Below, one piece after another: positions 1-64,000 of a DNA stretch of 64,000 nt. Where the stretch lies: NCBI GenBank assembly GCA_009699205.1, contig WLOP01000007.1:1-64000 (forward strand), read 5' to 3'. Positions within the stretch are counted from its first letter, which is position 1, and the number at the start of each line of letters is the position of its first letter. Under the pieces are notes generated by a model, which saw only the letters and a program-made list of their open reading frames with translations, was not told the origin of the DNA and ran no database searches. This DNA comes from Actinomycetota bacterium (GTDB taxonomy: Bacteria; Actinomycetota; Actinomycetes; Nanopelagicales; Nanopelagicaceae). Position numbers and translations under genes: made by a program.

Positions 1-3
1 CAT
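1..3 (-). CDS. start codon of a gene leaving the left edge
   Basis: The first three bases are the complement of an ATG. A GGAG ribosome-binding site lies 7 bases upstream on the minus strand (around 11-14). Everything upstream of that is nearly identical to the region before the surface-protein gene that starts at 4738. I infer another member of the LAANI/FGQGVAQT surface family begins here, but only its start codon is inside the window, so the product cannot be confirmed. Confidence 0.45.
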
Positions 4-17
4 CGCTTCTCTCCAAA

Positions 18-139
18 TTCATCGTGCAAGGTGCTCCCGTATGGACCACGCACGGCAACTTGTGAGGAGGCCGATGGGTTAACCCTTACAGGTGCAAGGG
101 GAGAGTGCAAGGCAGGGGGTTGGGCAGACCCAACCTTTT
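18..139. repeat. 122-base repeated leader element, copy 1
   Basis: This stretch aligns without gaps to 4754-4875 with about 8 mismatches in 122 positions; the first 43 bases are identical. Both copies lie directly before a minus-strand ATG. At its right end is a hairpin (GGTTGGG, 4-base loop, CCCAACC) followed on the plus strand by TTTT. The T run is on the plus side only, so the element could be a small plus-strand RNA with its own terminator, antisense to the leader, or a minus-strand 5' UTR regulator. I recognise no known riboswitch family. Confidence 0.75.
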
Positions 140-286
140 AGGATGAAATATTCTCTCAATACTTCTTAAGGGTAAGGAATTTATACTTACCACGCTCGCT
201 TCGACTCTTTTAGAAATAATATCTCTGGCCCTAAATCCACCGGAGGGTTGTTTCGAGGCTAAAGTTTTGCATATGAGAGTCACAGC

Positions 287-301
287 CCCCTGCCTCAGGG
301 G
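287..301 (+). promoter_or_regulatory. hairpin containing the ribosome-binding site
   Basis: CCCCTG and CAGGGG form a perfect six-pair stem with a three-base loop. The 3' arm carries the only plausible Shine-Dalgarno (AGGGG), 9 bases before the GTG start at 311. If folded, the hairpin would hide the ribosome-binding site of the secreted glycine-rich protein. Confidence 0.45.
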
Positions 302-310
302 CGATACCGA

Positions 311-2608
311 GTGCTAGCCCTACGGAGATTTCTTGGACTTGTTCTCATCATGCCGTTCCTATCTATTATTCCTATTGCACCAGCCCAAGCCGCCTGTACC
401 GATAGTGGTTCAGGAACAATCGCCAAATTTCTTTCTGTGGGAAGTTGTAACTGGACTGTGCCCGCCGGAGTAACGAGTGCACAAGTATTGATTGTCGGTG
501 GTGGTGGTGCGGGTGGATCAGGAACTTATGCAGGTGGCGGTGGTGCGGGACGCGTTGTTTACTTTTCAAGTTTGGCGTTAACTCCCGGAGCTTCAATGGC
601 TATCACTGTCGGCAATGGTGGCGCGCTAAATAACACAGCGTGGGAAGCAGATGTTTCCCGTGGAGGTTCTGGAGGAGACTCTTCATTCTCGTCTTACACT
701 GCAGTTGGTGGTGGTGGTGGTGCCGGAAACACAAGTGCCGCGAGATCTGGTACTCCGTTATTTACAGTCGATGGTTCATACGGTGTTCAAGGCGGAAGTG
801 TCGGTGGACAGGGTCAGGCGAATACTGCTACGTACTCATCAGGTAGTCCTACAACTGCTCCAGGTACATTAAATTCCAAAGCAACGCTCAATAGTGTCAC
901 TGCCGATAACGCCACAATCTTTTCTTATGGAAATAAATCCGGAGCAATGCCTGTCAGCACAACAGTTTGGGGTGGATCAGGTGGTGGAGGAGCCGGCGGT
1001 GTTGGTCAAGACGTGAGTGCCTGCAATATTGGCGGTAACGGAGGAATTGGAATTACTACGGCGGCAATTTCAACGCTGTTAGCATCGGCTTCATTAGGAG
1101 TTCTCTCAGGTGGCTCTCGTTACATCGCTGGAGGCGGTGGAGGTGGTGGCCGAACTAGTTATAAAAACTGCGGTAACGGATCAGTTTCCACCTACGCGAT
1201 AGGAGGCACTGGCGGAGGCGGCAACGGTGCAGTGTGGTCTGGAAGTTCTGCCCCTGCTGCCTATGCTGTAAATGCTGGGAGCGGAACAGATAATACTGGC
1301 AGTGGTGGTGGCGGTTCCGGTTGTATTTCAGCATGCAACACTTATCCTCAAACAACTGGCAAAGGTGGAACAGGTTTCGTTTTAATCAGTTACACCGTGG
1401 CTTCGAAAATTGATCAAGCACCACTCACACTCTTCTCCACCTCTGGCGCTTATGGAAGCGCACTCACCCTGACAACATCTGGCGGTAGTGCAGGTGCTAG
1501 CAGTTATGCGCTCACCGGTAGTGGCGCCACCGCATCGGGATGTTCGATCTCTGGAGCAACACTGACAGTGAGCTCCTATGGAACATGCAAAGTCACCGCA
1601 TCGCGAGCCGGAGATGACAATTACAACATTGTCTATGCAGCAGAGACGATAGTGACCTTTGCAAAAGCTGACACTCTCACTATTACTGCAAACTCTCCTT
1701 CGGCAATTTCCTACGGAGGATCCACCCCTACCAATGGATATTCCACTTCAGGTTTAGCCGGAAGTGATGCAATCTCATCTGTGACCTATACCTATACCAA
1801 CCAAGTGGGAACTGCTTCATATAACTCTGCCACTGCTCCCACTAACGCTGGTAGTTACTCCATCACTCCATCGGCGGTTACTTTCTCTACTGGCGCTAGC
1901 GCCAACTACACCAGCATTACCTATGCTGCAGGGACTTTCACTATTAATAAGGCGACACCAACAATTTCTTTAAGTTATGGAGCTTTCACAGTTGGACAAG
2001 CAGCAACGATTACTGCTGCAGTGAGTGTTGCTGGATCAGTCAATTTCATGAATTCCAGCATTTCCCTAGCTAGTTGTAGTGCTAAAGAAAGTTCGGGTTC
2101 CCTGACACTAATTTCCACATGCTCTTATACGCCAATAACCGCTGGTTCGCTCATATTTACGGCAATTTTCACACCGACTGAGAGCACTAATTACAACTCA
2201 CGGACATCATCGACTTATTCAGCTGTTGCTTATGCGCTGGTGAAAACATTAGTACTTGCTCCTCCCACTCCTTCTCCCGCCCCCGTACGGTTGGTCCTCA
2301 TTGGTCAGTCACCGCTAGTTCAAGTCGCCTCAGTACCAGCTCCAACAATTACAGGATTTAAATCAACTGGCGTCGGAACTCCGTCAATCACTACAGCTGC
2401 ACGAAATGCTTTAATCACTATTACTGGAACAAATCTGACAGGCGCAACCCTTGTGAAGGTGAATGGCGTCATTGCAACGATCACTGCAATCACTGCTACC
2501 TCAGTTACCGTTCGTATCCCAACAACCTCTTTAAGCGGAAAAATCTCTGTCTCCACCCCTGGAGGGACGGCGACGTCAGCGAATTCCTTGGTAATTACTG
2601 CGAGTTAG
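311..2608 (+). CDS. secreted glycine-rich protein with Ig-like/MBG and IPT/TIG domains
   Basis: This 765-residue exported protein probably has an adhesive or surface-matrix role. Residues 1-28 are a signal peptide (basic start, hydrophobic core, AQA cleavage region). Residues about 55-360 are very rich in glycine, with repeated GGGGAGG runs, as in many secreted glycine-rich bacterial proteins. Then come three beta-rich repeats of MBG/Ig-like type (about 368-450, 451-545 and 546-640), a Pro-rich linker (PPTPSPAP) and a C-terminal domain matching the IPT/TIG fold. No LPXTG motif or C-terminal membrane segment is visible, so the anchoring mode is unknown. The start is GTG at 311. It has no operon partner: the next gene is convergent. 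The family is inferred from composition and repeat pattern; the ligand is unknown. Confidence 0.7.
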   Translation: MLALRRFLGLVLIMPFLSIIPIAPAQAACTDSGSGTIAKFLSVGSCNWTVPAGVTSAQVLIVGGGGAGGSGTYAGGGGAGRVVYFSSLALTPGASMAITVGNGGALNNTAWEADVSRGGSGGDSSFSSYTAVGGGGGAGNTSAARSGTPLFTVDGSYGVQGGSVGGQGQANTATYSSGSPTTAPGTLNSKATLNSVTADNATIFSYGNKSGAMPVSTTVWGGSGGGGAGGVGQDVSACNIGGNGGIGITTAAISTLLASASLGVLSGGSRYIAGGGGGGGRTSYKNCGNGSVSTYAIGGTGGGGNGAVWSGSSAPAAYAVNAGSGTDNTGSGGGGSGCISACNTYPQTTGKGGTGFVLISYTVASKIDQAPLTLFSTSGAYGSALTLTTSGGSAGASSYALTGSGATASGCSISGATLTVSSYGTCKVTASRAGDDNYNIVYAAETIVTFAKADTLTITANSPSAISYGGSTPTNGYSTSGLAGSDAISSVTYTYTNQVGTASYNSATAPTNAGSYSITPSAVTFSTGASANYTSITYAAGTFTINKATPTISLSYGAFTVGQAATITAAVSVAGSVNFMNSSISLASCSAKESSGSLTLISTCSYTPITAGSLIFTAIFTPTESTNYNSRTSSTYSAVAYALVKTLVLAPPTPSPAPVRLVLIGQSPLVQVASVPAPTITGFKSTGVGTPSITTAARNALITITGTNLTGATLVKVNGVIATITAITATSVTVRIPTTSLSGKISVSTPGGTATSANSLVITAS

Positions 2609-2630
2609 CGCGTTGGGTAGCGATTTTCCT

Positions 2631-3506
2631 TTAGGTATTAGTTTGAAGAAAGTCGTTCATCACGCGTTGATACTTAGCTGCTTCCTCAAGAAAGGAACAA
2701 TGGCCCGATTCCTCAAAGATTTCCCAATGTGAATTTGGTATTTCGCGAATGAATGCTTGGCTTGTTTTAGGTGTTGATTCATCATATTTACCCGAGATTA
2801 CAAGTGTCGGTACTTTTATCTTGTGAAGGCGATCAGTGACAATATGTCCACTTAGCGTTCCTGTACAGGTTAACTCTGAATGTCCCCACATGGAGTGGTA
2901 CACATTGGGTTGCGCCATCGCTTCTTCAAAATGAGCAGCAAAATCTGCAGGCATGGGAATCCTGATGACATGGCGATCGTAGAATTTATATGCGGCCACT
3001 AAGTACTCTTGAGAATCGGTCGTTCCAGCCTCTTCATGTTTTATAATCACATCTGCGATTTCTTTAGGCATTTCTAGAACAAGACGTCTCACTTCATCAA
3101 GCCATGTTTGCGTATCACCCAATGCGCTCGAGAGGATAAGCGCTTTAAGTCCTGCTGGCTGGGTAATAGCAATTTCAGCTGCTAATAACCCGCCCCATGA
3201 TTGGCCAATGAGTGCAAAGTTATCTGCAATACGTAAATGGTTTACGAGTGCGTTGAATTCCTCAACAAAGATCGGAACCTGCCAAAACTCCTTCGGTTTT
3301 TCAAGAAGAGCCGACGAATCTCCGCAACCGATTTGGTCGTAGACAACTACCGGACGTCCCGTGCTAAGTGCATATCCAGCTACAGCTGTTGCACCTTTGG
3401 AACCGAAACCTGGACCGCCGTGCAGAATTATCAGTGGAGTTTTTCCAGATGTTAAGTCACCATGAACGGTGTATGCCGTGTGTCCATATTTCCATTCCAT
3501 CAACAT
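2631..3506 (-). CDS. alpha/beta hydrolase, proline iminopeptidase family
   Basis: This 291-residue cytoplasmic hydrolase resembles prolyl aminopeptidases and amino-acid amidases of peptidase family S33. The family's oxyanion motif HGGPG is present at about residues 29-33. The nucleophile elbow GQSWGG gives the catalytic serine near residue 102, and a C-terminal ESGH supplies the likely catalytic histidine. Length matches the F1-type enzymes (about 290 residues). There is no signal peptide. An AGGAG sits before the ATG at 3506, supporting that start over the Met two codons later. It stands alone between two secreted-protein genes, so the physiological substrate (N-terminal proline peptides or a small amide) cannot be deduced from context. 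Confidence 0.8.
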   Translation of the reverse strand: MLMEWKYGHTAYTVHGDLTSGKTPLIILHGGPGFGSKGATAVAGYALSTGRPVVVYDQIGCGDSSALLEKPKEFWQVPIFVEEFNALVNHLRIADNFALIGQSWGGLLAAEIAITQPAGLKALILSSALGDTQTWLDEVRRLVLEMPKEIADVIIKHEEAGTTDSQEYLVAAYKFYDRHVIRIPMPADFAAHFEEAMAQPNVYHSMWGHSELTCTGTLSGHIVTDRLHKIKVPTLVISGKYDESTPKTSQAFIREIPNSHWEIFEESGHCSFLEEAAKYQRVMNDFLQTNT

Positions 3507-3571
3507 TTAGCGCTCCTTTCTTGAAGTCGTAATGAATTGAGAATGATGGAAACAGACATTGCTGGGGCAAA

Positions 3572-4738
3572 TCAATTACCCGTACTTTGGAAAATCGCGC
3601 GTGTGTAATCCGCGCCATAACCCATCGATGGGCCCTGCCCAAGAAATTGCGTTCCAGCCAAAGACCAACCAGGTGAGAGTCCTGGTTCAGAGTTCGCCCA
3701 GACAGGGTAGGGACTTCCTGCCCAACCATAACTAGCTGGCAAATCTGGAGCTGAGTGCCAACAAATACCGAGGGGGCTTTCACCGCATGGGCTTCCACTC
3801 CACATCGAATCTGCTGAACCAAAGCCCACCGCCTTGTTACGAGTCCCTCCTCTATCGTCACTAAAGTACCAACCAGATCCGTTGGCAATATGTGCATCAC
3901 TGGCCGAAGACGAATTGGTAACGGTAAAGACGTCAGCACGTGGTGCTGCGGCAAGTAACGTAATAGTTGCTGGAATTGTTTCCGGAGAAGTCGAGGCGCC
4001 TGCCCAACCTGCATACATCAAATACTCACCTGTACATGACGCCTGTATTGAGGAGAAGCTTGCGAATCCATTGTACGGACCAGACCAACATAATTCCCAT
4101 CCTCCAGATGTAACGGTTGTTCCAGAAACATCAGCCTGTGGCCCAAATGGATAGTAGGAGGGCTCTGTGCTAACAGCGATATCACTACTTTCAATCGTAA
4201 CCTTATAAACTTGGCTAGAACTTACCAATGGTGAATCTATGGTGATAATAAAAGAAGTTTCATCGACAGATTCGAGAGTATATCCGGACTGAGCTTTTAT
4301 GAAACCTGATCCCGTCGCATGGACTATGAAACTGCTTAATCCGTTTGCTAGTTCAAGCGGAGTATTACTCGATTCTCCATAAACTTTAATGGTAAAAGTT
4401 TTTCCAGAGCAATGTCCGGAAGTAACATCAATATCTGAAACAGAAATACTCTTTAGATTAAAGACACCTGTAGCCGTACTTGGAGTTGGTTCAGGAGATG
4501 GTGTTGCAGTGTTGTCGAAAGCCGAGCTCGGAGTAATCGTGATGGCGCCATCGCAAGCAGTCGTTTGCGCAACACCTTGACCGAATTCAACAGGCCCTGA
4601 ATTAATGTTGATGTTGGCAGCAAGCGTGGATCCAAGTCCAAGAACTGCGGCAAGGATGATTGAACCAAGAACAAGCTTTGTTGGTTTCAGTCTTACAGAA
4701 TTCGGTTTTCCTCCACCGTTAAAATCAAAAATAGACAT
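3572..4738 (-). CDS. surface protein, LAANI/FGQGVAQT module plus C-terminal domain
   Basis: The protein has 388 residues. A short polar N-terminus (MSIFDFN) and basic residues precede a hydrophobic segment ending in STLAANI, which looks like an export signal. The family signature (INSGPVEFGQGVAQT) follows, then a roughly 150-residue beta-rich domain with a cysteine soon after the signature and a second in SGHCSGK, probably a disulfide. The C-terminal 170 residues are rich in Trp, Gly and Ser with several cysteines; I do not recognise that domain. The start is set at 4738 because GGAG lies 8 bases upstream; an in-frame ATG at 4789 is inside the repeated leader and lacks such a site. Function is unknown, probably a cell-surface structure. 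Confidence 0.65.
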   Translation of the reverse strand: MSIFDFNGGGKPNSVRLKPTKLVLGSIILAAVLGLGSTLAANININSGPVEFGQGVAQTTACDGAITITPSSAFDNTATPSPEPTPSTATGVFNLKSISVSDIDVTSGHCSGKTFTIKVYGESSNTPLELANGLSSFIVHATGSGFIKAQSGYTLESVDETSFIITIDSPLVSSSQVYKVTIESSDIAVSTEPSYYPFGPQADVSGTTVTSGGWELCWSGPYNGFASFSSIQASCTGEYLMYAGWAGASTSPETIPATITLLAAAPRADVFTVTNSSSASDAHIANGSGWYFSDDRGGTRNKAVGFGSADSMWSGSPCGESPLGICWHSAPDLPASYGWAGSPYPVWANSEPGLSPGWSLAGTQFLGQGPSMGYGADYTRAIFQSTGN

Positions 4739-4753
4739 CGAACGATCTCCGTT

Positions 4754-4875
4754 TTCATCGTGCAAGGTGCTCCCGTATGGACCACGCACGGCAACTTATG
4801 AGGAGGCCGATGGGTTAACCTTTACAGGCGCAAACGCAGAGTGCAAGGCAGGGGGTTGGGTAAACCCAACCTTTT
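4754..4875. repeat. 122-base repeated leader element, copy 2
   Basis: This is the second copy of the element at 18-139, ungapped and about 93 percent identical by hand count. It begins 16 bases upstream of the ATG at 4738. Its terminal hairpin (GGTTGGGT, AA, ACCCAACC) is followed by TTTT on the plus strand. Differences from copy 1 cluster in the hairpin loop and one internal segment, while the 43 bases nearest the gene are identical. The remaining spacer to 4968 holds nothing else I can identify. Confidence 0.75.
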
Positions 4876-4967
4876 GGAGTTTATTTTGCGTGTGAAGCAA
4901 GAATTAATCTGAAGCAAGGGTCAAAATTGGCGCGTCCACTCCGGCGTTGGATTATTGGCTAGGCGAC

Positions 4968-5813
4968 TTAGGTCGGTTTTACTCCAACCCCGTTTTCGTA
5001 TTCGACAGAGTACGAATCAGGGAAATACTTCATCGTCTCAACTGTTATTTTTGAAATTGCTCCCGCGAAAGGATCTTCCGAGGAATAATAGTTTGCAAAA
5101 GTAAAACTAGAATTAGCATCGTAAGCAGTAGGATAAGTAATATCTAATCCTCCTGTGTCAGAACTTGAACTTACTGAGCCATAGTTATTGTCATCGAGTG
5201 TTGCATCAAAAATTATTGCGACATCACTATTGGCAAGGTAGGCGTTATTTTGGTAAGGATCACCATCTTCTACGGTCCACATCAATGGAGATGTAATCGT
5301 ATCTGCCTGAGACTCGTAACCATCCTTTGTATATGCCGCGTAATCTGGATTATCTGTATAAGCCTTAAAATCTAAAACAACTCCATCACATGTATTTATC
5401 CACGAATTCGCATCGGTGTCGTAGTACTGCCCAGGGTGATCTGCTGCCGCAGCAGCTGCATCGGCATAATCGAAACTCGAAAGATCCGAATCATCAAACC
5501 CAGTGCCCACGGGCGTCAAGTTCAAGTCAGAGACTTGAACATAATCAATTCTAAACATCGAAAGTTCGTTGTCATAACGCGTAACAGGGGTAATAGTGAA
5601 GCCATCGGAGTCGCAACTTGTTGTTTGCGCAACACCTTGTCCGAATTCTACGTTTGTGTCGTTGTTAAGGGTGATGTTGGCCGCCAAAGTAGATCCAAAA
5701 CCAGCGAGTGCGGCTAGGCCACCAATCCCAAGAGTTGCCGTCAATTTTTTGCTGGAGGTACGTTTTTCTGGTAAAGAATCGTCAGGATTTGAATTGAACT
5801 TTAAAATCTCCAT
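4968..5813 (-). CDS. short surface protein, LAANI/FGQGVAQT family
   Basis: The protein has 281 residues and consists of the family module only. The N-terminus MEILKFN and a Lys-rich patch are followed by a hydrophobic segment ending STLAANI, then VEFGQGVAQT. The mature part is acidic and rich in Asp, Tyr and Ser, with conserved blocks FRIDYVQVSDLNL, CDGVVLDFKAYTD and, near the end, KITVETMKYFP. The same blocks occur in the protein at 14762-15754, so these two form a short, no-extra-domain subtype. The start has GAGAG about 7 bases upstream. It sits just downstream of the transporter-ligase operon in the same orientation but 78 bases away. The role is unknown; a fibre-like or coat subunit is one possibility. 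Confidence 0.65.
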   Translation of the reverse strand: MEILKFNSNPDDSLPEKRTSSKKLTATLGIGGLAALAGFGSTLAANITLNNDTNVEFGQGVAQTTSCDSDGFTITPVTRYDNELSMFRIDYVQVSDLNLTPVGTGFDDSDLSSFDYADAAAAAADHPGQYYDTDANSWINTCDGVVLDFKAYTDNPDYAAYTKDGYESQADTITSPLMWTVEDGDPYQNNAYLANSDVAIIFDATLDDNNYGSVSSSSDTGGLDITYPTAYDANSSFTFANYYSSEDPFAGAISKITVETMKYFPDSYSVEYENGVGVKPT

Positions 5814-5891
5814 CGCTTCACTCTCTTCTCATACCTAGAATCCATCTTCTCCACTATGGCGGGCCATCCGCTCCATAGCGCCTTCGCTTAT

Positions 5892-7367
5892 TTAAGCACA
5901 ATTACCCCGAAGAAGTAACCCTGGTAGAGGTGATTTAAGAGGCACTTTTACGCCCTCTTTAAGTGCCTGGCGCAAAACTTTGCCGTTTTCATTTCTCGGA
6001 ATCGAGGAGATCTTAAACAATGCCTGCGGAACAACCGGGACTTTCTTCCCAAGAACCTTCCCAAAGCGCTCGAGATCAAAATCATCATCCGTCACGAGTG
6101 CCAGCCCTAAAATTTCAATACCCGAAGGGTCGAGCATGGCAAAAGCTGCGCAATCGATTACGCCCAATTGGGCTTGGGCTATTTCTTCCACTGCCTCAGC
6201 TCCAATTTTGACTCCGCCGAGGTTAAACACTTCGTCCAGCCGCCCCTCCAGCACCAATGCACCGGCGCTATTGAGATAACCATAATCACCGGGATAGAAA
6301 AACCCTTCGCGGAAAAATTGTGTAGTGGCTCCTGGGTTTGCGTAATAGGAATCCGCCATGCCTAATTTGCGGTATCGCACTTCCCCAATAACTTTTGGAC
6401 CCACCACTTCGTTCTTCTCGTCCACTATTTGTAAAGTAACTAACGAGTCCATCTTGAACTCGCTGATCTTGTCGCGATTTATTTCGCGACTTGTTATTAG
6501 TCCGGCTTCCGTTGAGCCGTAGATATCAATAACTGTGCAATCTAGGTGGCTATGGATTCTTTCGATGAGAACTTGAGAGGGATGGCTGCCGGCCAAAATT
6601 ATGGTTTTCAAGAAGGGAAGATTCGTGCCGGTATTTGTAAGTAATTGTAAGAAAGTTGCAATCTGCGCTGGTGAACCCATGAGCGTCCTAATGGGGTATT
6701 TGCTCAACACTTTTGGCAATCGATAATCGACAAATCCAGAACTGAAAAAGGACCTTCCTGAAACAAGGGAATTAATCGCATGGCGATAGGTGGTTCGAGC
6801 GCTCAGAGGGAACAGTCCCATCACTTCAGGTTCTCCGGCACAGTCGAATGCACCGACCTCGGCAGCAATTGATTCGAGCTGACCAGCCGTTGCCATTGTG
6901 TACTTGAGGGTGCCCGTAGTCCCGCTCGTTGCAAATAATCTAGCCGGATCTGAAAGTTTGGCATACCCAGGAATCGATTCGAGCTCTGGTGTGCTCTTCA
7001 CTCGTTCAAGGAAAGGCTCATCGATGATAATCGTGCGATTCAAAGCAACCAGCTCATTGGGGAGAAGCGAAATATTCCAATCAATATTAAGTGGTGGGTT
7101 TGAGCGAATCAGTTTTCCGCTCGCGAAAGATACAGTTCCCAGGAAATGAAGGGCGAAGGTTGTAATAATTCCTAAATAGGAAGGTAACGTTGTATTGACT
7201 AGATGCCCTCTTGTAATTCCTTCCTCTTGTAGCACTTTCGCCATTCTGTGAGAGAGTGAATCCAACTGCGCAAAGGTAATTTCGTATTCTTCGTCGGCAA
7301 AGGCAATCTCGTTGGGTTTAGTTCGTGCCCAATGGCGCATTAACTCATCAAATTTACCGGCATCCAC
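5892..7367 (-). CDS. AMP-dependent ligase (ANL superfamily), copy 1
   Basis: This 491-residue adenylate-forming enzyme is expected to activate a carboxylic acid with ATP, usually to an acyl-CoA. The phosphate-loop motif reads ATSGTTGTLKYT, with Lys-Tyr where most relatives have Lys-Gly. Other core motifs are YGSTEAG, YPGDYGY followed by EGRLDEVFNLGG, and the catalytic lysine in PRNENGKVLR. It is shorter than typical long-chain acyl-CoA synthetases and has no carrier-protein domain. The start is GTG, sharing one base with the stop of the preceding ligase (TAGTG), so the two are translationally coupled. It is the last gene of the eight-gene transporter-ligase operon. The substrate is unknown; co-transcription with importers suggests an imported acid. 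Confidence 0.75.
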   Translation of the reverse strand: MDAGKFDELMRHWARTKPNEIAFADEEYEITFAQLDSLSHRMAKVLQEEGITRGHLVNTTLPSYLGIITTFALHFLGTVSFASGKLIRSNPPLNIDWNISLLPNELVALNRTIIIDEPFLERVKSTPELESIPGYAKLSDPARLFATSGTTGTLKYTMATAGQLESIAAEVGAFDCAGEPEVMGLFPLSARTTYRHAINSLVSGRSFFSSGFVDYRLPKVLSKYPIRTLMGSPAQIATFLQLLTNTGTNLPFLKTIILAGSHPSQVLIERIHSHLDCTVIDIYGSTEAGLITSREINRDKISEFKMDSLVTLQIVDEKNEVVGPKVIGEVRYRKLGMADSYYANPGATTQFFREGFFYPGDYGYLNSAGALVLEGRLDEVFNLGGVKIGAEAVEEIAQAQLGVIDCAAFAMLDPSGIEILGLALVTDDDFDLERFGKVLGKKVPVVPQALFKISSIPRNENGKVLRQALKEGVKVPLKSPLPGLLLRGNCA

Positions 7368-8788
7368 TATTTTTTCTCAAAGTTTTCTCGTAGTTCTTCT
7401 CTTAAGATTTTACCGTTCTCATTGCGAGGAATCGATTTCGTCGGAAAATAGAGTGTGGGCGGGTAGATAGATTTATTCTCCATAGTTTTCTTGAAGAGCG
7501 CAAGGTCGAAATCCTTGTCAGTGACCAAAGCTAATGCCAACTGATCAACGCCTGATTGGCTCATAATCGCGAAAGCTGCACAATCCAATACACCTAACTG
7601 CGCCATAGCAATTTCATCAACATTTTCAGGGTTAACTTTAACTCCCCCAAGATTGATTACTTCATTGCTTCGCCCTGCTAGAACCAATCGGCCTTGAGTG
7701 TCAATGAAGCCCAAGTCACCGGGATAGAAAAAGCCCTCGCGGAAATATTCGGCAGATGCTTCTGGATTGTTATAGTAACTCAGCGCCATTCCTTCGCGAC
7801 TGTAACGGATACTACCAATGGCACCTGCGGGCAAGATTTGATTAGCTTCATCAACTATTTGAAGTGTGACAGCAGGGTTAATTACGCCGGGTATTGACGA
7901 CTCTTGGGTAATAGTGCTGATTGCCACATTTCCTGCTTCGGCAGACCCATATCCATTCAACACCTCACAGCCTATTTGCGAATTTATTCGAGCTAGCAAT
8001 TTAGATGAAGGCGTACTTCCGCTCATCACGATTGTTTTGAGGTTTGGAAGTTGGGTATCGGTATGCATCTGAAGATTGAGAAAATTTGCTATCTGCACTG
8101 GCGATCCTAATAACGTTCTTATTGGATATTTACGAAGCATTTTAGTTAATCGGTAATCCCTAAAAGAACATGTGAAATATGGTTTTCCAGCCACAAGGCC
8201 CCGCAATGCGCGCACATAATTTGCACCCATCGCGAATGGGAACAAACTCAGAAGCGGATCTTCACCGGCAAAATCACTCTTTCCAGAGCGGCCGACCAGC
8301 GATGCGAGTCCATCGCTGGTAACGGCGAAATACTTGCGAGAGCCTGTGGTGCCGCTCGTCGAAAAGAAGCGCACGATATCGCTGCCGTGGGAATACCCGG
8401 GAGCATCTTTCATCTCCGGACCTGCCACTACGGTGGCTAGTAACGCTTCATCAAAGATGATGGTTCTTTCAATTCCGACTTCGGGATCCAATTGCAAAGT
8501 TATTAACCAATCTGGGAAAACTTCTGGATTAAAACCACCCCGTCCGATTTTGGACATGGTTTTTACGCCAAGTAAATGCAGTGCAAGCGTCGTGCTCCAT
8601 TCCAAATACGATGGCAAGGCAACGCAAACTAAATCCCCTTGCACTATCCCACGTTCGGTTAAGTGTGCAGCAGTCTTGAGAGCCAAAGAATTAAGTTGAG
8701 GAAAAGAGAGCACATATTCGTCATCAGCAAAAGCCAAACCATTAGGTTCATCTTGCGCCCATTTAGCCAGGATTCCAAAATCAAACAT
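7367..8788 (-). CDS. AMP-dependent ligase (ANL superfamily), copy 2
   Basis: The protein has 473 residues and is clearly homologous along its whole length to the ligases at 5892-7367 and 9863-11311. The phosphate loop is STSGTTGSRKYF, again with Lys-Tyr. It also has GYGSAEAG, a hinge with GRSNEVINLGGVK, and the lysine in PRNENGKILRE. A strong GAGGAGG ribosome-binding site precedes the ATG at 8788, the only clear one inside the second half of the operon. The 47-base gap to the preceding substrate-binding gene may allow some independent expression. Three paralogues in one operon suggest related substrates rather than redundancy. The acyl acceptor (CoA or another) cannot be told from sequence. 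Confidence 0.75.
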   Translation of the reverse strand: MFDFGILAKWAQDEPNGLAFADDEYVLSFPQLNSLALKTAAHLTERGIVQGDLVCVALPSYLEWSTTLALHLLGVKTMSKIGRGGFNPEVFPDWLITLQLDPEVGIERTIIFDEALLATVVAGPEMKDAPGYSHGSDIVRFFSTSGTTGSRKYFAVTSDGLASLVGRSGKSDFAGEDPLLSLFPFAMGANYVRALRGLVAGKPYFTCSFRDYRLTKMLRKYPIRTLLGSPVQIANFLNLQMHTDTQLPNLKTIVMSGSTPSSKLLARINSQIGCEVLNGYGSAEAGNVAISTITQESSIPGVINPAVTLQIVDEANQILPAGAIGSIRYSREGMALSYYNNPEASAEYFREGFFYPGDLGFIDTQGRLVLAGRSNEVINLGGVKVNPENVDEIAMAQLGVLDCAAFAIMSQSGVDQLALALVTDKDFDLALFKKTMENKSIYPPTLYFPTKSIPRNENGKILREELRENFEKK

Positions 8789-8835
8789 CCTTGGCTCGCC
8801 TCCTCATATATGGTCTAAAGTTAAAACATATAGGG

Positions 8836-9870
8836 CTATCTAAAGAGAATATGCCCCACACTCACCCGCGATTTAGTAAAGCCTAATAGTTTTAACTTGT
8901 TGGAGATATAGGAAATCTCAGAAAGAGCAACATTGCTTTCGCTCAATTTGGGCAATTTGAGTTTGGCCACAGCGTCATCGCTCACCCCAGTAACTTTGGC
9001 GATTGTCTTGCGGTACGTCGCTTCATTTTGAGGAAGATTAAGAAGGTGGTTTATTTCAAGAATTGCTTTTTGGAAAGCTCTCATGGCCGCCGGTTTTTTT
9101 GCAACAATTGTGGCAGTACTGACATAGACCACTGCAGCTCCCGGCTCAAAGTAATACGCCGATGGGTAACCAATAACACGAGCCCCGCTGAGAATGATTG
9201 ATGTGGCATAGGGATCACTTGGAACTACCGCATCAACATCCCCGCGATCAAGAGCGGCAACCATTTGAGCATCCGTCATCGCCAGAAATTCTGTTTTGTA
9301 AGAATTAGCAGCATTAGCTCGCATAGCTAAAATAACGCCTGCGTGATCTGGGCCCCTAAAAGATTTGACACCGATCTTGCTCTTCTCAAGATCTTTCCAA
9401 CTTTGTATAGCCGAGCTTTTCTTTACCAGCAATACAGTTTGCATCAATAACTGGCCCGGATAAAGCGGCTCACGCTTGGCACGCGCTAACTCTTCCGCAG
9501 AATACCCATGTCGTGGCGCAATGATTTTGGCTGCAAAATCTCCATTGGCCATTGCTGAAACGATATTAGAAGGAGTATTCATAAACAGATCAAATGACTC
9601 TCCGACTAATCCAGCCATTCCGATTTGTGCAGAAGCAACGCTTGTCGTCTTAATCTCGAGACCATATTTTTTGAAACATCCCTGGTCAATACCCCATTGA
9701 GCAGTAGGCATATTTGCTGGAATCGAGGCAAGTGACAAAGTTCCCAGATATTTAGGCGCCTTAGACGGCTGACTACACGCAAAGATTGTATCGGCGTTGA
9801 TTGGCAAGGATGCACTTGAAAGAATGAAGGCGGCTGTGAACGCCCCTAACAAATATCTTCTCTTAAACAT
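8836..9870 (-). CDS. ABC transporter substrate-binding protein, NMT1/THI5-like (second)
   Basis: This 344-residue periplasmic-type binding protein has a signal peptide (MFKRRYLLG start, hydrophobic core, cleavage near INAD). The body has the NMT1/SsuA-like pattern with GIDQGCFKKYGL, the region around GLVGESFDLF, and a ligand-site stretch DRGDVDAVVPSDPYA. It is strongly similar to the protein at 13627-14664, including the terminal LKLLGFTK. The ATG at 9870 overlaps the end of the upstream ligase by 8 bases, indicating coupling. No second set of permeases accompanies it, so it probably shares the membrane components encoded upstream and widens the substrate range. The ligand is unknown. Confidence 0.8.
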   Translation of the reverse strand: MFKRRYLLGAFTAAFILSSASLPINADTIFACSQPSKAPKYLGTLSLASIPANMPTAQWGIDQGCFKKYGLEIKTTSVASAQIGMAGLVGESFDLFMNTPSNIVSAMANGDFAAKIIAPRHGYSAEELARAKREPLYPGQLLMQTVLLVKKSSAIQSWKDLEKSKIGVKSFRGPDHAGVILAMRANAANSYKTEFLAMTDAQMVAALDRGDVDAVVPSDPYATSIILSGARVIGYPSAYYFEPGAAVVYVSTATIVAKKPAAMRAFQKAILEINHLLNLPQNEATYRKTIAKVTGVSDDAVAKLKLPKLSESNVALSEISYISNKLKLLGFTKSRVSVGHILFR

Positions 9871-11311
9871 CCCGTGAATCTCCAAATCCCTTTGCATCCT
9901 TGAGAAGCTCTTCCAAGTTTCCTCGCAACACTTTGCCATTCTCATTGCGAGGAATAATATCAGTCTGGATATATTTCTTTGGAAGATGGGCAGATTTCTT
10001 CTCCATAGTCTTTTGGAAAATTGCGAGGTTAAAATCTTTATCAGTAACCAGAGCCAAGGCAAGCTGTTCTACTCCTGTCTGGTCAGTTAACCCAAATGCC
10101 GCGCAATCAAGTACGCCTAACTGGGCTCGCGCGACCTCATCAACTTTCTCCGGATTAATCTTTACCCCTCCGAGATTGATCACTTCATTGCTTCGTCCCC
10201 CGAGAACCAATTTGCCATCGCCCTCAATTGAACCGATATCGCCCGGATAGAAGAAACCATTTCGAAAAGACGCGGCGGTGGCTTCGGGGTTCTTGTAATA
10301 GCCCTTCACCATTCCCTCTCTTGAGTAACGGATATAGCCGAGAGTGTCAGCAGGAAGAATCTGGTCGTTTTCGTCAACGATTTGCACAATGACACATGCA
10401 TTTATGTAAGACCCAGAGGGAATTTCATCGGTTACTTCTGCGAGAGTGACATTGCCCCCTTCTGTCGAGCCGTATGCATTAAATATTCGACAGTTAAGGG
10501 CACTCTTAATTCGCGCAATTATTTGAGCTGAAGGCGCGCTACCGCTCATGATTATTACTTTCAAATCTGGCAAAAGTGTTCCGGTTTGCTTTTGAACATC
10601 TAAGAAAAGCGAAACCTGTAGAGGCGATCCCATCAAAGTACCAATTGAATATTTGCGCATGATCTGAGGGAGGCGGTAATCCATTGATTCACAAGCAAAG
10701 AAAGTTTTTCCCACAGTTAAACCTTTAATAGCACGTCTAAAACTTTGACGAGATGCCACAGTATGCAGGCCCATGATGTGACCTTCTCCAATGAAATCAT
10801 ATGGACTTTTTTGAATTGGAAATCTCTCTAAGTCTCCGGCCGTCACCATTACATACTTAGTTTCACCTGATGTGCCACTTGTTCCAAAGAGAATTGCTGG
10901 ATCATCTGATGATGCATAGCCCGGTATAACTTCAAGTTCTTGGCATGCCATAATCTTTGATACAAGTTCCTGGGAAAACATTATGGTTCGTTCGGCAGAA
11001 ATTTGCGGATGAGCTCGATTGGTAATCATCCATTTTGGCGTGATGGCCGCAGGGAACTTTGTAATTCCGTTTTTTGAAAAGGCAGTCGCTCCAAGTAGGT
11101 GTATGGCTAGCGTAAAAGCCCAACGGAAATAGGGTGTCAATACGGTACAAACCAAATCACCTCTAGTGATGCCTACCTGGGATAGATGAGAAGCAATTTT
11201 TAATACATCTGCGCGCATCCGCGAAAAGGTAACTTCACTATATTCATCGACGAATGCGATTTCGTTCGGCTTTTCAAGCGCCCACTTCTCGAGAACACTA
11301 AAATCGTACAT
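9863..11311 (-). CDS. AMP-dependent ligase (ANL superfamily), copy 3
   Basis: This 482-residue adenylate-forming ligase is the first of the three in the operon. Its phosphate loop is GTSGTSGETKYV, with the same Lys-Tyr change as its paralogues. Motifs AYGSTEGG, YPGDIG followed by GGRSNEVINLGG, and the catalytic lysine in PRNENGKVLR are intact, so it should be active. It starts 5 bases after the ABC ATPase gene stops and overlaps the following binding-protein gene by 8 bases. That intimate placement between the ATPase and a second binding protein makes a transport-then-activate role likely. CoA ligase is the default guess; an adenylate or thioester onto another acceptor is possible. Confidence 0.75.
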   Translation of the reverse strand: MYDFSVLEKWALEKPNEIAFVDEYSEVTFSRMRADVLKIASHLSQVGITRGDLVCTVLTPYFRWAFTLAIHLLGATAFSKNGITKFPAAITPKWMITNRAHPQISAERTIMFSQELVSKIMACQELEVIPGYASSDDPAILFGTSGTSGETKYVMVTAGDLERFPIQKSPYDFIGEGHIMGLHTVASRQSFRRAIKGLTVGKTFFACESMDYRLPQIMRKYSIGTLMGSPLQVSLFLDVQKQTGTLLPDLKVIIMSGSAPSAQIIARIKSALNCRIFNAYGSTEGGNVTLAEVTDEIPSGSYINACVIVQIVDENDQILPADTLGYIRYSREGMVKGYYKNPEATAASFRNGFFYPGDIGSIEGDGKLVLGGRSNEVINLGGVKINPEKVDEVARAQLGVLDCAAFGLTDQTGVEQLALALVTDKDFNLAIFQKTMEKKSAHLPKKYIQTDIIPRNENGKVLRGNLEELLKDAKGFGDSRDV

Positions 11312-11316
11312 CCGCT

Positions 11317-12099
11317 CTACTTTCGCAATCCAAGGTAAAGGTCAGTACGCAATTGTGAAAAACGTGCTTCAGCGCGCGAAATAATCTGTTCTCGCGGGCG
11401 TGGCAGATCAACATCAAACTCCATACCGATTCCTGCTGGTGAACCTGAGAGCGTGATTACTCTGTCGGCCATGTAGATTGCTTCATCAATGTCATGGGTT
11501 ACCAGAATCGTCGTCACTGCGTGCTCATCTACCAACCGAGCAATCAAGTCTTCTAACTCTAAGCGCACATGCGCGTCAACCGAAGCAAATGGTTCATCAA
11601 GCAATAGCAATCTTGGTTGAGTCACTAGGGCTCGTGCTATGGCAACGCGCTGTTGCATGCCTCCGGAAAGTTGCCACGGAAAGAGATGCGAAGAATCCTC
11701 CAAGCCAACAGAAATTAAGACTTGTTTTATTTTCGCCGCTTTCTCCTCTTGAGATACATTGAGAGCCTTGAAAGGTAAGGCGACGTTACGCGCCACAGTT
11801 AACCAAGGAAATAGGGAACGGGAATAATCCTGAGTAACAAATCCCAATCCAGGATGCGGACCATTTACTACCACTGAATCAATCTGCACTTGCCCGGCGG
11901 TTGGTAGCGATAATCCAGAGATCAATTTAAGAAGTGTTGACTTACCGACCCCTGAAAGACCGCAGATTGCCAATACTTCACCTGAAGCCACTGCGAAAGA
12001 AATATCGTGAAGAACTACTTTTTCAGAGTCTGAATTTAAGAAACTCATTGAAATCCCGTTTACACGAACTTCATAGCCGCTGATCGATCCGATTTTCAT
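11317..12099 (-). CDS. ABC transporter ATPase, SsuB/TauB type
   Basis: This 260-residue cytoplasmic ATPase powers the importer encoded here. Walker A is GLSGVGKS (about 47-54), the signature is LSGGMQQR, Walker B is LLLLDEP, and the switch histidine is in LVTHDIDEA. These match the nitrate/sulfonate/taurine branch that pairs with NMT1-type binding proteins. The gene overlaps the upstream permease by 4 bases (ATGA) and is followed after 5 bases by a ligase gene. The family alone does not tell the ligand: members carry sulfonates, nitrate, pyrimidine precursors and aromatic acids. Confidence 0.88.
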   Translation of the reverse strand: MKIGSISGYEVRVNGISMSFLNSDSEKVVLHDISFAVASGEVLAICGLSGVGKSTLLKLISGLSLPTAGQVQIDSVVVNGPHPGLGFVTQDYSRSLFPWLTVARNVALPFKALNVSQEEKAAKIKQVLISVGLEDSSHLFPWQLSGGMQQRVAIARALVTQPRLLLLDEPFASVDAHVRLELEDLIARLVDEHAVTTILVTHDIDEAIYMADRVITLSGSPAGIGMEFDVDLPRPREQIISRAEARFSQLRTDLYLGLRK

Positions 12100-12863
12100 C
12101 GTATCTCCTTAGATTTGAAATACCAAGGAGCGATGCGCCGTTCGAGAATGAGGAATGCTTCGTTGAGGAATAACCCGAGTGCTCCAAGAATCAATATTCC
12201 CGTCCACATATCCTCAATCATAAAGGTTTGTTGGGAATGTATGACGAATGCGCCTAAGCCGATACCAGATCCCAACATTTCGCTTATCACCATAATGAAA
12301 AGAGCTACTTGCACTGCAGCCTGCAATCCCGCCAAAATCTGCCCAGTAGCGGCAGGTAACCTCACCGAGAAAATAGTGCGATAAGTGCCGTATCCCATCA
12401 AACGGGCGTTATCTAAGAGTTGTTCATCGGTTGTAGCCACCGCTCGTAATGTGACCATCAGAACCGGGAACAGCACGGCAACTGACACCGAACATATACG
12501 GCTGGCGGTACCAATCCCAAGGAGGGCCATGATCACCGGCACTTTTGCCACAGCGGGAATACTGCGAATGAAATTAGTAATTGGTGTAAATACTGCTCGC
12601 AAGAATTCTTGCGAGCCGATAACGGCCCCAAGCAATATACCCAAGATTGCGCCAATGAAGTATCCGCCAAGTAGCGTCGTCAAACTCGATTTAAGAGAAG
12701 TGCTCACCCAATCCCACGTTAACGTCGATCGAGCAGAAGTAAATATCTCACTTGGAGCTGGAAAATAAGGATTAGTGGAATTCTGGAGAAGCATTTGCCA
12801 GAGCACAATTATTAAAAAGGGAAACCAAACCCTTAAGAAAAAGCTTTTCACAATAGTTTTCAC
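12096..12863 (-). CDS. ABC transporter permease, SsuC/TauC type (second)
   Basis: This 255-residue inner-membrane permease has about six hydrophobic segments. It carries the family's EAA-like coupling loop (around DNARLMGYGTYRTIFSVRLPAA). It overlaps the ATPase gene by 4 bases downstream and the other permease gene by 4 bases upstream. Two different permease genes in tandem imply a heterodimeric channel, whereas many sulfonate importers use one permease as a homodimer. No ribosome-binding site of note is needed because of the coupling. Confidence 0.87.
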   Translation of the reverse strand: MKTIVKSFFLRVWFPFLIIVLWQMLLQNSTNPYFPAPSEIFTSARSTLTWDWVSTSLKSSLTTLLGGYFIGAILGILLGAVIGSQEFLRAVFTPITNFIRSIPAVAKVPVIMALLGIGTASRICSVSVAVLFPVLMVTLRAVATTDEQLLDNARLMGYGTYRTIFSVRLPAATGQILAGLQAAVQVALFIMVISEMLGSGIGLGAFVIHSQQTFMIEDMWTGILILGALGLFLNEAFLILERRIAPWYFKSKEIR

Positions 12864-13627
12864 ACTGATCGCCGCCAGCGGAATAACTGGTTCTCGATAG
12901 TTGTGAAAAGTCTATAAATCCAGACCCCTACCACTCCCATAACAAGTACATATGAAAAAAGACGTGGATTATTTGCATTCGTCTCGGCAGTCAGTAGCCC
13001 TAGACCTAACCCTGGCGTTCCCGCGATAATCCCAGTAGCAACTACTGTTCCAAAGGCTCTGCTAGCAGATAGGCGCAATCCAGTACTTGCAAGGGCGATA
13101 GTTGAAGGTAAATACACCAACCATATTTTTGTAAAAAACGACAAGTTCATCACTTTGGCTACGTCAAGCAATCGTGGATCTGTTTCGCCTATGCCTCTAA
13201 TTATGTATGTCACGAGTTTGAAAGTAACCACAAATGCGGCCAATAGCACCGCAGTCTTGGCAGATGACCCCACGGAGGCAACCAATAAGGGAAGGAACAC
13301 TACAGATGGTATAGATCGAACAAAATTAAGAACTCCTCGAGTTGCTAACTCACCTGACCGATTGAGGGCAACCATGATGGCGATTGTCGAGGCACATACA
13401 ACACCGACTACGAACGCGATCGAGGTAAGAAGAAGAGTGAGAATTAGGCTATTCCAGAATGCCACCGAGATAACCAACTGTGCCAAATCTGCGAGAACAA
13501 CCCAAATATGGGGGAAATATGCTGCGCCAGCCAGAAAAGAAGCCGCTTCCCAGAGGATGAAAGAAATCAGCAGAGTGCAGAAGAGCAAAATTGGTTTGCG
13601 CTTTACAGCCATCTGCACCTTAAACAT
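12860..13627 (-). CDS. ABC transporter permease, SsuC/TauC type (first)
   Basis: This 255-residue membrane permease is homologous to its neighbour at 12096-12863, with an N-terminal membrane anchor, about six transmembrane segments and a coupling loop around DVAKVMNLSFFTKIWLVYLP. Its ATG shares one base with the stop of the first substrate-binding gene (TAATG), and its own stop overlaps the next permease by 4 bases. With the partner permease and the ATPase it forms the importer core; the two binding proteins at 13627-14664 and 8836-9870 would feed it. Confidence 0.87.
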   Translation of the reverse strand: MFKVQMAVKRKPILLFCTLLISFILWEAASFLAGAAYFPHIWVVLADLAQLVISVAFWNSLILTLLLTSIAFVVGVVCASTIAIMVALNRSGELATRGVLNFVRSIPSVVFLPLLVASVGSSAKTAVLLAAFVVTFKLVTYIIRGIGETDPRLLDVAKVMNLSFFTKIWLVYLPSTIALASTGLRLSASRAFGTVVATGIIAGTPGLGLGLLTAETNANNPRLFSYVLVMGVVGVWIYRLFTTIENQLFRWRRSV

Positions 13628-14664
13628 TATCGGAATAATACACGAGCAAGGCTCACTCTGGTTTTTGTGAACCCTAAAAGTTTAAGTTTATTTGGAATAT
13701 AACTTATATCTTTGAACGCGACGTTCCGCTCCATCATAATTGGCAACCGCACTTTGGCGGCAGCTTCTTGACTGACGCCAGTTATCTTGGCAATCGTCTC
13801 TCGAAATGAAGACTCGTAATGACTTTGGTTGAGAAGATGGTTTATCTCCAACATCGCCTTCTGGAAAGTCTCCATCAACTTAACTTTTTTTGCCACAATA
13901 TTTTCAGAACTTATAAATACCGAGGCAGGACCAGGTTCAACATAATATGCCGACGGGTACCCAATAACCCGGGCGCCAGCCAGAATTGTCTCGGTTGCAT
14001 ATGGATCACTCTGCACGATTGCATCAACATCGCCTCTATTGAGTGCAATTGTCATCTGCGCATCAGACATGGTCAGAAATTCAGTTTTGTAGGAGTTGGC
14101 ACCAACGCTTTGCATCCCGAGCAGAACTCCAGCATGATCTTGGCTTCTAAAAGTCTTAATTGCGATTTTCCGCTTTTCTAAGTCACTCCAACTCTTGATA
14201 GGTGAATCCTTCTTTACTAACAACACGGTTTGAAAAAGAAGCTCGCCGGAATAGAGAGGTTCACGTTTTGCTCTAGCAATCTCATCGGCAGTATACAAAT
14301 GGCGAGGTGCCACGATTTTGCCCGCAAAATCTCCATTGGTCATCGCTTGTATGAGGTTGGTTGGGGTTGTTAACGCTAAATCAAAACTTGCACCAATCAC
14401 ACCTGCAATTCCAATTTGAGCAGAAGCCACTGGATTGGTTTTAATAGTTAATCCATATTTTTTGAAACATCCCTGGGCCAAACCCCACTCAACGCTGGTG
14501 AGCTGAACGCTCTGCCCGGCTACAACCAAAGTCCCTAAGTTTTTAGGGACTTTGGGTGGTTGCGTGCAAGCAAACGGGGTTGTATCGGCATGAGCAACCA
14601 AGGTTGGAAATGAAAGCAGCCCCAAGCAAAGGATCGCAGTTAGGAATTTACTTGCTCTTTGCAT
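13627..14664 (-). CDS. ABC transporter substrate-binding protein, NMT1/THI5-like (first)
   Basis: This 345-residue exported binding protein is the first gene of the eight-gene operon. Its signal peptide is residues 1 to about 26 (cleavage near AHAD). Landmarks are GLAQGCFKKYGL, DHAGVLLGMQ and DRGDVDA-like NRGDVDAIVQSDPYA. It parallels the second binding protein along its length, so the two arose by duplication and probably bind related ligands. A cysteine near the mature N-terminus (FACTQPP) is shared by both but is not in a lipobox position. A GATAAT element 6 bases before the ATG suggests a leaderless operon promoter at 14671-14676. The ligand is unknown. Confidence 0.82.
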   Translation of the reverse strand: MQRASKFLTAILCLGLLSFPTLVAHADTTPFACTQPPKVPKNLGTLVVAGQSVQLTSVEWGLAQGCFKKYGLTIKTNPVASAQIGIAGVIGASFDLALTTPTNLIQAMTNGDFAGKIVAPRHLYTADEIARAKREPLYSGELLFQTVLLVKKDSPIKSWSDLEKRKIAIKTFRSQDHAGVLLGMQSVGANSYKTEFLTMSDAQMTIALNRGDVDAIVQSDPYATETILAGARVIGYPSAYYVEPGPASVFISSENIVAKKVKLMETFQKAMLEINHLLNQSHYESSFRETIAKITGVSQEAAAKVRLPIMMERNVAFKDISYIPNKLKLLGFTKTRVSLARVLFR

Positions 14665-14670
14665 AGGGAA

Positions 14671-14676
14671 ATTATC
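14671..14676 (-). promoter_or_regulatory. candidate -10 box of the transporter-ligase operon
   Basis: Read on the minus strand this is GATAAT, ending 6 bases before the ATG at 14664, the same spacing as other apparently leaderless starts in this window. No convincing -35 was picked out. Confidence 0.4.
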
Positions 14677-14761
14677 TATTTATTGCGATGAGAATGCGAA
14701 TAGAAGCAGTTGAGAAGTAAAGGTGCGGCTAAAACTCTTCGTGTTCTGAGGCGAATTAGGG

Positions 14762-15754
14762 TTAAGGCGCGATTCCAGGGCTGTTATTCCAAGACAAGTA
14801 TCCGGCTGGGAAGTACTTCATGGATTCCACGGTGATTTTGCTAATACCTAGTGCCGGGTCTTCATCTTCGTTCTGGATACCAGAATACAACTCAGCACCA
14901 TGATGGCCATTTTTTGTGAAGAATTGGTAACTAGATTCCGCAACGAAACCTGTCCCACCAGCATCATCCGGAGATGTGATACTTATGTAATAGGTTTCAT
15001 CAAACCAATAAAAATCACCTAACAAATCCTGTGTGCCGTAGTTGCTACTGTAATTACTATCCGTTGAGTCGAACACTATCGCTACATCTGCGTTGCGGGC
15101 TTCGATAGAGGCATTTAGGATGCCACCGGATGTGTCATAAATATATTTGCTGCCATCCCATTGAGGGCTAGTATCTAGAATAGTCCAATACATAGGTGAG
15201 GCTGTATCGGTTGGAGCGGGGCCGGAGACATCGTTGGCGTAATAATCGTACCCGTCGACAGTATTGATCGAGTATGTCGGGTCATCTGTGTAAGCCTTAA
15301 AATCTAAAACTATGCCATCGCAAGTATTTTTCCATTGGCTATCGGCGTCATCAAAATATTGGCCAGGGTGAGCAGCTATTGCAGCAGATCCATCATATTG
15401 TCCATAAGTTTTCGTCGATGGATCATAAAGTGAGGTATCTGATCCGACTGGGATGAGATTAAGTTCAGAAACCTCTACGTAATCCAAACGGAAACCATTA
15501 GTAGCGTTATCAAAATATGCAACTGGTTTAACGTTAAATCCATCGGCATCGCAAGTAACAGTCTGCGCAACACCTTGACCGAATTCAACTGGCCCTGAGT
15601 TGATACTTATGTTGGCCGCAAGCGTGGATCCAAGCCCTGTGAGAGCAGCAAGTCCGCTTATGCCTATGACAGCTTTTGAACTCTTAGAGCGTTTAGGGGC
15701 ATAACTATCTTCCCAAGACTCTTCGCTGCCATCGCCCAGATTTAAAATCTCCAC
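14762..15754 (-). CDS. short surface protein, LAANI/FGQGVAQT family
   Basis: The protein has about 330 residues. The N-terminus (MEILNLGDGS when started at the GTG at 15754) matches the MEILKFN start of the protein at 4968-5813. GGGAG lies 8 bases before that GTG, so I prefer it to the ATG at 15769. A basic patch KRSKSSK and a hydrophobic stretch end in STLAANI, then INSGPVEFGQGVAQT. Later blocks FRLDYVEVSELNL, CDGIVLDFKAYTD and KITVESMKYFP mirror the other short member. It is acidic and tyrosine-rich with few cysteines. It is transcribed toward the transporter operon from a 300-base spacer containing a perfect palindrome. Function is unknown. Confidence 0.65.
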   Translation of the reverse strand: MEILNLGDGSEESWEDSYAPKRSKSSKAVIGISGLAALTGLGSTLAANISINSGPVEFGQGVAQTVTCDADGFNVKPVAYFDNATNGFRLDYVEVSELNLIPVGSDTSLYDPSTKTYGQYDGSAAIAAHPGQYFDDADSQWKNTCDGIVLDFKAYTDDPTYSINTVDGYDYYANDVSGPAPTDTASPMYWTILDTSPQWDGSKYIYDTSGGILNASIEARNADVAIVFDSTDSNYSSNYGTQDLLGDFYWFDETYYISITSPDDAGGTGFVAESSYQFFTKNGHHGAELYSGIQNEDEDPALGISKITVESMKYFPAGYLSWNNSPGIAP

Positions 15755-15871
15755 TTGAGCTACTCCCATAATAGAAACTTACACACTTGCGTTGCGCGGC
15801 CTATCTGGCTGACAATCGACAAATATCTGGAGTATTCAATCACTTTGAGGCGGAATATCAATCCACAATAA

Positions 15872-15880
15872 GGGGGGGGG
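15872..15880. repeat. run of nine G
   Basis: This homopolymer of nine guanines lies about 118 bases upstream of the GTG of the surface protein at 15754, between that gene and the palindrome at 15903-15936. Such tracts can slip during replication. Confidence 0.8.
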
Positions 15881-15902
15881 TGGCACTTTTTCTGTCAAAG
15901 AG

Positions 15903-15936
15903 CGCAAAAAGGTTGGGTCTACCCAACCTTTTTGCG
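15903..15936. promoter_or_regulatory. perfect 16-bp palindrome in a divergent spacer
   Basis: Sixteen bases pair perfectly around a two-base centre; the core GGTTGGGT/ACCCAACC is the same as in the hairpins of the repeated leaders at 18-139 and 4754-4875. The flanking genes point away from it on both sides (15754 leftward, 16088 rightward), so it is not an ordinary terminator for either. It could be an operator, or the terminator of a small plus-strand RNA. The rest of 15755-16052 holds only the G9 run and nothing else I recognise. Confidence 0.6.
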
Positions 15937-16052
15937 AAGTATTTTTGAGAATTAGAGCACACCCCGATAATTCACCCACCAGATATTGCCCACGGCAGAA
16001 TTGGATCGATTTATCAGAGCAACTCTAAAAATGAGCCGACAGAATTACTTTT

Positions 16053-16081
16053 TTGCGTGCAAGCTCAAGTAAGTCTATAAT
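16053..16081 (+). promoter_or_regulatory. leaderless promoter of nnrD
   Basis: TTGCGT at 16053-16058 and a perfect TATAAT at 16076-16081 are separated by 17 bases. The expected transcription start falls at or next to the A of the ATG at 16088, and no ribosome-binding site precedes it. Confidence 0.7.
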
Positions 16082-16087
16082 GGTCAT

Positions 16088-16969
16088 ATGAACACCAATC
16101 TGACTGTGAAGAAATGGTCCCAGCGTGATGCAAGACGCTGCATCCTCATCCCAACCGACCTTGATCACAAATATTCGCGGGGCGTATTAGGCGTCGTGAC
16201 TGGGTCTAGGCAATATCCAGGTGCGGCAGTTCTCTCTACACGTGCTGCAGGTGCAACAGGAGTCGGTGCACTTCGATTCATCGCACCAAATGAAAGTTTC
16301 GAGTGGCAACCGCTAAGGATTGTTGAGCAATTAGTCGCACATCGCTCCCCCGAAGTTCTTTTCACGAACGGGAAAGTTTCGGCTTGGTTATTGGGATCTG
16401 GAATTGGCGAAAAGAGTCCTGGAGGGTGGGCTAATCGCCTACGACATCGAGATTTACGTAAGGCTGTTGCGCAGAATCTTCCAACCGTCTTGGATGCGGG
16501 TGCACTCTACTTAACTGGGTCAATAAAAGCGCCGACGTTAATCACTCCTCACTGCGCAGAACTTGCTCGGCTTTTAACTAATCGAGGGACTTCTGTTACT
16601 TCAAGTGCAATTGAAGGCGATCCAAAGAAATGGGTTCAGGCTGCCGCGTCACAACTGGGTGTCAGTGTTTTGCTTAAGGGGTCAATCACTTACCTCGCCG
16701 ATGCTTCGCAACTTATAGCGCTTCCTGCTGCAACGCCATGGTTAGCCACAGCAGGGTCCGGCGACGTCTTAGCCGGAATCATTGGTGCACTTGTTGCAAC
16801 CAATGCGCAAGCAATCGCCAATGAAGAGGTATCTATCCTCGAAGTCGGTGCGTCGGGTGCCTTGATTCACGCATTGGCTGCAGAGCACGCATCCAATGGT
16901 GCGCCTATTTCAGCGCTGCAAATTACCGAATCTATCCAACAAGTCCTGCGAAAGATTCTGGTCAAATAA
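16088..16969 (+). CDS. nnrD: ADP-dependent NAD(P)H-hydrate dehydratase
   Basis: This 293-residue cytoplasmic repair enzyme of the ribokinase-like YjeF C-terminal family removes water from damaged NAD(P)H hydrates using a nucleotide. The family motif AGSGDVLAGIIGAL is present near residues 220-233, with TPHCAELARL upstream and GSGIGE in the first third. The epimerase domain that is fused to it in many bacteria is absent here, so the S/R-hydrate epimerase must be encoded elsewhere or missing. It starts from a leaderless promoter and ends 7 bases before the convergent pullulanase gene. Confidence 0.85.
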   Translation: MNTNLTVKKWSQRDARRCILIPTDLDHKYSRGVLGVVTGSRQYPGAAVLSTRAAGATGVGALRFIAPNESFEWQPLRIVEQLVAHRSPEVLFTNGKVSAWLLGSGIGEKSPGGWANRLRHRDLRKAVAQNLPTVLDAGALYLTGSIKAPTLITPHCAELARLLTNRGTSVTSSAIEGDPKKWVQAAASQLGVSVLLKGSITYLADASQLIALPAATPWLATAGSGDVLAGIIGALVATNAQAIANEEVSILEVGASGALIHALAAEHASNGAPISALQITESIQQVLRKILVK

Positions 16970-16976
16970 GCAGTTT

Positions 16977-19595
16977 TTACTTCTCAAGTACCAGCGTTGA
17001 TTGTGGTGGGATCGAGACAGTATTTGCCTTCTTCAAAGTTGAGATCGCCTTAACCCCAGCGACTGAACCTTGAACGACAATTTTCCAGTCTCCCTTTGCA
17101 GGAAGTGTCAGCGTTACCGCTGTGGCATTTGGATTATGGGCGACAACAACTGTGCCCCAAGAATCCTTGACTGCCGAACCCTTTAACGAGTAGGCAATTA
17201 CGTTATTGGAGGTAGTCAAGAAAGTTAAGTTCTTTTGAACTTGTGGGGTGGTACTGAAACGGAAAACCGGATGTGCTTTACGAAGGGCGATGAGGCCCTT
17301 GTAATAGCTAACGGTCGCAGCGTTAGTGCTGCGCAGATTCCACTTCAGTGAATTAACGGCATCCGTAGATTGATAACTATTGGAGTCTCCATCTTTGCTA
17401 CGCAAGAACTCTTGACCTGCCTGCATAAAAGGAACGCCTTGGGCAAGAATCGCGATTGATGCCGCTAAACGATCTAATTGAGCAATTGTGGAAGCACTTA
17501 CATCAGGAACGCTTCCTAATAGCTTGTCGTAGAGAGTCAAGTTATCGTGGGCTTCTACGTAATTAACGGACTGTGTTGGATCAACCGTAGTCCAGGTGCC
17601 AATGTAGTCACGGCTATAGAAAACATTGCCGATAATTCCAGTTTCGACGCTGGCCTTTGCTGCAGCCTTACCTGTTGCATATCCAGTGTCTGTTCCGTTG
17701 AATACAGAACCCTTAATCGCATCGCGAATTTCATCGTTAAATGCAGCAATGCCGACTAATTTACCAATGTTCTTCTGACTGCCTCGAACCTCTTCAGGAA
17801 GACCCGACGTATTCCAGCCTTCTCCAATAATCAAAATAGTTTTATCGATCTTGTCGACAGCGGCACGAATCGCATTCATCGTTGTAATATCCATAAGGCC
17901 CATAAGGTCAAAGCGGAAACCATCGACGTTATATTCCTTAGCCCAATACTTCACCGAATCAACAATAAATTTACGGACCATAGGACGCTCTGACGCAACG
18001 TCGTTGCCACATCCGCTGTTGCTCATTAAAGAACCATCTTCGTTCTTGCGGAAGAAATAACCAGGAACGATTTTCTCTTCACTAAAGGCAGCTGCATCGT
18101 AAACATGGTTGTACACAACGTCCATCATGACGCGAAGACCTTGATCATGAAGTGACTGAATACCGGTCTTTAGTTCTGTGATACGTGCAGTGGGGTTTGA
18201 AGGATTGCTTGAATATGAACCTTCAGGAACGTTGTAGTTCTGTGGGTCATATCCCCAGTTAAAGCTTGGACTCGTTTCATTAACCGAGGCGAAGTCGAAA
18301 ACCGGCTGAAGCTCAACGTGGGTAACTCCCAAATCTTTAATGGCGGCAACGCCAGTTTTCGTTTTGTCGCTGAGCGCAGTATTTACATCTGTAAGAGCTA
18401 AATACTTACCTTGGTGGTTAGCAGGTACGCCGCTGGAAGAATCAATCGAGAGATCGCGGATATGCAATTCGTAAATTACAGCATCAGTTGATTTGCCACT
18501 GAAAGTAGGTTTTTTCGCCACCCATTTCACTGGGTTCGTCTTGGCAAGATTGACGACAACTCCATGTAGGCCGTTAACAGTCGTTGCCCGAACATAGGGA
18601 TCCACTGCATCATTTACTGTGGAACCTAGTGTGACTCGATAATCGTAAATGGTTCCATTTTGGTCTCCGGATAACTTTGCAACCCAAGTTCCCTTAGTGG
18701 AAGCAGTCATAGGAGTAACTTTTGCATCTGCACTTGCCGTAGTGGCAGTTGCATAGGTCAACAAACTCACTGCACTAGCCGTTGGCGCCCACACTCTAAA
18801 TGCAGTTTCTGTAGCGGAATAGGTATTGCCTAAATCATCTCCTGTGTAGACAAACTTTTCATTAAATCCCGAAGATTCAACAATCTTTCCTGCAGATACC
18901 TTTGCGCTGCCGTAATCACTCTGGTCAAGGGTGTAATCGGCCCCGAGAGTAGTATCTGCACCCAAGGTAAGTGCGAGTTGAGTGGCGCCATCTGCCCCAC
19001 CATTAAGCGCTTTGACTGCGGTAATTGGTAGGGCGGGAGTTAATGTAAATCCTTCTGTTGCTGTCCCTGCCAAAACCATTTTCTGACTTAAACTGACGGT
19101 GATGGTGCGAAAGTCATCTACTTGTGCCGATCTAATTTCCTTCTTAGAGGTTGGTTGGGCAGGGTAAATAACTGGGTCGCCTTGGACTAACCAGATCTCA
19201 GTATTGCCGGAAGATTCGAATTGCGTAATGAATCGATCAACTTCAATATCTTTCTTCAGCCAATTACCTTTTCTTACAATGATCCCGATGTTGTCGAATG
19301 CATCCATCCCGGTGATATCTGCGGTGAATACTTTCCCAAAAGCATCATTGCCCGTGAACTCACTCCCGGCTGCTGGCGAAATTGCACCATCGGTGCCAGT
19401 TATCAGGTTCTTCCAGAGCCACAAATTCCACGTGTCGTAATCCCCGGCAGCTCGTTGGTAATGGATTGTCAGATGGACAGTCGCTGGCGGTGCGGCAATA
19501 GCTTGCCCAGGGATGAAGGCGAGGAGCAGCGCGGAGACAATCCCGAGGATCGCTACCTTGGTTGCAATGGTTATTGGCTGCATGGCACGTGTCAT
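16977..19595 (-). CDS. pulA: secreted type I pullulanase
   Basis: This 872-residue exported enzyme cleaves alpha-1,6 branches of pullulan, glycogen or starch. Residues 1-35 are a signal peptide. CBM41-like starch binding follows (about 36-135, with YQRAAGDYDTWNLWLW), then an inserted beta domain, a CBM48-like domain (about 250-350) and the GH13 barrel (about 370-790). Catalytic landmarks are GFRFDLMG (nucleophile Asp), IIGEGWN (acid/base Glu) and VEAHDNLTLYD (stabiliser). The type I signature appears as FNWGYDP, with Phe for the usual Tyr. A C-terminal beta domain completes it. AAGGA precedes the ATG. It lies alone, with glpK and galT a few genes away, fitting use of algal polysaccharide and its sugars. 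Confidence 0.9.
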   Translation of the reverse strand: MTRAMQPITIATKVAILGIVSALLLAFIPGQAIAAPPATVHLTIHYQRAAGDYDTWNLWLWKNLITGTDGAISPAAGSEFTGNDAFGKVFTADITGMDAFDNIGIIVRKGNWLKKDIEVDRFITQFESSGNTEIWLVQGDPVIYPAQPTSKKEIRSAQVDDFRTITVSLSQKMVLAGTATEGFTLTPALPITAVKALNGGADGATQLALTLGADTTLGADYTLDQSDYGSAKVSAGKIVESSGFNEKFVYTGDDLGNTYSATETAFRVWAPTASAVSLLTYATATTASADAKVTPMTASTKGTWVAKLSGDQNGTIYDYRVTLGSTVNDAVDPYVRATTVNGLHGVVVNLAKTNPVKWVAKKPTFSGKSTDAVIYELHIRDLSIDSSSGVPANHQGKYLALTDVNTALSDKTKTGVAAIKDLGVTHVELQPVFDFASVNETSPSFNWGYDPQNYNVPEGSYSSNPSNPTARITELKTGIQSLHDQGLRVMMDVVYNHVYDAAAFSEEKIVPGYFFRKNEDGSLMSNSGCGNDVASERPMVRKFIVDSVKYWAKEYNVDGFRFDLMGLMDITTMNAIRAAVDKIDKTILIIGEGWNTSGLPEEVRGSQKNIGKLVGIAAFNDEIRDAIKGSVFNGTDTGYATGKAAAKASVETGIIGNVFYSRDYIGTWTTVDPTQSVNYVEAHDNLTLYDKLLGSVPDVSASTIAQLDRLAASIAILAQGVPFMQAGQEFLRSKDGDSNSYQSTDAVNSLKWNLRSTNAATVSYYKGLIALRKAHPVFRFSTTPQVQKNLTFLTTSNNVIAYSLKGSAVKDSWGTVVVAHNPNATAVTLTLPAKGDWKIVVQGSVAGVKAISTLKKANTVSIPPQSTLVLEK

Positions 19596-19745
19596 GAAAT
19601 TTCTTCCTTTTTAATCCAAGAGGGAGGGATTGACTTCGCAAATTAAAGCACGGCCTACGCCAGTGGTTACTTAAAAAATGGGAAATCTCAATCTTTATGG
19701 CAAATTGTTATAGAAACCTTGAATTTTCAGTGAGGTTTCCATTGA

Positions 19746-19802
19746 GTGGCACCCCTCTGGCAGCCCCTGATCTCAGAGTGCTGAATCTGACTGGGGTGCT
19801 AC
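19746..19802. other. structured spacer, possible small RNA
   Basis: Within the gene-free stretch 19596-20015, GTGGCACCCC (19746-19755) pairs over ten positions (one G-U) with GGGGTGCTAC (19793-19802); inside, CAGC can pair with GCTG. A separate hairpin, CTGGGG/CCCCAG, lies at 19953-19968. I do not recognise a family. The rest of the spacer holds the pulA ribosome-binding site and an AT-rich region before the regulator gene. Confidence 0.3.
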
Positions 19803-20015
19803 CGTTCTAATGAAAGGCAATGAGAGTGTTGCTGCATCTACCAAAGTGATTTTCTGGATTATCTCAAAACATTAATCAAAGTTTAATTCAAAAAAGTAAC
19901 GCGCACAATTTGCGTGCGATAAAACATTAGGCAATCTTTATAAAATCTCTCACTGGGGATTTCCCCAGCGTTAACTTCTGCCGAACTCGTCATTAGAGAA
20001 TAGCCTTGCAACAAC

Positions 20016-20684
20016 ATGAACATCCGCGTATTGCTTATCAACGATGATGCATTTGAGTTAGTCACTCTTGCAGCAGCGATGCGACTACACGGAGTAAATG
20101 TTGTTGGCGAAGCAAGCGATTACTCAGTAGCAGAAAATCTGTTCCGAACTCTAAAGCCTGATGTTGTTGTCATTGATGTGCAATTCAATTCACATGGCGG
20201 AGTTCCATTCGCGCAAGGTTTGCGAAAATTATCACCAAAAGTTGGCCTAGTTCTAACGACAGCCTGTCCCGATTTAAGACTTCTGGGTTTAGTTACAAAG
20301 GAAGTTCCAACAGGCACGCAGGTGGTTCTTAAGCGCTCTGTCGGCGATCTAGATGTCATCTGTGATGCAATTCCGGATTCTATTGATGCCGCAGCTAATA
20401 AAACTGAAATGGCTTGGATGAATAATCATTCATCGTTACATGAAAATTCTTTTATCTCAATTCTCCACGATTTAACAGATATTCAAATTGAGACGTTGCG
20501 ATTACTCGCTACAGGAATGAGTAACTCCGAAATCGGGCGCACACGTTTTGTCAGCGAAAAATCCGTTGAGCAGATTGTCGCTCGCATTGCCCAACACCTC
20601 GGAATCGCCCCAGATCGTAAGCAGAATCTGCGAGTTCTTATTGCCGGCCAATACTTTAAATGGATAGGCGCTCCGCGCCACTAA
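20016..20684 (+). CDS. NarL/LuxR-type response regulator, orphan
   Basis: This 222-residue DNA-binding regulator has an N-terminal receiver domain (about 3-115) with acid-pocket D10/D11, phosphoacceptor D54 in VVIDVQF, T81 and K106. A C-terminal LuxR/GerE helix-turn-helix spans about 150-205 (LTDIQIETLRLLATGMSNSEIG). No histidine kinase gene adjoins it. A TAGCCT box lies 9 bases before the ATG and no ribosome-binding site is evident, so a very short leader is likely. The receiver's central part is less canonical (LRLLGLVTKEVP), but the key residues for phosphorylation are present. Targets are unknown; the downstream genes begin 45 bases later. Confidence 0.8.
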   Translation: MNIRVLLINDDAFELVTLAAAMRLHGVNVVGEASDYSVAENLFRTLKPDVVVIDVQFNSHGGVPFAQGLRKLSPKVGLVLTTACPDLRLLGLVTKEVPTGTQVVLKRSVGDLDVICDAIPDSIDAAANKTEMAWMNNHSSLHENSFISILHDLTDIQIETLRLLATGMSNSEIGRTRFVSEKSVEQIVARIAQHLGIAPDRKQNLRVLIAGQYFKWIGAPRH

Positions 20685-20728
20685 GGACATTTTCTTCCAG
20701 CACAGCAACATCAGGTATCGTCACCATC

Positions 20729-20986
20729 ATGAAAATCGATGAGTTGCGCGCCCAATGGGTAGGTGTACTCGATGAACTCGAGCGCGTAGATCGAATCGCT
20801 TGGTTGGCCTTCTTCGACGCCAGATTGAAATCTCTGGATGAATTGGTGCTTCACCTTGATTTTTCAGATAGCCAAAAATTCGCAATCAACCACGAATATG
20901 CGCCATCGCGCGAGAAACATCGCCAAGCCCTAGAGCGATCTATAGAAAAAATAACGGGGGTAAAGATTGTGGTGGCGCAAGGATGA
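20729..20986 (+). CDS. small protein resembling the DnaX (tau) C-terminal region
   Basis: The protein has 85 residues. The pattern of an N-terminal helix (ELRAQWVGVLDEL), a beta pair (KSLDELVLHLDF) and a final helix plus strand (REKHRQALERSIEKITGVKIVV) looks like the small C-terminal domain of actinobacterial DnaX, here without the clamp-loader ATPase part. This is a pattern-level resemblance only. The ATG at 20729 is chosen because it begins the conserved-looking region; an earlier in-frame ATG would overlap the regulator gene. The stop overlaps the GH25 gene by 4 bases, so the two are coupled although their functions look unrelated. Confidence 0.5.
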   Translation: MKIDELRAQWVGVLDELERVDRIAWLAFFDARLKSLDELVLHLDFSDSQKFAINHEYAPSREKHRQALERSIEKITGVKIVVAQG

Positions 20987-22293
20987 AACTGCGGCCAATA
21001 GCAATTCTTACCTCTCTATTGCTCACCTCCACGCTCGTTAACTCTGCCACGCCCAGTCAAGCCATATCAACAGTTGTTACCAATGGCCCAGGGGCACGAG
21101 TCCATGGGATGGATATCAGCAAATGGCAACACCCCAATGGAGCACCAATTAATTTCGCGAAGATGTATCAAGCGGGTATCCGCTTCGTAATGATCAAAGC
21201 TTCCGATACACGAGATTCCTCAGATGCTGACGCGGTGAAATATCTAGCAACCGATCATAAAGCGGCGCAGGCTGCTGGAATTTTTACTGGGTTCTACCAT
21301 TACGCAACTTTGCCAGATTCAACTAATGCAACAGTCGTGATCTCTGATGCAAAGGCACAAGCACAAAAAGCGCTGTGGAGGTTGGCGACTTTGGGTGGCT
21401 ATAACTCTTTAGACCTTTCTTATGCATTGGATTTAGAAAATAGTTGTGTGCGCGTTTCATCAGGTGGCACCTGCGCAAAACATGCACCAAAAAATATCGT
21501 TTCTCTTTGGGCAAGTACGTGGTTATCAACGTTCGCTAAGAAAACGAATCGCTTACCCTTTATTTACTCAGGACCACATTTCTTAGAAACCTCAACTGTG
21601 CGAAGCAGTGCGCTACGTAAATATCCACTCTGGATTGCTCATTACGGAATTAATCCCGCAACGGCCCAAGCCCAACCATCGCTCAAAGCTGTGGGATGCT
21701 TTGTCCATTCATGGACCAACGCTGATTGCACCGCCCAATGGACATTTTGGCAATACACCTCATGTGGACTAGCGATACGTTATGGAGTTCCTGGAACGCG
21801 CGTTGATCTTAATGTTTATCGCGGCACCCCTGATGAATTTCTCAAGCTAGCAAAGGGCGAGTGGGCACCTGCCATCGCAGACCAAATGCCGATCAAGGAA
21901 CCAACGGTAACTGTTATCAACTCAACACGTGCCAGCGATACGAATGCTGTTGTGAAATTTAAAGTAACGGTAACTCGCCCTACTGGATTGCCCGTCGTGA
22001 CAGGTACCGTAAAATTCACTATCGATTCTGCAACACCAATTATCCCAAAGCCAGTTCAAAGTGCGGTCAGGCTCGCAAGTGGAAGTTGGATCTTAAACGT
22101 GAGTGGCATTCCTGCTGGTAGTTGGTCAGGACAAATTGTTTTTGCAGACCTCACAGGAACACATGAAACCAGCTCCGCGCCGGTAACTTTTGATGTTGCT
22201 CAAGGCGCGACACCAACTCCAAAACCAACACCTAAGCCCACTACTAAACCCCCCGTTGTTGTGGATTCTTGCAAGAATCAAATTATTAACTGA
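20983..22293 (+). CDS. secreted GH25 muramidase with Ig-like domain
   Basis: This 436-residue exported protein is predicted to cut the glycan chain of peptidoglycan (N,O-diacetylmuramidase family). A signal peptide covers residues 1 to about 27. The GH25 domain (about 40-280) shows GMDISKWQH with the catalytic Asp, FVMIKAS, and ALDLENS carrying the second acidic pair, plus WTFWQYTS near its end. A beta-rich Ig-like region follows (about 305-400), then a Pro-Thr-Lys tail (PTPKPTPKPTTKPP) and a last cysteine. The tail suggests wall association. It could serve cell-wall turnover or act on other bacteria. It overlaps the preceding small gene by ATGA. Confidence 0.85.
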   Translation: MKLRPIAILTSLLLTSTLVNSATPSQAISTVVTNGPGARVHGMDISKWQHPNGAPINFAKMYQAGIRFVMIKASDTRDSSDADAVKYLATDHKAAQAAGIFTGFYHYATLPDSTNATVVISDAKAQAQKALWRLATLGGYNSLDLSYALDLENSCVRVSSGGTCAKHAPKNIVSLWASTWLSTFAKKTNRLPFIYSGPHFLETSTVRSSALRKYPLWIAHYGINPATAQAQPSLKAVGCFVHSWTNADCTAQWTFWQYTSCGLAIRYGVPGTRVDLNVYRGTPDEFLKLAKGEWAPAIADQMPIKEPTVTVINSTRASDTNAVVKFKVTVTRPTGLPVVTGTVKFTIDSATPIIPKPVQSAVRLASGSWILNVSGIPAGSWSGQIVFADLTGTHETSSAPVTFDVAQGATPTPKPTPKPTTKPPVVVDSCKNQIIN

Positions 22294-22354
22294 CGCGCAA
22301 CTGGAACTGCGGCAGGAAACGCCATTAGAGTAAGCGCAGCGGCGGGAGGAATTT

Positions 22355-23839
22355 GTGTCTTACATCGGTAGCTTGGATCAAGGAACAACTAGCACTCGCT
22401 TCATAATTTTTAACCGCGCTGGCCAAATCATCGGTCAAGATCAATTAGAGCATCAGCAAATCCTGCCCCAAGCAGGTTGGGTCGAACACGACCCCTTAGA
22501 GATATGGCAACGAACTCAAGAAGTTATTGCAGGAGCCATTTCCTCTGCCAAGATATCTGCCTCTGAATTAACAGCAATTGGAATAACAAATCAGAGAGAA
22601 ACCGTTGTTGCCTGGGATGCAATCACGGGTCAACCATTTGCGAATGCGATTGTTTGGCAAGATATCCGCACAACTGAATTGCTTTCCAAAATAGCGCAGG
22701 CGGATCAGATCAAATTGCGTGCAAAAACTGGTCTCCGCATTGCTCCATACTTTTCAGCCTCGAAAATTGCATGGCTGATTGCCAATACCCCTCACTTGCA
22801 AGAAGCAATCGCGCTATCACGAGCACGTATTGGGACAATTGATTCGTGGTTGATGTGGAACCTTTCTGGCCAGCACATCACCGATGTCACCAACGCATCC
22901 AGGACGATGCTCATGAACCTAGAAACTCTCGATTGGGATGATGAACTACTTTCTATATTCGATATCCCCCGTTCTGTCCTTGCTGAAATTCGCCCCTCTT
23001 CGCAAATCTATGGGCATACTTTAAAGAGTGGAGCATTTGGCACCGAAATTCCTATAGCTGGAATCGTCGGCGACCAGCAGTCTGCAATGATCGGGCAGAA
23101 ATGTTTTTCTAAAGGAGATTCAAAGACCACTTACGGAACAGGCAATTTCGCGCTAATTAATACCGGAGGTGAAATTGTTCATTCCACTCACGGACTTCTG
23201 ACGACAGTACTATTTAAAATTGGTGATGCTCCCGTGCAATATGCACTGGAAGGATCCGTGGCAGTGACTGGATCTGCGATTCAATGGCTTCGCGATCAAT
23301 TAGGAATTATTAGCACTGCATCAGATGTAGAAAATTTAGCTTCCAAAGTTGAGGATTCTGGTGGCGTCTACTTTGTCCCGGCATTCTCTGGCCTATTTGC
23401 TCCCCACTGGCGAAGCGATGCCCGAGGAGCGATAGTTGGGCTCACTCGTGCAGCAACAAGTGCGCACCTTGCTCGCGCCGCGCTCGAAGCTATCTGTTAT
23501 CAAACGCGTGAAGTGCTTGATGCAATGGCAACTGAAAGTGGAATCACTCTTGCGAGCATGCGGGTGGATGGTGGAATCACATCAAATAAACTTTGTATGC
23601 AGATGCAGGCAGATATCTTAGGTATTGAAATTACCCGTCCCGATATCGCCGAAACTACAGCTTTAGGTGCTGCCTTTGCAGCTGGCTTAGCTGTGGGATT
23701 CTGGTCCTCAATTGATGCAATTCAGAAACTTGATACTGGCCAAAGTTCCTGGTTTCCGAAAAAATCCTCAGAATTTCGAGAAGCCGGGTATTCGCAATGG
23801 AAGAAAGCGGTAGTTAGAACATTGGATTGGGTAGAGTAA
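22355..23839 (+). CDS. glpK: glycerol kinase
   Basis: This 494-residue enzyme phosphorylates glycerol with ATP to sn-glycerol 3-phosphate. FGGY-family signatures are clear: SLDQGTTSTR at the N-terminus, GITNQRETVVAWD, VWQDIRT, GIVGDQQSA, TYGTGNFALIN and MRVDGGIT. Length matches the family (about 495-505). The start is GTG at 22355, preceded by GGGAGGA. It is followed 7 bases later by galT in the same direction, an unusual pair that may form a small carbohydrate-use operon. No glycerol facilitator or glycerol-3-phosphate dehydrogenase is in the window. Confidence 0.95.
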   Translation: MSYIGSLDQGTTSTRFIIFNRAGQIIGQDQLEHQQILPQAGWVEHDPLEIWQRTQEVIAGAISSAKISASELTAIGITNQRETVVAWDAITGQPFANAIVWQDIRTTELLSKIAQADQIKLRAKTGLRIAPYFSASKIAWLIANTPHLQEAIALSRARIGTIDSWLMWNLSGQHITDVTNASRTMLMNLETLDWDDELLSIFDIPRSVLAEIRPSSQIYGHTLKSGAFGTEIPIAGIVGDQQSAMIGQKCFSKGDSKTTYGTGNFALINTGGEIVHSTHGLLTTVLFKIGDAPVQYALEGSVAVTGSAIQWLRDQLGIISTASDVENLASKVEDSGGVYFVPAFSGLFAPHWRSDARGAIVGLTRAATSAHLARAALEAICYQTREVLDAMATESGITLASMRVDGGITSNKLCMQMQADILGIEITRPDIAETTALGAAFAAGLAVGFWSSIDAIQKLDTGQSSWFPKKSSEFREAGYSQWKKAVVRTLDWVE

Positions 23840-23846
23840 CGCCACC

Positions 23847-24986
23847 ATGTCAGAACAATCCGAAAAGAAATCCCTTAACTCTGGAGTCATTCGAAATAAT
23901 CGAGTGATGTCGGATGGCCGGACGATTCGCTATTACGACACTCAAGGGCAATCCCGCGAAGTTGCAGATCGTCGCGAAAAAGAGGATCAACCAGGGATCG
24001 GTGAATTGCGTCTGGATGCGCTAGTCAACGAATGGGTAGCAATTGCGCCGCACCGCCAAGGGCGCGTTTTTCTTCCACCGAAAGAGTTATGTCCACTCTG
24101 TCCAACAAATAGCGAACTGCTTACCGAAATCCCAGAACCTACGTATGAGGTTGTCGTTTTCGATAACCGGTCACCGTCGCTACGTCCTCCGCTAGATGGC
24201 TGGTCGCTGCCAGTGTTGCAAGGTCCAGAAACATCTGAACCCACATCGGCAGGAAAGTGCGAAGTCGTTTGTTACGCCCCAGATCATGGATCTAGTTTTG
24301 CAGATCTGAGCCAACGACAAGTTCGTACAGTCTTAGAAGCTTGGCGCGATCGCACATCTGAACTTTCGCTACTGCCTTTCATCGAGCAAGTTTTCCCGTT
24401 TGAAAATCGTGGTGAAGAGGTCGGCGTGACTCTTTCTCATCCTCACGGTCAAATTTATGCCTACTCTTTCTTACCTCCGCGCGTCGAGAAAATGCTGGCA
24501 GCGGCGAAGGAACATAAAGCGCGCACAGGTCGAACTCTCTTTGATGATTTGATTGCTCGAGAAATTACAGATGAAGTGCGCATAGTTGCGCAAAATGAAC
24601 ATTGGCTAGCTTTCGTTCCATATGCCGCAAGGTACCCATTTGAAATTCATGTGGCACCGCGTACTCCAGTGGCGGACTTGACCGAACTTAGCTCTGAAGT
24701 CTGCGATGCGTTTCCAGAAATTGCTCTCGAAGTCACACGAAGGCTTGATGGCGTCTTTGGAATTCCCATGGCTTATATTGCTGCGTGGCATCAAGCTCCA
24801 GTGCGTCAAGGACGGGATTTACTTCGACTTCATTGGCAAATTACAAGTGTGCGGCGCGCTCCAGGAAAACTTAAATATCTAGCAGGATCTGAATCAGCGA
24901 TGGGCGCATTTATTATGGATATGAAACCAGAACAATCAGCGGGCCAGCTACGCGAGGTTGTATTAGGAGACCGGAATAACCTTTAG
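23847..24986 (+). CDS. galT: galactose-1-phosphate uridylyltransferase
   Basis: This 379-residue HIT-superfamily enzyme of the Leloir pathway exchanges UDP-glucose and galactose 1-phosphate. The active-site His-Pro-His is in GVTLSHPHGQIYAY, and ENRGEEVGV precedes it. A zinc-site cysteine pair appears as CPLCP near residue 80. The C-terminal half has IHVAPRTP and YIAAWHQAP, typical of the second domain. The start is ATG at 23847, 7 bases after glpK, without a clear ribosome-binding site. Its 3' end overlaps the convergent ACT-domain gene by 24 bases. galK and galE are not in this window. Confidence 0.92.
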   Translation: MSEQSEKKSLNSGVIRNNRVMSDGRTIRYYDTQGQSREVADRREKEDQPGIGELRLDALVNEWVAIAPHRQGRVFLPPKELCPLCPTNSELLTEIPEPTYEVVVFDNRSPSLRPPLDGWSLPVLQGPETSEPTSAGKCEVVCYAPDHGSSFADLSQRQVRTVLEAWRDRTSELSLLPFIEQVFPFENRGEEVGVTLSHPHGQIYAYSFLPPRVEKMLAAAKEHKARTGRTLFDDLIAREITDEVRIVAQNEHWLAFVPYAARYPFEIHVAPRTPVADLTELSSEVCDAFPEIALEVTRRLDGVFGIPMAYIAAWHQAPVRQGRDLLRLHWQITSVRRAPGKLKYLAGSESAMGAFIMDMKPEQSAGQLREVVLGDRNNL

Positions 24987-25202
24987 TACTTCTACGCCAC
25001 CAATATCTCCAAGAACGTTGAGCAAATCCGTGGGATCGCTGCCTGGGATGGCAACTGTAATCTCATCAAAACCACGTCCCTCTTCGCTCTTCATCACAAC
25101 AAGTCCGCGTATATCCCCGCCAACAAAACCAATCGCGGAAGCAACTGCCCCTAAAGATCCGGGACGATCTGGAAGTGAGACATGCAATCTGAAGAGTGCC
25201 AT
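24963..25202 (-). CDS. ACT-domain protein
   Basis: This 79-residue protein is a single ACT domain, a fold that usually binds amino acids to control metabolic enzymes. The start FRLHVSLPDRPGSLGAVASAIG is the typical first strand, loop and helix; GDIRGLVV and FDEITVAIPG give the later strands. No catalytic domain is attached, so it may act as a free-standing sensor or partner of another enzyme. Upstream is TAAGGT, TGCGAC, ATG, the same arrangement as at recO, so it is probably leaderless. Its end overlaps galT on the opposite strand. Confidence 0.8.
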   Translation of the reverse strand: MALFRLHVSLPDRPGSLGAVASAIGFVGGDIRGLVVMKSEEGRGFDEITVAIPGSDPTDLLNVLGDIGGVEVLKVIPVS

Positions 25203-25208
25203 GTCGCA

Positions 25209-25214
25209 ACCTTA
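25209..25214 (-). promoter_or_regulatory. -10 box of the ACT-domain gene (leaderless)
   Basis: TAAGGT on the minus strand lies exactly 6 bases (TGCGAC) before the ATG at 25202. recO has TACGGT followed by the identical TGCGAC spacer. Confidence 0.5.
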
Positions 25215-25224
25215 TCTTGAAGCG

Positions 25225-26367
25225 TTAATTAGATGGCGCAGATCCCAAAGTTAGCTTAAGTGTCTTTGAAGCACCGGAGGGTAGCTCAACGATAAGCGTT
25301 ACTACGGCACCTGGCGCATAAGAGCGAATACGTACGATTGCAGAGGTTACGTCAGAAATTTTGAGGCCATCGACGCTATGAATAATCGTCCCCGCCACAA
25401 TTCCCGCTTTATCAGCTGCTTCTCCTGGCGTTATAGAAAGAATCTTTGCGCCAGAACCGGTGTAATTTGAATCAAATGAAATTCCCATGAATGGACGTGT
25501 CGATGCGTGGGTAGGTGAATCAATAATTTCTGTTGCGATTCGCTTTGCTTGATTAATTGGAATTGAGAAACCTAAACCAATGCTTCCGCTAGTGCTTCCA
25601 GATGTCAGCGTTGCGATTGCGGAGTTAACGCCGATTATCTTGCCTTCTGCATCCAAAAGTGCGCCGCCTGAATTACCAGGGTTGATCGCAGCATCCGTTT
25701 GGATTGCGTCAATATAAGACTCAGATCCCACGCTACCTGTAGTAACCGGGCGGTTCATGGCAGAGATAATTCCACTTGTCACGGTGCTAGCAAGGCCAAG
25801 TGGAGAACCGATAGCAACTACTGGGTCGCCGACGCTTAACTTCGAAGAGTCACCAAAAGCTATGACTGGTAAATTCCCCTTGTTTATTTTAATGACTGCC
25901 AAATCGTATGTCGTATCGCGCCCAACAATTGTTGCACCAATGGTGTCTCCATTATTGAATTCGACGGTGATAGTTCCGCCGCTGACAGCAGATTCAACGA
26001 CATGGTTATTTGTTAAGACATAACTCACGGTTGCACTCGTACGAATTATCGAGCCAGATCCTGTACCGCTACCCGTGGAATCCACGACGTTAATGGAGAC
26101 AACGCTTGGAGCCACTGCAGCAGCAATAGATTTAACGCTAATGCTGCCGGTGCCAATATCTACCAAGGTCCGTGTTTTCGAACATGTTCCATCGACCGAC
26201 ATATACATCGCTTGAGTCCTGGTATCAACGCAGGCTTTCACCGTTGACGTTGGAGCAGTGACAGCCGTTGCAATTGTTCCGACCGCCATTGCCCCGAGAG
26301 CAAAACCTAAACCAACTTTGGCGCCTGTCGACCGTAGCGAAGTTAATATCATGGGCCTAGTATCCAT
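25225..26367 (-). CDS. HtrA/DegP-like serine protease with PDZ domain
   Basis: This 380-residue envelope quality-control protease has a membrane segment or signal at about 17-38, so it is anchored or exported. The trypsin-like domain shows the catalytic triad H122 (TNNHVVES), D155 (TTYDLAVIK) and S233 (GNSGGALLD). A PDZ domain occupies about 285-372 (ITPGEAADKAGIVAGTIIHSVDG). An odd insert between the membrane segment and protease (about 44-70) has two cysteines (KACVDTRTQ and GTCSKTR) and may form a small disulfide loop. An AGGAAGAG precedes the ATG. Single-PDZ architecture is typical of actinobacterial HtrA-like proteins. Confidence 0.9.
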   Translation of the reverse strand: MDTRPMILTSLRSTGAKVGLGFALGAMAVGTIATAVTAPTSTVKACVDTRTQAMYMSVDGTCSKTRTLVDIGTGSISVKSIAAAVAPSVVSINVVDSTGSGTGSGSIIRTSATVSYVLTNNHVVESAVSGGTITVEFNNGDTIGATIVGRDTTYDLAVIKINKGNLPVIAFGDSSKLSVGDPVVAIGSPLGLASTVTSGIISAMNRPVTTGSVGSESYIDAIQTDAAINPGNSGGALLDAEGKIIGVNSAIATLTSGSTSGSIGLGFSIPINQAKRIATEIIDSPTHASTRPFMGISFDSNYTGSGAKILSITPGEAADKAGIVAGTIIHSVDGLKISDVTSAIVRIRSYAPGAVVTLIVELPSGASKTLKLTLGSAPSN

Positions 26368-26413
26368 TCTCTTCCTGTGAATTTAGTGAAAACTTTCTTG
26401 AAAGATTGAAAGA

Positions 26414-27307
26414 TCAGGCTTGCACTACCCAATCACCGCTGATAGCAACCCTGATTTTCGCTAAAGGCGTGCCAGTTGGACCTCCGAGTACAGAAGCACC
26501 ATTAAAGGGGTCGTAAGTCGCTCCATGACATGGGCAGATGAGCGCCTTATCGGCCGCAGAATAACTCACGGTGCAACCTTGATGGGTGCAGACTTCCGAA
26601 TAAGCAAAAACACCGTTCTTGGTTCGGAAAACGATCGCAGGTTGTCCATCCGCGAGCGCGAACTCGTAACTCTGCCCGATAGGTAAATTCGCAACTTTAA
26701 CAATTCCTGTTGTAGTAGTTGACCCGGACGATTGCGCAACGCTACTTACATTCTTCTGCGCTCCGCGCCCTAGGAGCGAAGCTAGAACTGCAGCGACAGT
26801 AATGCCTCCCACACGAATTGCTCCTCGTCTATCTAAATTGATATTGATTTTTCGGCGTTTGCCGATGAGCGCTAACAAATATGAGAGCCAGAGAATTGCA
26901 TAAGCGGTATCGCTAGCTAAGAAATATGGCTTTACATGCCAGGTTGCAGCTATCCATAGACCTAACGACATGGTGAAACCTGCAAAGGCCACAGCAGTAG
27001 GTGCAATCCAGAGCAAAGTAGCAAGGCCGAGGGCGAACTCAGCGAGCATGACAAAAACTCCAACGAGAGTTGCACGTTCAATCATGTGCTTAAAAATGAA
27101 TCCCATCGGGGATGAAGTTGAATAGGCCGTGAGTTGCTTACTGATTGAAGTGGATCCGACTTTGCTCAAGAAGTTTGGATCGGTGGCCTTATCCCAACCG
27201 CCATATATCCACGTTACGCCGAGCCATAAACGGATAACTCGGATTGAAGGGGACTGCACGCGCCATGAGGAGACAACGCTTCGGATAGATGTTCGCAGAT
27301 ATGCCAT
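26414..27307 (-). CDS. DoxX-like membrane domain fused to a Rieske iron-sulfur domain
   Basis: The protein has 297 residues. The N-terminal 155 residues resemble the DoxX/DoxD family, with four hydrophobic segments and the start WLGVTWIYGGWDKATDP. A basic linker with a further hydrophobic stretch (about 165-182) follows, then a C-terminal Rieske [2Fe-2S] domain (about 200-297) with complete cluster ligands CTHQGC and CPCHG. Redox traffic between a quinone-linked membrane part and the outer-face cluster is a reasonable inference, but the donor is unknown. It is likely leaderless: TAGGAT lies 7 bases before the ATG. It is divided from dnaG by tRNA-Asn. Confidence 0.75.
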   Translation of the reverse strand: MAYLRTSIRSVVSSWRVQSPSIRVIRLWLGVTWIYGGWDKATDPNFLSKVGSTSISKQLTAYSTSSPMGFIFKHMIERATLVGVFVMLAEFALGLATLLWIAPTAVAFAGFTMSLGLWIAATWHVKPYFLASDTAYAILWLSYLLALIGKRRKININLDRRGAIRVGGITVAAVLASLLGRGAQKNVSSVAQSSGSTTTTGIVKVANLPIGQSYEFALADGQPAIVFRTKNGVFAYSEVCTHQGCTVSYSAADKALICPCHGATYDPFNGASVLGGPTGTPLAKIRVAISGDWVVQA

Positions 27308-27314
27308 GGCCCAA

Positions 27315-27320
27315 ATCCTA
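27315..27320 (-). promoter_or_regulatory. -10 box of the DoxX-Rieske gene (leaderless)
   Basis: TAGGAT on the minus strand ends 7 bases before the ATG at 27307; no ribosome-binding site is present between them. Confidence 0.45.
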
Positions 27321-27340
27321 AAGGCCTATTCTGAGAATTG

Positions 27341-27413
27341 CTCCCTGACTTGGACTCGAACCAAGAACCTGCCGGTTAACAGCCGGCTGCTCTGCCAATT
27401 GAGCTATCAGGGA
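27341..27413 (-). tRNA. tRNA-Asn (GTT)
   Basis: The complement folds as a complete 73-base tRNA. The acceptor arms are TCCCTGA and TCAGGGA with discriminator G, the D arm is AGCTCAATTGGCAGAGC, the anticodon loop is CTGTTAA with anticodon GTT, and the T arm contains GGTTCGAGTCC. The CCA end is not encoded. Confidence 0.97.
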
Positions 27414-27472
27414 CTACATGCGGTGCGGCGCAAACTCTAGCGCACCAAGGCTCGAGCCTCTAAATCAGCTTT

Positions 27473-29308
27473 CTACAGCTCGCCAATCGCTAAATCATGC
27501 ATATTCCTGCGGGCAGATTCCAGGGCGACCAGATCGCCAAAGAGGGTCGTGTACTCCTCCTCATTTGTGACCGGGTTGAGGCGTTGCAAGGTGGATTTAA
27601 CTTCTGCAATCGTTCGGCTCATAGTGACTTCACGCAATCGAGCGATGATGCTTTGTACATAACGTTGCGAAACTTCGCCATCTTCGCGAATGGGCTCCAC
27701 CGAAAGTTCAGCAACTAAAGATTTCATCGTGGAATCTTCCACTTGATCCATACGGAGCGCGGAATCCCCATGTGCATTAATGACTTCGCGAAGTTTGATA
27801 TAGGCAGGGTGCGTAAAGGCATTGGATTCAATATCACTCCAACCAACGCAGAGTTCGGGCATCTGCAAACGCGCTTTTAAGACTTCGCGCTCAAGCGCCA
27901 ATCGAGGCTCGTTGGGATTGGGTCGCCAATCAACGTTTGCCTGCTCCTCGGATGCTTCTGGCGATGCGGGGATGTTTTTTGCACCGCGCGCAACCACGGC
28001 AGAAACCATTTCAACTTCTACTCCGAGCCAGCCAGCTAATAAACGTGCATACTCAGGACGTAAAGATTTATCTCGAATCTGCGCTACAAGTGGAGCAGCA
28101 GCATTAAGTGCATTGACTCGACCTTCGGCAGTCTCCAAATTATGAAGATTAATCTCTGTGCGAATTGCAAACTCAAAAAGTGGGACTCTCCGTGCAATCA
28201 AATCACGTAACGCAAGATCTCCCTTTTGTTGACGCAGATCGCATGGATCAAGGCCATCAGGTTCGACGGCAACAAAAGTTTGAGTAACAAATTTTTGATC
28301 ATCGCTAAATGCACGTAGCGCCGCCTTCTGCCCTGCTGCATCTCCATCGAATGTGAATATGACTTCACCGCGGAATGCATCATCATCCATCAATAATCGG
28401 CGCAGAATCCGGATATGGTCAGCGCCAAATGCGGTACCGCATGTTGCAACAGCAGTAGTAATGCCCGCCATATGCGCAGCCATAACATCGGTGTATCCCT
28501 CAACGATGACTGCTTGGCGCTTCTTGGCAATCTCTTTCTTGGCAAGATCTAACCCATAAAGTACTTGGCTCTTCTTATAGATAGGGGTCTCTGGGGTGTT
28601 GAGATATTTTGGCCCGGTATCTACTTCATCGCTTGCTAACTTTCGCGCGCCGAAACCAACAACATCCCCTGACGTATCTCTAATTGGCCACATGAGACGA
28701 TTTCGAAATCTATCGATCGGCCCGCGTTGTCCCATCTTCGAAAGCCCTGCTAATTCAAGTTCGTCGATTGTGAAACCTTGAGAGCGCAGAACTTTAGTAA
28801 GACCATCCCATTCATCGGGTGCGTAGCCAACCCCGAATATTGCGCAAGCAGCTTTATCGAATCCTCTTTTGGAGAGTAGGTCTCTGCCAAATTGTGCACC
28901 AGTAGATTCGTTAAGTTGCGATTGATAAAAATGAGCTGCGGCAGCATTAGCTGCGATAAGTCGCGAACGTTGTCCTGGTGGGGAAACTGGACCGCTACCT
29001 GATTCGTCGTAACGCAATGTATATCCGATACGTTCTGCAAGGCGTTCAACAGTTTCTGTAAAAGTTAAGTGATCGATTTTCATCACAAATGCAATGACAT
29101 CCCCGCCAGTTTGGCAGCCAAAGCAATGGAAATATCCTTTGCTTGGGGTTACGTGGAATGAAGGAGATTTTTCATCGTGAAATGGGCACAAACCTTTTTT
29201 CTGCCCGCCACCTGCGTTCTTTAATTGAACGTAGTCGCCCACGATTTCATCGATTGGGGCGCGGTCGCGAATATAGGCGACATCTTCATCTTTAATTCGG
29301 CCGGCCAT
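27473..29308 (-). CDS. dnaG: DNA primase
   Basis: This 611-residue enzyme makes the RNA primers for chromosome replication. The CHC2 zinc ribbon has C41, H44, C62 and C65. The RNA-polymerase core includes the TOPRIM motif VIVEGYTDVMAAH and ATCGTAFG, followed by FTFDGDAAGQKAA with the metal-binding acidic residues. The C-terminal 180 residues form the helicase-interaction region. It starts 6 bases after dgt ends. A TAGAGT element lies 7 bases before the ATG and overlaps the dgt stop, so it may have its own leaderless promoter besides readthrough. Confidence 0.96.
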   Translation of the reverse strand: MAGRIKDEDVAYIRDRAPIDEIVGDYVQLKNAGGGQKKGLCPFHDEKSPSFHVTPSKGYFHCFGCQTGGDVIAFVMKIDHLTFTETVERLAERIGYTLRYDESGSGPVSPPGQRSRLIAANAAAAHFYQSQLNESTGAQFGRDLLSKRGFDKAACAIFGVGYAPDEWDGLTKVLRSQGFTIDELELAGLSKMGQRGPIDRFRNRLMWPIRDTSGDVVGFGARKLASDEVDTGPKYLNTPETPIYKKSQVLYGLDLAKKEIAKKRQAVIVEGYTDVMAAHMAGITTAVATCGTAFGADHIRILRRLLMDDDAFRGEVIFTFDGDAAGQKAALRAFSDDQKFVTQTFVAVEPDGLDPCDLRQQKGDLALRDLIARRVPLFEFAIRTEINLHNLETAEGRVNALNAAAPLVAQIRDKSLRPEYARLLAGWLGVEVEMVSAVVARGAKNIPASPEASEEQANVDWRPNPNEPRLALEREVLKARLQMPELCVGWSDIESNAFTHPAYIKLREVINAHGDSALRMDQVEDSTMKSLVAELSVEPIREDGEVSQRYVQSIIARLREVTMSRTIAEVKSTLQRLNPVTNEEEYTTLFGDLVALESARRNMHDLAIGEL

Positions 29309-29313
29309 AACGC

Positions 29314-30585
29314 CTACTCTATCTGTGCGCGCAAACGCTCATGAAGAGCATAAGCGCCAGGGTCGGTAAGGCTGGCTACGTGGTCGATCACTACGCGCAA
29401 TCGCTGCGCATCAGAGGCGGCTACCTGCCATTCATCGAGCAATATCGGATCAATGTTGACTGGAGCAGATGCCATCAACATCTCTACGAGGTCAATAATA
29501 ATTACGCGCTGTTTGGCATATCTCTCTTGCGAGATAGGGGCGTTAATTAAGTAGTGCCCAGCAACGGCTTTGAGAAGACCTACTTCGATACGTTGCTCGC
29601 GAAGCACTTCGAGGTTGGCGTTGTAACGGACCAAGGGTTGATTGCCATGGACCCGACGAGTTTCAATCTCTGCAGAGAGAACAAACCGACCTATGAGCTG
29701 GCTTGTAAGATCTTTAATCCTTGCTAGGGCTCGATGGGTCCCATCGTAAAAAGAGGGCCAGCAAGAAAGGCTTTGTAGGCGAATGAGGGCTGCAGAAGTT
29801 TCTTCCTCGGTCGCATCGAAAACATACCCAGCTTTCATGACGCTATAAAGCTGAGGCAGATCATTGGAAAAATTATTGACATCGAGTTGGTGCGCGACAA
29901 GGCCATCCTCTAAATCATGAACAGAGTAGGAAACATCATCAGACCAATCCATAATCTGAGCTTCGATGCAGCGACGATTATCAGGGGCGCCTTGGCGCAT
30001 CCATGTAAAGATTTCGAGGTCATCGCTATACACACCAAATTTGCGCGGATTTTTTGTGCTTGCCCACGGATATTTTGTTACTGCATCCAATGATGCGCGA
30101 GTTAAATTCAATCCGACTGATGTGGTATTTGCATCAACTGTCTTAGCCTCCAAGCGAGTGAGGAGACGAAAGCTCTGAGCATTTCCCTCGAACCCTCCAC
30201 AATCGCCAGCAATCGAAGCCAGCGCATCTTCACCATTGTGACCAAATGGTGGATGTCCTAAATCATGAGCTAAGCAAGATGTATCCAGTAAGTCAGGATC
30301 GGCGCCAAGTGAATCACCGAGTTCGCGACCAATCTGTGCAACTTCTAGCGAGTGGGTTAGGCGGGTGCGTTGAAAATCGTTCTCCCAAGGGACAGCAACT
30401 TGAGTTTTTGCACCCAACCTGCGAAGAGAGGCTGAATGAATGACACGCGCACGATCGCGCATAAATTCGGTACGGCCGGCGCGTTTTGCAGGTTCGAATA
30501 CGAAGCGATCAAGATCGCTGGCGCTGTAGCTGCTTGTTTCGCTCACGTTGGTAACCCTATTACTGGTTGAGGTGGTCGCTGACAT
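29314..30585 (-). CDS. dgt: dGTPase / deoxynucleoside triphosphate triphosphohydrolase
   Basis: This 423-residue HD-domain hydrolase splits dNTPs into nucleoside and triphosphate, and so tunes DNA-precursor pools. The metal site is read from RTRLTHSLEVAQIGR and CLAHDLGHPPFGHNGE (His-His-Asp), with a later DWSDDVSYSVHDLEDG. The first 13 residues are Ser/Thr-rich and overlap the preceding gene by 26 bases. A GTG at 30546 (MSETSSYS), preceded by TAGGGT at 7 bases, is an attractive alternative start. It sits directly before dnaG, a common actinobacterial order. Confidence 0.9.
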   Translation of the reverse strand: MSATTSTSNRVTNVSETSSYSASDLDRFVFEPAKRAGRTEFMRDRARVIHSASLRRLGAKTQVAVPWENDFQRTRLTHSLEVAQIGRELGDSLGADPDLLDTSCLAHDLGHPPFGHNGEDALASIAGDCGGFEGNAQSFRLLTRLEAKTVDANTTSVGLNLTRASLDAVTKYPWASTKNPRKFGVYSDDLEIFTWMRQGAPDNRRCIEAQIMDWSDDVSYSVHDLEDGLVAHQLDVNNFSNDLPQLYSVMKAGYVFDATEEETSAALIRLQSLSCWPSFYDGTHRALARIKDLTSQLIGRFVLSAEIETRRVHGNQPLVRYNANLEVLREQRIEVGLLKAVAGHYLINAPISQERYAKQRVIIIDLVEMLMASAPVNIDPILLDEWQVAASDAQRLRVVIDHVASLTDPGAYALHERLRAQIE

Positions 30586-31186
30586 GGATACCTTGGCGTC
30601 CTAGCGTCACGTAAGCCAAATACGCACCAGTTTCGCGCAATAGATAACGCACATTGAGGTGCGAAAGCGAATTTGGACCAGTACGTGCCGGAGAACAGAG
30701 CGCCTTGGCACCAAGATCTTTAGCCATAGTTATCGCGCGAAAGCAGTGATAAGGATCGGTCACGATGATGACGCTCTTGAGTTTGAGTCGTTTCATCTTG
30801 GCAACATAACTTTGAGTACTGACAAAAGTATCTCTACCTTTTTCGATCGAAATAACCGAGGTAGCTTTCATTCCATGGTCAATCAACCAATCTCGACTTG
30901 AAGCCGCTTCGGTGGTTCGATCGCCAGGTGCGCCACCTCCTACTGTCAAAATAATTTTCGCCAACCCCAAATCATAAATACGTTTTGCTTCGACTGCCCG
31001 TGCTTCTAATACTGCACTTGGTCGGCCATCAAATTGTGCTGCGCCGAGAACCACAATTGCATCCGCGCTCTTTAGATTAGGGTGATGCGCCACCCATAAC
31101 GTCGAACTTACAACAAATAGCGGGACGACTAGTGCTAACAAAGAAATTGCTGCAACTACTTTTCTGGCAATCTTAAAGAGAAACAT
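30560..31186 (-). CDS. YdcF/SanA-like DUF218 membrane protein
   Basis: This 208-residue protein has one N-terminal membrane segment (about 7-32) and an extracytoplasmic DUF218 domain. Typical motifs are ADAIVVLGAAQ, GRPSAVLEARA, TVGGGAPGDRTTEA and TDPYHCFRAITMAKDLG. Members are tied to envelope barrier function (SanA, ElyC) but the reaction is not settled. It ends 2 bases after dusB's end region begins (dusB stops at 31189), within a run of minus-strand genes glyS, dusB, this gene, dgt and dnaG. GAGGCTG precedes the ATG. Confidence 0.82.
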   Translation of the reverse strand: MFLFKIARKVVAAISLLALVVPLFVVSSTLWVAHHPNLKSADAIVVLGAAQFDGRPSAVLEARAVEAKRIYDLGLAKIILTVGGGAPGDRTTEAASSRDWLIDHGMKATSVISIEKGRDTFVSTQSYVAKMKRLKLKSVIIVTDPYHCFRAITMAKDLGAKALCSPARTGPNSLSHLNVRYLLRETGAYLAYVTLGRQGIHVSDHLNQ

Positions 31187-31188
31187 TT

Positions 31189-32355
31189 TCAGCCTCCCGA
31201 GAACGCATCTTCGAGTTCAACCTCAGCCATCTCGTCAGGATCTCGCAACCAACCATCTGGCAAAGTCACAGGGCGACCATGACTTGTGCGCCCGCGTGGT
31301 GCATCCCCAATTGCAATGGGATACGGCTGATCATCGAGTTGATCAAGGAGCGAACGAAATTCTTGTAAAGATGCAACCATGCCAAATTGGCGTCGTAGCG
31401 CGCTATGAACTCTAAAACCCTTGAGATACCAGGCCATATGTTTGCGGAGATCTCGGCAACCACGTTCTTCGGATTCGAAATAATCAACGATTAACTCCCC
31501 GTGACGAAACATGATTTCGCGCACCTCGTGCAAGGTTGGTAATTGGCGCGATGAATCTTGAGCAAAGGCCGCAACTAAATCGGTAAAGAGCCAAGGGCGT
31601 CCGAGGCATCCTCGCCCCACTACTACGCCAGCGCACCCGGTTTCTTCAACCATTCGCAGACCATCGCTGCCGCTCCAAATATCACCATTACCAAGTACAG
31701 GTACGCCAGTTGGTTTGAGATGCTCAACCAGAGCAGAGATTGCGCTCCAATCGGCTTTGCCTTCATACATCTGTTGAGCGGTACGAGCATGTAAGGCAAC
31801 CCATGCAACTCCTACCTGAGCTGCCGATGTAGCCGCCTCTAAATAAGTTTGGTGATCGCTATCGATACCGATACGCATCTTTACGGTGACAGGAATTCCA
31901 AATGGTTTAGCAGCTTCGACCGCTGCGGAAACTATTGAAGTAAATAAGCGACGTTTGTATGGAAGCGCCGCGCCTCCACCTTTTCTCGTAACTTTAGGAA
32001 CGGGGCAACCAAAATTCATATCAATGTGATCGGCTAAGTTTTCACGACCAATCATTGTTACTGCTGCTTTCATCGCCGAAGCGTCGACGCTATAAAGTTG
32101 AACCGAACGTGGCCACTCCCCTTTCCCAGGGTTGAGCATCCTTAAAGTTTCGGGTCTACGCTCAATCAACGCGCGAGCGGTAACCATCTCAGAAACAAAG
32201 AGCCCTGCACCTTGTTCTCGGCATAACAATCTAAATGGCGCATTTGTAATTCCTGCCATTGGCGCAAGAACTACACCTGGATCGATTTTATGGTCGCCAC
32301 TTGCAAGTGGCAGAGTGAGCGTTTTTATGAGCCTAGGAGGCGCGGAGCTAGCCAT
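31189..32355 (-). CDS. dusB: tRNA-dihydrouridine synthase
   Basis: This 388-residue FMN-dependent enzyme reduces specific uridines in tRNA to dihydrouridine. The barrel starts with [19 protein letters not shown]. The active-site region reads [11 protein letters not shown], carrying the catalytic Cys, with KMRIG and LHART for substrate and flavin contacts, GNGDIWSG, and [13 protein letters not shown] for the phosphate of FMN. Length fits the DusB/Nifr3 group in actinobacteria. Its ATG lies 31 bases inside the end of glyS, a long overlap; no better start is visible because the conserved region begins soon after. Confidence 0.92.
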
Positions 32356-33704
32356 GCCTCAACTTGGTCGAGTGCGATGCGCTCTTGTCCCATGGTGTCG
32401 CGATCGCGAATCGTGACTGCTTGATCTTCCAAGGTGTCAAAATCTACTGTGATGCAATAAGGGGTTCCGATTTCATCTTGACGTCGATAGCGGCGACCAA
32501 TTGCTCCTGCATCATCGAAATCGATATTCCAATTCTTGCGAAGTTGGGCAGCTAGATCGCGCGCTTTAGGCGAAAGATCAGCATTTCGAGAAAGCGGCAA
32601 AACTGCTGCCTTTACTGGCGCTAGACGATGATCAAGTTTAAGGACGGCACGTTTTTCCATCTCACCCTTGCTATTTGGCGCTTCATCTTCAGTGAATGCA
32701 TCCATCAAAAATGTCAGGGTGCAGCGATCAACGCCGGCTGCTGGTTCGATGACATATGGTGTCCAGCGCTCGTTCTTCTCTTGGTCAAACCAAGAGAGAT
32801 CTTTACCTGAAGCTGCCGAGTGCGCCTTCAAGTCAAAATCTGTGCGGTTTGCAATCCCTTCAAGCTCTCCCCATTCGGTACCAGCGAACTCAAACTTGTA
32901 TTCGATATCTGCGGTGCGCTTTGAATAGTGAGATAACTTCTCTTTCGGATGATCGTAAATTCGAAGGCGATCAGGATTGATTCCAAGATCTTTGTACCAA
33001 GCTAAACGAGTATCAATCCAATACTGATGCCAATCTTCATCGGTACCAGGAACTACAAAGAATTCCATCTCCATCTGCTCGAATTCACGAGTGCGGAAGA
33101 TGAAGTTTCCAGGGGTAATTTCGTTGCGGAAGGATTTGCCGATTTGACCGATACCAAAAGGTGGCTTCTTGCGTGAAGTAGTCGCCACATTGTCAAAGTT
33201 AATAAAAATACCTTGAGCAGTTTCTGGGCGGAGATAAGCAAGACCTGACTCATCTTCCACTGGTCCGAGGTAAGTTTTGAGTAAACCTGAAAATTGTTTT
33301 GGAGTAGTGAACTGACCTTTGTTTCCGCACGCTGGGCAATTTACTTCTGCTAGAGATTCGGCCTTGCGCTTGTTCTTCGTTTCGAATGCTTCTTCAAGGT
33401 GATCGGCGCGATAGCGCTTATGGCAGGAAGTACATTCAGTGAGCGGATCGGAAAAAGTTGCAACGTGTCCTGAGGCTTCCCAGACTTCGCGCGCCAAAAT
33501 CACACATGAGTCGATACCGACAATGTCATCGCGTCCGGTAACCATTGATTTCCACCATTGGCGCTTTACGTTATTTTTTAATTCAACACCGAGTGGACCG
33601 TAATCCCACGATGCGCGAAGCCCACCGTAGATATCGCTGGATGGGTAAACAAAGCCTCGGCGCTTGGCCAGGCTAACGATATTTTCTAAGCGATCAGTGG
33701 CCAT
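32325..33704 (-). CDS. glyS: glycine-tRNA ligase
   Basis: This 459-residue class II synthetase of the single-chain (alpha2) type charges tRNA-Gly. Motif 2 is [12 protein letters not shown] with [25 protein letters not shown] marks the anticodon-binding domain, and two zinc-like cysteine pairs (CTSCHK and CPAC) appear in the first third. Active-site stretch [14 protein letters not shown] is near residue 310. A TAGGAT lies 9 bases before the ATG with no ribosome-binding site. It heads the run glyS-dusB-DUF218-dgt-dnaG. Confidence 0.95.
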
Positions 33705-33716
33705 AAGGGTGCAATC

Positions 33717-34001
33717 CTAAGCGATGAGTTCGTTTTCATAGGCACCGGGTTCATCAATTGCCCGAGCTAATAGTGGGATTGCTTCCATCTTGACGCGCGT
33801 TGAACTCAACGCTCTGCGATAGGAACCGACATTTTTCCATTGGGTCATTAACACCCAGAGAGTGGGATCATCAAGATTTTGTCCTACTTCGCCATCAAGA
33901 TAACCATCGCATTCGGCAAGGGCGCTTTTCGCTCCCTCGATCTGCTGGGCAAAGGAGCGAGCATCGGCTAAAGAAGTGGTGAAACGGGCAATTGCAAGCA
34001 T
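33717..34001 (-). CDS. antibiotic-biosynthesis-monooxygenase-fold (ABM) small protein
   Basis: The protein has 94 residues. The order of strand (MLAIARFT), helix, strand (YLDGEVGQNLDDPTLWVLMTQW) and helix (SYRRALSS) matches the dimeric alpha/beta-barrel ABM fold, which includes small monooxygenases and many proteins of unknown activity. No diagnostic active-site residues can be named. It is read away from the zinc importer gene, with a TAGGCT box 6 bases before its ATG and the Zur-like palindrome just beyond. It may therefore share zinc-dependent control, though that is inference from position only. Confidence 0.65.
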   Translation of the reverse strand: MLAIARFTTSLADARSFAQQIEGAKSALAECDGYLDGEVGQNLDDPTLWVLMTQWKNVGSYRRALSSTRVKMEAIPLLARAIDEPGAYENELIA

Positions 34002-34007
34002 GGTTGG

Positions 34008-34013
34008 AGCCTA
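34008..34013 (-). promoter_or_regulatory. -10 box of the ABM-fold gene (leaderless)
   Basis: TAGGCT on the minus strand ends 6 bases (CCAACC) before the ATG at 34001. Its -35 region would fall within the Zur-like palindrome at 34028-34050. Confidence 0.5.
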
Positions 34014-34027
34014 CCCCTGGTTGCGGT

Positions 34028-34050
34028 ATGAAAATGACAACCATTTTCAT
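34028..34050. promoter_or_regulatory. Zur-box-like operator
   Basis: ATGAAAATG and CATTTTCAT form a perfect inverted repeat around ACAAC. The overlapping register TGACAAC-C-ATTTTCA also fits the 7-1-7 layout of Fur-family boxes. It covers the likely -35 (ATGACA, 34034-34039) of the zinc importer, whose -10 would be TAGCCT at 34057-34062, 6 bases before the ATG. Binding of Zur with zinc would block that promoter. Confidence 0.75.
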
Positions 34051-34068
34051 TTCTGTTAGCCTGCCCGC

Positions 34069-34800
34069 ATGAATATCGCGATTGCTCTAGCTGCCCTCAC
34101 CGCCTTCTCGACTACCGCCGGAGGGTTCTTGGCAATCCGCTCTCGCAATCGCTTGCACTTAGTTCTCGGGCTATCAGCTGGTCTGCTCCTTGGTTTAGTG
34201 GCATTTGATCTACTTCCGGAAGTTTTCACACTTAACACCGATACCTTCGGAAATGTTCGAGTTGTTTCGATTGCATTTGTCGCCGGATTTTTGCTCCTCC
34301 ACTTTGCTGAACAAATCTTCGGATCTCATGAACCTATTGAGAATTCAGTAGACCACGATCACAGCGTAAATATCGCTGGCACCCTTGGTGCAATTGCGAT
34401 GGGTGGCCATGTATTTCTTGATGGGCTAGCTCTGGGTATTGCTTTCCGAATCAGCAATTCACTCGGGCTTGCAGTCTTTATCGCAATTCTCTCCCACGCT
34501 TTTAGCGATGGTCTCAACACGGTATCGCTGCTGATCAAGAGCGGACATTGGAGCAAACGAGCAATCTCACTTTTGGGTCTCGATGCGGTGATGCGCGTTA
34601 GCGGCGCGGCACTCGGAACTTATGTCACGATCAGCGATCCAGTTCTTGCAATCTATCTGGCTACTTTCTCAGGATTCGTAATTTACCTAGCAACATCACA
34701 TATTTTGCCTGAAGCTCATTCGCGCAACCCTTCTCGAATCACCATGCTTGCCACAGTCCTTGGGGTATTTGCTATGTGGTTAATTGTTGGAAATATATGA
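34069..34800 (+). CDS. ZIP-family zinc transporter
   Basis: This 243-residue integral membrane protein has about eight hydrophobic helices and is expected to import zinc. The metal-path motifs of ZIP proteins are in place: HVFLDGLALG in the fourth helix and SHAFSDGLN in the fifth. A short His/Asp stretch (SVDHDHSVN) lies in the cytoplasmic loop, where ZIPs often have metal-binding residues. It starts without a ribosome-binding site from a probable leaderless promoter under the Zur-like operator. Its stop overlaps the zur start (ATGA), so importer and repressor form a feedback operon. Confidence 0.85.
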   Translation: MNIAIALAALTAFSTTAGGFLAIRSRNRLHLVLGLSAGLLLGLVAFDLLPEVFTLNTDTFGNVRVVSIAFVAGFLLLHFAEQIFGSHEPIENSVDHDHSVNIAGTLGAIAMGGHVFLDGLALGIAFRISNSLGLAVFIAILSHAFSDGLNTVSLLIKSGHWSKRAISLLGLDAVMRVSGAALGTYVTISDPVLAIYLATFSGFVIYLATSHILPEAHSRNPSRITMLATVLGVFAMWLIVGNI

Positions 34801-35162
34801 GTCGATCCAATCCCCGAGTACTTAGCACCCTAGAACGTGCTGGAGGATTTGCTAGCGCGCAAGAGATTCATAAATTGATGCAGCGCGAAGGCGAGAAGAT
34901 TGGCTTAACAACGGTTTACAGGTCTCTTCAAAGTTTGCTCGGTGACAAGATTGTTGATGTATTACGCCGCGATGATGGCGAGGCTATCTATCGCCTTTGT
35001 GGCGATTCTCATCACCACCACTTAGTCTGTAAGAGCTGCGGAAAGACTGTAGAAATAGAAGGAGGGGCAATTGAAAAATGGGCTAAAGCCGTAGCCCTAG
35101 AACATGGATTTCGGGATATCGGCCATAGCGCTGAACTCTTTGGTACTTGTGCGGATTGTTAA
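34797..35162 (+). CDS. zur: zinc uptake regulator, Fur family
   Basis: This 121-residue metal-dependent repressor has a winged-helix DNA-binding part at about 1-75 ([10 protein letters not shown], then [12 protein letters not shown]). The metal and dimer part follows with [16 protein letters not shown] and the C-terminal CADC, giving the two CxxC pairs of the structural zinc site. Naming it Zur rather than Fur rests on the operon with a ZIP transporter and the nearby operator. The ATG at 34797 is used because it overlaps the upstream stop and opens the conserved domain. It ends overlapping uppS by 4 bases, tail to tail. Confidence 0.88.
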
Positions 35163-35881
35163 GCTTTTCCAAACCTTCGATCCCGCTTGGAATATTCTTC
35201 GATAGCTCGCCACAAAGTAGTTCTATCTACATCCGGCCAAAGAACATCCATAAAGACAAATTCAGCGTAAACAGATTGCCATGGCAGGAAATTGCTCGTA
35301 CGCATCTCGCCTGAGGAGCGTAGAAAAAGATCGACATCTCTCATCTGCGGTTGGTCGAGATATTTTGCGAAAGTTTTTTCGGTAATTTTATCGGCGTTAA
35401 CTTTTCCACGTTTAACATCGCGCGCAAGCGCAGTAGCGGCATCAACTATTTCTGACCGCCCTCCGTAGTTAACGCACATATTGAGTGTGAGTACTTTGTT
35501 TCTCGAGGTGAGCTCTTCTGCAATTTCTAACTCATTGATTACGCTAGCCCAGAGACGTTTAGGGCGGCCTACCCACCTGACTCGTACACCCATTTCGTGC
35601 ATCTGATCGCGACGGCGACGAATCACATCACGATTAAAGCCCATCAAGAATTTCACTTCATCCGGAGAGCGCCGCCAATTCTCTGTGGAAAATGCGTACG
35701 CGCTTATTTCTTTTACTCCGATTTGAATCGCGCCTTCAACTACATCAAATAGCGCTGCTTCACCTGCTTCATGTCCAGCTGTTCTTTGTAGTCCGCGCTC
35801 TTTTGCCCAGCGACCGTTGCCATCCATCACGATGGCAACGTGTGCCGGAATCTTTTGCGGATCTATCTTTGGAATCTTCAT
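35159..35881 (-). CDS. uppS: isoprenyl (undecaprenyl) diphosphate synthase
   Basis: This 240-residue cis-prenyltransferase makes the lipid carrier for cell-wall synthesis. The catalytic start is [16 protein letters not shown], followed by GHEAGE and [16 protein letters not shown]. The C-terminal substrate site reads [25 protein letters not shown]. Length is typical. Its ATG overlaps the recO stop by 4 bases, so recO and uppS are coupled, the usual actinobacterial arrangement. Confidence 0.94.
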
Positions 35882-36609
35882 CGTCGCTCCACAAGTGGAA
35901 GGCTACGAAGTCCGCGCTCTAAATGCCACTGGAGATAGGCAGCAATCAATCCGCTTGCTTCACGTTGATGCTTGCCTTCGCTGGCGCTGGCTTTTTCCCA
36001 ATTCATAGTAAGAAGGGCGTCCATAAGTTCTAGCGTTTCGGGGGCGGGAGTAGCACTTGCTGATGGGCGACAATCCACGCAGACGCTTCCACCTCCGACT
36101 AAAGAGAAGTATCGATGTGGCCCAGGTTTCTCGCACCGCGAACAGGTGCTCATCGACGGGGCGTAGCCACCAATAGCCAATGATCTCAATAGGAATGCAT
36201 CGAGAATCATTGAAGAGTCATAGCGACCTTCGGCAAGGGCTTTAAGTCCCCCAACAACAAGCGCAAATTCTTGAGGCGCTGGTTGTTCTTCCTGAGAAGT
36301 AAAACGCTCTGCAGTTTCCAATATTGCCGAAGCGATTGTCCAACGTTGATAATCGTGGGAAATCATCTCTCCGTAATTCATGATCGCTTCAACTTGAGTA
36401 ACGGTGTCGAAAGTTTTCCCGACATAGAGTTGTATATCTACATAAGAACCTGGTTCAAGGCGCGCTCCAAATTTCGATTTAGTGCGGCGCACACCTTTAG
36501 CAACTCCACGTATACGCCCATGTTCGCGCGTGAGCATTGTGACGATGCGATCTGCTTCACCAAGTTTTTGCGTACGTAAGACAACTGCTTCATCGCGATA
36601 CAGTGTCAT
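35878..36609 (-). CDS. recO: DNA repair protein RecO
   Basis: This 243-residue protein loads RecA together with RecF and RecR during gap repair. The N-terminal OB fold is [28 protein letters not shown] with [16 protein letters not shown] zinc site is formed by CSRCEKPG and CVDC. Helical C-terminus as expected. It is probably leaderless: TACGGT is followed by six bases and the ATG, matching the ACT-domain gene. leuA ends 21 bases upstream of it in the same direction. Confidence 0.92.
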
Positions 36610-36615
36610 GTCGCA

Positions 36616-36621
36616 ACCGTA
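36616..36621 (-). promoter_or_regulatory. -10 box of recO (leaderless)
   Basis: TACGGT on the minus strand, then TGCGAC, then the ATG at 36609. The spacer is identical to the one at the ACT-domain gene (25203-25208). Confidence 0.5.
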
Positions 36622-36630
36622 ATGGTAGAA

Positions 36631-38418
<1,788 letters not shown>

Positions 38419-38419
<1 letters not shown>

Positions 38420-38466
38420 TATAGGGCCCCGCCACGGCAGCGAAGGAGGAGGCTGCGTAACTTCAT
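38419..38466 (-). CDS. leucine-rich leader peptide of leuA
   Basis: This 15-residue reading frame encodes MKLRSLLLRCRGGAL, with five leucine codons, three of them consecutive (CTC CTC CTT), and a last CTA just before the stop. Ribosome pausing on these codons would report leucyl-tRNA charging to the pseudoknot downstream. TACCCT lies exactly 6 bases before its ATG, so the transcript probably starts at this codon without a leader. Composition and position match known actinobacterial leuA leader peptides. Confidence 0.82.
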
Positions 38467-38472
38467 GCTCTT

Positions 38473-38478
38473 AGGGTA
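38473..38478 (-). promoter_or_regulatory. -10 box of the leuA leader transcript
   Basis: TACCCT on the minus strand precedes the leader-peptide ATG by 6 bases; a possible -35, TTGCTG, lies 18 bases further upstream. Confidence 0.5.
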
Positions 38479-38516
38479 GCCGTCAAAGGTGAAAAGCAGC
38501 AAATACTTTCCCTTAA

Positions 38517-38567
38517 GGCTTTAAGAATGGGCTTTAAGAATCGGCTTTAAGAATCGGCTAAAGAATC
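38517..38567. repeat. 13-bp tandem repeat, about four units
   Basis: The unit GGCTTTAAGAATC is repeated head to tail: one copy ending in G, two perfect copies, then a 12-base variant. The last unit overlaps the stop codon and final codons of glnA (stop at 38558-38560), so the repeat has grown from, or into, the gene end. Confidence 0.85.
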
Positions 38568-39874
38568 GGGAGATAGCGATCTAACTCGTAGGCTGATACT
38601 TGGCGACGATAGTCATTCCATTCGGAACGCTTATTTCGCAACACATACTCAAAAACGTGCTCCCCGAGTGTTTCGCGGACAAGTTCGCTTCGCTCCATCA
38701 CTGAAATTGCTTCATTGAGGTTACTTGGAAGCGACGGCGCCTCTTTGGACTCGGTGAGTTCATAGTTCTCCGCTACACCTTTAAGGCCCGCAGAGAGCAT
38801 CACTGAATAAGCCAAGTATGGATTACAAGCTGAATCCGGTGAACGGAATTCAATTCGAGTTGAATTCTCCTTCTTTGGTTTGTACATAGGTACTCGAACT
38901 AATGCGCCACGATCATTGTGTCCCCAGTTAACAAGGGCAGGTGCTTCGCCTCCTCCATGCAAACGCTTATAGGAATTTACCCACTGATTTGTGACCGCAG
39001 TTATTTCAGGTGCGTGACGCAGAAGTCCGGCAATGAATGATCTGCCCACTGGAGATAAATTAAATTCTGCCTTTGCATCATAAAATGCATTGCGTTCGCC
39101 TTCAAAGAGCGAGACGTGAGTATGCATTCCCGAACCTGGATGATCGGTAAATGGCTTGGGCATAAAGGAGGCGTGGAAACCTTGGTCCAAAGCGACCTCT
39201 TTAATTACGTGGCGAAAAGTCATGATGTTATCGGCCGTGCTCAGCGCATCTGCATAACGCAAATCAATTTCCTGTTGACCAGGAGCGCCTTCATGATGGC
39301 TGAACTCAACGCTAATCCCCATCGCTTCAAGCATCGTGATTGCTTCACGGCGAAAATCGTGACCGACAACTGCAGGCGTGTGATCAAAGTAGCCACCGGA
39401 ATCAACTGGAACTGGCGCCTTTCCGGCTTCCGGACGCTCTTTAAATAAGAAGAATTCGATTTCAGGATGCGTATAACAGGTGTAACCCATCTCGGACGCC
39501 TTAGACAAAGTTCTACGTAATACATGTCGAGGGTCTGCATGAGAAGGAACGCCATCTGGCATCACGATGTCGCAGAACATTCGAGCAGCACCTGGTGCTT
39601 CGGTTCGCCATGGCAGAAGTGAGAAAGTACTTGGATCGGGTTTTGCCAACATATCTGATTCAGTGATGCGGGCAAACCCTTCAATGGCTGAACCATCAAA
39701 ACCAATACCTTCAGCAAATGCATTCTCTAGCTCTGCTGGAGCAATCGCTACAGATTTCAAGAAGCCGAGAACGTCGGTAAACCAAAGTCGGACGAAACGA
39801 ATATTGCGTTCTTCAAGGGTGCGCAAGACAAACTCTTGCTGCTTATGGAGTTGGGGATCTGGATGTTCGCTCAT
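38558..39874 (-). CDS. glnA: glutamine synthetase, type I
   Basis: This 438-residue enzyme forms glutamine from glutamate, ammonia and ATP. Signatures are VRLWFTDVLG, GFDGSAIEGFARI, the metal-site HPEIEFFLF, GQQEIDLRYADAL, PGSGMHTHVSLF, NSYKRLHGGGEAP and the arginine-rich RIEFRSPDSACNPYLA. The tyrosine loop that is adenylylated in the GlnA1/GSI-beta group is not evident, so it looks like the shorter unadenylylated type (compare actinobacterial GlnA2). It lies just downstream of cysE in the same direction (44 bases). The end of the gene lies within a 13-bp tandem repeat. Confidence 0.92.
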   Translation of the reverse strand: MSEHPDPQLHKQQEFVLRTLEERNIRFVRLWFTDVLGFLKSVAIAPAELENAFAEGIGFDGSAIEGFARITESDMLAKPDPSTFSLLPWRTEAPGAARMFCDIVMPDGVPSHADPRHVLRRTLSKASEMGYTCYTHPEIEFFLFKERPEAGKAPVPVDSGGYFDHTPAVVGHDFRREAITMLEAMGISVEFSHHEGAPGQQEIDLRYADALSTADNIMTFRHVIKEVALDQGFHASFMPKPFTDHPGSGMHTHVSLFEGERNAFYDAKAEFNLSPVGRSFIAGLLRHAPEITAVTNQWVNSYKRLHGGGEAPALVNWGHNDRGALVRVPMYKPKKENSTRIEFRSPDSACNPYLAYSVMLSAGLKGVAENYELTESKEAPSLPSNLNEAISVMERSELVRETLGEHVFEYVLRNKRSEWNDYRRQVSAYELDRYLPIL

Positions 39875-39918
39875 GACCCCATCGTGCCAAACTCTCGTTA
39901 CGGCAGTGTTAACGAAAT

Positions 39919-40425
39919 TTAGATGACAAAAAGCCCTGAGAGATCAATCGTCGTACGCTCAGCCACGTCCTGCGTCACCAAGGTATTTGCGCCAATTACC
40001 GCGCCATTGCCGATCGTGACATTTCCAATAACCCGCGCCCCGGCTCCCACTATTACCCCGTTGCCCAAAGTCGGATGGCGCTTTCCTTTATTGAATGAGC
40101 GCGCGCCTAAAGTGACGTCGTGATACATCATCACGTCATCTCCGATAATTGCAGTTTCGCCAATAACGACGCCCATCCCGTGATCGATGAAAAAACGACG
40201 GCCAATCTTGGCCCCTGGGTGAATCTCAATACCAGTTGCTGTTCGAGTTAAGTTAGACCAAACTCGCGCAACCAATTTGAAATTATGGTTCCAGAGCCAA
40301 TGCGCCATCCGATGACCCCACACTGCATGAGGTCCCGGATAGGCAAGGAATATCTCTAAACGATTGCGTGCCGCAGGATCACGAGTCAGCGCATTATCTA
40401 GATCTTCAAATATATGTAAAGACAA
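39919..40425 (-). CDS. cysE: serine O-acetyltransferase
   Basis: This 168-residue enzyme makes O-acetylserine for cysteine synthesis. The short actinobacterial form has a brief helical N-terminus ([19 protein letters not shown]) and a left-handed beta helix of hexapeptide repeats with the catalytic region [22 protein letters not shown] and [17 protein letters not shown] place the start at a TTG at 40425: GGCGGAG lies 7 bases upstream and it begins just after the cysK stop (40427). Reading further upstream would enter cysK. The C-terminus ends in Ile, as in forms that dock into the CysK active site. Confidence 0.88.
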
Positions 40426-40426
40426 T

Positions 40427-41359
40427 TTATAACTCCGCCAAATCTTTGTAGAGCACTGTAGATAGATAGCGCTCTCCGAAGGATGGAATGATGACAACGA
40501 TGATCTTGTCTGCAAACTCTGGGCGCTTGGCAACTTGCGATGCAGCCCATAGCGCAGCACCTGATGAGATTCCGGCAAGAATGCCTTCTTCTGCGCCGGC
40601 GCGACGAGCTGTCGAAAGTGCATCCTCGTTTGCTACATCGATAACTTCGTCATAGACCTCACGATCGAGAATGTTCGGAATAAAGTTGGCGCCAATTCCT
40701 TGAATGGGGTGGCCAGCAGGTGAACCGCCGGTAAGCAGTGGAGATGCCGCTGGTTCTACCGCGATGATTTTAATAGCTGGGTTGAGCTCTTTAAGGCGTT
40801 GCCCCACACCAGTAATAGTTCCGCCAGTTCCAACGCCTGCAATAACAGCAGCTACTGTGCCATCGGTATCGCGCCAAATTTCTTCAGCAGTTGTCTTTCG
40901 GTGAATCTCTGGGTTCGCACCGTTTTCAAATTGACGTACAAGAACGGCGCCATCTGCAGCACCAATCTCTTCAGCTTTAGCAACCGCTCCGCGCATACCT
41001 TCTGCGGCAGGGGTCAGAACTAGTTCGGCGCCAAAGGCGCGGAGCAAGGTACGACGTTCCTTTGACATGGAATCTGGCATCGTCAAAATTACTTTGTAAC
41101 CACGAGCAGCCCCCACCATTGCAAGTGCAATACCGGTGTTGCCTGATGTTGCTTCAACGATTGTTCCGCCTGGCTTAAGCTCGCCGCTTTTTTCGGCGGC
41201 ATCAACCATCGCGATTCCGATGCGGTCTTTGACAGTGCTTGTTGGATTATAAAATTCAAGTTTCCCGTAGACCTTGGCTTTTGCGCCATCAGTGATGCGG
41301 TTAATGCGAACGAGAGGTGTGTTACCTACTACTTCGGTGATGTTTTCATAAAGCTTCAT
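40427..41359 (-). CDS. cysK: cysteine synthase A
   Basis: This 310-residue PLP enzyme turns O-acetylserine and sulfide into cysteine. The cofactor lysine is K44 in [18 protein letters not shown] binds the substrate carboxylate and [12 protein letters not shown] the PLP phosphate. [10 protein letters not shown] is near the C-terminus. It is coupled to cysE downstream and preceded by AGGAGG. Upstream lies a cysteine-codon leader peptide (41423-41506), so the cysK-cysE operon is probably controlled by cysteine supply. Confidence 0.95.
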
Positions 41360-41422
41360 ATTTCCTCCTGATAGGTGATTTGGGCATGAAAACTAAAACT
41401 AAGAACTCGGGTAAGACAGTTA

Positions 41423-41506
41423 TTAGTTAGTGCAAGCGCAAGTAACAGCGCGGCCGAAATCAATCACGCGACGACGCGTGAAGAACCAATCTTTGATTTC
41501 TAGCAT
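41423..41506 (-). CDS. cysteine-responsive leader peptide of the cysK-cysE operon
   Basis: This 27-residue reading frame begins MLEIKDWFFTRRRVID and ends TCACTN, with cysteine codons at positions 23 and 25. Short cysteine-codon peptides, often leaderless, are known before actinobacterial sulfur-assimilation operons and act as attenuators. Here TAAAAT lies exactly 6 bases before the ATG, so translation probably starts at the 5' end of the transcript. The stop is 63 bases before cysK. The sequence between could fold alternatively, but I see no clear terminator. Confidence 0.78.
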   Translation of the reverse strand: MLEIKDWFFTRRRVIDFGRAVTCACTN

Positions 41507-41512
41507 CTGCAA

Positions 41513-41518
41513 ATTTTA
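41513..41518 (-). promoter_or_regulatory. -10 box of the cysteine leader transcript
   Basis: TAAAAT on the minus strand is followed by TTGCAG and the ATG of the leader peptide, giving a leaderless start. Confidence 0.55.
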
Positions 41519-41558
41519 GCCGCTTATACGCAAAACGCCACTTGCGAACCTTTCGCAG

Positions 41559-43256
41559 CTACTCTCTCCAGGATGAGGTAATTGGAAGGCGGCGATCTTT
41601 TCCGAAGGCGCGCGAAGAGACCTTGGTGCCAGGTGGATACTGGCGACGCTTATATTCGGCCTTATCTACCAGCGAAATAACTCGAGCAACAAGGCCAGCA
41701 TCAAAACCAGCAGCCACTAGATCGGCGCTGCTTGCATCGCCATCGACATAACGGAGCAATATTTGGTCGAGCAAGCTGTATTCGGGAAGTGAATCTGAAT
41801 CCTTCTGACCTGGCCGTAATTCGGCGCTAGGTTCCTTATCTATTGAATTCACAGGAATGACCACCGAGCCCTGTGTATTTCGCCATCTAGCTAAAGCCCA
41901 GACATCGGTTTTGTAAATATCTTTGATCGGCGCAAAACCGCCGACGGCATCGCCGTAAAGGGTTGAATATCCGACGGCAAGTTCGCTCTTATTCCCAGTA
42001 GCCAAAATGAGATGACCCTCCTGATTGGAGATTCCCATAAGCGTGGTGCCCCGCACGCGAGCTTGAACATTCTCCTCGGCCAAGCCGTTGAGTGTGAGGT
42101 TAACTATAAAACTTTCCACCATCTCTTCAATGCGAACGGTTCTAAATTCGATACCCAAATTCTTCGCTAACGCTTGGGCATCTGAAAGTGAATGATCCGA
42201 GGAGTATTTGCTAGGGAGCGCAATACCCAAGACATTTTTGGCGCCAAGGGCATCTGTAGCAATAGCAGCTACGAGAGCGGAATCGATTCCACCAGAAACT
42301 CCAAGGGCGACTTTGGCGAAGCCATTTTTAAGGACATAATCGCGCAATCCCACGACTAGGGCTTGCCAAATTTCTGCTTCATCCTCCAATCGCGGCGCAA
42401 TGGTGCTTTCGGTAGGAGGCAATGCTTCAATCCGATCCTGACTAATGACTACATCTGGCGTGGATGTAACAGCATCTAAATCAAGATTCACTATCAGCAA
42501 TTGGTCATTGAACTGCTCTGCCCGAGCAAGGAGATTGCCCGCCCCATCAACAACGATGGTGTCGCCATCAAATACCAAATCATCTTGGCCGCCAGTCATA
42601 TTTACATAAGCCAAAGGTGCGCCGATTTGCTTAGCTCGTTTCTGTACTAAGGCAAGGCGAAGATCATCTTTATTTCTCTCATAAGGACTTCCGTTAGGGA
42701 CAATCACTAGTCCTGGTTTGCGATTGACCAAGGCTGCGACAGTGCCGCCCTCTTGCCAAATGTCTTCGCAGATCGCGACGCCAACATCGATTCCATGAAT
42801 ACGTACTACAAGAGATGAATCCCCCGGGACAAAATTTCGAAACTCATCGAAGACCCCGTAATTGGGAAGGTGGTGCTTGGCATAGCTAGCTTTGATTTCA
42901 CCTTGATGGATGACAGCGAGCGCATTCTGTGGAGCGCCATGGGGTTGCCCCAAACGATTGGTGCTACCTGCGACTTCATCTAAATATCCGAGGAAAACTG
43001 TTAACTCCCCTGCTCCACCATCGGCAATACGACGAGCGATATCTGCAACCATCGATTTGCTCGCGCTACGAAAAGATGCGCGTAACGCTAAATCTTCAAC
43101 TGGATAGCCGGTAACAACCATCTCTGGAAAAACGACTAGGTGGGCTTGGCTTGCATAGGCGGCCAATGAGCGTTCAACGATGAGATCGCTATTTAATTTC
43201 AGCGCGCCAACAGTGGGATTTACCTGCGCAAGTGCGACTCTGAGTTGGCTGCCCAT
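41559..43256 (-). CDS. nadE: glutamine-dependent NAD+ synthetase
   Basis: This 565-residue two-domain enzyme makes NAD from deamido-NAD. The N-terminal nitrilase-type glutaminase (about 1-270) has E45 (VVFPEMVV), the lysine in SYAKHHLPN and the cysteine in VAICEDIW. The C-terminal synthetase has the ATP pyrophosphatase loop GVSGGIDSAL and GTTLMGISN with LATGNKSELAVGY. A TAGACT box lies 7 bases before the ATG at 43256 and no ribosome-binding site is seen, so it is probably leaderless. It is divergent from panB. Confidence 0.95.
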   Translation of the reverse strand: MGSQLRVALAQVNPTVGALKLNSDLIVERSLAAYASQAHLVVFPEMVVTGYPVEDLALRASFRSASKSMVADIARRIADGGAGELTVFLGYLDEVAGSTNRLGQPHGAPQNALAVIHQGEIKASYAKHHLPNYGVFDEFRNFVPGDSSLVVRIHGIDVGVAICEDIWQEGGTVAALVNRKPGLVIVPNGSPYERNKDDLRLALVQKRAKQIGAPLAYVNMTGGQDDLVFDGDTIVVDGAGNLLARAEQFNDQLLIVNLDLDAVTSTPDVVISQDRIEALPPTESTIAPRLEDEAEIWQALVVGLRDYVLKNGFAKVALGVSGGIDSALVAAIATDALGAKNVLGIALPSKYSSDHSLSDAQALAKNLGIEFRTVRIEEMVESFIVNLTLNGLAEENVQARVRGTTLMGISNQEGHLILATGNKSELAVGYSTLYGDAVGGFAPIKDIYKTDVWALARWRNTQGSVVIPVNSIDKEPSAELRPGQKDSDSLPEYSLLDQILLRYVDGDASSADLVAAGFDAGLVARVISLVDKAEYKRRQYPPGTKVSSRAFGKDRRLPITSSWRE

Positions 43257-43263
43257 AGAAGTA

Positions 43264-43269
43264 AGTCTA
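43264..43269 (-). promoter_or_regulatory. -10 box of nadE (leaderless)
   Basis: TAGACT on the minus strand ends 7 bases before the nadE ATG; no convincing -35 was found. Confidence 0.45.
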
Positions 43270-43336
43270 ATGGGGGCGCTAAACTAAGCGCTCCCAGGGT
43301 CCTGATTGGCAGGCCTTGAGGCAAGGAGGATTTTCC

Positions 43337-44155
43337 GTGTCCCACACATCTATCTATGGTGGCGCTACGCATAAGCGCATCACAATCCGAGATTTAGCAG
43401 CAGCTAAAACACGCGGCGAAAAATGGGCAATGCTCACGGCATATGAACAGATGAGCGCGAGCATCTTTGATGAAGCAGGTATTCCCTCCCTGCTTGTGGG
43501 CGATAGCGCAGCTAGCAATTTTCTTGGTTTAGAGAACACCATCCCTGTCACGGTCGATGAATTAATCCCCTTAGTACGAGCTGTCGTCTCCTCCACTACT
43601 CGGCCATTGATTGTGGCCGACCTTCCCTTTGGATCCTACGAAGCTGGACCCGAGCAAGCACTTGCCACATCTATTCGTTTTTTCAAAGAGGCGGGTGCGC
43701 ACGCAGTAAAACTTGAAGGCGCCCATATTGATTCAGTAAAGAAACTTGTGGCATCTGGAATTCCAGTGATGGGCCATCTTGGTTTGACACCGCAATCGCT
43801 CCATCAATTAGGTGGCTACCGAGTTCAAGGGCGCGAAGATGGAGATGTTATTTTCAACGCTTCTCTTGCCCTTCAAGAAGCAGGGGCATTTGCCATAGTG
43901 CTCGAACTTATTCCAGAACAACTGGCGCAAAGAATTACTGAGGCTCTTACGATTCCCACCATTGGCATTGGCGCAGGCGTTCATTGCGATGCCCAAGTAC
44001 TGGTCTGGACTGACTTAATGGGCCTTACGCCGAACCCTCCAAAATTAGCTAAGGCCTATTTAGACATGCGCACGCAAATGCTGGCCGCTACCAAGCTTTG
44101 GGCCGAAGATGTAGCCCATTCACATTTCCCTGGGCCGGAGCAGACCTTTCATTGA
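43337..44155 (+). CDS. panB: 3-methyl-2-oxobutanoate hydroxymethyltransferase
   Basis: This 272-residue enzyme makes ketopantoate, the first step to pantothenate and CoA. Signatures are MLTAYEQMSASIFDEAGI, LLVGDSAA with the magnesium-binding Asp, ADLPFGSYE, AVKLEGA, GHLGLTPQS, LELIPE with the catalytic Glu, and IGIGAG. The start is GTG at 43337 because AAGGAGGA lies 6 bases before it; the in-frame upstream codons are not conserved in character. It shares 4 bases (TTGA) with the following MFS gene. Confidence 0.94.
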   Translation: MSHTSIYGGATHKRITIRDLAAAKTRGEKWAMLTAYEQMSASIFDEAGIPSLLVGDSAASNFLGLENTIPVTVDELIPLVRAVVSSTTRPLIVADLPFGSYEAGPEQALATSIRFFKEAGAHAVKLEGAHIDSVKKLVASGIPVMGHLGLTPQSLHQLGGYRVQGREDGDVIFNASLALQEAGAFAIVLELIPEQLAQRITEALTIPTIGIGAGVHCDAQVLVWTDLMGLTPNPPKLAKAYLDMRTQMLAATKLWAEDVAHSHFPGPEQTFH

Positions 44156-45426
44156 AATCTTTTGCCTCAAAATTCACAATTGACACCACCCCTCTAAGAA
44201 AATATCGGGATTTTCGATATTTGTGGGCCTCTGGGCTGGTTTCATACCTCGGTTCCATGATTACTTATGTCGCAGTCCCTTTTCAGATCAAAGAAATGAC
44301 CCATTCTTACCTTGCAGTGGGGATCAGTGGCGCGGTCGAACTTATACCTCTCATAATTTTCGGTCTCTATGGTGGAGTACTCGCTGACTCTGTTGATCGC
44401 AAGAAAATGGTCTGGGCAACGGAGGCCGCTTCAGCTCTATTGACCTTAGTTCTATTCGCCAATGCAATGGCGCCTTCACCCAGTCTGGTATTGATCTATG
44501 TTGTTGCGGGGCTCTTTGCAGCAGTCGATGGATTGCAGCGACCAAGCTCGGATGCAATCTTGCCTAGAATTGTTGGCCACGCCGATCTTCCATCGGCAAG
44601 TGCCCTCATGAGCCTTCGTCGCCAATTTGGATTTATTGTCGGACCATCAATTGGCGGAATGATTATCTCTACATTCTCAGTGGCGGTCGGATTTGGTGTT
44701 GATGTAATTTCATTTCTATTCTCATTAGTCCTACTGTGGAAAGTAGGTTCGGTACCTCCAAACGAGAGCGCCGAAAAGCCATCTCTGGCAGGCTTATTTG
44801 AAGGTTTGCGGTATGCATTCAGCCGACAGGATTTGCTCGGAACATATCTCGTGGATCTTGCCGCTATGTTCTTTGCAATGCCCAACGCACTCTTTCCTTT
44901 TTGGGCAGATCAAATCGGAGCGCCTTGGGCCCTTGGATTCTTCTACGCGGCAGGAACAATTGGTTCAATCATCGTAACTTTGACCAGCGGTTGGATTAAA
45001 GATTATCGATTCCATGGCCGTGCAATTATTTGGGCAGCTATTGGATGGGGCATCGCAATTGCCTGTGCCGGACTCGTCCATTGGCTGCCACTGGTTCTGA
45101 TATTTCTCATAATCGCTGGAGGTTCGGACATGATCAGCGCCCTATTTCGAGGTGCCATCTGGAATCAAACTATTCCCGACCAACTTCGCGGACGATTAGC
45201 AGGCATCGAACTACTTTCATATGCAGTCGGTCCGCTCGCTGGCCAATTACGGGCCGCAACAATTGCATCCGCTACTTCATTAGCCTTCTCGGTAACTTCT
45301 GGCGGCGTTATTTGCATCATCGCAGTCATATTACTGGCCGGTTTTCTCCCAAAATTGAGGAAATATGACGTCAAAACGAACGAATTTGCAGTTCAAGAAC
45401 GAAAAAATCGAGAATCTCTCAACTAA
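44152..45426 (+). CDS. MFS transporter, EntS-like (MFS_3) exporter
   Basis: This 424-residue membrane protein has about 12 hydrophobic helices. The start FRYLWASGLVSYLGSMITYVAVPFQI and the loop GVLADSVDRKKMV are typical of the enterobactin-exporter-like MFS_3 group; PSSDAILPRIV and LRRQFGFIVGPSIGG follow. I start it at a TTG at 44152, which overlaps the panB stop and has CCGGAG upstream; the residues before it are inside panB. Coupling to panB may be only for expression; a pantothenate-related efflux role is possible but unsupported. The substrate is unknown. Confidence 0.8.
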   Translation: MKSFASKFTIDTTPLRKYRDFRYLWASGLVSYLGSMITYVAVPFQIKEMTHSYLAVGISGAVELIPLIIFGLYGGVLADSVDRKKMVWATEAASALLTLVLFANAMAPSPSLVLIYVVAGLFAAVDGLQRPSSDAILPRIVGHADLPSASALMSLRRQFGFIVGPSIGGMIISTFSVAVGFGVDVISFLFSLVLLWKVGSVPPNESAEKPSLAGLFEGLRYAFSRQDLLGTYLVDLAAMFFAMPNALFPFWADQIGAPWALGFFYAAGTIGSIIVTLTSGWIKDYRFHGRAIIWAAIGWGIAIACAGLVHWLPLVLIFLIIAGGSDMISALFRGAIWNQTIPDQLRGRLAGIELLSYAVGPLAGQLRAATIASATSLAFSVTSGGVICIIAVILLAGFLPKLRKYDVKTNEFAVQERKNRESLN

Positions 45427-45518
45427 GAGTTCATGCCGGGTGAAATAAATCTTTAAAAATCTCGTAAATGCACAAAAAAATAAAAAAAGTATTTTGCGAC
45501 ACGCACTACAAAAAATGT

Positions 45519-45540
45519 CACAAAATGCTGGCATTGTGTG
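45519..45540. promoter_or_regulatory. inverted repeat upstream of the histone-like gene
   Basis: CACAAAATGC and GCATTGTGTG form a ten-base inverted repeat with one mismatch around TG. It sits about 70 bases before the GTG of the Lys/Ala-rich protein, after a very A-rich stretch. A second hairpin (GGTTCG/CGAACC) lies at 45570-45590, just before the ribosome-binding site. Operator or leader structure; no family recognised. Confidence 0.4.
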
Positions 45541-45609
45541 CGATTTACTGACACCCTTATCCCTGAACAGGTTCGGTGACGGATCGAACCATTCCGATTG
45601 GAGAAGTAC

Positions 45610-46005
45610 GTGGCTGCAGCTAAGAAATCTGCTCCAAAGCGTCGCAAGAAGGCCGCTGCTAAGGCAGTAGCACCAAAGCGTCGTAAGAAGGCCGCTGCTA
45701 AGAAAGCAGTAGCACCAAAGAAGCGCAAGAAGGCAGCTGCCAAGAAGGCAGCTCCAAAGAAGCGCAAGAAGGCCGCTGCTAAGAAAGCAGCTCCAAAGCG
45801 CCGTAAGAAGGCAGCTGCTAAGAAAGCAGCTCCAAAGAAGCGCAAGAAGGCAGCTGCTAAGAAAGCAGCTCCAAAGAAGCGCAAGAAGGCAGCTGCTAAG
45901 AAAGCAGCTCCAAAGAAGCGCAAGAAGGCCGCTAAGAAGGCTGTTGCAGCTCCTGCTGCAGCTCCAAAGAAGCGTCGTCGTAAGAAGGCAGTTGCTGCCA
46001 AGTAA
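45610..46005 (+). CDS. histone H1-like Lys/Ala/Pro repeat protein
   Basis: This 131-residue, extremely basic protein is made almost wholly of the repeat KKAAAKKAAPKKRK with small variations, ending in an AAPAAAPKKRRRKK block. It resembles the C-terminal tails of actinobacterial HupB and of eukaryotic H1, but there is no HU body, so it should bind DNA non-specifically and compact the nucleoid. The codons repeat too, making the gene an internal tandem repeat prone to length change. The start is GTG at 45610, with GGAG 6 bases upstream; the TTG at 45598 lacks such a site. It is monocistronic with a strong terminator. Confidence 0.85.
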   Translation: MAAAKKSAPKRRKKAAAKAVAPKRRKKAAAKKAVAPKKRKKAAAKKAAPKKRKKAAAKKAAPKRRKKAAAKKAAPKKRKKAAAKKAAPKKRKKAAAKKAAPKKRKKAAKKAVAAPAAAPKKRRRKKAVAAK

Positions 46006-46012
46006 CGACATT

Positions 46013-46048
46013 AAAAAGACCCGCCACGAAAGTGGCGGGTCTTTTTTA
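46013..46048 (+). terminator. rho-independent terminator
   Basis: A stem with arms AAAAAGACCCGCCAC and GTGGCGGGTCTTTTT closes on a GAAA loop and runs into six T. It ends the histone-like gene and, being A-rich on the other side, could also stop the convergent marR gene. Confidence 0.95.
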
Positions 46049-46067
46049 TTTAATAATCTTTTTATTG

Positions 46068-46556
46068 CTACTGATTTTCACTCACATCTTTGCGAAGTTG
46101 GCTACTAACTTTTTCAAATATTGAAGCAAGAGCAACTTGGTCGGCCTTGCTTAAATGATCAACAAATCTTGCTCGCACACTTGCCACATGATCTGGGGCG
46201 GCAGCCACTATCGCCTTCCAGCCCTTAGCTGTCATGACCGCGAAATATCCTCTCTTATCTACAGGACATGCCTCGCGCTTTACCCATCCGGCTTTTTCCA
46301 TCACTTTCATACGGTGAGAAAGACGCGAGCGCGAGAGCATCGCTATATCTGCCAACTCGCTCATCCGCATGCGCCGTTCGGGAGCATCGCTCAATTGAGC
46401 CAAAATCTCGTAGTCGGACATAGATAAATCATGCTCTTCGAGGTCTAAATCAAGGGCCTCGAGTAAGCGCCTGCTAGCAACAATGTAATTGCGCCAGGCC
46501 TTCATTTCGGTAGGGGTCAGCCAGGCAGGAGCCGTCGCCTTGTTATGTCGTACCAT
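46068..46556 (-). CDS. MarR-family transcriptional regulator
   Basis: This 162-residue winged-helix dimer repressor has its DNA-binding part at about 48-115 (DYEILAQLSDAPERRMRMSELA, RSRLSHRMKVMEKAGWV, VDKRGYFAVMTAKG). N- and C-terminal helices would form the dimer. It is divergent from the M13 peptidase gene across 59 bases and may control it, as MarR proteins often regulate a divergent neighbour. TACACT lies exactly 6 bases before its ATG, so it is probably leaderless. The ligand is unknown. Confidence 0.86.
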   Translation of the reverse strand: MVRHNKATAPAWLTPTEMKAWRNYIVASRRLLEALDLDLEEHDLSMSDYEILAQLSDAPERRMRMSELADIAMLSRSRLSHRMKVMEKAGWVKREACPVDKRGYFAVMTAKGWKAIVAAAPDHVASVRARFVDHLSKADQVALASIFEKVSSQLRKDVSENQ

Positions 46557-46562
46557 TGGGAC

Positions 46563-46568
46563 AGTGTA
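46563..46568 (-). promoter_or_regulatory. -10 box of marR (leaderless)
   Basis: TACACT on the minus strand is followed by GTCCCA and the ATG at 46556. Confidence 0.5.
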
Positions 46569-46615
46569 GCCAACAGTTGAATCTTCAACTAGTTGCTTGA
46601 GCCCAATGTTTAGGA

Positions 46616-48586
46616 ATGAGTGGAAGCGCCATGAAGAGTGGAATCGATAAGAGCCATATTGACTCGCAATTTCGCCCCCAGGATGATCTCTTCCGCTTTA
46701 TGAATGGCGTGTGGTTGGCAACCTCTGAGATTCCTGCAGATCGAGCAGCCGATGGTGCCTTCTATTGGTTACGAGATCAATCAGAGAAGCAGGTTCGAGA
46801 GATTATTGAAAGCACCGCTAGCGCACCTGCAGAAGCGGGAAGTGTTGCTCGCAAAATCGGTGACCTCTATCGCTCATTTATGGATGAAGCTCGGGCGCAA
46901 GAATTGGGCATCTCCCCCATCGCCTCAGATTTAAAGCTAGCGCAATCGATTTCTAACCGAGAAGAATTCCTCACAGTCTTAGGAACGTTAGAAGAGGCCG
47001 GGCTTGGTGGACTTTTCTACGGATATATCACGACAGATAATAAGAAATCCGATGAGAACATTCTCTACTTTGGACAATCTGGTCTCAGCCTGCCCGATGA
47101 GGCGTATTACCGAGAAGATGAATATGCCCCCATCCGTGAAGGCCTGCTTGCTCATATCGAAAAGATGTTCTCCTTAGCCAATCTTGAAAATGGGGCTTCG
47201 CTGGCCAAGCTAATTCTCGAGTTAGAGACCGAGTTGGCAAGCCACCATTGGGATCAAGTCCGAGATCGCGATGCAACCTTGACCTATAACAAATTTACCT
47301 TTGCACAATTGGCGGAAATTTCAGCGGGATTTGATTGGCAAGCGTGGAATTCTGGGGCGCAAGTTCCCACTCAGGTCATGGCCAATATCGTGGTGCGCCA
47401 ACCTTCATTTTTCACAGGGCTAGGGAAAATGCTCGCAGCCTTCGACCTCGACAAGTGGCGCGCATGGCTGACATGGCAAGTGCTCACCGGTTCGGCCTCC
47501 TATCTCAACTCAGAGCTAGTCAATGAGAATTTCAATTTTTATGGCACCACCCTTTCTGGAGTTCCACAATTAAAGGAGCGCTGGAAGCGAGGCGTGGGGT
47601 TGGTAGAAGGTTCCCTTGGCGAGGCAGTCGGTGAGCTCTATGTGGCAAAGCATTTCCCCCCTGCAGCAAAAGCCCGCATGGTGCAACTGGTTTCCAATCT
47701 CATCGAAGCATATCGAGTCGATATTCACGCTCTCGATTGGATGAGCGCCGATACCAAGGTTAAGGCGCTAGATAAACTCAACAAGTTCACGCCGAAAATT
47801 GGCTATCCAGATAAATGGCGTGATTACTCATCTTTGGCGATTTCTAGTGATGAGTTGATAACCAACCTCAAGGCGATTTCCCGCTTTGCTCGAGATTTTG
47901 AATATGCAAAAATCGGAAAGCCAGTTGATCGCAGCGAATGGTTTATGACCCCGCAGACCGTCAACGCTTATTACAACCCTGGCATGAACGAGATTGTTTT
48001 CCCTGCCGCTATTTTGCAGCCCCCTTTCTTTGATCTCGATTCCGATGATGCCGCTAACTACGGCGGAATCGGCGCAGTTATTGGCCACGAAATCGGCCAT
48101 GGCTTCGATGATCAAGGCGCAAAATATGATGGAGATGGCAACCTCAACGACTGGTGGAGCGATAGCGATCGAGTCGAGTTCGAAAAACGCTCCAAGAAAT
48201 TAATCGAGCAATACGATGCGCTCTCTCCAGAGGAAACTCCTGGATCACATGTAAATGGCGCTCTCACTATTGGTGAAAATATCGGAGACTTGGGCGGGCT
48301 TACTATCGCTCACAAAGCTTACGAAATTTCCCTAGGCGGTAAAGCTGCTCCAGAACTCGATGGCTTTAGCGGTTTCCAACGCCTCTTCTTGGGATGGGCT
48401 CAAGTGTGGCGCACCAAGATTCGCCCCGAAGAGACAAAACGTCGCTTGGCAACTGACCCACACTCACCTGCAGAATTTCGTTGCAACCAAGTAATAGCCA
48501 ACCTCAATGAATATTACGAAGCGTTCGACGTGAAAGAAGGCGACAAACTTTGGCGCGACCCGGCTGAGCGAGTGCGCATTTGGTAA
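46616..48586 (+). CDS. M13-family zinc metallopeptidase (PepO-like)
   Basis: This 656-residue oligopeptidase of the neprilysin family has the zinc site in VIGHEIGHGFDDQG (two His and the catalytic Glu), with the third ligand Glu in ENIGDLGGL. NAYYNPGMNEIVFPAAILQPPFF is the substrate-binding stretch of the family. The N-terminal M13_N domain spans about 20-390. There is no signal peptide or membrane anchor, unlike many relatives, so it likely degrades peptides in the cytoplasm or leaves by another route. The start is ATG at 46616; an in-frame Met five codons later is possible. It overlaps tgt by 7 bases. Confidence 0.92.
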   Translation: MSGSAMKSGIDKSHIDSQFRPQDDLFRFMNGVWLATSEIPADRAADGAFYWLRDQSEKQVREIIESTASAPAEAGSVARKIGDLYRSFMDEARAQELGISPIASDLKLAQSISNREEFLTVLGTLEEAGLGGLFYGYITTDNKKSDENILYFGQSGLSLPDEAYYREDEYAPIREGLLAHIEKMFSLANLENGASLAKLILELETELASHHWDQVRDRDATLTYNKFTFAQLAEISAGFDWQAWNSGAQVPTQVMANIVVRQPSFFTGLGKMLAAFDLDKWRAWLTWQVLTGSASYLNSELVNENFNFYGTTLSGVPQLKERWKRGVGLVEGSLGEAVGELYVAKHFPPAAKARMVQLVSNLIEAYRVDIHALDWMSADTKVKALDKLNKFTPKIGYPDKWRDYSSLAISSDELITNLKAISRFARDFEYAKIGKPVDRSEWFMTPQTVNAYYNPGMNEIVFPAAILQPPFFDLDSDDAANYGGIGAVIGHEIGHGFDDQGAKYDGDGNLNDWWSDSDRVEFEKRSKKLIEQYDALSPEETPGSHVNGALTIGENIGDLGGLTIAHKAYEISLGGKAAPELDGFSGFQRLFLGWAQVWRTKIRPEETKRRLATDPHSPAEFRCNQVIANLNEYYEAFDVKEGDKLWRDPAERVRIW

Positions 48587-49830
48587 AGAGTTCGTTCTCA
48601 TTCGACATTACCTCGGAGATATCCCCGGGTAATGGCGCACGAGCACGCACTGGCCGAATCACTACTCCTCATGGAGTTATTGAAACGCCAGCCTTTATAC
48701 CTGTAGGCACTAAGGCAACTGTTAAATCAGTTCTACCTGAATCTATGAAAGATCTTGGCGCGCAAGCAATATTGGCCAATGCCTACCATCTCTATTTACA
48801 GCCCGGTGCCGATATCTTGGAGGAAGCTGGCGGTCTTTCGACATTTATGAATTGGACTGGCCCCACTTTTACCGATAGCGGAGGATTTCAAGTTCTCTCA
48901 CTTGGCGTGGGGTTCAAGAAAGTATTGGCCATGGATGCAACAACATTTCGCCGCGATGATGTGATTGCTCATAATAAAGAACGGCTTGCCCACGTTGACG
49001 ACGATGGCGTGACCTTCAAATCTCACCTCGATGGATCGATGCATCGCTTCACCCCAGAGGTATCGATGCAGGTCCAACATAAAATCGGCGCTGACATCAT
49101 CTTCGCCTTCGATGAATGCACGACGCTCCATAACACTCGCGGCTATCAAGAGGGGGCGATAGAGCGCACATCAGCCTGGGCGACGCGATGTCTTGATGAA
49201 CATTACAAATTGACGCAAGAGCGCGTTAAAAGCCCATATCAGGCTCTTTTTGGGGTCATCCAGGGCGCGCAATACGAAGACTTGCGACGAATGGCAGCTA
49301 AAGATTTAGGTTTCAAACAATCATCAGGAATTTCATTTGATGGCTTCGGCATTGGCGGCGCGCTAGATAAAGGCGCCCTTGGGCAAATTGTGGGATGGGT
49401 CAACGAAGAGCTGCCCCGTGAAAAGCCCAAGCATCTACTTGGAATTGGTGCACCAGAGGACCTCTTCGTGGGGGTCGAAGCGGGTATCGATACTTTTGAC
49501 TGTGTTCTAGCTTCTCGAATCGCCCGTACATCTGCGGTATATACACGGACTGGGCGATTTAATATTTCCAATGCGACCTATAAACGTCAATTTGTACCGA
49601 TTGATGACAGTTGCGATTGCTATACCTGCACTCATTACACCAGGGCTTACCTGCACCATTTATTCCGCGGTAAAGAAATATTGGCCGCGACTTTGGCAAC
49701 GATTCATAATGAACGCTTTATCGTCGGCCTAGTAGATCAGATGCGCCACAGTCTTCGTGATGGAACATTTGTCGAACTTAAAGAAGAATTTATGGCTCAC
49801 TACACTTTTAAGCCAGTAGCCGGTCACTAA
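48580..49830 (+). CDS. tgt: queuine/preQ1 tRNA-guanine transglycosylase
   Basis: This 416-residue enzyme swaps guanine 34 of GUN-anticodon tRNAs for a queuosine precursor. Motifs include TPHGVIETPAFIPVGTKATVK, TDSGGFQVLSL, VIQGAQYEDLR, FDGFGIGG, and FDCV for the nucleophile Asp. The C-terminal zinc site CDCYTCTHYTRAYLHH is complete. The only plausible start near the conserved region is TTG at 48580, which overlaps the M13 gene by 7 bases. No other queuosine genes are in the window, so precursor salvage or synthesis must be encoded elsewhere. Confidence 0.92.
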   Translation: MVKSSFSFDITSEISPGNGARARTGRITTPHGVIETPAFIPVGTKATVKSVLPESMKDLGAQAILANAYHLYLQPGADILEEAGGLSTFMNWTGPTFTDSGGFQVLSLGVGFKKVLAMDATTFRRDDVIAHNKERLAHVDDDGVTFKSHLDGSMHRFTPEVSMQVQHKIGADIIFAFDECTTLHNTRGYQEGAIERTSAWATRCLDEHYKLTQERVKSPYQALFGVIQGAQYEDLRRMAAKDLGFKQSSGISFDGFGIGGALDKGALGQIVGWVNEELPREKPKHLLGIGAPEDLFVGVEAGIDTFDCVLASRIARTSAVYTRTGRFNISNATYKRQFVPIDDSCDCYTCTHYTRAYLHHLFRGKEILAATLATIHNERFIVGLVDQMRHSLRDGTFVELKEEFMAHYTFKPVAGH

Positions 49831-49836
49831 GATTTC

Positions 49837-51369
49837 TTAAGGCGCAATAGCTAACGTAATCGTCCTTGTAACTGGAGCATAGGTAACTGCACTATCTGCC
49901 GGACTGTCACCATACTCAACGATATAGCCCATGTAATGGTCTTCCCAACCGTTTTCAGAGAAGTTATTCCAAAGGCCGTTATCTCCTGCCAGCATTTGTA
50001 AGGCGGGCTCGTTAAAAGCTCCGCAGTCGGAACCGTAACAATTAGGTTCGTTTCCATTCCAAGCAGCATACGTTGCCGATGCAGAGTAATTGGAAAACAG
50101 AACGTTGTATTCGGGAGCGCGATCATCTGCCCAGACCCAACTACCTTGACTGCTTCGATCGCTACCTCCTAGCCATACTTGCTGGCCGCCGACCTTTTGG
50201 TTGATATAGGCATTTTCCTCCGCAGTGGTTACGGTAGCAAAGTAACCACAGAGTCCATTGAATGAATATGGACATGAATTCCGAGATGAATTAAGGCCAG
50301 TTGAAATTATATCTCCACGTAAATTGCCAGAGTATGAAATCGAAGAACCAGTGATTGCATTAAAGGCACCCAACCAAGTGACTGAATCTTCAACCCACTG
50401 GTAATAATGGCCGTTCTCTGGGTTAAAGGCGATGTTGGCATCAGATGATGACCCGGTATCAGAAACCGTTGTAGCAATTGTTGGCGATCCAGAACAACCA
50501 GTAGGGTCATACATCATTGAATCGAGAGCTTGATTTATCGCAGTAGGTGAACCTACAAATCCAATTTCGGTTGCACTCAGACCAAGTGGATCTTGGTAGC
50601 CAAGGACAGTACTTAATCCTGGAATTGCATCATCGATAAATAAGAGGCCGCACGAAGCTACTGCCACAATGCGCACATCATTTCTGTAACCCGAAATCTC
50701 GAGTATGTCTTGAGAAGCGGACGTAAGGGCAAGATTTACATTGAGAAGTGAATTGGTGATTGGGACGTCTCCGCCATCGCCACCTAAGGAAGTTGCTCCA
50801 CCGACATTTACTCTCGTTTCTAAAGTCATTTTATAGACAGAGTCAGCCGTTGCTGCGGAGTGCAAAATAGTCAAAGTGAAACCTGTTGCCGACACATCAG
50901 AAGTTGAAAAAGCCCCGCCAGATGCTGGTTTAGTGAAAGCTGACGCACTGCCGACGCCATCGGCAACTGTGAAGTAGACGTAAGGAGTGTCTTGGGTTCC
51001 GCGTGAATCGAGATTGAGTTTGGTGTTACTGCTCTCGCCATAAAATGAAAATATGAAGTCGTTTCCAGAACATGCTGCGGGTATACCTGCAACCGTGACG
51101 CTTGATAGATAGAAGGATCCATCTCCTTCAACATTTGTAAAGGATGAATGTGGAGTAATCGTCAAGGTTTCGCCTTCGGAGCAAGAAACAGTTTGAGCAA
51201 CGCCTTGGCCGAATTCCACTGGTCCAGAGTTAATATTTATATTCGCTGCCAGAGTTGCACCTAGGCCAATGAGGGCGGCGAGAAAACTACATCCAAGCAG
51301 GACTTTAATTGACTTCTGATTGATTGGATGAAACTTCTTTCTAGAAGTTAGGTCGAGTATTGTTTTCAT
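49837..51369 (-). CDS. surface protein, LAANI/FGQGVAQT module plus C-type lectin domain
   Basis: The protein has 510 residues. The N-terminal export segment ends GATLAANI, then INSGPVEFGQGVAQT and the family beta domain with CSEGETLTITP, AACSGNDF and FYGESSNTK. A middle region (about 190-290) is followed by a C-type-lectin-like domain (about 310-495). Its telltale order is GHYYQWVEDSVTW, FATVTTAEENAYI, VWLGGSD, GSWVWADD, WNGNEPNC and LWNNFSENGW, ending in the YIVEYG strand. It may bind glycans or proteins at the cell surface. It starts 8 bases after the stop of the neighbouring family member, so the two form an operon. Confidence 0.75.
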   Translation of the reverse strand: MKTILDLTSRKKFHPINQKSIKVLLGCSFLAALIGLGATLAANININSGPVEFGQGVAQTVSCSEGETLTITPHSSFTNVEGDGSFYLSSVTVAGIPAACSGNDFIFSFYGESSNTKLNLDSRGTQDTPYVYFTVADGVGSASAFTKPASGGAFSTSDVSATGFTLTILHSAATADSVYKMTLETRVNVGGATSLGGDGGDVPITNSLLNVNLALTSASQDILEISGYRNDVRIVAVASCGLLFIDDAIPGLSTVLGYQDPLGLSATEIGFVGSPTAINQALDSMMYDPTGCSGSPTIATTVSDTGSSSDANIAFNPENGHYYQWVEDSVTWLGAFNAITGSSISYSGNLRGDIISTGLNSSRNSCPYSFNGLCGYFATVTTAEENAYINQKVGGQQVWLGGSDRSSQGSWVWADDRAPEYNVLFSNYSASATYAAWNGNEPNCYGSDCGAFNEPALQMLAGDNGLWNNFSENGWEDHYMGYIVEYGDSPADSAVTYAPVTRTITLAIAP

Positions 51370-51377
51370 AGGTGCAT

Positions 51378-52832
51378 CTACCCAAACGCCCTGATTGGTC
51401 GAGTCTTAAAGCCCCAAGTGCGAACTTCGGGACTGCAGACCAAAGTGCTCCCAGGAGGAGTGCCATACCAACATTGGTAGGCCGTACTACTCACGTCGTA
51501 ATCTGAGGAACTCCAGTAATTCAATTGAGTGAATCCACCTATAGTCGCTCTTAAGGGATACATAAGTTCTAATTCATCCAACGATGGCGCAAACCAATCG
51601 GCAGTTGAGTTGGGGCTTACATATGCATCAGATGCTGGCCCGACACCGGCGCTGCAATTGTCGATGAGATTTTGAGTGTTGGTTGCGCCATCTCCGATAG
51701 CGATCAACATTGCGAAGGTATCGGTGTGGCCATCTTTTAACGTGCAGAAAATAGGAGTGTCAATGGCCGCGGGGGCTGCCTCTAAATAGGTCCAACCAGC
51801 ATATTCTGCAGCTGAATCCACGTAGAAAACTTTTCCTCCCCCTGGTCCCACGTCGCCGACAATGCACGTGCCGCCTTGCGCGCAACTTAATTCTGAGTTC
51901 ACCGTTACATACAGGTGCTCTGTTGAGGTAGTTCCATCTGCAGCAGTTACCGTGAAAGTAATTGTTCTGGTATCTCCAGGTGTAATTGATCCTGTCCCAC
52001 TAATGCCTGACACTACGGCGCCAGAATCGTTAGGTGTAGCTACCAAGGCAAGGGATGTTGCGTAGTCAACGGTCAGCGTTGATCCCACTGTTGTCGATTG
52101 TCCGTTTACTGTAAGCGTTGATAAAGAGGTGTCGGATGAAAGCAGAACTGGCGGGGCTACCGGCGCGGTTTCGCCAGTCTCGATTAGAATCTTGTAAATC
52201 TCGGTGGCATCTGGAATTGGGAAGTTCACATCTGGAGCGTCACTTCCATAGCAATCTGCACCTATTTGAACTGTGAAACTTCCATTTATTTCTGACGAAT
52301 TTCCTGTGGCATCACTTACGTCGTAATATGCATAGCTCCCCACTGTTGACGCAGCAAATGGTGTGTCAGTCCCGTCGTAATGAATAACGAGCTGAGTGCC
52401 GTACCCCACTTGCGCGGCAATGCTCTCGTTGTAGCAAGCGCCATAAAGAGTAAATGGTCGATCAGGATTTTCTGCATTGCTCTCGGGCAGGGCCTTGATA
52501 GTAAAGTCCACTCCGTTGCAACCTTCGGGAATATTGCTCACCGTAATTGAGGTCATGCGAAAACTTCCAGCACCAGACTCATTGAAAAAAGTTGATTGGG
52601 GGGTAATTGTTAAGGAAGGATTTGAGCCACCGCATGCAACAGTTTGACTAATCCCTTGCCCGAATTCCACTGGTCCAGAGTTAATATTTATATTCGCAGC
52701 AAGAGTCGAACTGAGCCCAATAGCGACTGCGAGAAATCCAATTCCTAGCGCGAACTTCTTGGATTTCTTCGACTTTTTGGAGTTAGCGGAGAAGTGAGAG
52801 TTATTGGATTTTTCAAAATCAAAAACAGACAT
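51378..52832 (-). CDS. surface protein, LAANI/FGQGVAQT module plus cadherin-like and Lcl/DUF1566-like domains
   Basis: The protein has 484 residues. A long Lys/Ser-rich N-terminus (KKSKKSKKF) precedes the hydrophobic segment ending SSTLAANI, then INSGPVEFGQGISQT. The family module runs to about residue 225 (PEGCNGVDF, YKILIETGE). A cadherin-like beta-sandwich repeat follows (about 230-320, LSTLTVNGQSTTVGSTLTVDY). The C-terminal domain (about 325-484) has GDVGPGGGKVFYVD, ADWFAPSLDEL and NYWSSSDYD, typical of the Lcl/DUF1566 domain seen in collagen-binding adhesins. It is the first gene of a two-gene operon with the lectin member. Adhesion is a reasonable guess. Confidence 0.75.
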   Translation of the reverse strand: MSVFDFEKSNNSHFSANSKKSKKSKKFALGIGFLAVAIGLSSTLAANININSGPVEFGQGISQTVACGGSNPSLTITPQSTFFNESGAGSFRMTSITVSNIPEGCNGVDFTIKALPESNAENPDRPFTLYGACYNESIAAQVGYGTQLVIHYDGTDTPFAASTVGSYAYYDVSDATGNSSEINGSFTVQIGADCYGSDAPDVNFPIPDATEIYKILIETGETAPVAPPVLLSSDTSLSTLTVNGQSTTVGSTLTVDYATSLALVATPNDSGAVVSGISGTGSITPGDTRTITFTVTAADGTTSTEHLYVTVNSELSCAQGGTCIVGDVGPGGGKVFYVDSAAEYAGWTYLEAAPAAIDTPIFCTLKDGHTDTFAMLIAIGDGATNTQNLIDNCSAGVGPASDAYVSPNSTADWFAPSLDELELMYPLRATIGGFTQLNYWSSSDYDVSSTAYQCWYGTPPGSTLVCSPEVRTWGFKTRPIRAFG

Positions 52833-52990
52833 TCACCGCTCCTTTCCCTTAGGTGCCCCAGCCAAATCAAGCCAAAGTTCACGCATAAGGCTCCTCTGAG
52901 GAAGAGAAAGGGTCAATCTTGAGGTTGGGAAAACCATACATTTTGGAGCGTTTAACTCCTTTTTGGGTGCCTTGACTACCCTTACCTTCC

Positions 52991-53608
52991 ATGGGAACCG
53001 ATAGAGCTGGCTTGCGCCACATCGTGGCCATTACATCGGAATTGGCTCGCTCGTCGATTCATGGCCAAACAAGCCTTAATCGGACACTTGCACTTGCGTC
53101 CGAATTTGATTCGGAATTTCTCATTGCCGGTGAAAAAAGTTTTGTGACTGATTTCGCCAATGCAATTATTTGTAATGTGAACGATCCTAAAGATTTTGCA
53201 GAAGCGATTGTTGATCTTGATCTCCGCATTCACGCTATAGCAATTCACGATGCATGCAGGCCACTCACTCGCACCGAGCAAGTGAAAAACGCCATAGCTG
53301 CCTTTTCGAAAGATGTAGATGGTGTTCGGCCCACTATTGATTTCACCGAAACTTTAAAGTTCGTTGATAGCAATTCTGTGATCGAAGAAACCCTAGATCG
53401 TTCAAGTGTTAGACGCGTTTCAACTCCCGAAATTATCCGACTCTCTGCCATAGATATTAAAGGAGAAGACTCTGGTTGGTTTGTAACGCTGACTGCTAGC
53501 GCCAAACTTCTCGACATTCCAGGAGACCCAGAAGCTTTACGGATAAATAGCGCAGATGACATTGCTTTGCTTGAATCATTTGCACATTGGAGAAAGAGCG
53601 CCTCTTAG
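52991..53608 (+). CDS. degenerate IspD-like paralogue, probably not a cytidylyltransferase
   Basis: The protein has 205 residues. The overall order follows IspD, but key residues are changed. The CTP-binding glycine loop (LAAGxGxR in the neighbour) is replaced around residues 12-24 by ITSELARSSIHG. HDGARP has become HDACRP (86-91) and TPQ has become STPE (144-147). The C-terminal INSADDIALLESF still resembles the family. It therefore has the fold but lacks the usual nucleotide grip, and may be a regulatory or partner subunit or a drifting duplicate. It is convergent with the intact ispD, the two overlapping by 4 bases. Upstream 52833-52990 shows no clear element. Confidence 0.6.
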   Translation: MGTDRAGLRHIVAITSELARSSIHGQTSLNRTLALASEFDSEFLIAGEKSFVTDFANAIICNVNDPKDFAEAIVDLDLRIHAIAIHDACRPLTRTEQVKNAIAAFSKDVDGVRPTIDFTETLKFVDSNSVIEETLDRSSVRRVSTPEIIRLSAIDIKGEDSGWFVTLTASAKLLDIPGDPEALRINSADDIALLESFAHWRKSAS

Positions 53609-54303
53609 CCAAGCAAAAGTGTTTGAGCGATATGCAAATCTTCTGCGTAGGTGATTTTTATATTACTTGCTTCACCCTTGACGGCCACACTCTTGGTTTG
53701 AGGGTAATAACGCTCCATGCAAGCCGCTGTATCTGTTCCGACAAAGTCATCGCGCTTGGCTTGAAGGTATGCATCTAGAACTTCTTTGCCTCGAAAAGCT
53801 TGTGGAGTTTGAACTCGGACAAGTTTCCTTTCCGTTCGAATATCAATCTCACGCTGATCCACTGCGATAGCAGGTAGCGCTCCTCCATGCTCATGCGCAG
53901 TCGACGCCACGGTGTGAAAAAGCTCGCTGGAAGCTAATGGGCGCGCACCATCGTGAATAACAACCACATTTACACTGCCCTCTTTAATCGCTGATGCTAG
54001 GTATTCAAGTGCGTTGTACTCAGACTCATGGCGAGTTTTGCCGCCATCGACAAATTCAATCTCCAGCTCTGGAACTTCCTTATCCAAAAGCTCTATTGCA
54101 ATCTCTTTGTCGAGCGGATTAATGACCAAAATCGTCCGTGGATCATTGAAACTTTCCACAGCGTTTTTGAGCGATCGAGAAATCACTGCGGCACCATCTA
54201 ATTCAAGCCAAACTTTGTTGGTGCTGTGACCAAAGCGCGAACCTGTTCCGGCAGCAAGCAGAACAACTGCCACTCGCATTTGCTTATCCATGGGTGATGA
54301 CAT
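53605..54303 (-). CDS. ispD: 2-C-methyl-D-erythritol 4-phosphate cytidylyltransferase
   Basis: This 232-residue enzyme of the MEP isoprenoid pathway joins CTP and MEP to give CDP-methylerythritol. The nucleotide loop LAAGTGSRF (16-24, R23) and K30 are intact, followed by GGKTRHES, HDGARP (117-122), TPQ (166-168), TDTAACMER and NIKITYAEDL. Other sugar-alcohol cytidylyltransferases (TarI-like) share the fold, but the neighbour argues for MEP. The ATG shares one base with the stop of the upstream reductase-like gene (TAATG), indicating coupling. An internal Met at residue 5 or 9 could be the true start. Confidence 0.8.
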   Translation of the reverse strand: MSSPMDKQMRVAVVLLAAGTGSRFGHSTNKVWLELDGAAVISRSLKNAVESFNDPRTILVINPLDKEIAIELLDKEVPELEIEFVDGGKTRHESEYNALEYLASAIKEGSVNVVVIHDGARPLASSELFHTVASTAHEHGGALPAIAVDQREIDIRTERKLVRVQTPQAFRGKEVLDAYLQAKRDDFVGTDTAACMERYYPQTKSVAVKGEASNIKITYAEDLHIAQTLLLG

Positions 54304-55592
54304 TAGGCGTAAGTCAGACCCAATCTATCTTGGAGCCTACGCAAGATGACAATCTGACTTGCTTCGTCAAGGTCAACATCGTCATATGAGATGAACTCTC
54401 CGACTTTGATTTCTCTCTTAATTACCGCGTTTTGCATCAAGCCGATTGGTACTAAGTTTTCACGCTTGGCATCTGTTGCAATGTCGGCGTAGCCACGAAT
54501 CGTGTAACCACCGATGCCATCTATGACATCGCCAGGGTTGAGATCTTTCTTCGCCATTGAAACCACTTCAGCCTGCAAGCTAGGTGAGTAGAGCGATGCC
54601 TCGCGGTCGAGAACTGCTCGCGCAATTGAGAGCGGTGCTTCGACAGACGCTAAGTGAAATGGACGATAGAGAGCAAAGTAGGGGCCAGTGCCCATGCCTA
54701 GATAATGCATCTCCTCTTTGATGTAAGGAGTGTCTGTGCGAATAATGACAAAAACTCCAGGTGCTACATCGCCCGTGCAGTAATCAACAACGCCTGCACG
54801 ATCTAATACTCCCCCATCTTTTTCTAGGGCAAATACATCCTGCAAAGTCTTAATCGTCGCCGGCGGTCCATACATTCCACGCTTTGAAAGTTGGAGACCA
54901 GTTGTATTGGCAAGAGCTGCCATTTCAATCATTGTCTTGGAACCGTCGGTAAAGGAACAGAGCATCTTCGGGTTCATCTTCTTTTCTGTTGCACGCTCTC
55001 TGACTGTATCTGGCGTGCTCAAGGGCTCAAAAGGATTGTTTTTGCCTTTGCCAGCAGCAATAATTTCAAACTTCAAATCGCGAGCGAAATCGACAAGTAC
55101 TTTCGCTTCAATAGGTTCGTCCCCGTGGCATACGGTGTAAATAGCGCCATTTTTCTCGGCTGTTGCATGTAACAGAGGCCCAATTGTCACATCCATTTCA
55201 ACGTTCAAAACTGCGACATCCTTCTTGGCTTGCAGGCAACTGTAAGCAACGCGCGCACCAACGTCGGGAAGCCCAGTGGCCTCAACGACAATATCGAATG
55301 GGAGCTCTGCAATGAAATCTATTGTGGTTGTTCCTGCTGGCTTTCCCGCGAGGAGGGCTTGTGTAAGTTCAGTTTTATCATCGGATATTACGTAATCTGT
55401 TGATCCAATATCTGCAAATAAACTCTTGATACGCGCAACATCAACATCAACCACTAGGGCTAATTGCATTCCATCCATGCGCTCTACTTGGCAACCAAAG
55501 CCATGTCCCATCTGCCCGGCACCAACAATGGCAACACGAATATCGTGGCCTCTTCGTTGAGCAAGGTCTAAGAGTTTGCCTGAATAAGCCAT
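54303..55592 (-). CDS. homoserine-dehydrogenase-like oxidoreductase, probable DXR-like reductoisomerase (DRL)
   Basis: The protein has 429 residues. An N-terminal NAD(P)-binding Rossmann domain (AIVGAGQMG, 22-29) is followed by a central domain with VEATGLPDVGA, CHGDEP and KGKNNPFEP. A C-terminal SAF-like domain is at about 370-429 (IKVGEFISYDDVDLD). This layout is that of the homoserine-dehydrogenase-like family to which DRL belongs. DRL is the alternative enzyme, first described in Brucella, that converts deoxyxylulose 5-phosphate to MEP in place of DXR. Direct coupling to ispD, the next pathway step, supports that role here. A different sugar-phosphate or amino-acid dehydrogenase cannot be excluded by sequence alone. 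Confidence 0.6.
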   Translation of the reverse strand: MAYSGKLLDLAQRRGHDIRVAIVGAGQMGHGFGCQVERMDGMQLALVVDVDVARIKSLFADIGSTDYVISDDKTELTQALLAGKPAGTTTIDFIAELPFDIVVEATGLPDVGARVAYSCLQAKKDVAVLNVEMDVTIGPLLHATAEKNGAIYTVCHGDEPIEAKVLVDFARDLKFEIIAAGKGKNNPFEPLSTPDTVRERATEKKMNPKMLCSFTDGSKTMIEMAALANTTGLQLSKRGMYGPPATIKTLQDVFALEKDGGVLDRAGVVDYCTGDVAPGVFVIIRTDTPYIKEEMHYLGMGTGPYFALYRPFHLASVEAPLSIARAVLDREASLYSPSLQAEVVSMAKKDLNPGDVIDGIGGYTIRGYADIATDAKRENLVPIGLMQNAVIKREIKVGEFISYDDVDLDEASQIVILRRLQDRLGLTYA

Positions 55593-55681
55593 GCCTGTTG
55601 CTCGATTCGCTCTAGTTGTATCCTTATATGAAATGAAATCCTACTCAAGGCTCTAAAACTGAGCAATACAGCCCTCATGAA

Positions 55682-58282
55682 CTAGATGATAAAGAGGGAC
55701 TTAGCCTTATCTACTGCGCTGTCTCGGCCATCTACTTCCAATTTTCGATAAATATGTCGCAAATGCGTTTTCATTGTATTTCCCGAAATATGCAAAGAAG
55801 CGCCTATGGCTCCTATGGACAGACCTGTTGCTAGATTTCTCAGAACTTCCAATTCTCTGCTTGTGAGCGCTTCAACTAACCCCGCTTTAAAATCTTTACT
55901 TGTCTGCAGTTCGCCCGTCGCCATGCGCGCGAGTGATTCCATAAACACTGTGGAATTTATTGTCGCTAATTTTATTATCAAATTTAGAACTCGTGGCCCT
56001 TGAACTAATAAAGTCCTACGTGCACCGTGCTCAGCAGCGATATCAATCGCTCTGCGTAAATGTTTCAAAGCTACCGATTCTGAATCAAGGTTTATAAATG
56101 TGTCATACAAGGCAAGGTAAAGATCTTGCCTTGGAGTACCTGACGCAAATCCCGAGTCTTGCGGTCGAGATTTCAGCGATTCATTCTGAAACTCCAAACT
56201 TACACGAATTTGCTCTGAAAAACGTGTCTTTGGAATGCGCCCTAACAATATTTGGCAACGCGCTTTATCGCCGACCCGATATCTTAATAACAGTTCGTCT
56301 TTATCTAAAATTGCATCGATATCAGGACAGAGAATCAGTCTCTCAGCAATCGTGCGGGAGGTCTTGAGAATTTCAAAAGCGTCTTTCACTCGGCCAAACG
56401 CAAGTTCAAGATCAGAGATCTTTCCTTGTACAAAGAAATACCAGCTCCACTGTTTCCATTTCTTTGCTAGTTCACTTAATTCTATAAGTTTGGCAAGTGA
56501 AGATTCTCGATTTAAGAATTCGCCTTCACAATGTGCCACTACATATAACGCATCAAAAGGTCCCACTACACCAACAAAACCTTGCTCTCGGGCAATTGCA
56601 ATCGCTTTGAGAGCCAAATCATGCGCCTCAAAATAACGTCCTTGCTCGAAAAGTACTAGTGACTGCATGCAAGCAAGGTGGTAAGTAGATTCGATATTCC
56701 CTACACTTACAGCTAATAGATTTGCCGCGGAATTCGCTTCAATTAAAGATTCGCAATCATTTACTATGAATGCTTTGCCTGCAAGTAATCGTAATAGTGG
56801 CAACTTATCTTCAACGATGAGCGCAATCGGTGTGGGCGTAACCTCTAAAGTCATTTTTACATCATTTTCAAGCTCTGCAAATCTACCTAAGGAGAAATTT
56901 TTGTATGCTCGTGACATTGATGTAACTTGGAGGACAAATTCTCGCATGTGAGTGGAATCAGCGGCTCTGATCATCTCGCTGATGAGCGTATCTACTTGGT
57001 CGAATTCTGTATTCGCTAGGTGCCCTGAAAGTTCGGCTGAGCTTTGGAAAATTTGTGCTTCTAGCGTTGGGCCGCCCAGATAGTGGCTCCATTTCAAAAG
57101 CTGGTCGCCAAGCCCTGTTGCTGCCATTTTTCGTGCGTTTTCAGTAAAGATACTGACAATCAAGTCCCTGTCACCTGATTGATGAGCTTGACCCATTGCT
57201 TGTGACGTTTTGCCAAATTTTACTAATATATATGCCGCTTTGCGATGTAGTTGTGATTTCTCCTCTATCCGAGTCGAAAGATCAACGAGTAAGATTTCAC
57301 GAATGAGAGGATTAATTCGATAACTTCTTGCTGGATTAGACGTTCTCGTTAAGAATAGCCCGCCTTTAGTAAGTCGCAAGAGGAACTGAAAAGAATCATT
57401 GGTTTCTAAAACTAAATCAGCAATCTCTGGATCTATCTCTTCAAAAATTGATAACTTGGTTAATTTTACCCGATCCTCAAGTTCAAGTGAGATTAAGGAT
57501 TCATTCGCCAAATACCTCAGTGGGTCTGATCGGTTTGTGAAGTTTTCAGTCAATTCACTTATTTGCGCACCACGTGACAAATTACGAACAAGCAGCGAGG
57601 CCGCGGCGGGCCATCCATGAGTTGTGGCCATAATTGCTTGCACATAATCCTCTTCTTTTGAAACGCCATTGAAACTGAGTAATGAAGAGACTTCAACATT
57701 GCTGAAGACTAAATCTTGTCCTGTGATGAGCGATAATTGGTTTGCGTTAGAATGTTGCGAAAAAGATGTCATTGGTGCGGTGCGCCGAACGATGACAACC
57801 TTGCAAGATGGTGGCATTGAATCGATAAAAAGTTGCCCAATTGTTTGCACATCACCGACAAGTAGATGTGCGTCATCGACAACACATATGAGTTTTGTTT
57901 TCAGCGAAAGTAGTTCGTTACTACCCCTACGAACAACTTCTTCCAGGGAAAGATCGGGAGACTCTTCATACCAAGGGGCATAGCCAGGAATCACATTTCT
58001 GACCGCCTGCACCATGTGATTGGCAATGTCTCCCACACTATCGTTTTGATTGGCTGTAAACCAGATAACAGTTGCATTAGATTTACTCGCCCACTCAACA
58101 ACCAAAGATGTCTTCCCGTATCCAGCCGGCGCGACAAGAAGGGCCACCCCAGATTCAATAGCCCCGAAGCGGTCAAATAAAGATTCTCGCGAGAGAAAAT
58201 CAGTGGGTGACATTGGAGGCAAGGTGCGCGAAAGGGTGACTCGATCGACCAAAGGTCGAGAAGTAATCGCTCGCGTAGTCAT
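55682..58282 (-). CDS. large ATP-binding LuxR (MalT/LAL-type) regulator
   Basis: This 866-residue signal-transducing transcription activator has an N-terminal STAND/AAA-like ATPase with Walker A APAGYGKT (51-58) and Walker B near LICVVDDAHLL. A long helical, TPR-like middle (about 370-780) probably senses an inducer. The LuxR helix-turn-helix is at the C-terminus (LTSRELEVLRNLATGLSIGAIG, HISGNTMKTHLRHIYRKL). The architecture is that of MalT, which binds a maltodextrin, but the middle region gives no ligand clue. The nearest downstream genes are DRL-ispD in the same direction, 90 bases away; control of distant genes is equally possible. Confidence 0.85.
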   Translation of the reverse strand: MTTRAITSRPLVDRVTLSRTLPPMSPTDFLSRESLFDRFGAIESGVALLVAPAGYGKTSLVVEWASKSNATVIWFTANQNDSVGDIANHMVQAVRNVIPGYAPWYEESPDLSLEEVVRRGSNELLSLKTKLICVVDDAHLLVGDVQTIGQLFIDSMPPSCKVVIVRRTAPMTSFSQHSNANQLSLITGQDLVFSNVEVSSLLSFNGVSKEEDYVQAIMATTHGWPAAASLLVRNLSRGAQISELTENFTNRSDPLRYLANESLISLELEDRVKLTKLSIFEEIDPEIADLVLETNDSFQFLLRLTKGGLFLTRTSNPARSYRINPLIREILLVDLSTRIEEKSQLHRKAAYILVKFGKTSQAMGQAHQSGDRDLIVSIFTENARKMAATGLGDQLLKWSHYLGGPTLEAQIFQSSAELSGHLANTEFDQVDTLISEMIRAADSTHMREFVLQVTSMSRAYKNFSLGRFAELENDVKMTLEVTPTPIALIVEDKLPLLRLLAGKAFIVNDCESLIEANSAANLLAVSVGNIESTYHLACMQSLVLFEQGRYFEAHDLALKAIAIAREQGFVGVVGPFDALYVVAHCEGEFLNRESSLAKLIELSELAKKWKQWSWYFFVQGKISDLELAFGRVKDAFEILKTSRTIAERLILCPDIDAILDKDELLLRYRVGDKARCQILLGRIPKTRFSEQIRVSLEFQNESLKSRPQDSGFASGTPRQDLYLALYDTFINLDSESVALKHLRRAIDIAAEHGARRTLLVQGPRVLNLIIKLATINSTVFMESLARMATGELQTSKDFKAGLVEALTSRELEVLRNLATGLSIGAIGASLHISGNTMKTHLRHIYRKLEVDGRDSAVDKAKSLFII

Positions 58283-58892
58283 GCCTAAGGGTGATACAAA
58301 ACCATGGCAGAATCCAGCCCCACCTCACCCTCCAGGGGTGAAATATAGGGGGGATTAGCTATTTGTCTCCCGCATGTGATCCAGAATCCAGGTTCGCCAA
58401 CAAGTGGGGCCACAGCGGCCGCACAGCCGAATGTAGACCGATGCATTGCAAACGCGATACGGGGTTCTCGTTCACTAAAAAGCGCGTTAACTGCTGAAAG
58501 CGTTGAATGAAGAATCATTCGACACCTACCCCTTGAAATAATTTCGCGGCGAAGATACCTGTTCCGCTAGCAGCGACCGCAGCTAATGCGATGGCGATGG
58601 CGAATATAAGAACAGCATCAAGAGTAATTTACGACGCTATCTAATCTAACCCATATTTCCAACTGTGATTAGTGGCAAATTACGAATCATCATGGGGATT
58701 GCCACATTGTGAGCGTTGCATCCATCATGATCATTGAAACCGCGAGTGCAATGAATCGCATTGCTTTCCAACGTTGTGGATTGAGTTATGGATTGAGGAT
58801 CTCAGAAGTACTCATTAAGCCTCCATAAGTCAGTGAGTCCATCGTACTAATGTGGCAAAGGGATGCACTGAATCTATGAGAAACTTCTCGTT
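58283..58892. other. gene-poor spacer with possible gene remnants
   Basis: No convincing gene is seen in these 610 bases. On the minus strand a 38-codon open stretch (58515-58628) reads as a hydrophobic helix (VLIFAIAIALAAVAASG), but an in-frame stop lies just before it and no ATG, GTG or TTG can start it. It overlaps by ATGA a 77-codon frame (58285-58518) of unremarkable composition. This could be a decayed small membrane-protein pair. The remainder holds the probable promoter of the ABC-F gene. Confidence 0.4.
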
Positions 58893-60491
58893 ATGATCGC
58901 CACACAGAGCCTTGAACTTCGCGCAGGAGCGAGACTTTTGGTCTCCAATGTGACCGTTCGTATCAACCACGGAGATCGCATTGGTTTTGTTGGGCGCAAT
59001 GGAGCGGGCAAAAGCACTCTAGCGAAAGTTTTAGCCGGCGAAACCATGCCAGCTGGAGGGCAAGTTTTACGAAGTGGCGCTATCGGTTACCTTCCACAAG
59101 ATCCCCGCACAGGTGATGAAGAAGGGACAGTTGTAGAACGCATTCTCTCTGTCCGTGGCCTAGATCAAATTGTTGATCGAATGCGCCAGGCCGAGGAAGC
59201 AATGTCAACTGCCCAAGGTGATGACCTTGAAGCTGTCATGAATCGTTACAGCAGAGCAGAGAGTGAATTCAGCGCTGCTGGTGGATATAGCGCAACATCT
59301 GAAGCAGAAGCCATTGCAACAAGTTTAGGCTTGCCCGAGCGACTCTTCGATGAACCTCTCGCCTCCTTAAGTGGTGGGCAACGTCGCCGAGTCGAGTTGG
59401 CTCGTATTCTTTTTAGCGGCGCTCAAACACTCCTGCTCGATGAACCTACAAACCACCTTGATGCAGATTCAGTTACGTGGCTCCGCGATTACCTTTCAAA
59501 ATATCCAGGCGGCTTAGTAGTCATTAGCCACGATGTTAATTTGATTGAAACCGTGGTTAATAAAGTTTTTTATCTCGATGCAAATCGCAACGTCATTGAT
59601 GTCTACAACATGGGCTGGAAGAAATACCTACAGCAACGTGAGCAAGATGAGCATCGCCGAAAGATTGACCGTGCGAATGCAGAAAAGAAAGCTGCCATCC
59701 TGGAAAAGCAGGCAGAGAAGTTGCGCGCAAAGGCAACGAAGGCAAAAGCTGCTCAAGGAATGTTTCGCCGCGCCGAGAAATTGCTCTCTGGCCTAGAAGA
59801 AGTGCGCAAGAGTGACAAGGTTGCTAAGTTGCGTTTTCCTACGCCATCGCCTTGCGGTAAAACTCCGCTCACTGCGACTGGGTTGAGTAAGTCCTATGGC
59901 TCACTTGAAGTATTTACAGATGTAGATCTTGCGATTGATAAAGGTTCTCGAGTTGTCATTCTTGGACTCAACGGTGCAGGCAAGACAACGCTTCTGCGGA
60001 TGCTTGCCGGAGAACTCGAACCAGATACTGGTGAAGTAGTCGCTGGTCACGGATTAAAAATTGGTTACTACGCCCAGGAACATGAATCTCTTGATTACGA
60101 ACGAAGCGTTCTTGAAAATATGCAAAGCTCATCCCCTGATATTCGCGAACCCGAAGCGCGAAATGTGCTCGGCTCATTTCTCTTTTCAGGGGACGATGTC
60201 CATAAGCCAGTCAAGGTTCTTAGCGGTGGAGAGCGCACTCGTTTAGCCCTGGCTACCCTTGTTGTCAGTGCGGCTAATGTTCTCCTCCTCGATGAGCCAA
60301 CAAACAACTTAGATCCTGCATCCCGCGATGAAATTCTTGGAGCACTCGGTGAATATCAAGGTTCGGTAATCCTGGTTTCACACGATGAAGGCGCCGTTCA
60401 AGCACTTAAACCTGACCGCGTGCTGTTGCTTCCAGATGGCGATGAAGATCTTTGGAATGAAAGTTATCTAGACCTTATCGAAATTGAGTAG
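58893..60491 (+). CDS. ABC-F family ATPase
   Basis: This 532-residue cytoplasmic protein has two ABC domains and no membrane part. ABC-F proteins act on the ribosome, in translation or antibiotic protection. The first domain has GRNGAGKST and LSGGQRRRVELA with LLLDEPTNHLD; the second has GLNGAGKTT, LSGGERTRLALA and LLLDEPTNNLD. The highly charged linker between them (about 235-300, rich in Lys, Arg, Glu and Ala) corresponds to the P-site tRNA interaction motif region. The length and short linker resemble actinobacterial Ettan-type housekeeping members rather than clear resistance determinants. Its stop is directly followed by the convergent MFS gene. Confidence 0.88.
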   Translation: MIATQSLELRAGARLLVSNVTVRINHGDRIGFVGRNGAGKSTLAKVLAGETMPAGGQVLRSGAIGYLPQDPRTGDEEGTVVERILSVRGLDQIVDRMRQAEEAMSTAQGDDLEAVMNRYSRAESEFSAAGGYSATSEAEAIATSLGLPERLFDEPLASLSGGQRRRVELARILFSGAQTLLLDEPTNHLDADSVTWLRDYLSKYPGGLVVISHDVNLIETVVNKVFYLDANRNVIDVYNMGWKKYLQQREQDEHRRKIDRANAEKKAAILEKQAEKLRAKATKAKAAQGMFRRAEKLLSGLEEVRKSDKVAKLRFPTPSPCGKTPLTATGLSKSYGSLEVFTDVDLAIDKGSRVVILGLNGAGKTTLLRMLAGELEPDTGEVVAGHGLKIGYYAQEHESLDYERSVLENMQSSSPDIREPEARNVLGSFLFSGDDVHKPVKVLSGGERTRLALATLVVSAANVLLLDEPTNNLDPASRDEILGALGEYQGSVILVSHDEGAVQALKPDRVLLLPDGDEDLWNESYLDLIEIE

Positions 60492-61724
60492 TTAGGCGCT
60501 CTGAGTCGCTGGCCGCACTGGTAATTTCAATCGAAGAGCGAAGAAGCAGACAGCAAGTAAACCAACAAATAAGAGCGCGACCCACAGTACCCAAAGCCCA
60601 GCCCCGAGAAGCGAACCAGCACAAGCTGGCCCCAAAATCATTCCCACTTGCCACGCATTTGTCGATGCCGAGTTATAGCGTCCTCGCAAATGGTCTGGCG
60701 CTAACTCATTTACAAGTGCCGGCAAAACTGGCGACCAAATCATCTCTCCAATTGCAAAAACAAATTGACAAAGTAACATTGCAAGAACTGCGTAACTCTT
60801 AGCAAATCCTCCGATAGCCAGGAAAACCCACGCCGATGCCCAGAACAGTGTCGCTGCCGCAAGCGCTTTGGCACGAGAAAGTTTCTGTAACCGCTTTGTG
60901 ACAGCTAACTGAAAGATTGCAATCATTCCCGTATTGATTCCATAACCCCACGCCAATTGAGACGGTCGCACGCCAGCAACACCTGTCGCAAAAGAGGCGT
61001 AACCCACTTCCAGTTGGCTATAGCTCAGGAATATTGCAAAGAGCGCCACAAGCCAGACTTTTCTAAAAACTTTATCTTGAATGACGTCGCTCCACCCTCC
61101 ATCAAGTTTCGCATTTGCTTCTCGCCGTTCCTTGCTACGTCCACCCACTTTGCCAAGGGTCAAGATAACTGCAAGGTAAACGAGGTAGGAAATTCCATCG
61201 CCGATAAAGAGAACTTGAAAGGTGAGGGGTTTATCTAATGACACTACGAGAGATGAAACCATTCCGCCTATGCCAAGCCCTAAGTTCATGATCGCAAATT
61301 GCGATCCGAAAATACGTTCTCGCAGATGAACGGGGGTGAGTTCCGCGTTGAGTGCACTTTGGCTTGGCCACATGGCAGATTGCCCGATTGCGCATATGGT
61401 CATCACCATGAATGCTTGTGGGGCATTCGTGACAAAGGCCAACCCCGCGTAACCCAACGCGGAGATGACAAGGGAAAAAATCAGAACAATTTTTGGTCCC
61501 CATTTATCAGTGAGCGTTCCAACAGCTGGAGCTGCAATAAGAGATATGAGTGCGCCGTAGCTAAAAACTAATCCAGCAACTGAAATTGGCATATGGCGGA
61601 TCGAGTGAAGATAAACAAAGGAGAAGGGCAAAACCATGCCATTTCCCAGAGCGCTTAGCGAGATACCAAACAATATTCGCCTCACTGCTGGAGGTAGCTT
61701 TTGGTTACTCAATTGCGCTTGCAA
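60492..61724 (-). CDS. MFS transporter
   Basis: This 410-residue membrane protein has about 12 helices. The helix 2-3 loop motif appears as GTLTDKWGPKIVL, the usual MFS signature. SALNAELTPVHLRERIFGSQFAIMNLGLGIGG and the matching ELAPDHLRGRYNSASTNAWQVG in the second half show the internal duplication. It looks like a drug-efflux or exporter-type protein; the substrate is unknown. Its start overlaps the end of the ABC exporter gene by 20 bases, so it is probably expressed with the two ABC genes upstream. Confidence 0.82.
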   Translation of the reverse strand: MQAQLSNQKLPPAVRRILFGISLSALGNGMVLPFSFVYLHSIRHMPISVAGLVFSYGALISLIAAPAVGTLTDKWGPKIVLIFSLVISALGYAGLAFVTNAPQAFMVMTICAIGQSAMWPSQSALNAELTPVHLRERIFGSQFAIMNLGLGIGGMVSSLVVSLDKPLTFQVLFIGDGISYLVYLAVILTLGKVGGRSKERREANAKLDGGWSDVIQDKVFRKVWLVALFAIFLSYSQLEVGYASFATGVAGVRPSQLAWGYGINTGMIAIFQLAVTKRLQKLSRAKALAAATLFWASAWVFLAIGGFAKSYAVLAMLLCQFVFAIGEMIWSPVLPALVNELAPDHLRGRYNSASTNAWQVGMILGPACAGSLLGAGLWVLWVALLFVGLLAVCFFALRLKLPVRPATQSA

Positions 61725-63648
61725 ACTGACTTGCGTAAAGATCGTAATAGAAACCTTTGCGAGCCATTAATTCATCATGGCGACCTTGCTCGAGTAAGCG
61801 CCCCTTATCCATAACTAAAATCGTATCAGCGTCACGAATAGTTGAAAGACGATGGGCAATGACAAAACTCGTGCGTCCTTTTCGAAGTCTAGTCATAGCT
61901 TGTTGGACAAGTACTTCAGTTCGCGTATCGACCGAACTTGTAGCCTCGTCCAAGATAAGAATTGCAGGATCTGCCATAAACGCTCGAGCAATTGTGATTA
62001 ATTGACGTTCGCCATTAGAGACGGTGGAATTGTCATCTGTAAGTTGTGAGTCATAGCCATGAGGTAATGAACGCAAGAAGTGGTCGATATTTGCAGCCTT
62101 GGCTGCTTCAATTACTAATTCATCCGTCGGTTCATCACTACCGAAGGCGATATTTTCGCGCATAGTCCCGGTAAAGAGCCAGGTATCTTGCAGAACCATT
62201 CCGAATTGTCGGCGCAGGTCATCACGAGTGAGATCCCGAATATCGATTCCATCCAAAGTGATCGACCCTGAACCTATTTCGTAGAAGCGCATAATCAGAT
62301 TAACAAGAGTTGTTTTCCCTGCGCCTGTCGGACCCACAATCGCTACAGTTTCGCCAGATTTAACGGTGAGCGAGAAATCTTCGATTAATGGTTGATCAGG
62401 TGAATAGTTAAACGAAACGTTTTTGAAGGAAATCTCGCCTTGGGCACGATCTATATAAGCGGCATCGATTGGATCTGCGATCTCTTCTTGGGCATCTAAC
62501 ATCTCAAATAATCGTTCTGCTGAAGCAACACCTGACTGGACGGTATTCATTAAACCCGCAATTTGAGCCAGCGGCATTCCAAATTGGCGTGAATACTGAA
62601 TAAATGCTTGCACATCGCCCAATGACATGCCACCGGTTGCTACTCGATATCCACCAAGTACTGCGATTCCTACATAAATCAAATTCGAAATCAGAGCGGT
62701 CGTTGGTTGGATAATGCCTGACATGAACTGAGCCTTAAAACTTGATTGATTGAGCTTTTCATTAAGGTGAGAAAAATCAGCAATTGCTTGTTCGCGCCGC
62801 CCAAATACTTTGACCAAGGCATGGCCAGTATGCATCTCTTCAACATGGCCGTTTAGTTTTCCAGTCCAATCCCACTGCGCAATAAATTGTTTCTGAGACT
62901 TCTTGGCAATCTTGATGGAGAAAAACATACTGAGAGGAATTGCGATAATGGATACCAGTGCGAGTTCTGGACTGATCCAAACCATCATTGCTAGTACAGA
63001 AATAATGGTCAATAAAGAGTTCAGAATCTGCGAAAGCCCCTGCTGTAGCGAGTTAGAAATATTATCGATGTCATTGGTAACGCGGCTAAGAAGGTCCCCA
63101 CGAGATTGGGTATCAAAATAACTTAGTGGCAGGCGACCAATCTTCTCTTCAGCCAGGCGCCTCAATCGCAAGACTGATCGTTGTGTCACGCCCGCCATTA
63201 AGTAGCCTTGTAGCCACATGAATAGCGACGAGAACGCGTAGAGAGCGATAGCCAAGAGAAGAATCTTTGAAACCGATGCAAAGTCGATTCCTTGTCCAGG
63301 GATGACTGAACTTTTTTCAAGCATATCGGCCAATCGGTTTTCACCTTTTGCCCGTAAACCAGCAACTGCATCTACTTTTGAAATACCTGCAGGCATTCTG
63401 CGGCCAAGAAATCCATAGAAGACATAGTTAGTTGCACGTCCTAGAATTTTTGGTCCGAAAGATCCAATTACCACGCTGGTGGTGATTAAGGAAAGAACGA
63501 GTGCCAGAGTTTTTCTCTCTGGACCTAACTCGCTAAGAAGGCGACGAAGTGAGCCTTTAAAATCTTTAGACTTTGATGGAGGAGCGCCAAACATCCCCAT
63601 CATCGGACCTCGTGGTCCAGCTCCAGCGGCAGGACGGTGTGAACTCAT
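61705..63648 (-). CDS. ABC exporter half-transporter (permease-ATPase), second subunit
   Basis: The protein has about 647 residues. The start ATG at 63648 has GGAGGA upstream and overlaps the stop of the preceding ABC gene (ATGA). A Gly/Pro/Met-rich N-terminus precedes six membrane helices (about 45-350) with the coupling-helix region DTQSRGDLLSRVTNDIDN. The ATPase has GPTGAGKTT, VSNGERQLITIARAF (an unusual SNGERQ in place of the canonical SGGQ signature) and ILILDEATSSVD. The altered signature and the tandem partner point to a heterodimeric exporter with one degenerate site. Substrate may be a lipid, peptide or drug. Confidence 0.85.
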   Translation of the reverse strand: MSSHRPAAGAGPRGPMMGMFGAPPSKSKDFKGSLRRLLSELGPERKTLALVLSLITTSVVIGSFGPKILGRATNYVFYGFLGRRMPAGISKVDAVAGLRAKGENRLADMLEKSSVIPGQGIDFASVSKILLLAIALYAFSSLFMWLQGYLMAGVTQRSVLRLRRLAEEKIGRLPLSYFDTQSRGDLLSRVTNDIDNISNSLQQGLSQILNSLLTIISVLAMMVWISPELALVSIIAIPLSMFFSIKIAKKSQKQFIAQWDWTGKLNGHVEEMHTGHALVKVFGRREQAIADFSHLNEKLNQSSFKAQFMSGIIQPTTALISNLIYVGIAVLGGYRVATGGMSLGDVQAFIQYSRQFGMPLAQIAGLMNTVQSGVASAERLFEMLDAQEEIADPIDAAYIDRAQGEISFKNVSFNYSPDQPLIEDFSLTVKSGETVAIVGPTGAGKTTLVNLIMRFYEIGSGSITLDGIDIRDLTRDDLRRQFGMVLQDTWLFTGTMRENIAFGSDEPTDELVIEAAKAANIDHFLRSLPHGYDSQLTDDNSTVSNGERQLITIARAFMADPAILILDEATSSVDTRTEVLVQQAMTRLRKGRTSFVIAHRLSTIRDADTILVMDKGRLLEQGRHDELMARKGFYYDLYASQFASAIE

Positions 63649-64000
63649 GATGCTTCCTCCGGACTCAATTGCGAAAGTACAATTTCGCGATAAGTCGAGC
63701 AATCCTTCATCAACTCATGATGTTTACCGATGCCAACGATGTTTCCGGCATCAAGAACAATTATTTGGTCAGCATCCAAAATGGTACTTACTCTTTGCGC
63801 TACAACTATGAGCGTTGCATCCTTTACATGTTCGGCAAGGGATTCACGCAATTTACTATCGGTTGCATAATCCAAGGCCGAGAAGCTGTCATCCAAAATG
63901 TAGATATGAGGGCGCTTGACGACAGCCCGAGCAATGGAGAGACGCTGGCGTTGACCCCCAGAAAAATTAGTCCCTCCTTGTGCGACGTTGCCTTCAAGCT
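63645..64000 (-). CDS. ABC exporter half-transporter, first subunit (partial)
   Basis: Only the last 117 codons are in the window; the gene continues past the right edge. The visible part is the end of an ABC ATPase: FSGGQRQRLSIARAVV (canonical signature), IYILDDSFSALD where the catalytic Glu after Walker B is replaced by Asp (LDDS), the H-loop position reads VAQRVST with Gln for His, and a C-terminal EEAS. Asp and Gln at these two sites are typical of the degenerate half of heterodimeric exporters. It overlaps the second subunit by 4 bases. Confidence 0.85.
   Translation of the reverse strand, partial: LEGNVAQGGTNFSGGQRQRLSIARAVVKRPHIYILDDSFSALDYATDSKLRESLAEHVKDATLIVVAQRVSTILDADQIIVLDAGNIVGIGKHHELMKDCSTYREIVLSQLSPEEAS

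Follow-up and report, generated by a model that had tools for sequence, protein, structure and literature searches.

The genome of a member of the Nanopelagicaceae carries at least fifteen copies (about 18 matches) of a protein module of about 145 residues, and this module defines a real, unnamed family of modular surface proteins. We consider that, with a probability of about 0.5, these proteins belong to a surface-display system through which planktonic Nanopelagicaceae act in a coordinated way and without sortase, a reading that builds on the family and its heads, on the gene of a SipW-type signal peptidase with its linkage and co-occurrence, on a common palindrome and on a predicted fold, and that supposes cleavage, docking, polymerisation, a regulator and ligands.

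The window analysed, 64,000 nucleotides long, is the first 64 kb of contig C15 in an assembly of 1.42 Mb and 17 contigs (96% complete). An earlier note had described five proteins that share the module; all five are present and complete, and all lie on the minus strand, as do the module-related features of the window given below, a point absent from that note. Protein 1 (3572–4738, 388 aa; module match E 3.6e-64) begins with a long polar N-terminus and a hydrophobic segment ending in STLA (4619–4738, read from the sequence), with a presumed cleavage site between TLA and ANI. It continues with the mature N-terminal segment ANININSGPVEFGQGVAQTTAC (4553–4618), its most conserved part, which is unstructured in the AlphaFold monomer and is a candidate donor or docking strand, followed by a predicted Ig-like beta-sandwich domain (4178–4552) and a Trp-rich C-terminal head (3572–4177). 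Neither the protein nor this head has a match in Pfam or NCBIfam, and a similar Trp-rich head occurs in a paralog on contig C14 (L022:3795–4856). Proteins 2 (4968–5813, 281 aa, with an enlarged module) and 3 (14762–15754), both found by the genome module search, lack a separate head; for the latter, a start at 15754 yields (V/M)EILNL as in its paralogs, the start chosen by the ORF tool being 15769. Protein 4 (49837–51369, 510 aa) bears the C-type lectin head that had been proposed for it (PF00059 at 50035–50250, E 2e-5, 25.7 bits versus a cut-off of 22.6). Protein 5 (51378–52832, 484 aa) had been read as cadherin-like plus Lcl; the Lcl-like stretch at its C-terminus (51495–51611, NCBIfam NF046116, E 7.8e-5) is weak by itself, with 21.4 bits against a cut-off of 500, and the cadherin-like part has no Pfam match. 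Protein 5 ends 8 nt from the start of protein 4, and the two are probably on one transcript. The suggestion of a sixth protein gained support, since the left edge of the window is a copy of the protein 1 leader (92% over 130 nt) that ends in an ATG (positions 3–1) and the gene, which leaves the window and the contig leftward, is therefore very probably real. Elsewhere in the window, three tandem AMP-binding (acyl/aryl-CoA ligase-like) genes, then a probable ABC importer and a pair of related binding proteins, occupy 5892–14664 and, read by eye, may constitute an uptake and activation pathway, and a long low-complexity repeat (AAFLAAAFLRFFG on the minus strand) lies at 45331–46011.

With one module protein as the query, 14 places in the genome were matched; with the module alignment, 18 matches were obtained, the best of which (E 2.6e-69) excludes chance. 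Five of them are in the window and the others are on contigs C9, C11, C12, C13, and C14. Contigs C12 and C15 share their first 149 bases exactly (window 1–149 corresponds to C12:1–149), and C9 and C13 also terminate in module genes. Such breaks point to repeats or strain variation, and since module genes are where the assembly is broken, the count probably understates the true copy number.

All five window proteins contain the motif (S)TLAANIxINSGPVEFGQG(V/I)(A/S)QT, with NNDTN replacing NSGP in one of them, and the module ends, as described earlier, in K-I/V-T-V/L/I-E-T/S. The ten paralog modules of the genome align over about 187 positions, of which G25, A40, A41, I43, G48, E51–G55, C62, and C110 (numbered as in protein 1) are invariant; in the mature segment, E12, G14–G16, and C23 are invariant across 41 sequences. 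It might have been that the similarity was confined to the signal peptide, and HMMs were accordingly made, one of the mature part and one of what follows the first cysteine, the latter omitting both LAANI and FGQG. Without the signal peptide and the whole FGQG segment the search still finds 87 proteins, compared with 98 for the full module, so the similarity extends beyond the signal peptide: it takes in TPxSxFxN, the strand FxLxSITVSDI, CxGKxFxIKxY, and the final VYKITVET. The HMM of the part after the first cysteine also matches a collagen-like protein, to which we return below.

The earlier note did not recognise the family, and neither Pfam nor NCBIfam nor, with a 41-sequence profile, the sequences of the PDB contain a match to the module. 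When actinobacterial genomes were searched with the HMM (395 of the class and 296 of the phylum), strong matches fell only inside the module family, and weak ones (E 2e-6 to 9e-4) fell in five other families. The distribution is narrow, being that of the Nanopelagicaceae, and patchy, with modules in 25 of 151 genomes of the order; relatives in the public genome collection include Candidatus Nanopelagicaceae MAGs (acI freshwater actinobacteria). The open-access literature searched yielded nothing on the module motif, nor any account of a comparable system in Nanopelagicales. The nearest relatives of the module are short actinobacterial proteins of the pattern SAATLG...C...C (L082, L083, L084, L100, and L101), of about 130–155 residues, with SAATLG or similar after the signal segment, VASCD, and then VxSVTVxxIxxxCxGK. 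Their relationship is to the module's N-terminal half (hhalign 97% with the signal peptide, 96% for the mature parts), values that confirm rather than discover the relation because these proteins were picked by matching the module model. Like the module they have two conserved cysteines, and a SipW-type peptidase lies nearby in two of the five loci; unlike it, they carry neither heads nor FGQG. The two members that were scanned have no Pfam or NCBIfam name.

The conserved alignment, taken with the diversity of what follows it, bears out the proposal of a common module with interchangeable heads. Among 39 long members, the heads comprise 13 Lcl_C (PF07603), five Laminin_G_3, two BspA-type LRR, two Sortilin/BNR propellers, and one each of LDL-receptor class B, Gly-rich, and C-type lectin type. 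A Gly-rich secreted protein with an ordinary signal peptide is encoded at window 311–2608, and L021:5402–6946 combines a module with a similar Gly-rich region; since this region exists both alone and fused to the module, heads may also occur as stand-alone secreted proteins. A stand-alone Lcl-type protein with an ordinary signal peptide is likewise encoded downstream of a module gene, at L024:5990–6991. Repertoires and heads differ between related genomes, and together with the contig breaks this would suit a set of paralogs that serves as a rapidly changing coat, facing phages as receptors or facing grazers, rather than as an adhesion system. We regard this as quite unlikely, several heads being folds known for carbohydrate or protein binding, and the two functions are in any case not mutually exclusive.

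In the surface-display system that we favour, the module proteins would be made for export as precursors whose polar N-region is unusually long. This region has a median length of 25 residues and is followed by a hydrophobic stretch of 19 residues and a near-invariant site, S-T-L/F-A↓A-N/S-I, with T(-3) and A(-1) each in 58 of 62 members and A(+1) in all 62, the last having belonged to the search pattern with which the members were collected. A dedicated signal peptidase, which the earlier note had recommended seeking elsewhere in the genome, was found adjoining module genes: one gene, C9:7313–7648, exceeds the cut-off of TIGR02228 (SipW/archaeal type) with 52.9 bits, on a contig of 8.6 kb that also carries three module genes, two of them cut by the contig ends. 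Its product, L020:7232–7912, passes the TIGR02228 cut-off by a narrow margin (52.9 bits, or 52.5 in another scan, versus 51.85) and does not reach that of NF046067, SipW of Bacillus (20.9 bits versus 190); SMSP and SHRI can be read in its sequence, with catalytic Ser and His replacing the Lep-type Lys. Of the 151 genomes of the order, 18 encode a close homologue of the peptidase (E below 1e-25); all 18 belong to the 25 module-bearing genomes, and the other 126 have none (Fisher P 5e-18, which overstates independence, the genomes being related). In 17 of the 18, no more than 3 kb separates the peptidase gene from a module gene, and the distance is often under 50 nt. As for other signal peptidases of the genome, an S24 match at C10:100293 was rejected as the main enzyme, the Lep-type gene being C10:127825, which adjoins a ribosomal-protein gene and an rnhB-like gene; a further match of the signal-peptidase search, on C16, adjoins a Ni-SOD gene.

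Two other fates of the signal segment have to be weighed against cleavage by the SipW-type enzyme. A polar N-region with a hydrophobic stretch behind it resembles a signal anchor, and if that stretch stayed uncleaved the module would be a stalk and the heads would act singly, with no fibres; the genome has no match to sortase (PF04203) at E<=1, and the complete genome G010 has a single module gene, both of which fit such a view. It is nevertheless rather unlikely, for the segment ends in a near-invariant T-L/F-A↓A, a site of the signal-peptidase type, an ER-type signal peptidase is tightly linked to the module genes, and an anchor would have no need of an invariant EFGQG. The second possibility, an unlikely one, is that the module proteins are secreted single-subunit adhesins processed by Lep, the SipW-type peptidase serving the core subunits only, and that they dock there or stay loose. 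A TLA↓A site would be acceptable to a Lep-type peptidase, and seven of the 25 module-bearing genomes, G010 among them, have no TIGR02228 match above the cut-off, so that a SipW-type peptidase is not strictly required for every member. Against this, signal segment and cleavage motif are common to core subunits and head proteins, and one palindrome stands before both the head genes and the peptidase gene. Several of the seven genomes encode module proteins with divergent N-termini; a different N-terminus, MSDDFYHDDPIE or similar, is found in L075:6485–8005 (G010) and in L080:7281–8390 and 9386–10870 (G041), and such proteins, in genomes that lack the SipW-type peptidase, are possibly a variant processed otherwise. 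The favoured reading would have the SipW-type peptidase of the core locus cut the module precursors after TLA.

This core locus comprises about eight genes and recurs across genera. Its products are a protein rich in Pro and Ser, subunit A (about 230 aa, FGQGSQQAVACD), another module protein, the SipW-type peptidase, a membrane protein (about 520 aa), the collagen-like protein, a protein of 210–265 aa with SDSPLVIDLPDGQKLVxGKM, and a membrane protein of 118 aa; in the genome of the window, one part of the locus probably lies at the end of C13 and the other on C9. At its C-terminus, the collagen-like protein has a domain related to the module (hhalign 95.8%). In several genomes, genes for a sensor kinase and a LuxR-type regulator (the latter in L021, L072, and L081) adjoin the locus, and their products are candidate regulators. 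A conserved pair of small membrane proteins is also found beside the locus (L021:2468–3725, L074:6847–8127, and L135:10242–11518), one of about 165–190 aa (AGWMYADLFLxLMVIFLATISFVP), which looks MotB-like at its transmembrane segment, and one of about 250 aa; the pair has no Pfam match above the cut-off.

Structure prediction of the mature module alone (AlphaFold, 41 sequences) gave an Ig-like sandwich of eight strands with pLDDT 83.8 and pTM 0.78. The pLDDT is 91–97 from residue 51 and 36–57 over residues 1–20, which include the invariant EFGQG, and the model of subunit A is alike, its residues 1–15 having a pLDDT below 50. A low-pLDDT N-terminus has other possible causes; still, that the most conserved segment is left unused by the predicted monomer fold suggests that it binds another subunit, and its exclusion from the sandwich is suggestive of donor-strand docking, which we infer because of the analogy with TasA, whose N-terminal donor strand extends into the next subunit after processing by SipW (PMC9674648). 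A structure search with both models returned only generic Ig domains (Z about 6), and Foldseek returned insignificant matches only. Neither a pilin nor TasA, whose subunits are jellyrolls with donor-strand exchange, was clearly matched in the fold searches, and the absence of TasA from the listed matches excludes nothing; a likeness to FimA-type pilins that recurs among the insignificant matches of the second model (TM about 0.2) was set aside.

The likeness to TasA/SipW-type fibres drawn in the earlier note is strengthened by the peptidase beside the module genes; by sequence, the module is not a TasA member. Membership was rejected by both profile search and profile comparison, since PF12389 (TasA/camelysin) is absent from the matches of the five proteins at E<=1, has no match in their own genome and reaches a hhalign probability of 4.7% or less with the module. 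As in TasA/TapA/SipW of B. subtilis (PMC9674648) and TasA/CalY/CapP of B. cereus, in which TasA/CalY are assembled without a sortase (PMC13082335), a SipW-type peptidase is encoded together with its presumed substrates, and the present system would likewise be sortase-independent, with secreted subunits predicted to be beta-sandwiches and a strand-like N-terminus directly after the cleavage site. Unlike the TasA systems, it has modules with many different C-terminal heads and two conserved cysteines, together with conserved collagen-like and 520-residue membrane proteins. The TIGR04089 proteins (exp_by_SipW_III, the RER_14450 family) are also actinobacterial and are named as exported via a SipW-type peptidase, but no sequence relation to the module was found, and membership was rejected (no match in the same genome, hhalign 0.3%). 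Gram-positive fibrillar adhesins, too, join a stalk or assembly module to an adhesive head; in contrast to them, this genome has no sortase and encodes short single-module proteins in many paralogs. The system probably works like SipW-dependent systems without being of the TasA family by sequence.

The leaders of the scattered module genes have in common a palindrome, GGTTGGGTNNACCCAACC. Allowing up to two mismatches, the genome contains 13 sites (0 for the reversed-pattern control), of which 12 are at module or peptidase genes, counting a module gene that is truncated where C13 ends and the identical ends of C12 and C15 (149 bp in common), which may be one repeat; the thirteenth (C17:29458–29475) lies between a guaB-like gene and the gene of a secreted protein of 605 aa that has an ordinary signal peptide. 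In the window, the pattern search places copies in the leader of the sixth gene (GGTTGGGTCTGCCCAACC, 118–135), upstream of protein 1 (GGTTGGGTTTACCCAACC, 4854–4871), and upstream of protein 3 (GGTTGGGTAGACCCAACC, 15911–15928), and a degenerate copy upstream of protein 5 (GTATGGTTTTCCCAACC, 52923–52939) has a TTG 6 nt downstream. Such a TTG, resembling that of a -35 box, stands exactly 6 nt after the palindrome in six of 11 aligned copies, against a background of 2.3% (P 6e-8), and most of the others have this spacing off by one base or a few, which is what an activator site beside a promoter would look like. The palindrome might instead be an intrinsic terminator on the opposite strand, with no common regulon: read from the other side, most copies form a stem followed by TTTT, and a terminator scan calls the plus strand at 4849–4876. 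This too we find distinctly improbable, given that a terminator does not need exact sequence conservation, that 12 of the 13 copies stand at module or peptidase genes in one orientation, and that more than half keep the 6-nt spacing to TTG. Judged by these sites, the module and peptidase genes probably form a common regulon. Among the loci examined, exact copies are confined to this genome, with near copies in the relative L067, so the putative operator looks lineage-specific, and the palindrome was rejected as a family-wide element. The stretch of about 90 nt between palindrome and start (CGGCCTCCTCA...CCATACGGGAGCACC...GATGAA) is conserved in three or more module-gene leaders (window 4738–4830 and 1–90; L024 about 4250–4346); it was rejected as a riboswitch, having no Rfam match, folding z-scores of -0.2, -2.0, and 0.9, and no consistent fold.

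Under the favoured model of a sortase-independent display system, cleavage would free an N-terminal strand, ANIxINxGxVEFGQG, which has no place in the Ig-like sandwich of its own monomer and which could dock into, and complete, a neighbouring module or a core-locus subunit. The lectin, Lcl, laminin-G, propeller, and LRR heads would thus sit on a short fibre, or on a base at the surface, composed of the collagen-like protein and the conserved core subunits, and the palindromic operator, just upstream of the promoters, would switch the scattered head genes and the peptidase gene together. Should all of this hold, it would amount to a second and distinct class of surface fibre of the donor-strand type in Gram-positives, in which any subunit can bear a head of its own and which is switched as one regulon, in streamlined planktonic bacteria, a claim that we advance tentatively and consider rather unlikely as a whole. 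Nanopelagicales (acI) are among the most abundant freshwater bacteria and are usually viewed as passive, streamlined plankton. The tiny free-floating lake bacterium studied here probably makes adhesive surface structures as a switchable set, by a route that resembles the TasA/SipW biofilm fibres only loosely, and the family offers concrete genes, a cleavage site, and an operator. That a 1.4-Mb genome keeps about 15–18 multi-headed proteins, a peptidase, and a control site implies that attachment or surface variation matters to some Nanopelagicales.

Follow-up and report, generated by a model that had tools for sequence, protein, structure and literature searches.

A candidate carboxylate-scavenging operon with secreted ANI partners in a streamlined freshwater actinobacterium

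The locus analyzed here raises the question of what a 1.4-Mb genome, in which about three other ANL ligases are encoded, obtains from an operon that joins one ABC importer to two binding proteins and three further ligases of that kind, a heavy investment for a genome of this size. According to published descriptions, its family, the Nanopelagicaceae (acI), outnumbers all other bacteria in the majority of freshwater lakes (PMC5301498), and many predicted acI vitamin and nutrient needs are without an assigned transporter (PMC5574706); knowing the acids would expose a niche-defining nutrient.

Gene content, flanking genes and the upstream palindrome

All eight ORFs that a first-pass annotation had assigned to one operon are found on the minus strand at positions 5892–14664 of the window (the whole stretch of 64,000 nucleotides that was analyzed), in the order SBP1-permease-permease-ATPase-ligA-SBP2-ligB-ligC, and the families it named are borne out by Pfam (NMT1_2, two BPD_transp_1, ABC_tran and three AMP-binding). 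SBP1 (13627–14664), an NMT1/SsuA-type substrate-binding protein (SBP) with a signal peptide, is followed by permease 1 (12860–13627), permease 2 (12096–12863), an ABC ATPase of NitT/TauT type (11317–12099), ligA (9863–11311; 482 aa), SBP2 (8836–9870), ligB (7367–8788; 473 aa) and ligC (5892–7367; 491 aa), the last gene and the other two lig genes encoding ANL (AMP-dependent) ligases; the true start of SBP2 is the ATG at 9870, as against the TTG at 10062 in the ORF list. The junctions, described earlier as mostly overlapping or abutting, indeed measure only -8 to +47 bp (SBP1/permease 1, -1; permease 1/permease 2, -4; permease 2/ATPase, -4; ATPase/ligA, +5; ligA/SBP2, -8; SBP2/ligB, +47; ligB/ligC, -1), and the paralogy claimed for both protein families holds, with pairwise identities of 63% for the SBPs and 44–51% for the ligases. 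Also as annotated, no oxidation, thiolase or NRPS carrier gene occurs among the operon ORFs; general acyl-CoA dehydrogenases and enoyl-CoA hydratases are encoded elsewhere in the genome.

The operon boundaries of that annotation prove, however, to be too narrow: the gene for the secreted protein ANI-A1 (14762–15769) lies 97 bp upstream and that for its paralogue ANI-A2 (4968–5813; about 50%) 78 bp downstream, both on the same strand and directly flanking the operon. ANI-A1 has an N-terminal hydrophobic segment followed by the signature ANI..VEFGQGVAQT..C; no notable Pfam or NCBIfam match to ANI was found even at E 10 (the SipW-signal and TasA/camelysin families were considered), and the AF2 model of ANI-A, at a pLDDT of 35, is too low for use. 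The C-terminal domain of ANI-A gives eight strong matches, all of them at the operon, in four of the five genomes that hold the cassette, and no match in the 291 non-holder genomes; the flanking ANI-A proteins are genuine operon partners, and they probably act outside the cell. ANI genes in general are present in 52 of 296 genomes, hence also without the operon. Next to ANI-A2 in the window is ANI-B (3572–4738, minus strand), a secreted member of the ANI family whose C-terminus is different; its ORF is open to 4789, with a likely start at ATG 4738.

A perfect palindrome, GGTTGGGT-AG-ACCCAACC, is located at 15911–15928 (minus strand), 133 nt upstream of ANI-A1, its stem extending to 15903–15936; in the stretches of the genome that were sampled it precedes the operon and most other ANI surface-protein genes. 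Two more minus-strand copies are present in the window, one (4854–4871) between ANI-A2 and ANI-B, where it marks the next unit, and one (118–135) ahead of a gene cut off by the left end of the contig; the 130-bp leader at the latter copy is repeated at 4746–4875. The presence of the palindrome before ANI-A1 and its absence inside the operon suggest that the operon and both ANI-A genes form one ten-gene unit, with ANI-A1 as its first gene and ANI-A2 as its last, which is presumably co-transcribed; the cassette is probably switched together with the ANI surface-protein genes. A secreted protein family and a common palindrome offer a testable connection from cell surface to uptake. The elements GTTGGGT/ACCCAAC resemble the GTTRRRY/RYYYAAC of integron attC sites, an idea that was set aside because neither their order nor their 2-nt spacing fits and because they are positioned upstream of genes. 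Rfam returned no riboswitch in the window, its sole match there being a tRNA, and the palindrome is absent from IMG/VR.

Importer, binding proteins and ligases

Binding-protein class, permeases and ATPase are all those of an SsuABC/TauABC-type (NitT/TauT) importer. The binding proteins score 37–40 bits against NMT1_2 (cut-off 24.7; Pfam), which places them in the NMT1/SsuA class, the permeases 58.9 and 67.4 bits against BPD_transp_1 and the ATPase 117.2 bits against ABC_tran, and structure comparison gives SBP1 an SsuA-like fold (278 residues aligned at an rmsd of 3.4, Z 25.7). Both SBPs fall below the curated cut-offs for SsuA (55.8 and 66.9 against 163.5 bits) and TauA (31.1 and 34.9 against 304 bits). 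Assignment of a ligand from the fold of SBP1 was rejected, as SsuA, ThiY, CmpA and PqqT match it almost equally, within about 1.5 Z, and these structural neighbours bind very different ligands; it is the ligases, and they only, that point to a carboxylate as the most likely SBP ligand.

In 11 homologues the ANL core motifs A3, A5, A7 and A8 are invariant or nearly so, and the catalytic A10 lysine (Lys460) is present in every aligned ligase that reaches its column; ligA, ligB and ligC all retain the catalytic motifs and therefore belong to the ANL superfamily. At the equivalent of PheA position 235, located by inspection of the alignment, Asp is found in none of the 11 ligases (R, G and R in ligA, ligB and ligC), and no carrier domain or gene is present among the ORFs of the operon and its flanks; on these two grounds NRPS amino-acid adenylation was rejected. 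The 4CL, OSB-CoA and oxalate-CoA ligases are among the best solved-structure matches of the operon ligases, but the curated cut-off of no named acyl-CoA ligase equivalog (MenE, malonyl-CoA, FadD and others) is reached, the best scores being 124–130 against 476 bits (PRK06187), with 75–98 against 330 for MenE. The earlier suggestion that each ligase matches a different acid gains partial support: none of nine predicted pocket positions is invariant among ligA, ligB and ligC, as against 35% of positions overall, a variation consistent with different acids.

Distribution, synteny and origin

The SBP/ABC/ligase set recurs in five of the 296 genomes of the order, in three genera of one family, and is absent from all 20 other genomes of the same genus. 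Two SBPs, two permeases, an ATPase and two ligases make up the cassette in genome G105, and one SBP, two permeases, an ATPase and one ligase that in G241; G217 carries an SBP-ligase tandem and two further ligases. Because the same gene set recurs in other genomes, the operon is not a chance assembly, and the synteny search proposed with the first-pass annotation thus excludes chance insertion. In the tree SBP2 pairs with G217_SBP (0.935) and ligB with the SBP-adjoining ligase of that genome, G217_C32lig (0.972), and since both genes pair with their counterparts in another genus the SBP2-ligB tandem is co-inherited, which bears out the association of binding protein and ligase.

Downstream degradation enzymes are not seen in the cassette at the window, G105, G241 or G217 loci. 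Several non-holder genomes have, on the corresponding side of NnrD, catabolic or transport genes of other kinds, and a distant SBP/ABC relative sits among apparent aromatic-catabolism genes; both observations speak for the scavenging reading set out below. Contamination of the bin was rejected: the flanking NnrD (68% to G010) and response regulator (84% to G007) match genomes of the same genus, and the contig therefore belongs to the bin. A phage or plasmid origin was likewise rejected: the patterns applied to IMG/VR retrieved no ligase, SBP or ANI-A relatives, SBP matches on plasmids are only 24–41% identical, and ANL matches in phage records (21–26%) look like host genes.

Proposed role and relation to known systems

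The reading that we favor, with confidence evenly balanced, is a carboxylate-scavenging cassette in which two SBPs and one importer supply acids that three ligases activate, an accessory possession of streamlined freshwater actinobacteria (Nanopelagicaceae). The ligand of each secreted SBP would be a small organic anion, in all likelihood a carboxylate, and both SBPs would dock on one SsuBC/TauBC-type importer; the three cytosolic ANL ligases would then adenylate the imported acids to yield acyl-AMP or acyl-CoA, the acyl group presumably passing to CoA or, less likely, to another thiol or amine acceptor. Activation would trap the acids and pass them on to general acyl-CoA enzymes whose genes lie elsewhere, and each SBP-ligase tandem is probably tuned to its own acid. 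Against this reading stand the lack of a downstream catabolic enzyme in the cassette of any holder, the very different ligands of the SBP1 neighbours, and the distant ligase relatives of genome G482, which are without an ABC transporter and lie beside surface proteins. Capture and trapping of trace acids had been the first-pass reading as well; synteny, the co-inherited tandem and the catalytic residues strengthen it, but it missed the ANI-A partners and the palindrome. With ANI-A linked almost exclusively to the operon, and with the palindrome shared, a role related to the cell surface becomes a genuine alternative to mere trapping. More tentatively, the locus may represent an ANI surface-protein regulon with its own scavenging arm (ANI-A, two SBPs, importer and diversified ligases) under one palindromic control element, the captured acids being assimilated or used on the cell surface.

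Surface decoration is a serious rival, though we think it somewhat doubtful: an imported acid, activated by the ligases, would be attached to surface glycans or ANI proteins, on the model of phosphocholine scavenging by Lic systems. Strong ANI-A matches occur only with the operon, and the ANI palindrome lies upstream of it. By inspection, the last G105 ligase overlaps the gene of an apparent polytopic GT-C-type membrane protein, with genes for a glycosyltransferase and a nucleotide-sugar dehydratase nearby, and two G217 ligases adjoin glycosyltransferase-like genes; each G482 ligase is convergent with a Gly-rich surface protein. However, the holders have no transferase in common, ANI proteins are exported whereas the ligases stay in the cytosol, and the neighbourhood is a variable island in which surface genes may adjoin the operon through position alone. 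It is unlikely that the importer and the ligases serve separate purposes and are merely co-located with the ANI genes in that island behind a common promoter: the 5' side of NnrD does carry different modules in different relatives, and ANI genes do occur without the operon, but the SBP and ligase genes are interleaved, overlapping and co-inherited in one operon, the intergenic gaps are short, and a tie to the operon sets ANI-A apart from the other ANI genes. Least probable is import of a sulfonate, taurine or a thiamine precursor, the ligases then working on some later product. Although SsuA/TauA and ThiY are the nearest families by sequence and fold, the scores lie far below the curated SsuA and TauA cut-offs, no SsuD/TauD or thi gene is in the cassette, and sulfonates are not known to be ANL substrates.

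The candidate carboxylate-scavenging cassette has in common with SsuABC/TauABC (TauT family, TC 3.A.1.17, including the phthalate importer OphFGH) the SBP fold, the import architecture and the sequence family of SBP, permease and ATPase, and the range of the TauT family takes in aromatic sulfonates and phthalate (PMC3223731); it differs in its two permease genes and two SBPs, in having no desulfonation or ring-oxidation genes, and in scoring below all equivalog cut-offs. The operon ligases share fold and motifs with known ANL ligases (oxalyl-CoA, malonyl-CoA, 4-coumarate-CoA and OSB-CoA), but by inspection their N-terminal domain is shortened and their P-loop reads ..KY rather than ..KG, no equivalog is assignable, and identity to the generic ANL ligases of other members of the class is only about 22–36%. 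Precedents for the scavenging reading are the p-coumarate cluster (RPA1786-1793) and the pim dicarboxylate operon of Rhodopseudomonas palustris: as here, SBP-dependent ABC import lies near an acyl-CoA ligase, and there SBP specificity matches that of the nearby ligase (PMC3223731). The R. palustris clusters include downstream enzymes, whereas the present cassette has none of these, but has three ligases and secreted partners.

Organization, recurrence and genomic site of the operon

On the minus strand (5892-14664), window ORFs and family matches identify a substrate-binding protein (SBP1), two permeases, an ATPase, the AMP-dependent (ANL) ligase ligA, a second binding protein (SBP2), ligB and ligC, bearing out the eight-gene content proposed in the first-pass annotation. 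Successive gaps from SBP1 to ligC are -1, -4, -4, +5, -8, +47 and -1 bp, and the true start of SBP2 is the ATG at 9870, within the end of ligA. Because SBP1 and SBP2 are 63% identical and the ligases 44-51% identical pairwise, the operon is judged from sequence to have expanded by duplication.

When the two SBPs were used as queries against one genome per species, three loci were obtained, all from MAGs (Actinomycetota, n=2; Candidatus Nanopelagicaceae, n=1): that of G105 (L017) reads SBP, SBP, permease, permease, ATPase, ligase, ligase; that of G241 (L016) reads SBP, permease, permease, ATPase, ligase; and the third (L018) is partial, ending at a contig end. In an order sample of 296 genomes, all of a single family, the ligase family together with a closely related SBP occurs in only five (G000, which is the present genome, G105, G217, G241 and G312), and in 0 of 20 other genomes of the same genus. 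G217 carries a stand-alone SBP-ligase tandem plus two additional ligases; since in the trees SBP2 clusters with the SBP of this tandem (support 0.935) and ligB with its ligase (support 0.972), the tandem is a co-inherited unit shared by two genera. G217 shares its genus with G241 and G312, yet its tandem falls with the window genes, a pattern suggestive of horizontal transfer or ancient paralogy. Chance insertion, named in the first-pass annotation as an outcome that would count against its proposal, is excluded by the recurrence of the cassette and the co-inheritance of the tandem across two genera.

The cassette adjoins NnrD, or lies a few kb away, in all three genomes with sufficiently long contigs. 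The same side of NnrD carries other genes in 8/8 non-holders examined: by inspection, modules including peptide uptake/amidase, inositol-like, uronate-like and nitrate reductase, with regulatory core genes in two finished genomes of one genus; the location is a variable site. At 14641-14701 of stretch L077 (contig C15, about 78640-78700) there is a hairpin of 61 bp whose 29-bp stem is perfectly paired.

Secreted ANI-A partners and a palindrome

Sound on operon content, the first-pass annotation overlooked a flanking pair of related secreted proteins, encoded on the operon strand 97 bp upstream (ANI-A1, 14762-15769) and 78 bp downstream (ANI-A2, 4968-5813). Both have a hydrophobic segment at the N-terminus that leads into ANI..VEFGQGVAQT..C; the family is named ANI after this signature, and the flanking subtype ANI-A. 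The family as a whole occurs in 52 of the 296 genomes, some members carrying lectin-like C-termini; for ANI-A, Pfam and NCBIfam gave none but chance-level matches, even at E 10. Eight strong matches to the ANI-A C-terminal domain (E <1e-59) come from four of the five holders, every one of them at the operon, and the 291 non-holder genomes contain no match; two weak matches (E about 1e-11) lie away from the operon in holder genomes. The fifth holder, G105 (79% complete), has other ANI genes and no ANI-A match. The tie to the operon is strong (Fisher about 2e-8 by hand, a figure that relatedness and linkage make indicative only). A second ANI array lies at 49837-52832, one member having a weak C-type lectin domain match, and a large secreted protein (311-2608) has a Gly-rich segment resembling the Gly_rich_2 domain of surface proteins next to the distant ligase relatives in G482, a genome of a different actinobacterial family.

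The palindrome GGTTGGGT-NN-ACCCAACC has three copies in the window versus 0.02 expected: upstream of ANI-A1 (15911-15928), between ANI-A2 and the next ANI gene, ANI-B (3572-4738), at 4854-4871, and at the left contig end (118-135), inside a 130-bp leader that recurs at 4746-4875. The palindrome (AAAAGGTTGGGTNNACCCAACC, for the window copies too) again precedes ANI genes in five additional stretches of the genome (L115, L116, L117, L118, L119), picked non-randomly for holding ANI genes; across the window and these ANI-chosen stretches, each of 11 sites is followed by an ANI gene or an ANI-like start running off the contig. No copy lies upstream of the array at 49837-52832 or between ANI-A1 and ANI-A2, and none was seen at the other holders' loci, so the palindrome is a trait of the present genome. 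We infer a single ten-gene transcription unit, co-controlled with surface-protein genes, the palindrome being a putative regulon element of the ANI surface-protein genes here; it may act as a binding site for a repressor or as a hairpin in the leader. A perfect 13-bp inverted repeat (CCAAAGTCCCTAA..TTAGGGACTTTGG, 14526-14555) falls within the first part of the SBP1 reading frame and might influence expression between ANI-A1 and SBP1. Two contigs of the genome, C15 and C12, terminate in the same repeated ANI leader (window 1-139; L118 1-139), so ANI repeats appear to break assembly.

Proposed function and alternatives

The SBPs are of the NMT1/SsuA class. SsuA is the structure closest to the SBP1 model (pLDDT 83.6), with ThiY, CmpA and PqqT nearly tied, so the predicted fold leaves the ligand unspecified. 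SBP signal peptides (window 13627-14664 and 8836-9870; stretch L107, 2867-4660) show no obvious lipobox, which is unusual for a monoderm actinobacterium. A distantly related SBP-permease-permease-ATPase set with a luciferase-like monooxygenase after it (L032, 8674-13070; L031, 2359-6821) stands among apparent aromatic-catabolism genes, one of them for a LigB dioxygenase, and the SBP of this set is present in four genomes of another genus; this context is a lead only.

All three ligases keep all ANL motifs plus the catalytic lysine. With pocket positions transferred by inspection from an NRPS alignment, Asp235 is missing in 11 of 11 homologues, which argues against alpha-amino acid substrates; ligA, ligB and ligC have no invariant residue at any of nine pocket positions, versus 35% of positions overall (chance about 0.02, hand calculation), which fits three different acids. 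The cassette contains no further enzymes; the genome could nevertheless use an acyl-CoA, since two genes of the acyl-CoA dehydrogenase family and three of the enoyl-CoA hydratase family lie elsewhere in it, and likewise in relatives.

The reading that we favour, at about even confidence, is that the SBPs and importer would take up carboxylates, that the ligases would activate them, most likely to acyl-CoA, and that ANI-A would act outside the cell. The main rival, doubtful but the best placed of the alternatives, is surface decoration: the ligase family repeatedly stands beside surface genes, even in G482, where two divergent copies (L081, 1238-2701; L082, 4779-6242), without a transporter, each face the gene of a Gly-rich surface protein in convergent orientation, the protein in L082 matching an LPXTG anchor; the two resemble one duplicated block and are counted as one case. 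That the genes form an island of unrelated neighbours is unlikely, being weakened by their interleaving and co-inheritance, and a plain sulfonate or thiamine-precursor importer is more improbable still, as the SBPs score far below the curated thresholds for binding sulfonate or taurine and matching enzymes are absent.

Comparison with known systems

Passages of the acI transporter studies (PMC5574706, PMC5301498) do not describe the cassette. An SBP-ABC importer near a CoA ligase is already known, for example from R. palustris, where the specificity of the SBP agrees with that of the ligase (PMC3223731). Novel in the present cassette are a diversified group of ligases lacking downstream enzymes, a secreted partner dedicated to it, and the palindrome.

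Follow-up and report, generated by a model that had tools for sequence, protein, structure and literature searches.

A DRL-type DXP reductoisomerase predicted to stand in for DXR, and a non-canonical IspD, in a bacterium of the Nanopelagicales

Which enzyme carries out the second step of the MEP pathway in an actinobacterium whose ispD is joined to a gene for a homoserine-dehydrogenase-like protein, and is that ispD itself an ordinary one? The window analyzed here is a 64,000-nucleotide stretch of contig WLOP01000007.1 from a member of the Nanopelagicaceae. The first-pass annotation of this DNA had placed a probable DRL-type DXP reductoisomerase with a SAF-like C-terminus at 54303-55592, and these coordinates are right. 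The gene is on the minus strand, where the reading frame is open from 55592 to 54303, while the same frame on the plus strand is broken by many stops. The TAATG junction with ispD is also found as described. The features discussed below are:

54303..55592, minus strand: DRL (DXR-II) gene, 429 aa, a predicted NAD(P)H-dependent DXP reductoisomerase, type II
54301..54305, minus strand: TAATG junction, one base being common to the DRL stop codon and the IspD start codon
53605..54303, minus strand: IspD-II, 232 aa, PF01128 match of 135 bits
52991..53608, plus strand: c0, a convergent IspD-derived ORF, 205 aa, with a weak IspD match of 50.4 bits

Taken as a whole, we consider it quite likely that DRL is the sole DXP reductoisomerase of this bacterium, that it forms a replacement unit with IspD-II, and that the working IspD is a heterodimer. 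DRL would then take over from the missing DXR and convert DXP to MEP.

The 429-aa product contains NAD_binding_3, DRL_cat and SAF domains, that is, the Rossmann N-domain, DRL catalytic domain and SAF C-domain of a DXR-II. The DRL_cat match (PF21135) scores 211.9 bits, the cut-off being 27. Among solved structures only the relatives 3upy and 3upl were found, both titled just 'Oxidoreductase' in the search, and the match to 3upy covers the full length (positions 5-426 of 429 aa, E=5e-97). 3upy is the DXR-II of Brucella abortus (PMC3847144), to which the protein is 41% identical. The residues of the DRLs were compared using the published Brucella numbering, which is reproduced by the alignment. 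Lys191, Lys193 and Thr229, which bind substrate and fosmidomycin, and the dimer residue Arg320 correspond to Lys182, Lys184, Thr220 and Arg310 of the protein studied here. All DRLs examined from the order have these four residues as well as Gly121, Ala210, Phe291, Leu324 and Arg429, except that one partial sequence stops short of the Arg429 position. The Val351 position is variable. His250, which is kept in most DXR-II, is replaced by Tyr here and by Asn or Phe in a few DRLs of the order; this Tyr and the variable Val351 position count against the explanation given above. By homology and key residues the product is a DXR-II/DRL, as had been proposed.

The DXR-II-like oxidoreductases DLO1 and DLO2 share superfamily and fold with DRL, and the DLO members that were tried did not complement a dxr mutant (PMC3847144). 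In the phylogeny that the first-pass annotation had called for, the DRLs of the order form one clade on the DXR-II side, together with proteins from Brucella, Priestia, Listeria and rhizobia, and the protein does not group with DLO. The support for the exact sister group is weak. The nearest DRLs outside the order by identity (about 50%) are also actinobacterial. Five DLO-like relatives, from Agrobacterium, Halorussus, Deinococcus, Acuticoccus and Comamonas, lack the Lys193 and Thr229 that DRL keeps; the Deinococcus protein still falls on the DXR-II side of the tree. The survey published in 2013 found DXR-II only in Alphaproteobacteria, Firmicutes, Chloroflexi, Betaproteobacteria and Fusobacteria (PMC3847144), while the present gene sits in an actinobacterium.

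A search of the rest of the genome (1.42 Mb, 17 contigs, 96% complete) using the Dxr family TIGR00243 gave no match even at E=1. The same search matched Dxr in 13 of 14 control genomes, nine of them above the family cut-off. Nor was a canonical dxr found in any of the 17 sampled genomes of the genus, even though one of these is 100% complete in three contigs. Among 151 genomes of the order DRL was found in 27, DXR in 120 and both in only one (G051), where DXR is located at a contig edge. This mutual exclusion has a Fisher p of 4e-23, or 3e-11 outside the genus, neither value being corrected for phylogeny, and the genomes with DRL and without DXR belong to four genera. Five genomes of the order have neither gene; judging by the other genes and the contig ends of these five, sequence may be missing. 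The completeness and contig number would allow dxr to lie in an assembly gap, with DRL redundant to a DXR that escaped detection. Given its absence from all 17 genomes of the genus, including the complete one, and its recovery by the identical search in 120 of 151 genomes of the order, this is extremely improbable.

DXS, IspE, IspF and IspG are all encoded in the genome. Since the genome has DXS and the later MEP genes tested (IspD through IspG) but no DXR, DXP needs a reductoisomerase, and a non-canonical second step of the MEP pathway, as first suggested, is well supported by the missing dxr and the conserved DXR-II residues. DRL is very probably the working enzyme of this step, its activity being predicted from sequence. 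The closest known parallel is the DXR-II of B. abortus, with which it shares full-length homology, domain order, the residues Lys191, Lys193, Thr229 and Arg320, and the replacement of DXR in a genome that keeps the other tested MEP genes. The Brucella enzyme differs in its His250, in sequence (41% identity) and in that the DRL described here is joined to a non-canonical ispD. The first-pass annotation had also presumed an altered response to fosmidomycin. A lower sensitivity of DXR-II compared with DXR-I has been reported (PMC3847144), but the remark carries little weight since fosmidomycin inhibits DRL too, and the resistance of Brucella has been linked to its lack of GlpT (PMC3424233).

That DRL is coupled to ispD holds as far as adjacency goes; wherever the two genes of a DRL genome could be assigned to a single contig, IspD follows DRL on the same strand. 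It is nevertheless an understatement, because this IspD, too, departs from the canonical form and probably depends on a second ORF. IspD-II scores 147.7 bits with the IspD family model, below the NCBIfam cut-off of 181.3. Its nucleotide loop is intact (Arg23, Lys30) and Lys216 is kept, while the segment containing E. coli Thr140 is missing. Of the E. coli residues, Arg20, Lys27, Arg85, Ser88, Asp106, Arg109, Thr189 and Lys213 are retained, positions 137-143 are missing in 28 of 28 sequences, and Arg157 is not conserved. IspD-II thus has the Arg20, Lys27, Lys213 and nucleotide loop of a canonical IspD, but the arm bearing Thr140 and Arg157 is not part of its chain. In E. coli IspD, Thr140 and Arg157 reach over the dimer interface. 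Thr140 touches the methylerythritol part of the product, and a T141E mutant of the equivalent residue in the Francisella enzyme is inactive (PMC3111433).

The arm residues missing from IspD-II are found in c0, whose 3' end overlaps that of IspD-II. Here Thr121, Lys123, Asp136 and Arg137 correspond to E. coli Thr140, Lys142, Asp156 and Arg157; the first is kept in 27 of 28 sequences and the other three in all 28. Positions 13-21 are missing from c0 in 28 of 28, Lys27 is absent, and Arg occupies the Lys213 position. The AlphaFold (AF2) models of IspD-II and c0 are confident (pLDDT 89 and 90), and two long adjacent strands are seen at the position of the arm in c0, with none such in IspD-II. The closest IspD structures are mycobacterial for c0 and from B. 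subtilis for IspD-II. Apart from these two ORFs the genome gave one more match to the IspD profile, covering profile positions 3-128 in a 482-aa frame on another contig, which is read as GlmU judged by the length of the frame; no other full-length IspD was found in the genome.

Because the arm has been lost from IspD-II and the nucleotide loop from c0, the most economical reading makes the working IspD a heterodimer, whose single composite active site would draw on both proteins; we favor this reading without being firm about it. It would share the cytidylyltransferase fold with canonical homodimeric IspD and bifunctional IspDF, and IspD-II keeps the nucleotide loop, Arg109 and Lys213 of these enzymes; the difference is that arm residues and nucleotide loop are here on two separate ORFs. 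Alternatively, c0 could be no more than what is left of the old ispD as it decays, with IspD-II functioning alone as a homodimer. Such a decay would agree with the position of c0 at the old ispD site in two genomes (see below), with its divergence (34-43% identity among genera) and with its lost nucleotide loop. Still, the c0 ORF is intact in 28 genomes, it has moved along with DRL and IspD in the genus, and residues of the very arm that IspD-II has lost are among its most conserved ones, making it rather unlikely that c0 is a relic. If the heterodimer exists, it offers a test case for how an essential homodimer turns into a heterodimer through complementary loss.

The genomic context indicates how the pair may have come about. 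In the DXR genomes whose loci were read, an IspDF fusion of about 380 aa, or a full IspD beside IspF, is found between CarD and CysS. The DRL genomes encode IspD-II next to DRL, c0, and IspF as a protein of its own. The locus in G004 and G096 runs CarD, c0, IspD-II, DRL, IspF and CysS, with IspD-II and DRL reversed, and it follows that an insertion split the old ispDF locus. The genome studied here has CarD-IspF-CysS on contig 11, with c0, IspD-II and DRL together in the window. An incoming DRL cluster would thus have replaced dxr and ispDF at the CarD-ispDF-cysS locus, and the old host IspD would persist as the convergent ORF at 52991-53608, its nucleotide loop lost and its substrate-binding arm kept. 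The canonical arm residues are likewise missing from the cluster-borne IspDs of Pseudonocardiales, Acidimicrobiia and Ktedonobacter-type loci, and IspD-II therefore probably arrived already different.

The proposed source of DRL and the armless IspD-II is a DRL gene cluster of a type that other phyla also have. About 20 of the relatives sampled carry DRL within a conserved unit encoding HPr, PDH-type E1 alpha and beta, an E2-like protein, PTS enzyme I, a SorC regulator, GutM, glucitol-type EIIC, EIIB/C, EIIA, DRL, IspD-II and a 103-aa Cys-rich protein. Some clusters are cut by contig ends, G043 has no EII genes and G099 has no enzyme I at the cluster; the PTS phosphorylation motifs are intact in the clusters compared. 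Outside the order, DRL is accompanied by E1 alpha, E1 beta and E2, and in some cases E3, in Priestia, Sinorhizobium, Shinella, Aminobacter, Terrarubrum and Pseudoroseomonas, several of which add a GUT-PTS or a sugar ABC transporter with a kinase. In Listeria and Ligilactobacillus it is a GUT-PTS that accompanies DRL, and the DRL of Phyllobacterium is found with neither E1/E2 nor GUT-PTS. Of the 49 loci outside the order that span at least 14 kb, 42 have a GUT-PTS, and 37 of those 42 also encode E1 alpha and beta. The five DLO-like relatives differ in showing no PTS/E1 neighborhood. The components resemble those of acetoin or pyruvate dehydrogenase (E1-E2-E3) and glucitol-type PTS operons, except that they are joined to DRL.

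Canonical DXR is found beside DRL in 29 of 40 genomes checked, mostly outside the order, and DRL is therefore usually not needed for isoprenoids there. With the GUT-PTS in 42 of the 49 loci and E1 in 37, this gives about an even chance that the DRL clusters are catabolic in origin. In such a route, where the substrate is deduced from the genes, a polyol may be taken up and phosphorylated to MEP, DRL may run in reverse to give DXP, and an acetoin-dehydrogenase-like cleavage may yield acetyl-CoA and GAP. In the open literature searched, whose coverage is incomplete, no paper was found on such a pathway, connecting DRL or methylerythritol with a glucitol PTS, catabolism or acetoin dehydrogenase. 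A catabolic DRL would, if true, explain two points left open by the DXR-II survey, namely the retention of a second DXR alongside DXR-I and the absence of both MEP and MVA genes from some carriers of DXR-II (PMC3847144).

The PTS/E1/E2 genes are absent from the DRL neighborhood of the genome studied here. The occurrence of DRL in other phyla within a PTS and E1/E2/E3 cluster, with DXR also present in 29 of 40 genomes, raises the question whether its DRL could be a leftover catabolic polyol-phosphate dehydrogenase, MEP coming from elsewhere. This is most unlikely in a genome having DXS and all MEP genes tested between IspD and IspG, no DXR and none of the PTS/E1/E2 genes by DRL, and several lineages without the rest of the cluster have each retained DRL-IspD. 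Similarly improbable is that the DRL-IspD pair, like TarJ-TarI, makes a CDP-activated sugar alcohol for a cell-surface polymer rather than isoprenoids. IspD-II does lack the canonical substrate-arm residues, related IspD-II are found in DRL clusters of actinobacteria that have a canonical DXR, and two adjacent ORFs in the window are surface-protein-like. But IspD-II scores only 77.2 bits with the ribitol-5-P model against 147.7 with that for IspD, the missing arm residues are kept by c0, and the genome encodes the remaining tested MEP genes and no other full-length IspD.

The first step of the pathway is also affected among the relatives. DXS is missing in all ten cluster-bearing genomes outside the genus (G044, G050, G051, G082, G088, G099, G108, G109, G114 and G142), and is present in both cluster-free DRL genomes there. 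Within the genus it is intact in every cluster-free DRL genome, including that studied here, and the cluster-bearing ones mostly have a DXS without the segment at about 190-240. This segment is taken to be a flexible linker, and decay of DXS in G007, G023, G039, G085 and G112 was rejected, the gap being confined to about E. coli positions 190-240 with the readable catalytic residues intact. Judging by the pattern in the ten relatives, DXP or MEP is probably supplied by the cluster. As a general substitute for DXS, a split DXS-like protein of about 340 aa (G027, G034, G043, G088 and G133) was considered and dismissed; it occurs both with and without DXR.

The E2-like protein bears on how the cluster would do this. 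In the E2s examined from the family, Leu replaces the catalytic His of the HRxxDG motif, unlike in acetoin and pyruvate dehydrogenase operons. This is not a property of actinobacterial clusters in general, since nearly all other E2s keep the His, including those of the more distant relatives L187 and L188 (L193 is an exception). The Leu suggests that acetyl-CoA formation has been abandoned and that E1 may make DXP; the E2 could possibly have a purely structural role, like an E3-binding protein. E. coli mutants of aceE, encoding PDH E1, form enough DXP to stand in for DXS, and the references of the same study list a paper on 1-deoxyketose formation by pyruvate and acetoin dehydrogenases (PMC3424233). 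Uptake of methylerythritol or deoxyxylulose by the PTS is an equal rival to DXP formation by E1; the DXS-loss pattern fits both alike because the two gene sets are kept together.

The cluster-free genomes are scattered over several positions of the DRL tree, among cluster-bearing ones, which suggests repeated loss of PTS and E1 with DRL-IspD always kept. The present genome would have lost the PTS/E1/E2 part in this manner after the replacement, retaining its normal DXS. These observations may be combined, tentatively and at somewhat less than even probability, in a scenario where a methylerythritol-catabolic cluster (GUT-PTS or ABC transporter with kinase, DRL, E1/E2/E3 and SorC) was captured by the isoprenoid pathway of the Nanopelagicales. 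DXR and IspDF would have been lost, as well as the E2 His and, in about ten sampled genomes, DXS, whose role would be taken by E1 or by PTS uptake, and IspD would have become a heterodimer of cluster-borne and native subunits. The close relatives seem to present a natural replacement series in which DXS, DXR and IspD, three consecutive MEP steps, are exchanged, and this bears on the action to be expected of MEP inhibitors in a group of freshwater bacteria.

Some further observations were made on the clusters and on the window. The 103-aa protein (c8; 16739-17050 in L095) has two CxxC motifs and no Pfam match, and its gene follows IspD-II in the PTS-bearing clusters of several actinobacterial groups. 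Homologues are found in L191, L193-L195, L197, L203 and L204, and c8 is missing wherever the PTS genes are missing, except in G043. IspD-II genes near DRL in L224, L225, L227, L236, L239 and L250, from Ktedonobacter-type Chloroflexi, Acidimicrobiia and Nitriliruptorales, encode no canonical arm residues; these armless proteins possibly make up a separate cytidylyltransferase subfamily. A record titled as a Bifidobacterium breve MAG (L182) contains a DRL cluster typical of the order (68% identity), and its title is probably wrong.

In the window, genes for an M13 peptidase and a queuine tRNA-ribosyltransferase are found at 46616-49830 on the plus strand. Their homology groups adjoin the DRL region in several genomes of the genus, marking the relocation site. 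The two adjacent ORFs mentioned above, at 49837-51369 and 51378-52832 on the minus strand, encode probable surface proteins (510 and 484 aa), of which one contains a C-type lectin domain and the other weakly resembles a collagen-like adhesin. Upstream of DRL, at 55682-58282 on the minus strand, is a gene for an 866-aa LuxR/MalT-type regulator, which could regulate the DRL operon, since it adjoins DRL in G027 too.
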